Shown here: positions 1 to 34,771 of the stretch, piece by piece | Layout of the letters: the number at the start of each line of letters is the position of its first letter | Numbering within the stretch: position 1 is the stretch's first letter | Origin: an uncultured Methanobrevibacter sp. | GTDB taxonomy: Archaea > Methanobacteriota > Methanobacteria > Methanobacteriales > Methanobacteriaceae | NCBI GenBank assembly: GCA_902771225.1 | Contig: CACXWH010000014.1 | Coordinates: forward strand, 1 to 34,771 | Length of the DNA stretch: 34,771 nucleotides | Direction: 5' to 3' | Program-made: the position numbers and the translations under genes | The notes under the pieces: model-generated | Database searches by the model: none | What the model was told of the DNA's origin: nothing | The model's input: the letters and a program-made list of their open reading frames with translations, nothing else

Positions 1-413
1 GTACCAATTAACCCTATGAAAGGAGCGAGTTCCGTAATGGTTTTAATAGTACTCAAACCTTTTGTCATTTTTGCTACTTCAACAATGAAAATCTGTTCCA
101 TACTTTCCTCTACTTCGGTTTTATTTTTATAACCGATTTTTAAAGTTTCAGAAATAATACGGGACACAGGATTTTTAAATCTGTTAATTTGTTTTAGTGC
201 TTCAACAGCTCCACCCCTCTCCATTGATGCAGTTACAACACCAAAGATTTCGGTGGTATCAACACGACTAATTTTTTTAAGATAAACAATCTTTCTAATA
301 GCAATAATGAGACCATAAATACCTAAGAAAAGAAGTATATATGTTATGATTCCCCCTTGAGAGAAAATATCCATTATTCCAGTAAAGATTGGCGAAATAT
401 ACTCTATAATCAT
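1..413 (-). CDS. MotA/TolQ/ExbB-family proton channel protein (C-terminus beyond window)
   Basis: Partial gene read from the minus strand: ATG at 413, still open at base 1, giving about 137 residues. The protein starts MIIEYISPIF, has a hydrophobic membrane helix around residues 20-38 (GGIITYILLFLGIYGLIIAI), a charged cytoplasmic stretch, and ends at the window edge in the family signature LAPFIGLIGT, which begins the conserved channel helix of TolQ/ExbB/MotA proteins. Such subunits form inner-membrane ion channels that power a partner protein (ExbD/TolR or MotB type), which would lie beyond the window. The gene is the last visible member of the mreB-rnhB direction, 86 bases after rnhB. The family call is firm from the motif; substrate and partner cannot be told here. 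Confidence 0.85.
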   Translation of the reverse strand, partial: MIIEYISPIFTGIMDIFSQGGIITYILLFLGIYGLIIAIRKIVYLKKISRVDTTEIFGVVTASMERGGAVEALKQINRFKNPVSRIISETLKIGYKNKTEVEESMEQIFIVEVAKMTKGLSTIKTITELAPFIGLIG

Positions 414-479
414 ATTATCCACATACAAAAATTATATTTAATAATCATTTATAAGATTAATTTATTTTTTCATATACTT

Positions 480-495
480 AAAAATAGCTATTTTT
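480..495 (-). terminator. 16-bp perfect palindrome in the rnhB/ExbB-like gap
   Basis: AAAAATAGCTATTTTT is a perfect palindrome just past the rnhB stop, and on the minus strand it ends in a T run. It is a plausible hairpin terminator for rnhB transcripts. It could also be an operator for the ExbB-like gene that starts at 413. An AT-only palindrome of this size is weak evidence in so AT-rich a genome. Confidence 0.4.
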
Positions 496-499
496 TTAA

Positions 500-1135
500 T
501 TATATTAATGTTGTTTGAACATTTTTAAGTTTTGAAACAGTTGACCATGATTTTCTAACAAAACCCGGCATTTCATTATACGTGTAATTTGACAAAAACT
601 TTTTAGTTGTTGGATCTGAAGGATAACCAGAACCTATTCCACCAACATCCTCAAAATATTTATTAATTTCGGCTATTGCCTCATCTCTTGTTTGTTTGGC
701 TATGATTGAAGCTGCACTTACTTCAATATATTTATCATCAGCCTTATGTTCTGCTTTGATGTTTTTGCCTGTTGCTCTTTGAAGTTTATCCTGAAATCTT
801 AAAGGCTTGACATCAACAGCATCAACAATCGCTTCATCAAAATCAAGTTTTTGGATAATCTCCTGCATTCCTTTTCGCTCAATTTCATTTAGGTTAATGC
901 CTTGGGAACGCATTTCATCAATATCCTGTGCCGAATAAATAACTGTATCATATTCAAACATTTTTTTAAGTTTTCGAGCTAAAACTTTTCTTCTATCTGG
1001 CGTTAACTTTTTAGAATCTTTAACGCCCATATTTTCTAAAATAGATTCTTTACGATTATCGATGACAACACCTGCTATTACTAATGGGCCTAAAACAGAA
1101 CCGCGACCGGCCTCATCAATACCTAAAATATCCAT
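500..1135 (-). CDS. rnhB: Ribonuclease HII
   Basis: Cuts the RNA strand of RNA-DNA hybrids and removes misincorporated ribonucleotides during genome maintenance. The N-terminus DILGIDEAGRGSVLGP carries the RNase HII signature, with the first catalytic Asp-Glu pair in GIDEAGRG. A second acidic region follows in DEAIVDAVDV, and the SAASIIAK segment after HKADDKY is the usual metal-site and helix region. Length of about 211 residues is normal for archaeal RNase HII. I chose ATG 1135 (MDILGID) over an upstream in-frame TTG at 1144 because family members normally begin just before DILGIDEAGRG. No clear ribosome site precedes either. It lies 42 bases downstream of mreB, behind a strong terminator-like hairpin, so it may have its own transcript. 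Confidence 0.95.
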   Translation of the reverse strand: MDILGIDEAGRGSVLGPLVIAGVVIDNRKESILENMGVKDSKKLTPDRRKVLARKLKKMFEYDTVIYSAQDIDEMRSQGINLNEIERKGMQEIIQKLDFDEAIVDAVDVKPLRFQDKLQRATGKNIKAEHKADDKYIEVSAASIIAKQTRDEAIAEINKYFEDVGGIGSGYPSDPTTKKFLSNYTYNEMPGFVRKSWSTVSKLKNVQTTLI

Positions 1136-1142
1136 GTTAATC

Positions 1143-1183
1143 AAAAAAATAAAAAAAAGAGAAATAATTAATTAAAATTATTT
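1143..1183 (-). terminator. Hairpin plus oligo-T terminator after mreB
   Basis: The arms AAATAATT (1162-1169) and AATTATTT (1176-1183) form an 8-bp stem with a 6-base loop that overlaps the mreB stop codon. On the minus strand this is followed at once by runs of eight and seven T residues. This is an intrinsic-type terminator in the right place for mreB transcripts, and oligo-T alone is enough to terminate many archaeal RNA polymerases. Confidence 0.7.
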
Positions 1184-2251
1184 CATTGCTCTTAAACGTA
1201 CTTCCGGTTCTAATGCAAGCGGTTCAGCCGCAACAATAGCAGTACCTTTTGCAACAACAGTCATCGGATCGTCAGATATTTCTATAGGAATAGAAATTTC
1301 ATCAAATATTCTTTCTTTAATACCACGAAGTCTTGAGCTTCCTCCAACAGCGACAGCATTATTGTAAACACCCATCATTAATTCCGGAGATAATCTTTCT
1401 AAAATTATATTTAAACCATCAATAATATCTTGCATAAATGGTTCAACTGCATCCGCTACAAGCATGGAGTCGATAACTACTTTTTTAGGTCTGTTTGTTT
1501 CTAGGGATTTTCCGATTACTTCTACACTTAAGTTTTCGAGTTGTTCTGAACAGTGCACCATTCCAACTTCCATTTTTGCAGATTCTGCATCATGAATACC
1601 AATTGCTACATCGTATTTTTCTGCTACAATCTCTACTATTTTACTGTCAATGTCATCCCCACCGCATCTAACGGTTTCAATGTCATTAATACCACCAAGG
1701 GAAATGATTACAATATCTGTTGAACCTGCACCCATATCCACAACCATTGTACCGTTTGGTTCTGCTATAGGAAGTCCAGCTCCAATAGCTGCTGCAAGAC
1801 CTTCACTGATTACAAGAATATTTTGTGCACCTGCTTTTCTTCCGATTTCTTCAGCTGCATTTTTTTCTACCTCAGATGCATCACCAGGAATACCAATAAC
1901 AATTCTTCCAACACTTTCTCCTTCGTTAATACCAATTTGCATTGCTTTAATTAGTAAAGCCTGTGCCTGTACAACATTTTCAATTACACCTTTTTTAAGT
2001 GGCCTTACTGCAAGAATATCTTCAGGAGTTCTTCCTAACATTTTTTTAGCTTCTTCACCAACAGCTAAAACTTCACTAGGATCATCTTTTTTAACTGCAA
2101 CAACAGATGGAATTTGGTATAAATCAAATTTATCACCTGATGGTTTAGCTATAACCGTATTTAAAGTTCCCAAATCTATCCCTAAGCTATTACTAATCAC
2201 TCTAGTATCAACAACTTCTTGTTCTTCCTCATCATTTCCGAAAATATTCAT
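1178..2251 (-). CDS. mreB: MreB-type actin homologue
   Basis: A 357-residue actin/Hsp70-superfamily ATPase of the MreB type, the filament protein that guides wall synthesis and rod shape. Within archaea MreB occurs mainly in pseudomurein-walled methanogens. Visible motifs are the phosphate-1 loop SLGIDLGTLNTVIAKP (about residues 22-37), the phosphate-2 region MVVDMGAGSTDIVIISLGG (about 168-187) and the adenosine motif VAVGGSSRLRG (about 300-310). The N-terminal acidic extension DEEEQE replaces the short amphipathic tail of many bacterial MreBs. ATG 2251 has a strong ribosome site (GGAGGATT) that sits inside the end of the preceding gene, with only 2 bases between them, so the two are co-transcribed. 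Assignment to MreB rather than DnaK-like is supported by length and by lack of a substrate domain. Confidence 0.93.
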   Translation of the reverse strand: MNIFGNDEEEQEVVDTRVISNSLGIDLGTLNTVIAKPSGDKFDLYQIPSVVAVKKDDPSEVLAVGEEAKKMLGRTPEDILAVRPLKKGVIENVVQAQALLIKAMQIGINEGESVGRIVIGIPGDASEVEKNAAEEIGRKAGAQNILVISEGLAAAIGAGLPIAEPNGTMVVDMGAGSTDIVIISLGGINDIETVRCGGDDIDSKIVEIVAEKYDVAIGIHDAESAKMEVGMVHCSEQLENLSVEVIGKSLETNRPKKVVIDSMLVADAVEPFMQDIIDGLNIILERLSPELMMGVYNNAVAVGGSSRLRGIKERIFDEISIPIEISDDPMTVVAKGTAIVAAEPLALEPEVRLRAMK

Positions 2252-2253
2252 GA

Positions 2254-2892
2254 CTAATCCTCCGTTATAATATCTTTAAAATCTATAACAAATATTTTAT
2301 TAGATGTAGCAATACTTTGAACCTTTTCAACGTCTTCATCATTTTCAACTGAAATAAGTATTGTTGATAAAACAACCTCATTTGCATTATAAAATGGTTT
2401 TAAAGCGGATTTAATAAAATTGGGTAGTTTAACAGAATCATTCATTTCAACATCAATGAACCCAGTTGTTTGTGATTCTTGTAAAATCGCGAATGGAATT
2501 CTTGATTTTTCAATTATTGAAACTGATTCTTTTATTGTATCATCAGGAGCAACAAAAACCATTGATTTTGATCCTTCTTTCAAGTATAAATGAGAAACTT
2601 TTATAAAAGATCCGCCTTTTGAAAAAGTAATCTTTCCAAATTCTTCAATTTTTCTAGAATTACCGTACAGCATGATAAAATCAAATTTTTTATTGATTTT
2701 TCCTTCATTTAATACAACATGTTCTCTGAATAGAATTTTTACACTATTCTTTGATGCAATAGCCCTATATGCAATATCATCAATTAACTCTACATTACCT
2801 GCAACAACACACCAAATACTATCATCAACTGATTCATTATCCGATGTGATTCGTGCTGCTTGTCTTAGAATGCGTATATTATCTTCTATCAT
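2254..2892 (-). CDS. Conserved protein of unknown function co-transcribed with mreB
   Basis: I do not recognise this 212-residue protein. It has no signal peptide or membrane segment and looks like a soluble alpha/beta protein with alternating strands such as VKILFREHVVL, SMVFVAPDD and KIFVIDFKDII at the C-terminus. The N-terminal MIEDNIRILRQAARIT could be a helix. It is the first gene of the transcription unit, with mreB starting 2 bases after its stop and using a ribosome site within its last codons. That coupling suggests a role with the MreB filament, for example a regulator or adaptor of wall growth, but this is inference only. The start ATG 2892 has a weak upstream GTGAG. Confidence 0.8.
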   Translation of the reverse strand: MIEDNIRILRQAARITSDNESVDDSIWCVVAGNVELIDDIAYRAIASKNSVKILFREHVVLNEGKINKKFDFIMLYGNSRKIEEFGKITFSKGGSFIKVSHLYLKEGSKSMVFVAPDDTIKESVSIIEKSRIPFAILQESQTTGFIDVEMNDSVKLPNFIKSALKPFYNANEVVLSTILISVENDEDVEKVQSIATSNKIFVIDFKDIITED

Positions 2893-2942
2893 TTAACTAC
2901 TCACAATTACATTAATATAAGTTCCAAATACTTTAATTAATA

Positions 2943-3016
2943 GTTAGATTTACTTTAAATCCCCAGTTTCGCCATAAAGAAATCGCCGAATAAGGCACTA
3001 TTAATTAAGGTCTAAC
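2943..3016. other. GC-richer island with terminal inverted repeats in the 2893-3363 gap
   Basis: The 471-base divergent gap before 3364 has no gene. Most is extremely AT-rich, but 2960-2998 is clearly richer in G and C, with several GCC/GGC pairs that could form short stems. The whole element is bounded by GTTAGA (2943-2948) and its complement TCTAAC (3011-3016). It lies 51-124 bases upstream of the 2892 start, so on the minus strand it could be a structured leader of the mreB unit. It matches no riboswitch class I could recall. Confidence 0.3.
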
Positions 3017-3240
3017 AATATTAAATTACTTTAAATTCTTATATATATTTTATCTTTATCCAGAAATTAATAGTTTTTTAATACAATTTTTATTTATAAA
3101 AACAATTTTTTAAACTTGACAGCAAATATTACTTTTTTAAAAAATAACCTTCAAAGCTTTAGAATATTATTAAATAATAATTAAAACCTTTAATATAAGT
3201 TAAACTTAATAATGACGAGGTTAATACTAATATTAAAGTT

Positions 3241-3333
3241 TTTTATAAATTTTAAATGAAAAAAAAATTTCAAAAAAAGCTTTTAAGGCATTTGGATTTT
3301 AAATTTCACAGCATTATATCACATCCAAATGCC
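3241..3333 (+). promoter_or_regulatory. Promoter region with 11-bp inverted repeat before the sortase operon
   Basis: A TATA-like TTTTATAAAT lies at 3241-3250. An exact 11-bp inverted repeat follows: GGCATTTGGAT (3287-3297) and ATCCAAATGCC (3323-3333) separated by 25 bases. The spacer holds a second TATA-like ATTATAT (3313-3319). If the first box is used, the repeat is a hairpin in the mRNA leader. If the second is used, it is a two-sided operator bracketing the core promoter. The ribosome site GTGAGG for the 3364 start follows at 3351-3356. Confidence 0.6.
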
Positions 3334-3363
3334 CCATTTAATTAAAGTTAGTGAGGGTTTAAT

Positions 3364-4527
3364 ATGAAAAAGCCAAAAGATTCACCATACCCAAAAGGAT
3401 TTGGTGAACTTGATGATTTAAAAAATAATGAAATTCCAAGGCCAAAACTAAAACAAGAAAAAGAAATAACACCAATTGAAGCCTTTAACAATAAATTAGG
3501 TTCATTATTTAAAAATAAAACATCTGACAATATCAGTGATGAGAAAAAAAGAAAAATAGGCAAAATCATAACAACAATCATCATATTGACATTGATAATT
3601 TCAGCATATTACTTTATAATATATGAACCAGCACAGCAAGAGCTGAATGAAGTTAAAACCTCTAAATTAAATGAATTGCACTCACTATACAAAGGACCCC
3701 TGGCTGATGCAGGTAACGTCTTTGAAATAGAAAATAAAATCAATGATGCAAACAATGTTTATGAGGTAAAATCAATAAACATTTTAAAGTCAGCAACCAG
3801 TGATTGGAAAAAGTTTCACATACAATCCATTCATGCAAATACTGACCAGTTTAATCGAACAATGCTAGTTTATGAAAACAATTCAAGAAATGTAATGATG
3901 CCTTCAAATGAAGCAATTGAACTTGTAAATAACAATAATGCTGAAAAATTATCAGAAATGTTGTTTAAAAAGCCGAATACTGTTTCTGTTCCAATTCTAA
4001 TTACCCGCCTGCAGGCAGGAGCGGGACTTATTGGCGTTGGAAGCATAGTTGACATATATAAAAACAACAACAATAGCCTATTTAACCAATCAGCAGACCT
4101 CAATAAAAGTGAAGCTGACGTATGCGGATGTACAGTATTGTCAATAATGAGATATGAAGATAATGGTGAAATAGAATCCGAATATTCAAAAGGAAATACA
4201 ATCACGGAAGGAAACAATACAAATCCAAAAGAAAATACCCAGACATTTTCTTCAAATGTACTGGAAATGCTTAAAGGAGCAATAATACAGGGTTATGATG
4301 AAAAGACCACATTGGATATGCTTAGAAATTATGGGGTTAAACTATCGAATTATGAAAGAGAAATAAATTTAGGCGATTTGGATGCCGAATACATGCTTTT
4401 AATCGAAGTGCCTCAGGATAAAGTCACATTTATCTTAAATAATATGGACAGTATTGTTTTGACAATACCAACAGCAAAGGCACCATCATGGATGGCGGGT
4501 GAAATAAATTCAACATATTCCGGATAG
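3364..4527 (+). CDS. Single-pass membrane protein with SAF/CpaB-like extracellular part
   Basis: A 387-residue protein with a charged, proline-containing cytoplasmic N-terminus of about 70 residues and one transmembrane helix around residues 73-90 (IITTIIILTLIISAYYFI). The large extracytoplasmic part contains SVPILITRLQAGAG, then VGSIVDIY and VCGCTVLSIMRYEDNGE. That order of a strand before an upcoming VDIY and a later V.V.SI strand resembles SAF/CpaB-type domains seen in wall-spanning assembly proteins. From memory it may belong to the methanogen family DUF515, but this needs a profile search. It starts at ATG 3364 behind GTGAGG and is followed 37 bases later by a sortase, so it may be the sortase's partner, substrate or a scaffold for surface proteins. 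The function is unproven. Confidence 0.8.
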   Translation: MKKPKDSPYPKGFGELDDLKNNEIPRPKLKQEKEITPIEAFNNKLGSLFKNKTSDNISDEKKRKIGKIITTIIILTLIISAYYFIIYEPAQQELNEVKTSKLNELHSLYKGPLADAGNVFEIENKINDANNVYEVKSINILKSATSDWKKFHIQSIHANTDQFNRTMLVYENNSRNVMMPSNEAIELVNNNNAEKLSEMLFKKPNTVSVPILITRLQAGAGLIGVGSIVDIYKNNNNSLFNQSADLNKSEADVCGCTVLSIMRYEDNGEIESEYSKGNTITEGNNTNPKENTQTFSSNVLEMLKGAIIQGYDEKTTLDMLRNYGVKLSNYEREINLGDLDAEYMLLIEVPQDKVTFILNNMDSIVLTIPTAKAPSWMAGEINSTYSG

Positions 4528-4564
4528 AAAAATTATATTATATTAAAGATATAAACATGATAAT

Positions 4565-5287
4565 ATGAACAAACCAAGTATTTCAACGATTATTGTAATT
4601 ATTTGTATTTTAATAATAGGTTTATACGCAGCAGGAGAAGTTAATTATTTTGCTCACAAAACCGTGACTGAGAAAAATATTACCTCCCCTATTGTAATGG
4701 TTGATAAAGTGGGGATAAATGAAAAAATGAACAATCAATCCTTAGATTTGGGAGTAATGATAGATGAAAAATCATCAATCCCAACAAAAGGAGATGTTGT
4801 TATTTTCGGACATAGAACACTTCAGGGATCTCCTTTTTTAAGACTGAATGAACTTGAAAACGGAGATATTATAACTTTGGAATGGCCTGGAGTAGGTGAA
4901 GTCAACTATACTGTCACAAATAAAACAATAGTTCCCGCAACATATCATCTAAATGTTAATGAAACCGGGAATAAAGTACTTTTAATCACATGCGACCCGA
5001 TTGGTTCAACAGAAAACAGATTAATCATTGAAGGTCAAAGAGGCAATGTCAGTGGAATAGATGAAAAGATAATTCATGACAATCCGCAGGAGTCAAATGC
5101 GTGGATTATCAGCGGACTGTTCTTAATTATTGGACTTGTCATATCATTTGTCTATCCGAAAGAGTCAAGACCGTATATCCTGGCAACCGTTTTGATTATC
5201 AGTATTATCCTATTCTATTTCTGCTTCAATCCAATTTCCTCTCAGCTGATATATGATAAGATTATATTCTTAAACGGAGGAATGTAA
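4565..5287 (+). CDS. Sortase family cysteine transpeptidase
   Basis: A 240-residue membrane-bound sortase. It has an N-terminal membrane anchor (residues about 5-24), the sortase beta-barrel, and two C-terminal hydrophobic helices (about 178-196 and 205-222), so both ends are anchored. The catalytic triad is visible in order: His in VVIFGHRTLQG, Cys in LLITCDPIG, and Arg in STENRLIIEG. Sortases cleave a sorting motif on exported proteins and join them to another protein or to the wall. With pseudomurein there is no lipid II pentaglycine, so the acceptor in methanogens is unknown. The gene sits between the SAF-like membrane protein and mptD, and its last codons (GGA GGA ATG TAA) supply the ribosome site for mptD. 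There is no strong ribosome site of its own, suggesting coupling to the gene before it. Confidence 0.9.
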   Translation: MNKPSISTIIVIICILIIGLYAAGEVNYFAHKTVTEKNITSPIVMVDKVGINEKMNNQSLDLGVMIDEKSSIPTKGDVVIFGHRTLQGSPFLRLNELENGDIITLEWPGVGEVNYTVTNKTIVPATYHLNVNETGNKVLLITCDPIGSTENRLIIEGQRGNVSGIDEKIIHDNPQESNAWIISGLFLIIGLVISFVYPKESRPYILATVLIISIILFYFCFNPISSQLIYDKIIFLNGGM

Positions 5288-5641
5288 ATGGATGTTAATG
5301 AAAAATATTTCTCAAACATAACCTCTCGTGAACGTGCCATATTTGAAGGCGGGATAAGCATGGGTGCATTATTCCACCAATTTGTAGGAACACCTGTTAA
5401 TAAAGATACAAAAGAAGGATTAGAGCGAACGATTGAAGAATCATTTAAATTACAGCCTGCAATTGAAGATGTTGAAGTGAAAATTAATTTAAATGACAAT
5501 ACTGAATTTGACTACATTTCACTTTCAGGAGATATGCTTGATGTTAGAATACATACTTTAATCGACAATGTAAAAGCAGTCATCAGAATAGAATACATTG
5601 AGGAACTTAATTATCCGCTAATGTATGTTGAAAAAATCTAA
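5288..5641 (+). CDS. mptD: Archaeal dihydroneopterin aldolase, methanopterin biosynthesis
   Basis: Converts 7,8-dihydroneopterin to 6-hydroxymethyl-7,8-dihydropterin and glycolaldehyde on the way to tetrahydromethanopterin, the C1 carrier of methanogenesis. At 117 residues it has the length of the archaeal MptD family (DUF372-type, unrelated to bacterial FolB). The signature [19 protein letters not shown] is near the N-terminus, with Glu20 and His30, and Gln56 follows. I recall equivalent residues being important in the Methanocaldococcus enzyme. The ATG abuts the sortase stop codon directly (TAA ATG), with the ribosome site GGAGGAATG inside the sortase gene, so expression is coupled to a surface-protein operon with no obvious metabolic link. 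Its 3' end overlaps the opposing mfnA gene by 4 bases. Confidence 0.9.
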
Positions 5642-6798
5642 TATAATTTCTTCAAGTCAGATAAGAATTCTTTTAAGTGGGTTTTAGTTACATGGTTCAT
5701 TAGGACAATTCTAATTGCATTTGGACAGTTTGCAACTGAAACTTTCCACCCATTTATTTTTTCCAGTTCATCCGCCATCAATTGCGGATTTTTTTCAGGA
5801 TGGTTAAAAGCAACTATATTAAGTTCCGGCTCAACAATCACATCATAACCAATTTTTTCCAGAGAATCTTTTAAAAAACAAGTATTTTCCATCAGATTTT
5901 TAGCCAGCTTTGAATATCCTGACCTGCCAAAATATTTTAAAAGAGCATAAGTTGCAACGGTTGAAGCCCCTATACGAGTTCCAACAACAGTGGATTGAGT
6001 TTTAACAGTCAGATAAGGAGAATCAACTGCCATGACATTTAAATATTCTTTTTTTCTAAAAATTATTCCGCCTGCAGGAATCGGTGCAAGACCCATCTTG
6101 TGAGGATCAACAGTAATGGATGAAACACCGGGCAATTTAAAATCAAATTCCGGAAAATCATAACCGCAATTTCTTAAAAAAGGAATTGAAAAACCACCAA
6201 ATGCCGCATCAACATGGAAATAAATATTATTGTCATGAGCGATTTTTGATATTTCTTCAATCGGATCAATCAAACCCAATTCAGTAGTTCCGGCTATTGC
6301 AACAATAGCTACAGTATTAGGACTGATCTTATTTTTAACGGATTCAACATTGATTTTATAGTTTTCATCCAACTCCGCTTCAACAATCTTAAGATTCATC
6401 ATATCTGCTGCTTTTTTAAATGAAAAATGAGCGGACCTTGGAAGTATAATTTCACCGTTTTCAATATTTTTATATTTCCTTGCATGATTTCTTGCAGCCC
6501 TTATTGCCATGATATTTGCTTCTGTTCCACCAGTTACAATATTTCCATAAGCATTATCCAGATTCAATAATTTACCAATGATTTTGATTGTTTTATCCTC
6601 GATTGATTTGGTTCCCTTGAATAATCCAGGGTCTCCCAGATTACTGTCAAGAAATTTTATATAAACTTCTTTTCCAAAGGGATGTGCTTCTGTACACATT
6701 GATCCTAAAATACGGCCACCTGAATATTTCAAGTCTTTTTCTTTAATCAAATCCAATTCTTTTAGAATCTCATCTTTATCTATTGGTAAATCATTCAT
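5638..6798 (-). CDS. mfnA: L-tyrosine (or L-aspartate) decarboxylase MfnA
   Basis: A PLP-dependent group II decarboxylase of 386 residues, the normal MfnA length. It makes tyramine for methanofuran; some archaeal MfnA proteins instead or also decarboxylate aspartate to beta-alanine for coenzyme A. Seen in sequence: [16 protein letters not shown] for the phosphate-binding region, [11 protein letters not shown], the cofactor Asp in [10 protein letters not shown], and the PLP Schiff-base lysine in [10 protein letters not shown]. The N-terminal SGRILGSM-like segment ([14 protein letters not shown]) is also typical. The ATG at 6798 follows an AGATGAT sequence. It is convergent with mptD with overlapping stop codons, so two C1-cofactor genes meet tail to tail with no spacer. 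Confidence 0.92.
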
Positions 6799-6821
6799 AA
6801 AATCATCTATTAACAGTTAAA

Positions 6822-6848
6822 ATATAAAAAAGAAAAAAAAGAAAAAAG
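6822..6848 (-). terminator. Oligo-T terminator after ppsA
   Basis: Immediately after the ppsA stop the minus strand carries T runs of six, eight and six bases broken by single C residues. No stem is needed for archaeal oligo-T termination. It separates ppsA from mfnA (start 6798), so mfnA probably has its own promoter in a very short gap or relies on read-through. Confidence 0.6.
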
Positions 6849-9122
6849 TTATTCTAGACGCTTACGGGCAGCTTCCAAAATAATTTTCTGTTCAGCACGA
6901 GCAACAGTTTTTCTGACTTCAGCTATTGCATCTGCATTTGAACTTACACTGGTAATTCCAAATTTAACAAGTTTTTCAACAATATGTGGAACACTACCAG
7001 CCTGACCACAAATACTGCAGGTAACACCAGCTTCAGCACATTTTCTAATAGTTCTTTCAATTAATTTCATTACTGCAGGGTGTTCTTCAGTATAGTGTTT
7101 TGCAACAAATTCATTGTTTCTGTCAACTGCAAGAGTGTATTGAGTTAAATCATTAGTTCCTAAACTTACAAAGTCCACACCGACTTTTAAGTATTCATCA
7201 ATAATAATTGCAGCTGCAGGGATTTCAACCATCATACCAAAGTCAACATCTTTGTGTGGTATGAAACCAACTTCAGCACATAATTCTTTAGCCTTAACCA
7301 GCTCAGCAGGAGACTGTGATAATGGAATCATGATACCGATGTTTGTGTATCCTTTTTCGTGTAATTTTTTAATTGCTTTAAATTCACATTTAAGGATTTC
7401 GGGTTGGTCCAGTTCTCTTCTGATACCTCTCCAACCAAGCATTGGGTTATGTTCACGAGGTTCGTTTTCTCCACCTTCCAAAGTGATGAACTCATCAGTT
7501 GGTGCATCAAGAGTTCTGTACCATACAGGTTTTGGATAGAATGCATCGGCTACAATTTGAACATTTTCAGCTATTGTATCGATTAATTCATCTTCTTTTC
7601 CATCAGCAATGAATTTTCCAGGGTGCACTCCAGCAGTCAGCATTAAATGTTCGGTTCTTAAAAGTCCAACACCATCTGCACCGGTTTCAGCTGCTCTTCC
7701 CGCTGCTTCAGGCATGCTTACATTAGCCTTAACTTCAGTTACAGTCAATATAGGTGCTTCAGCAGCTACAGTCTGAACTTGAGGAGCTTCTTCAGCAACA
7801 TCATTAATTCCTTCAAATACCAATCCCTTTTTACCGTCCAAGGTAACACCAGTATTTTCTTCCAAGGATTTTGTAGCATCACCTGTTCCTACAACACAAG
7901 GAATACCGAGTTCACGAGAAATGATTGAAGCGTGACAGGTTACACCACCTTCGTCAGTTACAATACCGCTTGCTCTTCTCATAGCAGGTACCATATCAGG
8001 AGTGGTCATTGTTGTAACCATTACGTCTCCCTCTTCAATTTTATCCAATTCATCAATGTCTAAAACGATTTTAACCAAACCGGTAGCGATACCTGGACTT
8101 GCTCCTAAACCTCTTACCAAGACCTCACCGTCAACACCATCACCGTCTTCAGCAGGTTTACTGCCATCCAAAGTCGTGATTGGTCTTGCCTGAAGCAGGA
8201 ATAAATTGTCTCGCTCAAATGCCCATTCGGTATCCATTGGCTCGCCGTAGTGAGCCTGTACTCTTTTACCCATTTCAGTTAATTCAATGAGTTCTTCATC
8301 TGATAAAACACGTTCATTTCTCTTATCTTCAGGAACATCGACTTTAATACTGGTTCCGCTTTCGTCATTTGTATACATTACTTTTTTATCAGAAATTGTT
8401 ACGTTAATAACTTCATTATTCTTTTTGTCAACCTGATAGTTATCAGGAGTTACATCACCAGATACAACTGCTTCTCCAAGACCCCATGATCCTTCGATTA
8501 AGGCAATTTCTTCACCTGTAGATGGGTTTACAGTAAACATTACTCCCGCTTTGTCGGCCATAGCCATCTTTTGAACAACAACAGCAATCAACACTTTTGA
8601 GTGTTCAAAGTCATTTTCTTCACGGTAAAAAATTGCTCTTGCTTCAAAAAGTGATGCCCAACATTTTCTAACGTATTCGATTACTTCTTCATCACCGCTT
8701 ACGTGCAAGAAGGTATCTTGTTGACCGGCAAAAGAAGCTTCAGGCAAATCTTCAGCAGTAGCAGATGATCTTATAGCCACATCAGTGTCATCTTCACCCA
8801 CTCTTTGACATAACTGATTGTAAGCTTCCTTAATAAACATGATCATGTCATCTGGAATAGGAGTTTCGATAATGATAGATTTGATTTCTTCAGCAGCTGT
8901 CTGAAGAGCTTTAGTATCATTAATGTCAATTTTATCTAAAATATCTAAGACTTTATCATTAATTCCAGTGTCTTCCATGAATTTTTGATAAGTTTCTGCA
9001 GTTACTACAAAACCTGGAGGTACAGGAATGCCAGCTTGGGTTAATTCACCTAAATTAGCACCTTTACCACCTGCAATTGCAATATCTGACTTGTTTAAAT
9101 CCTCAAATTTTTGTACGTACAT
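6849..9122 (-). CDS. ppsA: Phosphoenolpyruvate synthase
   Basis: Makes PEP from pyruvate with ATP, giving AMP and phosphate: the entry to gluconeogenesis in autotrophic methanogens. The 757-residue length is typical. Domains in order are an N-terminal ATP-grasp nucleotide-binding domain (about 1-330, starting with AGGKGANLGEL and later AIRSSATAEDLPEASFAGQQ), the central phosphohistidine domain with the swivelling His in GGVTCHASIISRELG (about residue 400), and a TIM-barrel PEP/pyruvate domain ending in a catalytic Cys in CSICGQAGS. SLGTNDLTQY is also intact in the barrel. The start ATG 9122 has a good ribosome site (AGAGGTTAT). It is monocistronic between terminator-like T runs. Its base composition is less AT-rich than that of the island after 19 kb, as expected for a highly expressed core gene. 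Confidence 0.97.
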   Translation of the reverse strand: MYVQKFEDLNKSDIAIAGGKGANLGELTQAGIPVPPGFVVTAETYQKFMEDTGINDKVLDILDKIDINDTKALQTAAEEIKSIIIETPIPDDMIMFIKEAYNQLCQRVGEDDTDVAIRSSATAEDLPEASFAGQQDTFLHVSGDEEVIEYVRKCWASLFEARAIFYREENDFEHSKVLIAVVVQKMAMADKAGVMFTVNPSTGEEIALIEGSWGLGEAVVSGDVTPDNYQVDKKNNEVINVTISDKKVMYTNDESGTSIKVDVPEDKRNERVLSDEELIELTEMGKRVQAHYGEPMDTEWAFERDNLFLLQARPITTLDGSKPAEDGDGVDGEVLVRGLGASPGIATGLVKIVLDIDELDKIEEGDVMVTTMTTPDMVPAMRRASGIVTDEGGVTCHASIISRELGIPCVVGTGDATKSLEENTGVTLDGKKGLVFEGINDVAEEAPQVQTVAAEAPILTVTEVKANVSMPEAAGRAAETGADGVGLLRTEHLMLTAGVHPGKFIADGKEDELIDTIAENVQIVADAFYPKPVWYRTLDAPTDEFITLEGGENEPREHNPMLGWRGIRRELDQPEILKCEFKAIKKLHEKGYTNIGIMIPLSQSPAELVKAKELCAEVGFIPHKDVDFGMMVEIPAAAIIIDEYLKVGVDFVSLGTNDLTQYTLAVDRNNEFVAKHYTEEHPAVMKLIERTIRKCAEAGVTCSICGQAGSVPHIVEKLVKFGITSVSSNADAIAEVRKTVARAEQKIILEAARKRLE

Positions 9123-9238
9123 GAAATATAACCTCTTGGTTTTAAAAATTGAAAAAGTTAAAACTTAGTCAATAATACTATTATTTTTAATTTCTATATT
9201 TAAAATACTTTTTCATGTAAGTTTTTATCTCTGAGAGG

Positions 9239-9281
9239 TATTGTGAGAATCTATTGAATGCTTGAAGAAATAGTTGATTAA
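9239..9281 (+). repeat. 43-bp imperfect direct repeat, copy 1
   Basis: This segment matches 10437-10479 at 39 of 43 positions in the same orientation. It begins TATTGTGA and contains the conserved blocks CTATTGAATG, TTGAAGAAAT and GTTGATTAA. The two copies bracket the small two-gene unit 9383-10059. The minus strand of this copy reads without stops as a protein-like stretch (NQLFLQAFNRFSQYLSE), so it could be a scrap of a coding gene. Confidence 0.6.
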
Positions 9282-9382
9282 ATTTATATATTAGTTATGA
9301 TTATTGTGCTTAATGATGCTTTTATTTAATTAAATTGGATTAGGCAGTAAAAAAGAAAAAAATGTTTTGGTTGATGTGGATG

Positions 9383-9751
9383 CTATGCACTAACAAGCAC
9401 AGTTTCCATCACAGGAAGATTATTCAAATTGCCAGTTATCCTATTAACATCAAATGATTGGTTTTTACTGTGGATTAATGCAGTTAAACGAACATTCAAA
9501 TTGATTGCATCAACAGTAATTTTTGATTGTATGTTAATACCAATAAGATTTTTGAAATAAGCTTTGTCTAACTTAAATATTTTAGAAGCATTTAAAAACT
9601 CAAATGCAACAGGTTTACCATCAACATCCAAATCCAATATAACATCATTATCTAATTCAAGAGAAACATCATATTCATAAAAATCAACACAATATACAAA
9701 TAATGAATCTCCTTTATAATCATAGTCATACTTTACTTGATTATTAGCCAT
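9383..9751 (-). CDS. DUF2283-like small protein, candidate antitoxin
   Basis: A 122-residue soluble protein. The N-terminal half reads VKYDYDYKGDSLFVYC, then DVILDLDVDGKPVAFEFLNAS. That pattern of a beta-hairpin, a strand ending in D.D..G, and E.LNAS is characteristic of DUF2283 proteins. These are small, widespread in archaea and often found next to DUF4258-type genes, a pairing that looks like toxin-antitoxin. The C-terminal half is not recognised. The ATG at 9751 shares its last-read base with the TAA stop of the preceding gene (TAATG overlap) and has a strong ribosome site GGGTGA, so the two are translationally coupled. The antitoxin role is inference from pairing only. Confidence 0.75.
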   Translation of the reverse strand: MANNQVKYDYDYKGDSLFVYCVDFYEYDVSLELDNDVILDLDVDGKPVAFEFLNASKIFKLDKAYFKNLIGINIQSKITVDAINLNVRLTALIHSKNQSFDVNRITGNLNNLPVMETVLVSA

Positions 9752-10059
9752 TATTTCACCCTTTTATTCCTATCAGTCAACATTACAGTGACAAAATTAA
9801 CAGTCCTATCATTATTTATAGCAATCACCAATGATATATCTTTTGAAGATTTAAAATTATGTTCAAAATATAATCGAAATTTATTAAAATCTTGTTTAAT
9901 TATGCCCATTAAAGGATTATGTAAAAATGTTTTATAAATCAACTCTAAATTACCGATTCTTTGAACATTACGTACATTAAAATGTCTTGTATTTGGATTG
10001 AAAGATTCATCACAGGAATTAATTATATTAATTGCATCTTCAATACTATAATTCATCAT
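9751..10059 (-). CDS. Small DUF4258/RelE-like protein, candidate toxin
   Basis: A 102-residue protein, first gene of a coupled pair with the DUF2283-like gene. The C-terminal part has alternating strands (FRLYFEHNF, ISLVIAINNDRTVNFVTVML) resembling the hV.vai..dg.v.ivTv pattern of DUF4258 proteins, which share a RelE/BrnT-like fold. The N-terminus (YSIEDAINIINSC) is helical. No catalytic residues can be assigned with confidence. The start ATG 10059 (or the adjacent ATG 10056) follows GGTGGGGG; TATA-like sequences lie near 10086-10110. A toxin role is plausible but not shown. The pair is flanked by a 43-bp direct repeat, as if it were a discrete acquired cassette. Confidence 0.65.
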   Translation of the reverse strand: MMNYSIEDAINIINSCDESFNPNTRHFNVRNVQRIGNLELIYKTFLHNPLMGIIKQDFNKFRLYFEHNFKSSKDISLVIAINNDRTVNFVTVMLTDRNKRVK

Positions 10060-10251
10060 AATTTAAGTTCCCCCACCAATATTAAATTTTATAAATTTAT
10101 TCTATAATATACAAATTAATGAATATTTCGCATACCAATCCAACATCAAGAACTACCAATTCTTAAATCAATAAATAAATACATAATAACATCCATTGAT
10201 TTAAAAAGCCCAAAATAATGGTTAAAATATTTTGATAATTAAATTAAAATT

Positions 10252-10308
10252 TGTGAAAAATAATACTTAAAATTTGTTGAAGTGTGATTTTTCACATCAT
10301 TTATATAA
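10252..10308. promoter_or_regulatory. 10-bp inverted repeat followed by a TATA-like box in the 10060-10609 gap
   Basis: TGTGAAAAAT (10252-10261) and its exact complement ATTTTTCACA (10287-10296) are separated by 25 bases and followed directly by TTTATATAAT (10299-10308). A 23-codon open frame starts at ATG 10322 and ends at 10393 (MPNTRKPYAQ...), but it is too short to call a gene. The rest of the 550-base gap holds repeat copy 2 and the adhesin terminator, with nothing else recognisable. Confidence 0.4.
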
Positions 10309-10436
10309 TATTTTACATCATATGCCAAACACTAGAAAACCATATGCACAGATAGTAAAAAGAAAAAATGGGCGAATATTCTATGATTATTAATCAGGAA
10401 TGATATTTTAAAAGAGTTGTTTTTACTGGTAAGTAC

Positions 10437-10479
10437 TATTGTGATAAACTATTGAATGATTGAAGAAATGGTTGATTAA
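10437..10479 (+). repeat. 43-bp imperfect direct repeat, copy 2
   Basis: Second copy of the repeat at 9239-9281, differing at four positions. It lies 378 bases upstream of the toxin-like gene, while copy 1 lies 101 bases downstream of the DUF2283-like gene. On the minus strand the equivalent reading frame gives NQPFLQSFNSLSQ and then a stop, so copy 2 looks like the more decayed of the two if the repeat is of coding origin. Confidence 0.6.
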
Positions 10480-10573
10480 GTGATGTTTTTGCTATTGACA
10501 CATAATTTTATTAAATGAATATTTGATTTGCATTGATTGTGAAATAAAAAAATGAATTAAGTTAGAATAATCT

Positions 10574-10615
10574 ACATTTAAAAAAATAAATAATGTTTAG
10601 ATTTGAAATCTAAAC
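10574..10615 (-). terminator. Hairpin plus T-run terminator of the adhesin gene
   Basis: GTTTAGATTT (10595-10604) and AAATCTAAAC (10606-10615) form a 10-bp stem around a single central base, overlapping the adhesin stop codon. On the minus strand a TTATTTTTT-type run follows. The near-zero loop means a real RNA hairpin would open the central pairs. Confidence 0.65.
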
Positions 10616-12988
10616 AATAGTGATTTTATTTGCAACATTTAAACCATTATAACTGGAAGTTATGATGTATTCACCGGCCATCAGATTGATGTTTAAACGA
10701 GCAATACCAGAAACGTCAGCAGTTCTATTATAGAAAACACCATTGATATTAAATGTTACGTTTTGACCCGGATAAGGATTACCCTGGCCGTCCAAAATCC
10801 TTGCTTCAAACTTTGATCCGTCCCCGTAGGCCATTTTTAAATCCCTGGCTTCGATTACAGACAATACTTTAATGGTGTTTGATACCATCATACCTTTATA
10901 ATCTGCCGTGATAATATATTCACCAGGATTCAAGTTGATGTTAAGTTTAGCGTGTCCTGTTTCATTGGTCATTCTTTTATAGAAAACACCATTGATGTTG
11001 AATGTAACATTTTCATCTGCACCTGCAGGATTACCCAGATTATCCAAAACCTTAATGACATACTGTGAAGCGTTCCCATAATACTTAATCAGGTTATTGT
11101 TTTCAACGATATTAGGTAATACCGTAACAAGATTGGAATGCATTTCAGTTGAATTAGGATTTTTGGCAGTTATAATATATTCCCCCGGGTTTAGATTAAT
11201 ATTCAGCTTTGCAACACCTGAAGCATTGGTTGTTCTGGTATATAAAATGCCGTTGATGTTAAACTCAACAGGAGTGTTATTCAATATATTCCCATATGTG
11301 TCTACAAATTTAGCATAGTACTGAGTTGCGTTTCTAAATATTTTTGTGATGTTTTCACCGCTTACAGTAGATTTAACAGTAATGCTTGAATTGATACTGG
11401 AATCATCGCACTTAACAATAGCATGATGTTTTCCGCTGTTTAAGTTGATGGCAACTGAAGCACGACCGTCATCATCAGTTGTTCTCGCATAATCCCTTCC
11501 ATCGATATTGATGATAATTCTTTTACCGGAAATTACCTCACCACCAGTATCATAAATATTGACAACAAAACGTTCAGATCCGCCATAATACTTTAGCAAA
11601 TCAGGTGCGTCGATGACATAAGAACCGTCAAATACATTGAATTTAGCAGTTTCAAAGCTTTCCCACCAATATTCGCTTTCAGGATATATTACATTTACAA
11701 GATATGTTCCCGGAGCCAAATCAGACAACATCAGACTGGCAGAGCCGTTTACTATATCCACTACTTTTTCATCATCATTTATATGAATCGTAACATTTCC
11801 AGGTATATTTTTATTATAAAATTCCACAGAAATCATAACACTTTGGCCAACAGGAACCGCTGATGAATTTAAATTCAAATCAAATCCTGATGAAAATTTG
11901 GTGAGTGCAACATCATTATTTATAAAAGTGCTGTTTTCAATGCTGGCATATGCTGCATATGCATATATTGCATTATTCACTTTTTCCCCAACAGATCCTG
12001 CAGTATTATTCGCAAAATAAGAATATGTAACATTAAGATAGCTTAATGAATAAATGGCACCGCCAATATTTCCCTGATGGTCCCAGTCGGGAGCATCATT
12101 TCCTATAAAATTACTGCTGCCGACAATTAAGTCCCCGTTAGCGTAAATTGCACCACCACCCATCCAATGAGCAACATTATCTGTAAAATTGGAAGCCTCA
12201 ACAAGTAAACTACCATCAGAATAAATGGCACCGCCTTCTTCGGCGAAATTACCTGTAAAACTGGAATTAACAACATTTAAAAGCCCATTGGAATATATTG
12301 ATCCACCAACACCATAGCCACAATCCCAGTCAAGAATATTATTTTCAATAAAATTACAGGAAATGACAGTTAAATCACCACTAGAATAAATGGCACCACC
12401 ACGACCATAATTGGCAAGATTATTTATAAAATTTGAATCCCTAACAGTTAAACTGCCAGCAGAATAAATGGCACCACCATCATAATCATTAATATTTCTT
12501 TCAAAACTAGAATTAATAATTGTCAAATTACTTTCAGAATAAATTGGAGAAATACTGTCCATAAATCTAGAATTAATAATGTTTAAAACACCATTAGAAT
12601 AAATTGCACTACCAATACCATTATATGAAACAGCATTGACAAATACAATATTATTTAAAACGACATTCGTTGCACTTATATTGAATATTCCTGAAGCATT
12701 CTTTGCATCTATTGTATAGCCGTTTCCATCAACAGTGATGTTTTTTGCAATTGAAATGTATTCTCCTTTAAAGGAAGTATCATAAGTGTAATTATTTTCC
12801 AAAGATATTGTTGAACCGTCTTCAGCATTATTGATTTTATCCTGCAATTCTGTGAAAGAGCCTCCATCGGCATTTTCAAGAATTGGAGTGTCCGAAAATA
12901 TTGTCTGATTCACATCAACTGCCGATACACCAGCCATTGAAAAGATTAATGCAATCAGACAAAGCAAAATTAAAAACTTTTTTTTCAT
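10610..12988 (-). CDS. Secreted adhesin-like protein: beta-helix plus Ig-like repeats
   Basis: A large exported surface protein of about 792 residues. A signal peptide is clear (KKKFLILLCLIALIFSMAGVSA), so I start at ATG 12988, behind GGGGGAAAA, rather than the in-frame ATG 13009. Residues about 50-360 are a right-handed parallel beta-helix of the polymorphic-repeat kind, with recurring GGAIYS/GSIYSNG rungs and N.SF..N turns. After a linker come a divergent Ig-like domain and four similar 75-85-residue repeats, each with a KYYG-type start, a variant of FNINGVFYKRT and LNINLNPGEYIIT. No sortase signal, transmembrane anchor or pseudomurein-binding repeat is visible at the C-terminus, which ends NVANKITIV. 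This architecture is typical of Methanobrevibacter adhesin-like proteins thought to bind partner microbes or fibre. Confidence 0.9.
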   Translation of the reverse strand: MKKKFLILLCLIALIFSMAGVSAVDVNQTIFSDTPILENADGGSFTELQDKINNAEDGSTISLENNYTYDTSFKGEYISIAKNITVDGNGYTIDAKNASGIFNISATNVVLNNIVFVNAVSYNGIGSAIYSNGVLNIINSRFMDSISPIYSESNLTIINSSFERNINDYDGGAIYSAGSLTVRDSNFINNLANYGRGGAIYSSGDLTVISCNFIENNILDWDCGYGVGGSIYSNGLLNVVNSSFTGNFAEEGGAIYSDGSLLVEASNFTDNVAHWMGGGAIYANGDLIVGSSNFIGNDAPDWDHQGNIGGAIYSLSYLNVTYSYFANNTAGSVGEKVNNAIYAYAAYASIENSTFINNDVALTKFSSGFDLNLNSSAVPVGQSVMISVEFYNKNIPGNVTIHINDDEKVVDIVNGSASLMLSDLAPGTYLVNVIYPESEYWWESFETAKFNVFDGSYVIDAPDLLKYYGGSERFVVNIYDTGGEVISGKRIIINIDGRDYARTTDDDGRASVAINLNSGKHHAIVKCDDSSINSSITVKSTVSGENITKIFRNATQYYAKFVDTYGNILNNTPVEFNINGILYTRTTNASGVAKLNINLNPGEYIITAKNPNSTEMHSNLVTVLPNIVENNNLIKYYGNASQYVIKVLDNLGNPAGADENVTFNINGVFYKRMTNETGHAKLNINLNPGEYIITADYKGMMVSNTIKVLSVIEARDLKMAYGDGSKFEARILDGQGNPYPGQNVTFNINGVFYNRTADVSGIARLNINLMAGEYIITSSYNGLNVANKITIV

Positions 12989-13107
12989 GATTTTCCCCCA
13001 AATAATCATTAAAATAAAACATGGTTAAAAGTTTATTGAACAGCATATAAAAATATGGTGATTTTAAGGACATGAAAAAACAAATAAATTAAATATGGAA
13101 TTTGATT

Positions 13108-13125
13108 TAGTTTTTTAAAAAACTA
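13108..13125 (-). terminator. 18-bp palindrome after the 13144-14367 dehydrogenase
   Basis: TAGTTTTTTAAAAAACTA is a perfect palindrome 18 bases past the stop codon of the UDP-sugar dehydrogenase. It lies between that gene and the adhesin start, so it most likely ends the nucleotide-sugar transcript. Confidence 0.5.
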
Positions 13126-13143
13126 TTTAGAAGTTTATTCTTA

Positions 13144-14367
13144 TTAATCCCTCATAAACAAATCCCTTGTATATACCTTATTGACAACATCTCCAAGAAT
13201 GTCTGAATCAAAGCGATTTGCAAGGATAACATCACTTTCATTCTTGAAACGGTCAATATCATTTACCACTTCAGACCTAAAGAATTCACTTCCATCATCC
13301 AAAGTTGGCTCATAAATAATTATCGGAATTCCTTCAGCTCTTATACGCTTCATTACATCCTGTATGGCAGATGCACGGAAATTATCACTGTTACTCTTCA
13401 TTGTAAGTCTGTAAACACCAACAGTTTTCGGATTTTTTGAAATAATCTGTTCGGCAATGAACTCCTTACGTACGATATTGGAATCAACAACAGCCCTTAT
13501 CATAGTCTGTGGAACATCTTTATAATTAGCCAATAGCTGTTTTGTATCTTTGGGAAGACAGTACCCCCCGTATCCAAATGATGGATTATTATAATGTCCA
13601 CCAATACGTGGATCCATACATACGCCATCTATAATCATCTGCGTGTCAAGACCTTTTGTCTGAGCATAAGTATCAAGCTCATTGAAATAGCTTACCCTTA
13701 CAGCAAGATAAGTATTGGCAAAAAGCTTAATGGCTTCTGATTCTGTTAGATGGGTTAATAAAATAGGTATGTCTTGTTCTTGAGAATTGGATCTTTTTTC
13801 CTCTTCTCTTGCACCTTCCAAAAGAAGGTCTGCAAACATTTCACCTTCTTCTTTTTGGTCATCATCACACCCCACAACTATACGGCTTGGATGGAGATTA
13901 TCATAAAGGGCCTTTGACTCACGAAGGAATTCTGGAGAGAATATAATATTTTTAACTCCATACTTTTCACGGACATGCTCAGTATAGCCAACAGGTATCG
14001 TTGACTTGATAACCATTAAAACATCCGGATTGACTTTAAAAGTCCACTCTATTGCATCTTCAACAGCTGACGTATCAAAAAAATGATTAACATCATCATA
14101 ATTTGTTGGAGTGGCTATAATAATAAGATCTGCACTCTTATAAGCAGCTTCCTTATCAGTAGTTGTGTAAAGATTCAGTTTCCTTTTTCCTTCACGAGTC
14201 TCTTTAAAAAATCTTTCTATCTCATCATCCTGAATAGGACTAATAAACTGATTTAATTTTTCTGCTTTTGACTGTGTTGTTGTAATAGCTGTAACATCAT
14301 GTTTTTGAGCAAGCAGAACGGCAAGTGAAAGCCCCACATATCCCACACCAGCAACTGTAATTTTCAT
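13144..14367 (-). CDS. ugd: UDP-glucose 6-dehydrogenase (E. coli Ugd-like)
   Basis: Oxidises a UDP-hexose to the UDP-uronic acid using two NAD. At about 407 residues it resembles the short enterobacterial Ugd type. Motifs are the Rossmann loop [19 protein letters not shown], the ATPTNYD segment, [30 protein letters not shown], and the catalytic Cys in [18 protein letters not shown] start at ATG 14367 (MKITVAG), with an AAGGGGAT ribosome site, rather than at 14394, which adds nine residues before the Rossmann strand. An insertion of charged residues ([16 protein letters not shown]) in the middle is unusual. The gene follows another dehydrogenase of a different subfamily, 42 bases downstream. 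Substrate could be UDP-glucose or an N-acetylhexosamine form; motifs alone do not decide. Confidence 0.88.
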
Positions 14368-14409
14368 TTTAAAGTATCCCCTTATTTTATTCATTTTTAA
14401 AGAAGTATG

Positions 14410-15714
14410 TTAACAACCAATTTGGAAAAGTTCAAAACCTTCATCCTCAATTCGTTTAGAATAAATATTTCTTCCATCGAAGATTATTTTTTGTTTTAAT
14501 CTTTTTGATAACTCATCCAAATCCAAACTTCTAAACTCTTTCCATTCAGTAATTAAAATTAATGCATCTGCATCATCAAGAGCATCATATTTTGAAGAAG
14601 TAAACACAATATTTTCATCATCAAGCTCTTTTTTGAACGTTTCAATAGCTTTTGAATCATATGCTCTTATTTTAGCACCTCTTTTTAGAAGTTCGCTAAT
14701 TATAGTTATTGATGGAGCAGATCTTACATCATCAGTTTGGGGTTTGAATGAAAGTCCCCATACGGCAAAAGTCAAATTATTCAAATCATTGCCAAATCTA
14801 GATATAATTTTATCAACAATTATCCTTTTTTGAGTTTCATTAACTTCATCAACCATTGATAAAATTCTTGGAAAATAACCCTTTTCAACAGAAGTGTTGA
14901 TTAAACCTTTAACATCTTTTGGAAAACATGACCCCCCATAGCCACATCCAGCATAAATAAATCTATAACCAATACGATTATCAGACCCAATACCCAAACG
15001 AACAGATTGTACATTGGCCCCAGTTTTTTCACAAATGTTAGCTATTTCATTCATGAATGAAATTTTGGTTGCAAGCATTGCATTAGCAACATATTTAGTC
15101 ATCTCTGCACTTTTAACATCCATAAAGATAAATCTGTCATGATTAGAAACAAAAGGTTCATATAATTCTCTTAAAATTATTGCTGACTTTTCACTTTCAG
15201 TTCCAATGATAACTCGATCTGGGCGCAAACAATCTTCAATTGCAACACCTTCTTTTAAAAATTCTGGATTTGATGCGATTTCGATATTTACATCATTAAC
15301 CTTATTTTCATCAATGATATTTTTAATTTCAAAACCCGTACCGACAGGAACAGTAGATTTAGTAACAACTAAAGAATCTTTTGATATTACCTCAGCAATT
15401 TGTTTTGCTACAGCATGAACAAAACTTAAATTAACACTACCATCATCTGCCTGAGGAGTACCTACAGCTATGAAAATAATATTTGAATCATCCAAAGCTT
15501 CTTTTAAATTTGATGTGAAAAATAAATTATTTTTAGTTTGATTATCAATAACCATAGTGGCTAAATGAGGTTCATAAATAGGAATAACTCCCTTTTTTAA
15601 ATTATTTATTTTATCTTCATCAATATCTACACAATAAACTTTATTACCCATTTCCGCAAAACAAGTACCGGTTACAAGTCCAACATAACCGGTTCCAATA
15701 ACCGTCAAATTCAT
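14410..15714 (-). CDS. UDP-glucose/GDP-mannose dehydrogenase family protein (TuaD-like)
   Basis: A 434-residue nucleotide-sugar dehydrogenase of the Bacillus TuaD or Pseudomonas Ugd type, distinct from the next gene. It has the Rossmann loop LTVIGTGYVGLVTGTCFAEM, YEPHL, AVGTPQ, VTKSTVPVGTG, ASNPEFLKEGVAIEDCLRPD, the catalytic Cys in AGCGYGGSCFPKDVKGL, and a C-terminal UDP-binding domain (WGLSFKPQTDDVRSAPS). Likely product is a UDP-uronic acid. One possible use in this kind of organism is UDP-N-acetyl-uronic acid for the talosaminuronic residue of pseudomurein, but UDP-glucuronate for an envelope glycan fits equally well. It is the first gene of the pair; ATG 15714 has no ribosome site but a TATA-like box 24-33 bases upstream, so the message is probably leaderless. 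Confidence 0.9.
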   Translation of the reverse strand: MNLTVIGTGYVGLVTGTCFAEMGNKVYCVDIDEDKINNLKKGVIPIYEPHLATMVIDNQTKNNLFFTSNLKEALDDSNIIFIAVGTPQADDGSVNLSFVHAVAKQIAEVISKDSLVVTKSTVPVGTGFEIKNIIDENKVNDVNIEIASNPEFLKEGVAIEDCLRPDRVIIGTESEKSAIILRELYEPFVSNHDRFIFMDVKSAEMTKYVANAMLATKISFMNEIANICEKTGANVQSVRLGIGSDNRIGYRFIYAGCGYGGSCFPKDVKGLINTSVEKGYFPRILSMVDEVNETQKRIIVDKIISRFGNDLNNLTFAVWGLSFKPQTDDVRSAPSITIISELLKRGAKIRAYDSKAIETFKKELDDENIVFTSSKYDALDDADALILITEWKEFRSLDLDELSKRLKQKIIFDGRNIYSKRIEDEGFELFQIGC

Positions 15715-15737
15715 ATAATTATTTTGTGTTTAATTAA

Positions 15738-15747
15738 TTTATAAATA
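15738..15747 (-). promoter_or_regulatory. TATA-like box of the TuaD-like gene, leaderless arrangement
   Basis: TATTTATAAA on the minus strand lies 24-33 bases before ATG 15714, the usual distance from an archaeal TATA box to the transcription start. Transcription should therefore begin at or next to the start codon. Confidence 0.5.
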
Positions 15748-16161
15748 TTATTATTGAAAAAATAATGAGAAAATAATCACATACCATCATCATTTAGTCA
15801 TGAAATTTTTTATTTAACAGATGATTAATTTATTTAAAAATATATTTACATACCATAATTAATTATTTGAATATTTAAATTTATTGATAAAAGGAAAAAA
15901 ATGAATTTTATAAGATTAAAAGAAATTAGATGAAAAATTTGAAAATTCTAATGAAACGGGAGATAGACCATTATATTTATATTAATTTTGAAATAATAGA
16001 TTAGGATAATAAAAAAATTAGGAAATTTTATTCTATTGCAAGAAATATTATTTTTATTAGATAGAGAACAAAGAAGTGATTTTATAATAATATATCAATT
16101 CAATGCACTATTAAAAAATTTTAACCATATTAAAAGACATCCACATACTAAATAAAATATG

Positions 16162-16425
16162 AATATAGGAAAAGATATATGGATTGTAATGAAACTAAAC
16201 TACACTAGGGAGTTAACATTAAGATGAAAAATATTGGTGCTAACACTATTGTGACAAAAAATTTTCCTCCATGGTACAGTTGCAGTAAATAATAAAAAAA
16301 TTATTAAATATAAAATTGATAAAATATTCATTGAAAAACTACTAATTAAATAGGAGAATTTTGACGAAAAAGAAATTATAAAAATTATATCATTACAATC
16401 AAATTATAAAATGGTTCATGAATAA
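16162..16425 (+). pseudogene. Decayed hexapeptide-repeat (CatB/Vat-type) acyltransferase, C-terminal half
   Basis: Three reading frames join into one recognisable product. Frame 1 (from 16162) gives NIGKDIWIVM and stops at TGA 16225. Frame 2 (from 16230) gives NIGANTIVTKNFPPW. Frame 3 (from 16273) gives GTVAVNNKKIIKYKID, KLLIK, then an in-frame TAG at 16351 followed by ENFDEKEIIKII, ending at TAA 16423-16425. This is the order found in left-handed beta-helix acetyltransferases: IG.DVWIG, then IGANSVVTKDIPPY, then NPAKIIKYRF, then a KLLE..W-type tail; the TAG sits where Trp (TGG) is expected. At least two frameshifts and one stop make it dead. It lies on the plus strand, against the surrounding genes, in the 15715-16430 gap. 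The AT-rich part before 16021 shows nothing; 16000-16155 has an open frame without a start (ILFLLDREQRSDF) that may be more debris. Confidence 0.6.
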
Positions 16426-16430
16426 TGTAA

Positions 16431-17438
16431 TTACTTAAAATTATACATTTTTTCGTAATATTTTTGGTATTCTCCACTTTTTACTTGATTCATCCATTCT
16501 TGATTATCTAGATACCATCGGATTGTCTGTTTTATACCTGTTTCAAATGTGTATTTCGGTTGCCAAGCAAGTTCATTTCTTATTTTATCTGCATCAATTG
16601 CATATCTTCTATCATGACCTAATCTGTCTGCTACAAATTCAATTAATGATTCATCTTTTCCTAGTGCTTCTAAAATTAGTTTTACGATTTGGATGTTTTG
16701 TCTTTCGTTATGTCCACCAATATTATAAACTTCTCCAAGTTTTCCTTCATGTAATACTAAATCTATTGCTTGGCAGTGGTCGTATACATGTAACCAGTCA
16801 CGTATATTTTTACCGTCACCATATATTGGTAATTTTTTATCTTCTAAAGCATTGGATATCATTAAAGGTATTAGTTTTTCGGGGAATTGATAGGGACCAT
16901 AATTATTAGAACAGCGAGTAATATTAATTGGTAAGTCAAATGTTTCAAAATATGCTCTTGTAATTAAATCTCCCCCTGCTTTGGATGCAGAATATGGACT
17001 GTTTGGTTGTAACTGAGTGGTTTCAGAGAAATAACCTGTTTCACCCAGTGTTCCATAAACTTCATCAGTTGAGATTTGAATGTATTTTTTGACTCCGAAT
17101 TCTTTTGCTGCATTTAATAATACATGTGTTCCCAATACATTGGATTTAATGAATATTTCAGGATCGGTTATGCTTCTGTCAACATGGCTTTCAGCAGCAA
17201 AATTAATAACATAATCTGATTTAACCACCAAATCATTGACTAAATCTTTATCCGTTATATTGCCTTTAACAAAAGTATAATTATCCATATCCTCAATATC
17301 TTTTAGATTTTCCAGGTTTCCACAGTAGGTTAAAGCATCTAAATTAATAATATCATAATCAGAATACTTATCCAACATGTATTTAACAAAATTGCTTCCG
17401 ATAAACCCTGCTCCACCAGTAATTAAAATAGTACTCAT
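16431..17438 (-). CDS. rmlB: dTDP-glucose 4,6-dehydratase
   Basis: Second enzyme of the dTDP-deoxysugar pathway: dTDP-glucose to dTDP-4-keto-6-deoxyglucose, with bound NAD. A 335-residue extended SDR protein showing the NAD loop ITGGAGFIGSNF, the catalytic STDEVYG (Thr-Asp-Glu), YSASKAGGD (Tyr-x-x-x-Lys), and NNYGPYQFPEKLIPL with RDWLHVYDHC. All key residues are present. ATG 17438 is preceded by an AAGGTG ribosome site that starts inside the 12-base gap to rmlC. It is last in an rmlA-rmlC-rmlB operon. No terminator beyond general T-richness is obvious; the acyltransferase scrap lies next to its 3' end. Confidence 0.96.
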   Translation of the reverse strand: MSTILITGGAGFIGSNFVKYMLDKYSDYDIINLDALTYCGNLENLKDIEDMDNYTFVKGNITDKDLVNDLVVKSDYVINFAAESHVDRSITDPEIFIKSNVLGTHVLLNAAKEFGVKKYIQISTDEVYGTLGETGYFSETTQLQPNSPYSASKAGGDLITRAYFETFDLPINITRCSNNYGPYQFPEKLIPLMISNALEDKKLPIYGDGKNIRDWLHVYDHCQAIDLVLHEGKLGEVYNIGGHNERQNIQIVKLILEALGKDESLIEFVADRLGHDRRYAIDADKIRNELAWQPKYTFETGIKQTIRWYLDNQEWMNQVKSGEYQKYYEKMYNFK

Positions 17439-17450
17439 AAATAAAACACC

Positions 17451-18008
17451 TTAATATTTAATTTGTGATTGTGTAAGTGTTGGCCATTTTTCATCTTTTT
17501 CTGAGAAAATTAATTCATTAATACCCTCCATTGGCCAGTCAATTCCAATATCTGGATCATTCCAAATAATTCCACTTTCATCAGAACCATTATAAAAATC
17601 CGTACATTTATAGGCGAATTCTGCATAGTCAGATAACACTAAAAATCCGTGAGCAAAGCAAGGTGGAATAAACAACTGCTTTTTGTTTTCATCAGATAAA
17701 ATTGCACCGAACCATTCACCATAAGTAGGAGAATCACCTCTTAAATCAACCCCAACATCGAAAACCTCACCTTTTAAAACACGAACTAATTTACCTTGAG
17801 GCTGTGTTAACTGCAAATGAAGTCCCCTAAGAACTCCTTTTGATGAAGAAGATTGATTGTCCTGAACAAAAGTTAAATCATGGCCCGCTTCTTTAAAATC
17901 ATTTTCATTATAAGTTTCCATAAAATATCCTCGATTGTCATCGAAAACCACAGGCTCAACAATAAACATTCCTTCAATATCACATTCAATAAACTTAAAT
18001 TGAGCCAT
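17451..18008 (-). CDS. rmlC: dTDP-4-dehydrorhamnose 3,5-epimerase
   Basis: Epimerises dTDP-4-keto-6-deoxyglucose at C3 and C5 towards dTDP-rhamnose. The 185-residue cupin has the conserved GVLRGLHLQLTQPQGKLV (catalytic His region), the KGEVFDVGVDLR strand, and FIPPCFAHGFLVLSD. It starts at ATG 18008 with a strong ribosome site GGGGAGGATT; the rmlA stop codon is 2 bases upstream, so translation is coupled. Confidence 0.95.
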   Translation of the reverse strand: MAQFKFIECDIEGMFIVEPVVFDDNRGYFMETYNENDFKEAGHDLTFVQDNQSSSSKGVLRGLHLQLTQPQGKLVRVLKGEVFDVGVDLRGDSPTYGEWFGAILSDENKKQLFIPPCFAHGFLVLSDYAEFAYKCTDFYNGSDESGIIWNDPDIGIDWPMEGINELIFSEKDEKWPTLTQSQIKY

Positions 18009-18010
18009 TA

Positions 18011-18880
18011 TTAATCCTCCCCAACCAAATTAAATAAATATTGCCCATAATCTGTTTTTTTCAGCTCTTCAGCCGTTTCAAGTAATTGATCTTTTGTAAT
18101 GTAACCTTTAAGATATGCAATTTCTTCAAGACATGCAATGTATAAACTTTGTCTTTTTTGAACTGTTTCTATGAAATTAGCTGCTTCTAAAAGACCCGCA
18201 TGAGTACCAGTATCCAGCCATGCCATTCCACGACCCAACAATTCTACTTTTAACTTTCCTTCATTAAGAAATTCTTCATTTACAGACGTAATTTCAACTT
18301 CTCCTCTTTCAGAGGGCCTTACATTTTTAGCAATTTCAATTACACTATTATCATAGAAATATAACCCTGGAACAATATAATTAGACTTCGGATGTTCTGG
18401 TTTTTCTTCAACAGACAAAACATTCCAATCATCATCAAACTCAACAACACCAAAATCCTTAGGATTATTAGTATAATAACCAAAAATGACTGCCCCTTCT
18501 TCAAGATTAGTAGCACGTTCTAAAATCTCTGTAAATCTATGTCCATGGAAAATATTATCTCCTAAAATTAAAGCAACATTATCATCACCAATAAAGTCTT
18601 CACCAACAATAAAAGCTTCAGCAAGACCATTAGGATGCTCCTGAACAGCATACTCAAAACCAATACCCAAAGAAGATCCATCACCCAATAACTCTTTATA
18701 CATCGGCAAATCCCTAGGAGTAGAGATAATCAAAATTTCTTTTATGCCAGCGAGCATAAGAACTGAAATAGGATAATAAATCATAGGTTTGTCATATAAA
18801 GGCAATAACTGTTTAGAAACTGCTTTAGTAATAGGATACAAACGAGTCCCAGAGCCACCAGCAAGCACAATACCTTTCAT
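18011..18880 (-). CDS. rmlA: Glucose-1-phosphate thymidylyltransferase
   Basis: Joins glucose-1-phosphate and dTTP to dTDP-glucose, the first step of the dTDP-sugar route. The 289-residue protein has the nucleotidyltransferase signature [20 protein letters not shown], the [16 protein letters not shown] segment, LGDNIFHG (metal Asp), [10 protein letters not shown], and [14 protein letters not shown]. The length matches RmlA of the short type. ATG 18880 has ribosome site GGTGAT, and a TATA-like TATAATAAA (minus strand, about 18922-18930) lies 42-50 bases upstream. It leads the rmlACB operon. No rmlD (final reductase) is in the window, so the end product may be rhamnose, made with an rmlD elsewhere, or another 6-deoxysugar. 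Confidence 0.96.
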
Positions 18881-19232
18881 TAAATCACCAACTAATATAT
18901 TACAAAATTTAAATTAAATAATTTATTATATCATTTATTAATAAAAAAATATTTCGATAGAATCTGCACAATAAATTAATTTATTAGAATTTAATATTTA
19001 AAATTTGAATTGATTATATGAAAATTTTAGATACATTAACATTACCCATACAGTACATTCAAAAAAAGGTATTTTAAGTATTGTAGAATCAATATTAAGT
19101 CTAATAAATGGGTATTCAACATACAAATAGGGGTGAAAGCTACAACCATAAAATAGAAACAAAACTCAAAAACATACCATAACATCTATCGATTAATTCA
19201 AATTCAAAAAAATTAGTATTTCTACAAAGCTT

Positions 19233-19267
19233 AAATTTATTAATAAATTTCATTTAAAAAATATATT
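19233..19267 (+). promoter_or_regulatory. Promoter of the gpsA-like gene with adjoining 18-bp palindrome
   Basis: AAATTTATTAATAAATTT (19233-19250) is a perfect palindrome ending seven bases before a TATA-like AAATATATTA (19258-19267), which is about 50 bases ahead of ATG 19315. The ribosome site AAGGAGTG is at 19302-19309. The palindrome may be an operator, though it is AT-only. In the rest of the 18881-19314 gap I see only short open frames with no recognisable product. Confidence 0.5.
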
Positions 19268-19314
19268 AACTAGTTTCTTGAAAAGTTAATATAAGATTAA
19301 AAAGGAGTGTTCAT

Positions 19315-20292
19315 ATGAAAATTAATGTTGGTGTTATAGGGGCAGGAAGTCTTGGAACAGCAATTTCACAGCGTTTAAGTGAAAATTCAGAAAATGTCAT
19401 TCTTTTTGCAAGAAAAAAAGAAATATGTGATGATATTAATTATAATAATCTAAACTCTCAATATTTTCCAAATCAAAAATTAAATGAGAATATTAAGTCA
19501 ACAATTGATATTAATGATTTACAAAATTGTAAAATAATATTTTTAACAATACCTTCTTCTGCTTTTAGAGAAACTTTATCCAACTTAAAAAATATTATTG
19601 ATATTAATACAATATTAGTCACTACTGCTAAAGGTATTGAATATCCTTCCCTTAAAACTATGGGGGGTTTAATTAATGAATATTTTGATGAAAATTATGT
19701 GGTGATGTCTGGACCAAATTTTGCATCTGAAATAATGCTTAATCAACCAACGATCACCAATATTTCATCAAAAAATAAAGAAAACTCCAAATTAGTAAAA
19801 AATTTTTTATCCACTAAACAATTTAAAGTAAAAATCATAGACGATATTAAAGGCATAGAATTATGTGGTGTTTTAAAAAATATTAATGCAATTGCAAATG
19901 GTATTTGTGAAGGCATGAACATTAATGAAAACGCAAGATATAGCATTTTAACTTTAGGATTTAATGATACAATAAAAATAATAGAAAGTATTGGGGGTAA
20001 ATCGGAAACTGTACATGAATATTGTGGTTTTGGTGATTTAATGATGACCGCAACATCTAATGAAAGTAGAAATCATACATTAGGAATATTATATGGTCAA
20101 AAATTAATTATTGATGAAATAGCAAGTGGGATTGTTTTTGAAGGAAAAAATTCTATAAAAGCTATAAGGGACATTTGTGAAAAAAATAATGTTTCGAGTA
20201 ATATAGTTGATTTTGTTTATAATGTAATTATTGATAAAATGCCTCCAACAAGAGCATTTGACATTTTATGGAAATCTATTGAAAAAAAGTGA
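19315..20292 (+). CDS. gpsA: GpsA-like NAD(P)-dependent glycerol-3-phosphate dehydrogenase
   Basis: A 325-residue member of the GpsA family, which reduces dihydroxyacetone phosphate to sn-glycerol-3-phosphate. Motifs in order are the Rossmann loop VGVIGAGSLGTAISQRL, FLTIPSSAFRETL, TTAKGIE, VMSGPNFASEI, GVLKNINAIANGICEGM (catalytic Lys), and the substrate motif NESRNHTLG near the C-terminus. Archaeal lipids use sn-glycerol-1-phosphate made by an unrelated enzyme, so a GpsA here points to glycerol-3-phosphate for something else. It is followed at once by a nucleotidyltransferase gene whose ATG comes one base after its stop, and the same island holds a TagF-like glycerophosphotransferase. The strong ribosome site AAGGAGTG fixes the start. 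It could act on a related sugar-phosphate ketone instead. Confidence 0.88.
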   Translation: MKINVGVIGAGSLGTAISQRLSENSENVILFARKKEICDDINYNNLNSQYFPNQKLNENIKSTIDINDLQNCKIIFLTIPSSAFRETLSNLKNIIDINTILVTTAKGIEYPSLKTMGGLINEYFDENYVVMSGPNFASEIMLNQPTITNISSKNKENSKLVKNFLSTKQFKVKIIDDIKGIELCGVLKNINAIANGICEGMNINENARYSILTLGFNDTIKIIESIGGKSETVHEYCGFGDLMMTATSNESRNHTLGILYGQKLIIDEIASGIVFEGKNSIKAIRDICEKNNVSSNIVDFVYNVIIDKMPPTRAFDILWKSIEKK

Positions 20293-20293
20293 T

Positions 20294-21064
20294 ATGATGA
20301 TTAGTGTAATTTTAGCTGCAGGTATGGGAAAAAGATTAAGACCTCTTACAAATAATATCCCAAAACCTCTTTTAGAAATAAATAATGTAACATTGCTTGA
20401 AAGAATGATTAAAAATTGTATTGAAGTTAATATTTTTAAATTTATAATTGTCGTAGGATATAACAAAGACAAAGTAATTAATTTTGCTAAATATTTAGAA
20501 AAAAAATATAAAATTAATATTGAAATTATTGAAAATAAAAGATTTGATGTTACTAATACTTCAGTTTCCACATATTTAGCAAGCAAATATATTCAAAAAA
20601 ATGATTTGGATGATTTTTTATTAATTAATGGAGATAACGTCATTGATCCAAAAATAATTAATAAGATTGCTTCAAGAAAGAGTACAAGTATGATTATAGA
20701 CAATTTTAAAGATTTAAATGAAGAATCTTTTAAATTAATAATAACTCCTAAACATGTGAGTAAAGATAATTCAATTGTTTGTGGCATTATTGAAGAAATT
20801 GGTAAAGAAATTGATATCACAAGTTCTACTGGAGAATTTATAGGAGTTTCTAAAATATCAAAAGATGATATTGGACAATTTAATTATATTTTGGAGCAAT
20901 TAATTAATGAAGATGAACAAAATTATTATGATTTTGCTTTTAAAAAATTAAGTTCGATTTCAAATATTGATTTTGTCCTTACAAAAGGATTAAAATGGAC
21001 AGAAATTGATGATATGAATGATTGGCATCATGCCCAGTGTTTGATTCAAGAATTTGATAAATAA
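20294..21064 (+). CDS. LicC-like nucleotidyltransferase, candidate CTP:glycerol-phosphate cytidylyltransferase
   Basis: A 256-residue single-domain NTP-transferase. The N-terminal signature VILAAGMGKRLRPLTNNIPK with KPLLEI is intact; LLINGDNVID supplies the metal-binding Asp, and WTEIDDMNDWHHA near the C-terminus matches the W.EIDD..D...A ending of LicC-type phosphocholine cytidylyltransferases. I start at ATG 20294 (the adjacent ATG 20297 is possible) because an upstream extension would run back through gpsA. It begins one base after the gpsA stop, so the pair should be co-translated. The natural guess is that it activates the GpsA product as CDP-glycerol, replacing the unrelated TagD of bacteria. 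Choline or sugar phosphate are alternatives. Family firm, substrate inferred. Confidence 0.85.
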   Translation: MMISVILAAGMGKRLRPLTNNIPKPLLEINNVTLLERMIKNCIEVNIFKFIIVVGYNKDKVINFAKYLEKKYKINIEIIENKRFDVTNTSVSTYLASKYIQKNDLDDFLLINGDNVIDPKIINKIASRKSTSMIIDNFKDLNEESFKLIITPKHVSKDNSIVCGIIEEIGKEIDITSSTGEFIGVSKISKDDIGQFNYILEQLINEDEQNYYDFAFKKLSSISNIDFVLTKGLKWTEIDDMNDWHHAQCLIQEFDK

Positions 21065-21206
21065 TATAATGATAATGGTTATTTTGTTAATCTAACATAT
21101 AATAGTGAATAGTAAAATTTAAATTATATATTAATTTTATGAACTCCAAAGACTAGACAAATAGACATCATATTTAATATCATTTTCACCTATAGATTAT
21201 ATGGCA

Positions 21207-22352
21207 TTATATGTCAGTGTTGTTTCTTAGTTCATTAATCCAATCAGGAGTAAAATAATTTTCGATAAATCTTTCAATTCTTATTTCAATTATCATATCT
21301 GGATTAAACCAATCTATTAAATCCTTATTTAAACTCAAATGATCCCAATATAAGAACATTTCTCTAAAGTACAAACATAAAAAATGTTTTAATGGTGTGG
21401 TTGACGAATCTCTAAATATTAACGCCCTTTGATTGGAATAACTGTTTGGATTATAAATATATTCAGAAGCTCTATTTTTATTTTTAGAAAATCTTTCAGG
21501 AATATTTAAATATTGAATATCTATTGGTGTTGGAGCCATTATTTTATTAATTTTAATATTTTTCTTTTCTTTAAATGAATATGACCAATTTATATGAGAA
21601 AGTAAATCATGAGGTTCGGATTTTTCAGTAATATTGCATTCTTTTAAATATTTATTGTATTCAATTTGTGTGAAAGAAGGATCTATATAGTTTAAAATAT
21701 AATATGATAATCTTTTGGCACCTTCGATATTTTGATGTGTGTCTTTATCATAATAACACTTTTCATCCAATTTTTCAGAGAAATCAGGTATATTAATTAA
21801 ATCCAAATTACGTTTAAACGATTTGAATTTAAAGGGGATTAAATTTTTACATATAATGCTCTTATCCGGAACTATAAAATAATAATATTGTTTTCCAAAA
21901 TATTTTTTTTTAAAAACAAAATCCTGATTAAATACATCTTTATTGAATTGATTTTTATAATTTTCATCAAAATGTTGTTTAATTTCATTATTTGTATCAT
22001 TTATTAAAAAGTAAAAGTTTTTTCTTCCTCGAATGCAATGTTTTAGATTTAATTTGTCTAATTCACTAAATGTATACAATTTAGAGATACGACCTTCTTT
22101 TTTTCCATAAAGGATATAATGGCGTAATGGGTTCATACCATTTTTTTTGACATCAACATATTCTGTTAAATACCATTTTGTATCAAAATGAGGTGATGGA
22201 TTTAAATCTTGTGTAGCCCAATTTTCAAGATAGTATATAATAGGATCAATATCTTGAGAAATACCATATTTTTCACGAAACCAACCTTCATCGAATAAAT
22301 CAGAATTTTTAAGTAGATTATAATCAAATTTAGAATAGATATTATCACCACA
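21207..22352 (-). CDS. SGNH (AlgX/AlgJ-like) polysaccharide acyltransferase-type protein without a visible start codon
   Basis: The coding frame runs from 22352 (just after a TAA) to the stop at 21207, about 381 codons. The first ATG is only at 22136, yet residues before it are clearly coding and carry a repeat module (FDTKWYLTEYVDV...PLRHYILYGKKEGR) shared with other island proteins. The C-terminal domain has YYYFIVPDKS, CYYDKDTHQNIEGAKRLS and ALIFRDSSTTPLKHFL, then WFNPDMIIEIRIERFIE: the Asp-His and Ser motifs and the context seen in AlgX/AlgJ-type SGNH enzymes that O-acylate exopolysaccharides. There is no ATG, GTG or TTG between 22352 and 22136, so the gene is 5'-truncated, starts unusually, or initiates inside the module. 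No signal peptide is visible. Acylation of the local polymer is inferred. Confidence 0.6.
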   Translation of the reverse strand, partial: CGDNIYSKFDYNLLKNSDLFDEGWFREKYGISQDIDPIIYYLENWATQDLNPSPHFDTKWYLTEYVDVKKNGMNPLRHYILYGKKEGRISKLYTFSELDKLNLKHCIRGRKNFYFLINDTNNEIKQHFDENYKNQFNKDVFNQDFVFKKKYFGKQYYYFIVPDKSIICKNLIPFKFKSFKRNLDLINIPDFSEKLDEKCYYDKDTHQNIEGAKRLSYYILNYIDPSFTQIEYNKYLKECNITEKSEPHDLLSHINWSYSFKEKKNIKINKIMAPTPIDIQYLNIPERFSKNKNRASEYIYNPNSYSNQRALIFRDSSTTPLKHFLCLYFREMFLYWDHLSLNKDLIDWFNPDMIIEIRIERFIENYFTPDWINELRNNTDI

Positions 22353-22431
22353 TTATATAATTAAGTTAACATTATATTCTTTAGTACTACAATTATATGT
22401 TAGTTCAATTAACTTAGCAATCATTAGTTTA

Positions 22432-24072
22432 TTATGGAGCATCATTTTTTAAAAATTCAAGAAGTTCTTTTTTATTTTTTTTATTAATAGATTTATTGTT
22501 AAATTTACGGCCTTCATCAAATCCATTACACACATAATGTAATTCTGGTGAAAAATATTTGCAGAATTTACCCTTTGAAATATCAGGATATTTGTTAAGA
22601 TAATAATTAGAATCAAAATAATCAGAATCTTTAAAAGAATTATAAAGTCTGATATTTGTTTTAATTTCATTTGGTTTAGATTTAAATATAATATATACAT
22701 ATGATAAATAGTTAGAAAACTTTTTACTTGATTTAAATTTTTCATTATTTTTAATATCCGAATTCTCTCTTTTGTTTTGACTTTCAAAACTATCTTGCAT
22801 ATTATTATCTGTAGAATATTTGTTATCTAAACTTTTTGAATCCTTCAAATTGATATTATTTTGTTTTTCTTTTAATATTTTTAGTTGATTATTTGCATTA
22901 TTTAATTGATTTTGGGTGTTTTCTAATTTTTCTTTATTTTCTAAAAAAGTAGATTCTAAATTGATTAACCTATTATTAACTATTTCAATTTCATAATCTT
23001 TATCTTTAAGTTTTTTGTTTAAAAGATGCATCTCTTTTTCTTTAACCATGATTTTATCATCTTTTGATTTAGCTTCATAAGTTTTTGATTCTAATTTAGA
23101 TTCAATACTTTTGATTTGTGTTTCTTTGAGACTCATCTGACTTTCAACATTGTAAATTTGAGAATCTTTATATTTCATTTCATCATTTTTAATTTTCAAC
23201 TGATTTTCATAATTAGTGAGTTCACTATCTTTCTTTTTTATTTCAGATTTAAATTCATCAACCATCCCTAAATCGTCTTTAAGTAGGTTCATTTCACTAA
23301 CATACCTTAAAAGAAAACTATTTTCAATAAATTTATCAGACAAATCACTTGGAGTATAATCTGATTCTGTTGATTCGCCGAGAATACTTTCAATTTTAAT
23401 GTTTGTATCATGAGAAGGTTCATAAATAAGTGTAATTCCTTCTAAGGGATTAATTTCTAAAACTTTTAATGATAAATTTTCCTTTAAAAAATCTTCAATA
23501 GCTGTTAAGACCCCATTTTTTGGAGTATCTTGATGAATTGCATGGCAAAAACCATCTTTAATCATTGTTTGTTTGGTTTCATCCCCATCTTTATAAATAA
23601 CCGGTAAATCATTACAACATTCATTTTTGTATTCCTTTGGGATTTTATTTGGATTAATATATGAATCCCTACGTTTATGAGGATATTTATTATTACAAAC
23701 AAAAACAAGTGGGAAATTTGGATTGTTCTTTTTAATTAAATTAAGTTCATTATAAACAGTATACCAATTCGGGTCATCATTTATAAATATTGCATCAAAA
23801 GGTTCGAGATTTGGTAAAATATTTAAAGTATCATCATTAAAATGTTTAATATTTCCGTCTAAATAATTTTCATCTAAATCATCAATTCCACTAATTAAAT
23901 TCCGAATATTAATTTTAGAATCTATGGAATATAATGAATAATGATTATTAATACAATATGAAATTATTTCATTCATTAAAAGTTCATTTGATAACCCAAT
24001 TACCAATACCTTTTTTACCTCAAACCTACTTAAAAAAGTAGGAATTATACATAACTCAAAAAAATTAAACAT
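22432..24072 (-). CDS. Methyltransferase-like / coiled-coil / repeat-module protein
   Basis: A 546-residue three-part protein. Residues about 18-215 resemble a class I methyltransferase of the kind found in wall-glycan clusters: VLVIGLSNEL and LYSIDS, then FDAIFINDD, KRRDSYINPNKIPKEYKN and CHAIHQDTPKNGVLTAIEDF. The last matches the HA.HEGGP.NGVLTA.EDF motif of that group. The glycine loop for SAM is reduced to GLSNEL, so catalysis is uncertain. Residues about 255-420 are a long highly charged coiled coil. Residues about 475-525 carry the HY..G..EGR module (YLNKYPDI, LHYVCNGFDEGRKF). ATG 24072 follows AAGGGAT. It lies upstream of the SGNH gene, same strand, 79 bases away. Probable role: a modifying or scaffold component of a glycan assembly. 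Confidence 0.75.
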   Translation of the reverse strand: MFNFFELCIIPTFLSRFEVKKVLVIGLSNELLMNEIISYCINNHYSLYSIDSKINIRNLISGIDDLDENYLDGNIKHFNDDTLNILPNLEPFDAIFINDDPNWYTVYNELNLIKKNNPNFPLVFVCNNKYPHKRRDSYINPNKIPKEYKNECCNDLPVIYKDGDETKQTMIKDGFCHAIHQDTPKNGVLTAIEDFLKENLSLKVLEINPLEGITLIYEPSHDTNIKIESILGESTESDYTPSDLSDKFIENSFLLRYVSEMNLLKDDLGMVDEFKSEIKKKDSELTNYENQLKIKNDEMKYKDSQIYNVESQMSLKETQIKSIESKLESKTYEAKSKDDKIMVKEKEMHLLNKKLKDKDYEIEIVNNRLINLESTFLENKEKLENTQNQLNNANNQLKILKEKQNNINLKDSKSLDNKYSTDNNMQDSFESQNKRENSDIKNNEKFKSSKKFSNYLSYVYIIFKSKPNEIKTNIRLYNSFKDSDYFDSNYYLNKYPDISKGKFCKYFSPELHYVCNGFDEGRKFNNKSINKKNKKELLEFLKNDAP

Positions 24073-24220
24073 AAAATCCCTTTACTATATTTTAAAATGT
24101 TAATATTATATTATTTATGGGCATTATAATATATAATACTTTTACTAATATAAATTCTTTGAGCTAATTTAATAAATGGGACTCTCAAATTGTTAAGTTG
24201 TGATTTATTCATTTAATCAA

Positions 24221-24289
24221 TCATTTCTGCACATTAATATGTCTTCTATCCTCATTATCCCATAAACTCTTTTTCCCAAGTTTAAGAGA
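24221..24289 (-). pseudogene. Scrap of a coiled-coil GT2 C-terminus
   Basis: A minus-strand open stretch reads SLKLGKKSLWDNEDRRH before a TGA at 24221-24223. It resembles the very end of the neighbouring glycosyltransferase (AEKLGYEKALWDY) and its paralogue (NHKYPLWDF). It lies about 180 bases beyond the stop of the 24472-26472 gene, as expected from a tandem duplication whose other copy has been lost. The remainder of the 24073-24471 gap is AT-rich with no gene. Confidence 0.35.
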
Positions 24290-24471
24290 TTATTACTATT
24301 GAAAATTATTTTAATTTATTATTTATTGATTTTAATTTATTCCCATAACCATTTTAAAGAATTTTAAGTGATAATATAGATTGATAACTACTCATAAAAT
24401 TCAATTAAATAAAAACAATAGAATTCTTAGAATATTACTATAAATTATTTGATGTCAAAAAAAATAATTAA

Positions 24472-26472
24472 TTAATAATCCCATAACGCTTTCTCATATC
24501 CTAATTTTTCTGCTAATTCAGGTTCCCATTGATTTTTTTTAAACATATACTCATAGACACCTCTTTCTGTTTCTCTCAATTTTTTTGTTGCTGCTTGGTG
24601 TTTATGATAAACAAATGCTCCCGGAGCCTGGTAAATTTTTAATTTTAAAATATGTCTTACAAAATCTGAAAAAATCCTATCTGACCGATAATGTCTACCT
24701 AATTCTGAATCCAAACCTAAAGTCTTTTTATAAACATCACGTTTAATATATGTGCAGAAAAATGGGGCGAAATTCAATTCTAATAATTCCCCATCATGAA
24801 ATACTGGTACATTAATAATATTATGATGTGCTCTTGAAGGAGTAGTATCACATACAAAATCAATATTTGCATATGGTACATGTGCAAGCATAGTTTTATT
24901 TCCTGCGGATAACATTTCATGAGGTACAACAATACCACAATCAGGAATAGAATAAGCACAATGTTGCATATGACATAAGGCACTTTTGGTTAATATCGCA
25001 TCATTGTTTAAAAGTAATATGTCTGAATTATAATCAGATAATGTTATTCCTTGTTCAACTGCAAAAGTAAATCCATAATTAATATTATTTGAAATTAGAT
25101 GTATTGTGCCCTCTGAACTTAAATCAAATAAAAATTTTTTAACATCCTCACTAGAATTATTGTCAACAATTATTATATCAACCATGTCTCCAAATCCAAA
25201 TGATAAAATTGAATTTATACAATTTTTGAGTTCATTTAATGATTCATAATTAGGTATAATGATGCTCACTTTTTTATTAAGCGAATCCATATGATTACAT
25301 TTTATTTTATTCCTTTCCCTAACATTTTTTACTAAATCATAATTGTTAGACCTGTTAGTGAGCCTATCATTAGAATCATGTTCATAATACTTTGAAAGTA
25401 AAACTGGAACCGAGTATAATTTAAAATTATTACTAATTTTTAATATAAAATCCCAATCAGCCATCTTCATCAATTCATTATCAAAACTAATATTAATTTT
25501 TTTTAATATACTTGATTTATGGCAAAAAGAATTTAAATCTATATAATTATGATTGTGTAATAATGATTTATTATATGAACCAAAACGTACTGCATGAGAT
25601 TTTGAACCAAAATTTTTGTATAGTAACTGGCCAGAATACAATGCATCAGCATCAGGTAATTTAATAAATGCACCAACCATTGTTTCAATAAATTTTGAAT
25701 CCCATTCATTATCGGAATCCAAATACATTATAATTTCCCCATTAACTTTTGTTAAAGCATAATTACGTGCAAAAGAACAACCTTTATTTTTATCATTTGA
25801 AAATATACGTATTCTATCATCATCAAAAGAATTTAATATACTTACTGTATTATCAGTGCACCCATCATTTATAATTATTAATTCAAAATTAGAATATGAT
25901 TGATTTAAAATTGAGTTGATAGCATTTTGGATAAAATTTTCTTGATTGTAAGTTGGCATGATTATAGAGACTAATGGGTTATAGGTGGTATTTGATAAAA
26001 TTTTTCTTAAATATTTACCAATATGATCCATAAATGCGAAAATCCTTTTATCTTCATTTGAAAAAGGTGATTTTATAATCGGCGAGGTATAAGAATTAGC
26101 TAAAAACTCTTGAAAATTAATAAATTCTTTCATTTTGGTTAATCTTTTATTTTGATTTTTTAAAGAAACATTACTCTTTTTCAATTTTTTATTTTTTCTC
26201 TTCAAAGAAGATATTTCCTTTTTTAAAGACGAATTTTCTTTATTTAAAGATGAATTTTCTTTATTTAAAGATGAATTTGCATTATTTAAACTTAAAACTT
26301 CCATATTTAATTTTTCATTAACTTCTTTCAGATTTATTAAATTATTCCTCAAAATTTTAGATTTATCAATTAAACATTTATTTTTTATATTTAAACTCAT
26401 AACATTTTCTTTTAAATATCCATATTGTTTTGATTGATCTTTTTTAGTTTCTTTACGTTCATTAATCTTCAA
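24472..26472 (-). CDS. Coiled-coil double-domain family 2 glycosyltransferase
   Basis: A 666-residue protein. Residues about 25-115 are a coiled coil with heptad repeats (SSLNKEN twice). About 117-160 is a linker, FQEFLANSYTSP...PFSNEDKRIFAFMD, shared with the 27328 gene. The first GT2 domain (about 163-380) has SIIMPTYNQENF, INDGCTDNT and the metal-binding MYLDSDNEWD. The second (about 402-640) has SIIIPNYESLNEL, IIVDNNSSED and LLLNNDAIL. Both active sites look complete, so it may add two sugars in turn. The C-terminus is LGYEKALWDY. The start is a TTG at 26472 behind AGGGTTG; the first ATG (26400) would remove 24 residues. There is no signal peptide or membrane segment, hence a cytoplasmic or membrane-peripheral enzyme. 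Likely role: building an envelope glycan. Confidence 0.87.
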   Translation of the reverse strand: MKINERKETKKDQSKQYGYLKENVMSLNIKNKCLIDKSKILRNNLINLKEVNEKLNMEVLSLNNANSSLNKENSSLNKENSSLKKEISSLKRKNKKLKKSNVSLKNQNKRLTKMKEFINFQEFLANSYTSPIIKSPFSNEDKRIFAFMDHIGKYLRKILSNTTYNPLVSIIMPTYNQENFIQNAINSILNQSYSNFELIIINDGCTDNTVSILNSFDDDRIRIFSNDKNKGCSFARNYALTKVNGEIIMYLDSDNEWDSKFIETMVGAFIKLPDADALYSGQLLYKNFGSKSHAVRFGSYNKSLLHNHNYIDLNSFCHKSSILKKINISFDNELMKMADWDFILKISNNFKLYSVPVLLSKYYEHDSNDRLTNRSNNYDLVKNVRERNKIKCNHMDSLNKKVSIIIPNYESLNELKNCINSILSFGFGDMVDIIIVDNNSSEDVKKFLFDLSSEGTIHLISNNINYGFTFAVEQGITLSDYNSDILLLNNDAILTKSALCHMQHCAYSIPDCGIVVPHEMLSAGNKTMLAHVPYANIDFVCDTTPSRAHHNIINVPVFHDGELLELNFAPFFCTYIKRDVYKKTLGLDSELGRHYRSDRIFSDFVRHILKLKIYQAPGAFVYHKHQAATKKLRETERGVYEYMFKKNQWEPELAEKLGYEKALWDY
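26231..26272. repeat. Tandem 21-bp repeat encoding a coiled-coil heptad
   Basis: Two identical 21-bp units lie at 26231-26251 and 26252-26272, flanked by diverged copies at about 26210-26230 and 26273-26293. On the coding strand each unit specifies seven residues (SSLNKEN register), exactly one coiled-coil heptad. Gain or loss of a unit keeps the frame and lengthens or shortens the coil by one heptad. Confidence 0.8.
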
Positions 26473-26740
26473 AATAACAACCCTATAATTAACTTTTAAA
26501 AATTGATATAAATTTTAGAAATTTTCATCATCACATTATTTTAAATATTTTAATATTATATTATATCTCTTTAAATATAAAACTTTTATTAAGTGAAACA
26601 ATATACTTAAAATTGTTAGAACATGAAAAATAAAAAAAATCGTACAAATTTTTGAAAGAATTATCGTTGAACTAATTAAATATATATTTATGTATTGCCA
26701 AATATTATATTAATTATATTTAAATGAATAGGTAATTAAA

Positions 26741-27274
26741 ATGTCTAATGGGAATTATAGTAAAGATTCATTATTAAATGAAAAAAAAATAAAAGATATT
26801 TTAGAAGATTTACAAGATTACATTAATCAAACCAAAAATAATAATCAAATGTTGAATTTAATTAATGAGCATTTTGAATCAAATAAAACTATCAAAAATG
26901 AAAATTTTAACATCACTGAATTCACACAAATAATTGATGAAAAAAATCAGGAAATTATCTATCTATCTGAAAAAATCAAAACATTAACAGAATACATATC
27001 AAAAAATGATACGCCATTTAAAATATTTAAAAATGAGATATCAACTAATGAAAAAACAATCCACAATCTAAAAAGTGAAATTACTGGATTAAATGAAATT
27101 TTATCACGCAAACAAAAACAAATTGAATTTTTAAATAGGGAAAATAATATTCTTAAATCTAATTTTGAGCTCAATATGGATAATATTAAATCTTTAAGAA
27201 AAGAAATTGAAATTTTAAAATCTATTATTGATGAAAAAAACCGAATAATTAAGTCCTTGGAAAATAAAAATTAA
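26741..27274 (+). CDS. Coiled-coil protein upstream of a GT2 gene
   Basis: A 177-residue soluble, highly charged protein without signal peptide or membrane segment. From about residue 60 it is almost entirely heptad-like (IIDEKNQEIIYLSEKIKTL, then LKSEITGLNEILSRKQKQIE and SLRKEIEILKSIIDEKNRII). It is not an enzyme. ATG 26741 follows AGGTAA, and TATA-like stretches lie at 26678-26725 in a divergent 268-base gap shared with the opposing 26472 gene. It is 53 bases ahead of the glycosyltransferase at 27328, whose own coil is very short. It may therefore be that enzyme's separately encoded coiled-coil partner, the equivalent of the N-terminal coil fused in the 24472-26472 protein. It could be an unrelated scaffold. 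Confidence 0.75.
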   Translation: MSNGNYSKDSLLNEKKIKDILEDLQDYINQTKNNNQMLNLINEHFESNKTIKNENFNITEFTQIIDEKNQEIIYLSEKIKTLTEYISKNDTPFKIFKNEISTNEKTIHNLKSEITGLNEILSRKQKQIEFLNRENNILKSNFELNMDNIKSLRKEIEILKSIIDEKNRIIKSLENKN

Positions 27275-27327
27275 GATAATTAATTTAGATTTATATAACA
27301 TAACACAAAATTTAGGTTGGTTTTAAT

Positions 27328-29067
27328 TTGAATAATAAAAATTTGTCTAATGAAATTGCTTCTTTAAAAAATAAGATTAAGAGATTAAATAAAGAAAATA
27401 AATCCCTTAAGAATAATTTTTTTAATTTTCAAGAATTTCTTACTAAATCATATATTTCTCCAAGATTCAATGCACCGTTTTCAAATGAAGAAAAACAGGC
27501 TTTTGTATTTATGGATTATTTAAGCGAATATTTAAGGAACATTCCATTAAATAACGATTATCATCCACTAGTATCTGTTATAATGCCCACATTTAATAGA
27601 AGAACCTCCATAGAATACGCATTAACTTCTGTTCTAACTCAAACATATGATAATTTTGAACTTTTAATTATTGATGATGGCAGTACAGATGGTACAGTTG
27701 AATTTTTAAATACAATCCCTGATGAAAGACTTAAAATATTAAGTCATGGTGAAAATAAAGGATGTTCCTTTTCTAGAAATTATGGTCTAAAAAATGCGAA
27801 AGGAGATATTATAATGTATTTAGATTCCGATAACACTTGGGATCCAAGATATATTGAAGCTATGGTTGGTGCATTTTTTGAATTGCCTGATGCAGATGCA
27901 TTGTATTGTGGACAATATTTAATTAGAAATTTTAGTTCAGAACATCCCTTTGGGGTTCGTTTTTGTTCATTTAATAAGCTTTTATTACATAACCATAATT
28001 TCATTGACTTAAATTGTTTTTGCCATAAGAAGGAAATTATAAATGATATTGGGGCATTCGATGAAACCTTGTGGCGATTAGTTGATTGGGATTTAATTTT
28101 AAGGATAAGTAATACTTTAAAAATATATTCAGTCCCAGTTTTACTTTCTAATTATTATGTACATAAATTTGAAAACAGAATTTCAAATATGGAATTTGAT
28201 TATGAAGCTGCATGTGAAATACTTTTAAATAGAAATAAGATACCTCATAAAGAATATAATCCTCTTGATAAAAAAGTTAGCATTATATTACCCAATCATG
28301 GATCATTAAATGAACTTAAAACATGCTTAAATTCAGTATTTTCTTGTAATCTTGGAGACATGGCCGATGTCATTGTTATTGATATTAATTCTAACACAGA
28401 AGTTGTAGAATATCTTTTAAATCTGGAATTGGAAGGAAAAATTAAATTGATACTTAATTGTCTTAATCATGGTTTGGATTATACAATTAAAAAGGGTATT
28501 ATCAAATCTGATTCAAACTCAGATTTATTATTTATAAATACTGGAACTACTTTAATAAAGGGAGCTATCGAACATATGCAAAAGTCTGCTTATGACCTTC
28601 CAGATTGTGGTTTAGTTGTACCACATATGATGACAACGAATGAACAAGATGTGCATGATTTCCAAATTCCGTATGCTCATCCAGAATTGGAGTCCGATTC
28701 AATACCTTCATTAAATCATAATAATGTAAAAAATTTACCGATATTCCATGACGGAGGCACATTAGAATTAAATTTCGCACCATTATTTGGAACATACATT
28801 AAAAGAGAAATTTATAATAAGATAATAAGTTTGAATCCTAATTTAAATATACATAAATTCTTCGATTATACATTTTCTGATATTATCAACTATATGTTGA
28901 ATTTAAAAATTTATCAAATCCCTGATGCTTATATTTATCAAAAATATGTTGATATGAGTATGTTTGAAGTAAGTGAAAAAGAATTGAATTATATTTATAA
29001 TAATGATGAATTAAAAAACAATCCTACTCAAAAGTTAAATCATAAATATCCCCTATGGGATTTTTAA
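27328..29067 (+). CDS. Double-domain family 2 glycosyltransferase with degenerate second domain
   Basis: A 579-residue paralogue of the 24472-26472 protein. It has a short coil (about 5-30), the shared linker FQEFLTKSYISP...PFSNEEKQAFVFMD, a complete first GT2 domain (SVIMPTFNRR, IDDGSTDGT, MYLDSDNTWD), a second GT2-like domain and the ending KYPLWDF. In the second domain the motif corresponding to LLLNNDA in the paralogue reads LLFINTGT, and the VDNNS equivalent reads IDINS, so the usual metal-binding acids are lost and this half is probably inactive or purely binding. The start is TTG 27328, behind AGGTTGG with a 7-base gap, much like the TTG start and leader of the paralogue. It is convergent with the 29108 gene. 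Acceptor and donor sugars are unknown. Confidence 0.87.
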   Translation: MNNKNLSNEIASLKNKIKRLNKENKSLKNNFFNFQEFLTKSYISPRFNAPFSNEEKQAFVFMDYLSEYLRNIPLNNDYHPLVSVIMPTFNRRTSIEYALTSVLTQTYDNFELLIIDDGSTDGTVEFLNTIPDERLKILSHGENKGCSFSRNYGLKNAKGDIIMYLDSDNTWDPRYIEAMVGAFFELPDADALYCGQYLIRNFSSEHPFGVRFCSFNKLLLHNHNFIDLNCFCHKKEIINDIGAFDETLWRLVDWDLILRISNTLKIYSVPVLLSNYYVHKFENRISNMEFDYEAACEILLNRNKIPHKEYNPLDKKVSIILPNHGSLNELKTCLNSVFSCNLGDMADVIVIDINSNTEVVEYLLNLELEGKIKLILNCLNHGLDYTIKKGIIKSDSNSDLLFINTGTTLIKGAIEHMQKSAYDLPDCGLVVPHMMTTNEQDVHDFQIPYAHPELESDSIPSLNHNNVKNLPIFHDGGTLELNFAPLFGTYIKREIYNKIISLNPNLNIHKFFDYTFSDIINYMLNLKIYQIPDAYIYQKYVDMSMFEVSEKELNYIYNNDELKNNPTQKLNHKYPLWDF

Positions 29068-29107
29068 TGGAATAATAATAAATTATTTAATCATTTATGT
29101 ATAATAA

Positions 29108-30985
29108 TTAAAATGATTTTAATCTAACATCATTATTTTCGCTAATATAAATTTTTACTTTCATATTATCAATTGTAAACAATTTTTCATTGAAATTTAT
29201 TAAATGGTCTTTTCTAAATCTAACATTTTTCTTTATTTTACCGTCATTATTAAAAATTGTTAGAAAAAGAGAATATGAGGACCTTTGATCCAAGAAAAAT
29301 TCCCACTCCAATTCAAAAGCTGTTTTTTCCTCATTTTGAGTTAAATATATTAATTCCTCTGTTGAATCCTTACGTATCAACATTTTAAAATTCTTTTTAA
29401 TAGTATCTTTATTTTTTATTAAAATTTTTAGTTTATCATCATCAAAATCGATTTCAAAGTCCTTTTCTAAATTTTGAGTAATTAAAGAAAGTTGTCCAAT
29501 TGAATTAATAACTGGTATATTATTATCCACTTTACAAATTATTTCTTTAATTGAAGTTTCATTAAGATGTATTTTATTAAACTTCTCATTTTTATAATTA
29601 GCTTTTAAAAAGATTGTATACATTTCAAAGCTAGATAAATCCGATGATAAAATTTCAAGAGTATATTTTATATTTCCATTTTCTTCAATCTTATTAAAAT
29701 CAAATGTTTTCACATTATCTTCTAAAATATCATTAAAACTAGTAACACCACTTAAAACAAGTTGTAATTTTTCAATTGATAAATATTTTGGAATGGTCAC
29801 ATCTGAAAATATAATTTTATCTGAAGTAAAATTTAATTTACCAACATTTACAAATTGTTCCATTAAATATTTAACTTTAAATAATTTATCAGGGACAGGC
29901 ACATCAGGATTTCTAAATAATGGTAATTTCCAATAACTATTATTATTTTCATCACATATTTCCCTTTGATTCTTTAAACTTAACCTCAGCAATTCTTTAA
30001 GTTCATTTCTATAATTATTAATAATTAAATAAGCATAAATATTATCTATCAAATTCAAATCATTTTCATAAATATTTTCAAATTTACTTTCCTGGTCTTT
30101 TAATAAAATTCTCACTCTATTAAACAGGATATCTTCAAATTCCGCACTATTTAAAACTCCCTTTATAGGTACTAAAATTCTTCTTAGCAAAATTTTAAAA
30201 TAAACATCACAAGAATCAATAAAATAATCTAAATCCAAATCATAAGAATCTAATCTATTAATATAATTATCAGTATTTGCCCTGCTCGTACTCAAAGAGC
30301 TTTTAATTTGTCTCCACAAATAAACACAATCGGGAATGATTGCTATTTTATTAGCATATGTATAAGCCATATGCGAAAAGTACCTATCAGCATAAATCAT
30401 TCCTATCGGTAATTTTATATCATTTTTTATTAATAAATCTTTTCTAATTATCTTATTCCAATAAAAAGCATCCTCAAATATTTCTGGAAAATTATTTATG
30501 TCCGTTATAACCTGTTCTTTTCTCCAAACATAATTTTCACGAAAATCAAATTCGATTTGCGAATTTCCCACTATAAAATTAGCTTTTCCGATACAAATAT
30601 CTGCATCTTCCAGTTTAGCTTTTTTGTATAACTTTTCATAAGCATAATTAGGTATAATATCATCATTATCCACTAAAATAATATATTCACCATTAGCTAA
30701 ACTTATTCCTAGATTTGCACTAGTTGCTAATCCTTCATTTACTTTTTTATCAATTACACGAATATTATCATATTTTTCTTCAAATCGTTTGCAAACACTT
30801 AAACTATTATCTGTACTGGCATCGTTTATTAATAATATTTCTAAATTATCTAACGTTTGATTAACTAAAGAATATAAACACTTTTCTAAATATGATCCAC
30901 CATTATAAACTAAAACAATCGCAGTTAATCCATATGTTTTATTATCATTATCCATATTTGAATAAATAACATTGAAATTATTCAT
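29108..30985 (-). CDS. Family 2 glycosyltransferase with C-terminal accessory domain
   Basis: A 625-residue protein. Residues about 15-240 form a GT2 domain with TAIVLVYNGGSYLEKCL, LLINDASTDNS, IILVDNDDIIPNYA (metal motif near residue 103) and GKANFIVG. The region to about 370 is helical, and the last 250 residues are beta-rich and not recognised, a layout also seen in teichoic-acid-decorating glycosyltransferases such as TarS/TarM-type GT2 enzymes. ATG 30985 has a strong GGGGGAG site and follows the TagF-like gene by 2 bases, so the two are a coupled operon. A plausible role is to glycosylate or prime the glycerol-phosphate polymer made by its partner. The C-terminal part and the acceptor are unknown. 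Confidence 0.85.
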   Translation of the reverse strand: MNNFNVIYSNMDNDNKTYGLTAIVLVYNGGSYLEKCLYSLVNQTLDNLEILLINDASTDNSLSVCKRFEEKYDNIRVIDKKVNEGLATSANLGISLANGEYIILVDNDDIIPNYAYEKLYKKAKLEDADICIGKANFIVGNSQIEFDFRENYVWRKEQVITDINNFPEIFEDAFYWNKIIRKDLLIKNDIKLPIGMIYADRYFSHMAYTYANKIAIIPDCVYLWRQIKSSLSTSRANTDNYINRLDSYDLDLDYFIDSCDVYFKILLRRILVPIKGVLNSAEFEDILFNRVRILLKDQESKFENIYENDLNLIDNIYAYLIINNYRNELKELLRLSLKNQREICDENNNSYWKLPLFRNPDVPVPDKLFKVKYLMEQFVNVGKLNFTSDKIIFSDVTIPKYLSIEKLQLVLSGVTSFNDILEDNVKTFDFNKIEENGNIKYTLEILSSDLSSFEMYTIFLKANYKNEKFNKIHLNETSIKEIICKVDNNIPVINSIGQLSLITQNLEKDFEIDFDDDKLKILIKNKDTIKKNFKMLIRKDSTEELIYLTQNEEKTAFELEWEFFLDQRSSYSLFLTIFNNDGKIKKNVRFRKDHLINFNEKLFTIDNMKVKIYISENNDVRLKSF

Positions 30986-30987
30986 GA

Positions 30988-33582
30988 TTATTCTCCCCCA
31001 AAAATAATGTTAATAACTTCTTCTGAAGCATTTCCATGACCTAATCCACAGAATTTTTTATAAAATTTATTATATTGATTAGCATATTCTTTTTCTACAT
31101 CAGTTATATTTCTTATACATCTAATTAATTCATCTTCATTATATATTTCAGGACCGGGCAAACTCTCTTTAACTTCAGAATATAAACCCCTTAAAGAGGA
31201 ATATTTTTCAATATCCGGCACATAAAACAATATTGGCTTTTTAGAATGTGCAAAATCAAAAAATACTGATGAATAATCGGTTATTAAAATATCGGAAATT
31301 AAATATAAATCTGCGATATCATCATAATTAGATAAATCCATTATCACATTTTTCACTTTTTCTGATAAATCTAATTGTCTTAAAATTGAATAATGTAATC
31401 TTATTATAATTATATAATCATTACCCAAATTTTCGCAGATTTTTTCTAAATCCAAAACATGAGAATATTTTTTACGGTCGTGTTCATCAACTTCATAATC
31501 CCTAAAAGTAGGACAATATAAAATAATTTTTTTATTAGAATCAATATGTAATTTATCTTTAATTTCTTGTTCTTTAATAGATGTATCTTCATAAAAAATG
31601 TCATTAGCAGGATATCCTTTATTAATAATTGGACCATCATATTCAAATGACCGTTTAAAAATATCTTTTGCATAATCACTTGGAGACAATAAATAATTCC
31701 AAGTACCAACTTCTCTACTAATACTTCCTTTAGTGACATTTTTATCAGTCGAATTGATATCAGTACCCATACGTTTATAAGGAGTTCCATGAGTAGTGTG
31801 TATATGAATTACATTTTCATTTGGTTTCAATATAGGGAAACTAATATTGGTTATCCAATAACTTGAAGCACGCAACATGTCAAAATAATGCTCTGATCTT
31901 CTTTTGATAACAACTGGATTTCCAGGTATTTTTAATTTTTCTTTATTATATGCCCAAACAAAGTCATATTTTTCATCCAATCCTAACTCTAGCATTTTTT
32001 CATAAATATATTTTGGTTGTCCTGAATAGAATCTTGCCATGAAACTTTCAAAGAAAACAGTTTTTTTAACATATTTTTTAAGATTATTTTTTAATTTATT
32101 TATTTTATCCCCTTTTAAAATACGAGTTCCTAAGACATTATCCGAAATGTTTTTTAGTCGAATAGCAACTTTAAAATTTTTAATTAAATCAGTGGCCCGA
32201 TATTTAAAATTAATTTTTGAACTAAATTTAACTATGTCATCATATTTTTCAAAATTACAGATTAATGATTTTTTATCAACATCGTTTTGATTTAGAAACA
32301 TTATAAACTCAACGGTTTCAAAATTCAAGTTTTTCAATAATTCAATTTTGCCATTCACTATTAAATTTTCATTTTTATTAATAACATCGATGTCTCTGAC
32401 TATAAAATTAGCTTTTTGATGTTTGAATGCAACATAATGGTCTGCAGTTTCATATGGGTCAAAGATTATACTATTTTCTTTATCAATTAATATTTTATTA
32501 TTATTTTGGGCATTGAAGTTAATTCTAAATAAAAAATCTGTATCGAATGTACTTAATTGAACATAAGAATCATAAATTCCAGATGTGCCAAATTTCATCA
32601 AGTCATTTCCATTTAATTCAACTTCATTATTTTTTATTTCTTTTAAAATTCTCTTCCCGGAATTTCTATGCTTTATCATTAAACTAGTTTTATAAAAAAT
32701 TTCTAATAAATCACCCTGTTGAAAATTAGAAATCTTATTTTTTTGTCTGAATAGTAATTTATTATTTTTTTCAATAAGATCAAAAGAAAAATTATTATTG
32801 TATTCTTTATCAAAAAATTCATTGATATCTTTAATAATTGTGTTATTTATTTCCCATAAAATTAATCTAGATAAAGCGGGGTGTTTAAAAATACCATCAT
32901 CAGGATAATAATTATTAAATTTGAAAAGATAATTTAAAATAATATAATAAATAAATGGATTAATATCATATTTTTCAATTTCGGGATATAACTTTAAAAA
33001 ATTATTTAATTTAAATTCATGAAAAGGATTACACTTTTCATAAATTCCCAGTGTTAAATAGTGCTTTATTGAATCAAAAGTATCTGTATTTAGTTTATAT
33101 TTTAACATATAATTTTCTTCATTGAACAAAAATGATTCTTTAATAAATTCATATTGTTCATCCAATGTTTTTGGGATAGTTAAAATATTCCCATTTAAAC
33201 CTTTTAAATTTTTATTAATATCATAATCATTTGAGATTATTAAATCATATTTCATAATCAAGTTTTCTTGAATTTCTAAATCATGAGTATTATTAGGAGC
33301 ATAAATAATTTTTGTGCCATTAATACTTGAATATTCAAAAAGTAATTTAATATTTTTTAAATCTAAACTACAATTTATAAATAAAACATCGAAAATTACT
33401 TCTGATTTGATTAAATCTTCAACCATTAATTCATCGAGATTATAATAAATAAATCTATCATCGATTAAATTACAATAAAATAAGAGTTCATAAGGTGTAT
33501 CATTTGCAAATAAACCTATCTTTACATTATTGTTATAATTATTATTTATTTCAGATATTTTAGTTATATCCTTAATTTTCAA
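30988..33582 (-). CDS. CDP-glycerol glycerophosphotransferase-like (TagB/TagF) enzyme
   Basis: An 864-residue protein. The C-terminal half (about 520-855) is a glycerophosphotransferase domain of the TagB/TagF family, which adds glycerol- or ribitol-phosphate from a CDP donor. Motifs are YWITNISFPI, HTTHGTPYKRMG (catalytic His near 597), ILYCPTFRD, IIIRLHY, and ILITDYSSVFFDFAHSKKPI (near 769). The N-terminal half includes a partial HY..G module (YMLKYKLNTD, IKHYLTLGIYEKCNPFHEF) near 155-200 and a beta-rich spacer. The start is TTG 33582 with a strong GGAGGT site 6 bases away; a TATA-like TATAAATATAT (33621-33632) precedes it. It is first in an operon with a GT2 gene. With the GpsA and LicC-like genes in the same island it suggests a teichoic-acid-like polymer. 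Confidence 0.9.
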   Translation of the reverse strand: MKIKDITKISEINNNYNNNVKIGLFANDTPYELLFYCNLIDDRFIYYNLDELMVEDLIKSEVIFDVLFINCSLDLKNIKLLFEYSSINGTKIIYAPNNTHDLEIQENLIMKYDLIISNDYDINKNLKGLNGNILTIPKTLDEQYEFIKESFLFNEENYMLKYKLNTDTFDSIKHYLTLGIYEKCNPFHEFKLNNFLKLYPEIEKYDINPFIYYIILNYLFKFNNYYPDDGIFKHPALSRLILWEINNTIIKDINEFFDKEYNNNFSFDLIEKNNKLLFRQKNKISNFQQGDLLEIFYKTSLMIKHRNSGKRILKEIKNNEVELNGNDLMKFGTSGIYDSYVQLSTFDTDFLFRINFNAQNNNKILIDKENSIIFDPYETADHYVAFKHQKANFIVRDIDVINKNENLIVNGKIELLKNLNFETVEFIMFLNQNDVDKKSLICNFEKYDDIVKFSSKINFKYRATDLIKNFKVAIRLKNISDNVLGTRILKGDKINKLKNNLKKYVKKTVFFESFMARFYSGQPKYIYEKMLELGLDEKYDFVWAYNKEKLKIPGNPVVIKRRSEHYFDMLRASSYWITNISFPILKPNENVIHIHTTHGTPYKRMGTDINSTDKNVTKGSISREVGTWNYLLSPSDYAKDIFKRSFEYDGPIINKGYPANDIFYEDTSIKEQEIKDKLHIDSNKKIILYCPTFRDYEVDEHDRKKYSHVLDLEKICENLGNDYIIIIRLHYSILRQLDLSEKVKNVIMDLSNYDDIADLYLISDILITDYSSVFFDFAHSKKPILFYVPDIEKYSSLRGLYSEVKESLPGPEIYNEDELIRCIRNITDVEKEYANQYNKFYKKFCGLGHGNASEEVINIIFGGE

Positions 33583-33620
33583 GTAAATACCTCCACAAAT
33601 AAAAAAATTAAATATAATTA

Positions 33621-33632
33621 ATATATTTATAT
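33621..33632 (-). promoter_or_regulatory. TATA-like box of the TagF-like/GT2 operon
   Basis: The minus strand reads ATATAAATATAT, about 40-50 bases before the TTG start at 33582. That places the transcription start just ahead of the strong GGAGGT ribosome site at 33589-33594. Confidence 0.5.
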
Positions 33633-33840
33633 GTGGTTACATTTAAGTAATTCGATTGATTACATATATTTAATGATTTGAATAATTATTTTTGCTCTAT
33701 TTTTATAAATAGAATTATAATAAAATAAAGTAACATTAAAGAATTTATTCAATTTAATGAAAAATAAGTTACTGGAAAAAATTGCTGATTCAAACATTTA
33801 TCATATTATAACATGCACATAATATTTTTTTATTGTAATC

Positions 33841-34172
33841 CATGAGAAAATCCATAAATAAAGAAATAGATTCGTTCACAAAATTCCACTTACAAGAATT
33901 ATGAATTAAATATTACAACAATGCCCAATGTTATGTACTAAAGGAATCTGGAAAATACCACATAAAAAAATATTTAATGAATGGAACTATATGGAAGTGC
34001 AAACTTTAAAAATAAAGAAACAAAAATTAAAGATGTATCATATAATATTTACAGACCAATTCAAGTATTTAAAAGGATATTTTCTACAAAGTTTTTATAT
34101 CTAAATGTGATTGTAGGCATATTATATCACAAGAGTACTCAAAAACAACTCCACACAATCCTTAGAAATTAA
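33841..34172 (+). pseudogene. Frameshifted scrap resembling an AP2-like DNA-binding repeat protein
   Basis: From ATG 33851 one frame reads MRKSINKEIDS..., has an in-frame TGA at 33902, continues YYNNAQCYVLKESGKYHIKK and NGTIW, and stops. Translation then resumes one base over with YGSANFKNKETKIKDVSY and runs to 34172. The order of a Y.I.K..NG.. strand, then YGS/FGS and a KN.E.A/IK helix resembles the small AP2-type DNA-binding repeat of phage-like integrases and related proteins common in methanogen genomes. One stop and one frameshift make it non-functional. The match is weak and rests on a short pattern. The rest of the 33583-34254 gap holds two promoters and nothing else recognisable. Confidence 0.3.
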
Positions 34173-34209
34173 ATATCATCACCCATAATTGATAAATTAA
34201 AAATATAGA

Positions 34210-34219
34210 TTTATATAAT
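34210..34219 (+). promoter_or_regulatory. TATA-like box of the coiled-coil gene at 34255
   Basis: TTTATATAAT lies 36-45 bases before ATG 34255, leaving a short leader that contains the ribosome site AGGTA at 34244-34248. Confidence 0.55.
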
Positions 34220-34254
34220 ATATGTTTTATATATTATAATCATAGGTAATTTAC

Positions 34255-34771
34255 ATGACCAAAAAAAGCAAAAACTTTGATAATGTAACTGAAGAAATTG
34301 AAAACTTTCCTAAGGATTTAAATTTTGAAAAAAATACTAAAAATCAAGATTTTGATATTGATAATAAATTAAATATATATGATAACCAAATTAATTATTT
34401 AAATCAAGAAATTATTGATTTTAAAGAAATTATAAGTAAAACAAAAGAATATTTATTATTAGAACTTGAATCTAACTTAGATAAACATAAACAAATTCAA
34501 CTTAAAAATGAAAATAAATACGAAGAATTAATTATTCTTCTAAAAAATGACAACAATGATAAATTTTCTTCACTAAATGAAGAAATTGGTAAACTTAAAC
34601 AAATCATTATTGGAAAAAATGAATTAATAGAAATATTAAAAAACGAAAAAAATGAATCATATGATGAGATTAGTTTATTAAATGAAAAAATAAATACTAT
34701 TATTAAATCAAAGGATGCTGAAATTAATAAACTTAATGAAGAAAAAAATATTGAAATAAATAATTTATCAA
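34255..34771 (+). CDS. Coiled-coil protein, C-terminus beyond window
   Basis: Open from ATG 34255 (MTKKSKNFDN) to the window end, at least 172 residues. It is highly charged and rich in Asn, Lys, Glu, Ile and Leu, with long heptad-like stretches such as NQINYLNQEIIDFKEIISK and LNEEIGKLKQIIIGKNELIE. No signal peptide or membrane helix is present. In composition and style it matches the 26741 protein and the coil of the 24472-26472 glycosyltransferase. It may be another free coil or the N-terminus of a further coiled-coil glycosyltransferase; the window ends before this can be decided. Confidence 0.75.
   Translation, partial: MTKKSKNFDNVTEEIENFPKDLNFEKNTKNQDFDIDNKLNIYDNQINYLNQEIIDFKEIISKTKEYLLLELESNLDKHKQIQLKNENKYEELIILLKNDNNDKFSSLNEEIGKLKQIIIGKNELIEILKNEKNESYDEISLLNEKINTIIKSKDAEINKLNEEKNIEINNLS

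Follow-up and report, generated by a model that had tools for sequence, protein, structure and literature searches.

We found that three genes in a 34,771-nucleotide stretch of DNA from an uncultured Methanobrevibacter sp. (the window), encoding a GpsA-type dehydrogenase, an adjoining nucleotidyltransferase (NT) and a TagF/TarF-type transferase, probably constitute a module that makes CDP-glycerol and uses it for a cell-surface glycan, a reading to which we assign a rough probability of 0.7 from sequence comparisons. In the proposed pathway, GpsA would, as a member of its family, reduce dihydroxyacetone phosphate (DHAP) to sn-glycerol-3-phosphate (G3P), and NT would move CMP from CTP onto G3P to give CDP-glycerol. 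The TagF/TarF-type protein, also assigned by family, would then pass glycerol phosphate from CDP-glycerol to a GT2-built glycan, whose sugars may come from the neighbouring Rml and UDP-sugar dehydrogenase genes, and the product would be either a polymer of glycerol phosphate (or of glycosyl-glycerol phosphate) or a set of single-unit decorations. Archaeal lipids are built on sn-glycerol-1-phosphate, the opposite enantiomer to the GpsA product, and the scattered GpsA of methanogens is odd in lipid-divide work for this reason. A linked surface module would explain why a bacterial-type GpsA is kept although archaeal lipids do not use its product, and linkage to a cytidylyltransferase and a PF04464 transferase gives methanogen GpsA a concrete, testable job. 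We lean towards the view that the GpsA genes of these methanogens are surface-polymer genes, which would make them uninformative on mixed or ancestral membrane lipids. The features of the window are listed in Table 1.

Table 1. Genes of the proposed module and its surroundings in the window.
Feature	Position	Strand	Size, basis or remark
gpsA, NAD(P)H-dependent sn-glycerol-3-phosphate dehydrogenase (DHAP reductase), clade A	19315..20292	+	325 aa; Pfam, NCBIfam, solved GpsA
NT, LicC/PntC-type nucleotidyltransferase, predicted CTP:glycerol-3-phosphate cytidylyltransferase	20294..21064	+	sequence, AF2 model
TagF/TarF-type CDP-glycerol:glycerophosphotransferase domain protein	30988..33582	-	864 aa; Pfam, NCBIfam, solved TagF
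GT2 glycosyltransferase	29108..30985	-	GT2 8.4e-31 (Pfam); follows the TagF gene at a distance of 2 bases
Coiled-coil-like and GT2 protein, same island	27328..29067	+	Pfam; coiled coil judged by eye
Coiled-coil-like and GT2 protein of the type seen at 27328-29067, with GT2 in two stretches	24472..26472	-	Pfam; coiled coil judged by eye
RmlA-type NTP transferase, RmlC-type epimerase and RmlB-type dehydratase; dTDP-sugar genes beside gpsA	16431..18880	-	Pfam families; gene names inferred
Two genes of the UDP-glucose/GDP-mannose dehydrogenase family, for nucleotide-sugar supply	13144..15714	-	Pfam families

The sequence-only reading had described a GpsA-type dehydrogenase, and the family searches bore this out. 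The window protein is full-length and contains both domains (PF01210, 3.8e-38; PF07479, 1e-37), scored above the cut-off of NCBIfam NF000942 (3.2e-80) and was matched over residues 4-318 by the solved GpsA 3k96 (3.9e-48); its gene is the sole copy found in the source genome. Residues K106, K188, D241 and S251-R252-N253, which we take to be catalytic, were at least 97% identical across 80 aligned archaeal copies. The same reading had placed a TagB/TagF-like transferase in an operon with a GT2 gene, which is reasonable because the gap is only 2 bases. In particular, the window TagF contains a Glyphos_transf domain (PF04464) at residues 504-861 (4.7e-100; 335.5 bits against a gathering score of 22.1), preceded by an N-terminal region of about 490 residues, and matched Staphylococcus epidermidis TagF (3l7i) at 1e-71. 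The two TagF histidines that are altered in the PDB variants 3l7j and 3l7m are also histidines in the window protein, where HGTP and RLHYS align to HGTP and RMHYL of wild-type TagF. The gene families named for the island are all present, with the correction that the gpsA-NT and TagF-GT2 pairs lie about 8-10 kb apart on opposite strands.

The description of the gene next to gpsA as LicC-like was also found to be correct. NT begins at an ATG at position 20294, inside a listed open reading frame (20231-21064) and 1 base after the gpsA stop codon, and its best solved relative is LicC (1jyk, 2.3e-12). NT matched the Pfam NTP_transferase family (1.4e-16) and, in profile searches, 1jyk (1.2e-18, residues 4-115) and 6pd1 (1.7e-15, residues 4-249); the CTP users LicC, PntC and IPCT were among its nearest characterised relatives by sequence. 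NT scored above no cut-off among the 25 NCBIfam models listed for it, and TIGR01518 (TagD-type) was not one of these. The AF2 model of NT had a pLDDT of 94.4, and upon fold comparison PntC (6pd2) came first with a Z-score of 29.0 and LicC (1jyl) was near with 25.9. UDP-glucose pyrophosphorylases reached 26.6, and some sugar nucleotidyltransferases outranked LicC; fold scores this nearly equal do not allow the substrate to be read from the structure, and we rejected that approach.

A fold list topped by PntC, with LicC near, is what might be expected if NT activated something other than G3P, for instance phosphocholine or a phosphonate, and were paired with GpsA only through a shared surface-glycan island. 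The non-archaeal loci agree with such a role, as an aminotransferase-like gene lies within three genes of NT in 18 of 32 (L158-L191), and L162 carries Aminotran_5 together with two CDP-alcohol phosphatidyltransferases (Pfam), as phosphonolipid-type loci should. For the archaeal enzymes, however, we consider this explanation quite improbable. Archaeal NTs formed one group apart from bacterial NTs (SH-aLRT of 99 in a quick unrooted tree built from 52 of 69 rows, with roughly half the Methanobrevibacter NTs omitted) and usually have GpsA and PF04464 as neighbours, and an aminotransferase-like label was present within three genes in one of 46 archaeal NT loci (L143; some genes carry no label). The W-T/S-E-I-D motif was kept in 42 of 43 complete NT reading frames. 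We predict NT to be a non-TagD CTP:glycerol-3-phosphate cytidylyltransferase and thereby a new enzyme class for CDP-glycerol; the bacterial maker of this compound, TagD (GCT), is unrelated to NT.

Among 138 genomes of the family, clade A GpsA and NT occurred together in 48, each occurred alone in one, and neither was present in 88. If the two enzymes shared no substrate, this near one-to-one phyletic match would be difficult to account for, which weighs further against a phosphonate or phosphocholine substrate for NT. The NT-positive genomes comprised the strong matches and G004, in which NT is cut by the contig end; three genomes with weak partial matches (G045, G048 and G123) were not counted, nor was G074, in which 66 residues of a possibly genuine NT stand at the edge of a contig. 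The three families expected to work together do co-occur, with clade A GpsA, NT and TagF-type PF04464 all present in 43 of the 138 genomes and in nine genera. At E<=1e-100, a limit set after the list had been inspected, PF04464 was found in 46 genomes, 43 of which also hold clade A GpsA and NT; the Fisher test on the 138-genome co-occurrence ignores relatedness. The exceptions were G001 (NT and PF04464, no GpsA), G033 (GpsA with a TagD-like fusion, no NT), G054, G068 and G035 (TagF-type PF04464, neither clade A GpsA nor NT) and six genomes with clade A GpsA and no PF04464 at this limit.

Direct linkage of gpsA, NT and PF04464 was observed in relatives and not in the window. A cytidylyltransferase-family gene lies within three genes of gpsA in 71 of 74 copies from 57 genomes, a count that includes both G047 loci (L100 and L101), apparently one duplicated stretch, and a locus (L109) with merely the 73-aa end of gpsA. 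The partner was NT in 42 cases, a TarI/IspD-like gene in 20 (one upstream) and a TagD-like GCT fusion in nine (one on the opposite strand), and the three remaining copies have no downstream reading frame before the contig end; gene labels in this and the other neighbourhood comparisons come from BLASTP hits against seeds and not from curated annotation. Within three genes of the 46 archaeal NT loci, we found GpsA in 36, PF04464 in 32 and both in 25, and a PF04464-like gene directly follows NT on the same strand in 22 of 44 NT genes (gpsA-anchored loci and the window). The clade B GpsA partner at L095 was named D-ribitol-5-phosphate cytidylyltransferase by NCBIfam (274.1 bits against 166), so the pairing rule alone is not proof of glycerol. 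We also considered the TagD-like fusion as a replacement for NT, but this is weakened because both occur on one contig in five genomes (G017, G018, G023, G028 and G029), where the fusion is beside gpsA and NT, itself beside PF04464, lies 7-10 kb off.

A similar arrangement was found in a second archaeal lineage, the Methanoculleus group, where all eight loci have PF04464, NT and GpsA grouped on the same strand and PF04464 immediately adjoins NT in seven (families Pfam-confirmed for L151 only). These neighbourhoods bear on whether GpsA could instead serve catabolism or redox balance, its place beside NT being incidental. GpsA homologues are sporadic in archaea and, in the excerpts available from PMC5059525 and PMC6431249, methanogen GpsA is discussed with membrane lipids and assigned no surface role. 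Such a function is nevertheless very improbable here, given that the cytidylyltransferase-family genes beside gpsA are of three different kinds and that the copy beside PF04464 and NT is the sole GpsA match in seven of the eight Methanoculleus-group genomes. The linked pathway from DHAP through G3P and CDP-glycerol to a polymer, as originally proposed from the window, is partly supported, by co-occurrence, neighbourhoods and the second lineage; the separation of the two pairs in the window itself counts against it.

The source genome also contains other genes for CDP-alcohols. A TarI-like protein on another contig (G000:C10) scored 373.5 bits with NF001183 (cut-off of 166) and matched solved TarI (4jis) at 1.5e-93, and the adjoining TarJ-like gene matched a ribulose-5-phosphate reductase (6xh9, 4e-114); TarJ was found solely at L192 among the loci compared. 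CDP-ribitol could therefore be the donor for some of the five PF04464 paralogues of this genome, and the window TagF might be one of them, with GpsA and NT acting in a different pathway. The presence of PF04464 in 62 genomes without GpsA agrees with this alternative, which we nonetheless regard as unlikely. The E<=1e-100 subtype of PF04464 tracks clade A GpsA and NT, a PF04464-like gene often adjoins NT, and the window protein matched the NCBIfam model TarF far better than TarL (1.1e-80 versus 7.1e-26), although below the TarF equivalog cut-off (271.6 versus 550); moreover, glycerol and ribitol uses can coexist among five paralogues. TagD was set aside as a CDP-glycerol source, as no TagD-type GCT above the TIGR01518 cut-off was found in the source genome and the best match (8.6e-8) was a 155-aa protein that we take to be an FAD-synthetase-like cytidylyltransferase. 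Because AQ185 of Aquifex, from the FAD synthetase family, is Gro3P-specific according to an excerpt of PMC8262930, this protein was kept as a weak alternative source; both it and TarI-TarJ might provide CDP-alcohols, either the same ones or different ones. That the GpsA product must have a sink other than lipids, as suggested, agrees with the profile search for PlsY, the one acyltransferase covered, which gave no match in the source genome and matches in 8 of 14 controls, and G3P for bacterial-type lipids was set aside. LicD was rejected as a sink, with zero matches in the source genome and matches in 2 of 14 controls.

The CDP-glycerol made by the module may be used to decorate a polysaccharide or glycoprotein with single glycerol-phosphate groups, with no polymer formed, a variant that is compatible with the main reading and to which we give somewhat less than an even chance. 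PF04464 includes polymerases as well as primases and transferases of single units; among NCBIfam models, TarF fits the PF04464 proteins here best, and the module is also present in the Methanoculleus group, which is not known to have pseudomurein walls. In contrast, NT is followed by two PF04464-like genes in a row in 11 of 44 cases, as polymer systems may show, and walls of M. ruminantium contain phosphate at teichoic-acid levels, as an excerpt of PMC2812497 states with reference to Kandler and Konig 1978. The M. ruminantium M1 genome (G019) has GpsA, NT and PF04464 together in one stretch, although a frame shift close to the end of NT puts the W-T/S-E-I-D motif in another frame, through either an error in the sequence or loss of the gene. 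This shift counts against the main reading; with this qualification, the module could bear on the wall phosphate. Both the teichoic-acid-like genes of Methanobrevibacter, proposed in 2010 (PMC2812497), and the phosphate-rich walls of M. ruminantium are already in print. No account of the GpsA-NT module, or of GpsA linked to CDP-glycerol in archaea, was found in the open-licence papers that were searched. The module predicts that gut and rumen methanogens display a surface structure encountered by hosts and phages.

Compared with the bacterial wall teichoic acid pathway (GpsA, TagD and TagB/TagF), the archaeal module was similar in its GpsA family, its predicted CTP-dependent activation of G3P and its PF04464 transferase, in which both TagF histidines are present. 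The differences are that a LicC/PntC-type NTP transferase is present where bacteria use TagD, that the cell wall is archaeal, and that the LytR-CpsA-Psr ligase (PF03816) had no match in the source genome, while 7 of 14 controls matched. LicC (CTP:phosphocholine cytidylyltransferase) and PntC (phosphonoalkylate cytidylyltransferase) share their fold and sequence family with NT, whereas their partners are choline or phosphonate genes and those of NT are GpsA and PF04464, with G3P as the predicted acceptor. Cps3D of A. pleuropneumoniae (8qoy), a Gram-negative TagF-like capsule polymerase, gave a PF04464-type match to the window TagF (2.2e-31). According to excerpts of PMC8262930, such polymerases use CDP-glycerol and a sugar nucleotide as substrates, and their CDP-glycerol comes from the cytidylyltransferase-family GCTs Cps3B and Cps7B, in place of which NT is predicted in the archaeal module. 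The TarI-TarJ pathway to CDP-ribitol likewise pairs a reductase with a cytidylyltransferase, and a TarI-like partner also accompanies clade B GpsA in relatives, whereas clade A GpsA is mostly found with NT, with CDP-glycerol as the predicted product.

The source genome (2.36 Mb, 99.88% complete), whose closest named relatives place it near Methanobrevibacter, revealed GpsA, a LicC/PntC-type nucleotidyltransferase (NT) and a TagF/TarF-type transferase in one AT-rich island of its contig C14, the window (GC of 23.1% vs 31.9% in the left part). As the sequence-only reading had proposed, NT adjoined gpsA, with a gap of 1 base between stop and start, and the TagF-type gene was operonic with a GT2 gene, with a gap of 2 bases. 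The description of the three families as one island held in that all were present; however, the TagF-GT2 pair lay away from gpsA-NT and on the opposite strand. The neighbours included two further GT2 proteins, RmlA/B/C-type genes and two UDP-sugar dehydrogenase family genes.

Positions of the genes and open reading frames discussed in the text (window unless a locus is given)
Feature	Position	Strand	Remark
gpsA	19315-20292	+	full length; only copy found in the genome
NT	20294-21064	+	
TagF/TarF-type gene	30988-33582	opposite to gpsA-NT	8-10 kb from gpsA-NT
GT2 gene	29108-30985	opposite to gpsA-NT	directly after the TagF/TarF-type gene
ORF pair	21207-22352, 22432-24072	-	possibly a single gene split in two
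Coiled-coil-like and coiled-coil-GT2 proteins	26741-27274, 34255-34770, 24472-26472, 27328-29067		apparent duplicates (by eye)
Adhesin-like protein	10610-13009	-	near sugar genes
TarI-like and TarJ-like genes	L192:8982-10704 (G000:C10 16981-18703)		side by side
ABC-2 permease, ATPase and two GT2/PF04464 proteins	L111:2881-11846 (contig C5)		
361-aa PF04464 copy	L110 (G000:C24:36583-37611)		inside a Bac_transf/GT cluster
TagD-like/Gfo-Idh-type fusions	L039:4922-6226, L044:6718-8022		and others
NT of G019	L196:6181-6897		

The GpsA domain (PF07479) was found at 74 places in 57 of the 138 family genomes; the surroundings of the 73 places outside the window were fetched, and genes were labelled by BLASTP to seeds. 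Clade A, which includes the window protein, comprised 53 copies with 56-100% identity to it. NT was located within three downstream genes in 42 of these, directly adjoining in 39, and in eight the gene in that range was a fusion of a TagD-like GCT with a Gfo/Idh-type domain; the three copies with no cytidylyltransferase-family neighbour were all at contig ends. Clade B comprised 21 copies (45-51% identity to the window GpsA), of which 20 had a TarI/IspD-like gene, upstream in one, and one had the GCT fusion, oriented oppositely to gpsA. Thus, 71 of the 74 gpsA copies lay beside one of three kinds of cytidylyltransferase. Because NCBIfam named the clade B partner D-ribitol-5-phosphate cytidylyltransferase (locus L095), these kinds need not share one substrate. 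A PF04464-like gene directly followed NT on the same strand for 22 of the 44 NT genes in the gpsA-anchored loci and window, and two such genes for 11 of 44.

Most clade B copies had LicD-like genes nearby (Pfam for L095); this second clade (L089-L108 and L076) pairs with both TarI/IspD-like cytidylyltransferases and LicD-like proteins; genome G042 held the clade B type only. The TagD-like fusions adjoined gpsA, aminotransferase and LicD genes.

We also searched named genomes with NT as the anchor and obtained 79 loci, 46 of them archaeal. Within three genes of the archaeal NTs, GpsA was found in 36, PF04464 in 32 and both in 25. Among the ten with no GpsA nearby, NT was near a contig end in three (L115, L122 and L130), six were LicD-bearing islands (L133-L137 and L143; L133 judged from its counterpart L049), and L147 remained. 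In Methanoculleus and relatives (L150-L157; labels Pfam-checked for L151, and L155 titled only Euryarchaeota), PF04464, NT and GpsA lay on one strand in all eight loci, and PF04464 directly adjoined NT in seven. Seven of these genomes had one GpsA match; the eighth had two, both at contig ends.

The co-occurrence on which the sequence-only reading had staked its pathway was found: all three families were present in 43 of the 138 family genomes, in nine genera. Clade A GpsA and NT occurred together in 48 genomes, alone in one each, and 88 had neither. For clade A paired with PF04464 at E<=1e-100, the corresponding counts were 43/6/3/86; by genus, they were 20/4/2/41 in g1 alone and 8/0/0/44 outside g1 and g9, and p-values for such counts treat genomes as unrelated. 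PF04464 of any type was present in 119 of 138 genomes, so in genomes without GpsA the weaker types, such as a 361-aa copy, probably draw on a different donor. Copies of similar size were seen in many genomes of the genus.

An NT profile of 20 sequences matched LicC (1.2e-18) and, over nearly the whole domain, PntC (1.7e-15). The AF2 model (pLDDT 94.4) was nearest PntC (Z-score of 29.0, rmsd of 2.2 over 236 aligned residues) and had a Z-score of 25.9 with LicC, which bears out the LicC-like assignment with PntC closer in fold; several sugar nucleotidyltransferases ranked between the two or close behind, and the fold does not specify the acceptor. By kinship, NT likely uses CTP. The archaeal NTs clustered together (SH-aLRT 99), separate from 23 bacterial NTs, in a tree that was built quickly, is unrooted and has some very long branches among the bacteria. 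An aminotransferase-like gene was near NT in 18 of 32 non-archaeal loci, and L162 additionally had two CDP-alcohol phosphatidyltransferases; these neighbourhoods suit CTP-using enzymes with another acceptor. The bacterial relatives with aminotransferase-like genes (L158-L187), from Shewanella and other Proteobacteria, are possible phosphonolipid loci.

The C-terminal 360 residues of the window transferase matched PF04464 (4.7e-100), and S. epidermidis TagF (3l7i) matched the protein at 1e-71. The two histidines changed in the PDB TagF variants 3l7j and 3l7m were both His in the window transferase. TarF was the best NCBIfam model (1.1e-80, below its cut-off), and TarL scored 7.1e-26. By these matches the protein belongs to the PF04464 family, and they fit a primase, a single transferase or a polymerase alike.

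In the source genome, TagD gave no match above cut-off, and PlsY, LytR-CpsA-Psr and LicD gave no match. One Fe-ADH_2 protein would fit EgsA, although the family is not specific. Conversion of DHAP to sn-glycerol-3-phosphate by GpsA, of this to CDP-glycerol by NT, and of CDP-glycerol to surface glycerol phosphate by the TagF-type transferase would best explain why these families are found in each other's company in two lineages of archaea. Family membership, linkage, co-occurrence and the lack of alternatives in the source genome are observed; glycerol phosphate as the NT acceptor, CDP-glycerol as the TagF donor, and the product, which may be a polymer, and its surface location are predicted.

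A passage of PMC2812497 reports teichoic-acid gene homologues in the M. ruminantium genome and, citing Kandler and Konig 1978, wall phosphate at the levels of teichoic-acid-bearing bacteria; a passage of a later paper, PMC5816558, reports one transferase of this kind up-regulated under lauric acid. The general idea of teichoic-acid-like genes is therefore already in print; in the open-licence literature searched, we met no description of the GpsA-NT module. In G019, taken as M. ruminantium M1, GpsA was followed by an oppositely oriented 363-aa gene and then by NT and PF04464. Its NT was frame shifted near the 3' end, with the W-T/S-E-I-D motif, in frame in 42 of 43 complete NT ORFs, in another frame. 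The shift reflects either a sequence error or gene loss, and makes the connection of the module to M. ruminantium wall chemistry weaker.

Contig C10 carried a TarI-like gene (NF001183, 373.5 bits vs a cut-off of 166) directly followed by a TarJ-like gene (6xh9, 4e-114), with an ArgJ-family gene close by. The pair is probably an archaeal CDP-ribitol pathway, which makes CDP-ribitol the second probable donor. On C5, an ABC-2 permease and ATPase, a possible export route, preceded two large proteins in which GT2 and PF04464 domains are combined.

Elsewhere in the window, the ORF pair gave no match in a Pfam search. The open frame of its 309-aa member extended upstream of the ATG without a start codon, and by eye this frame resembled repeat-like sequence ending the neighbouring ORF. 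The adhesin-like protein contained bacterial Ig-like domains (Big_3_5 and Big_1).
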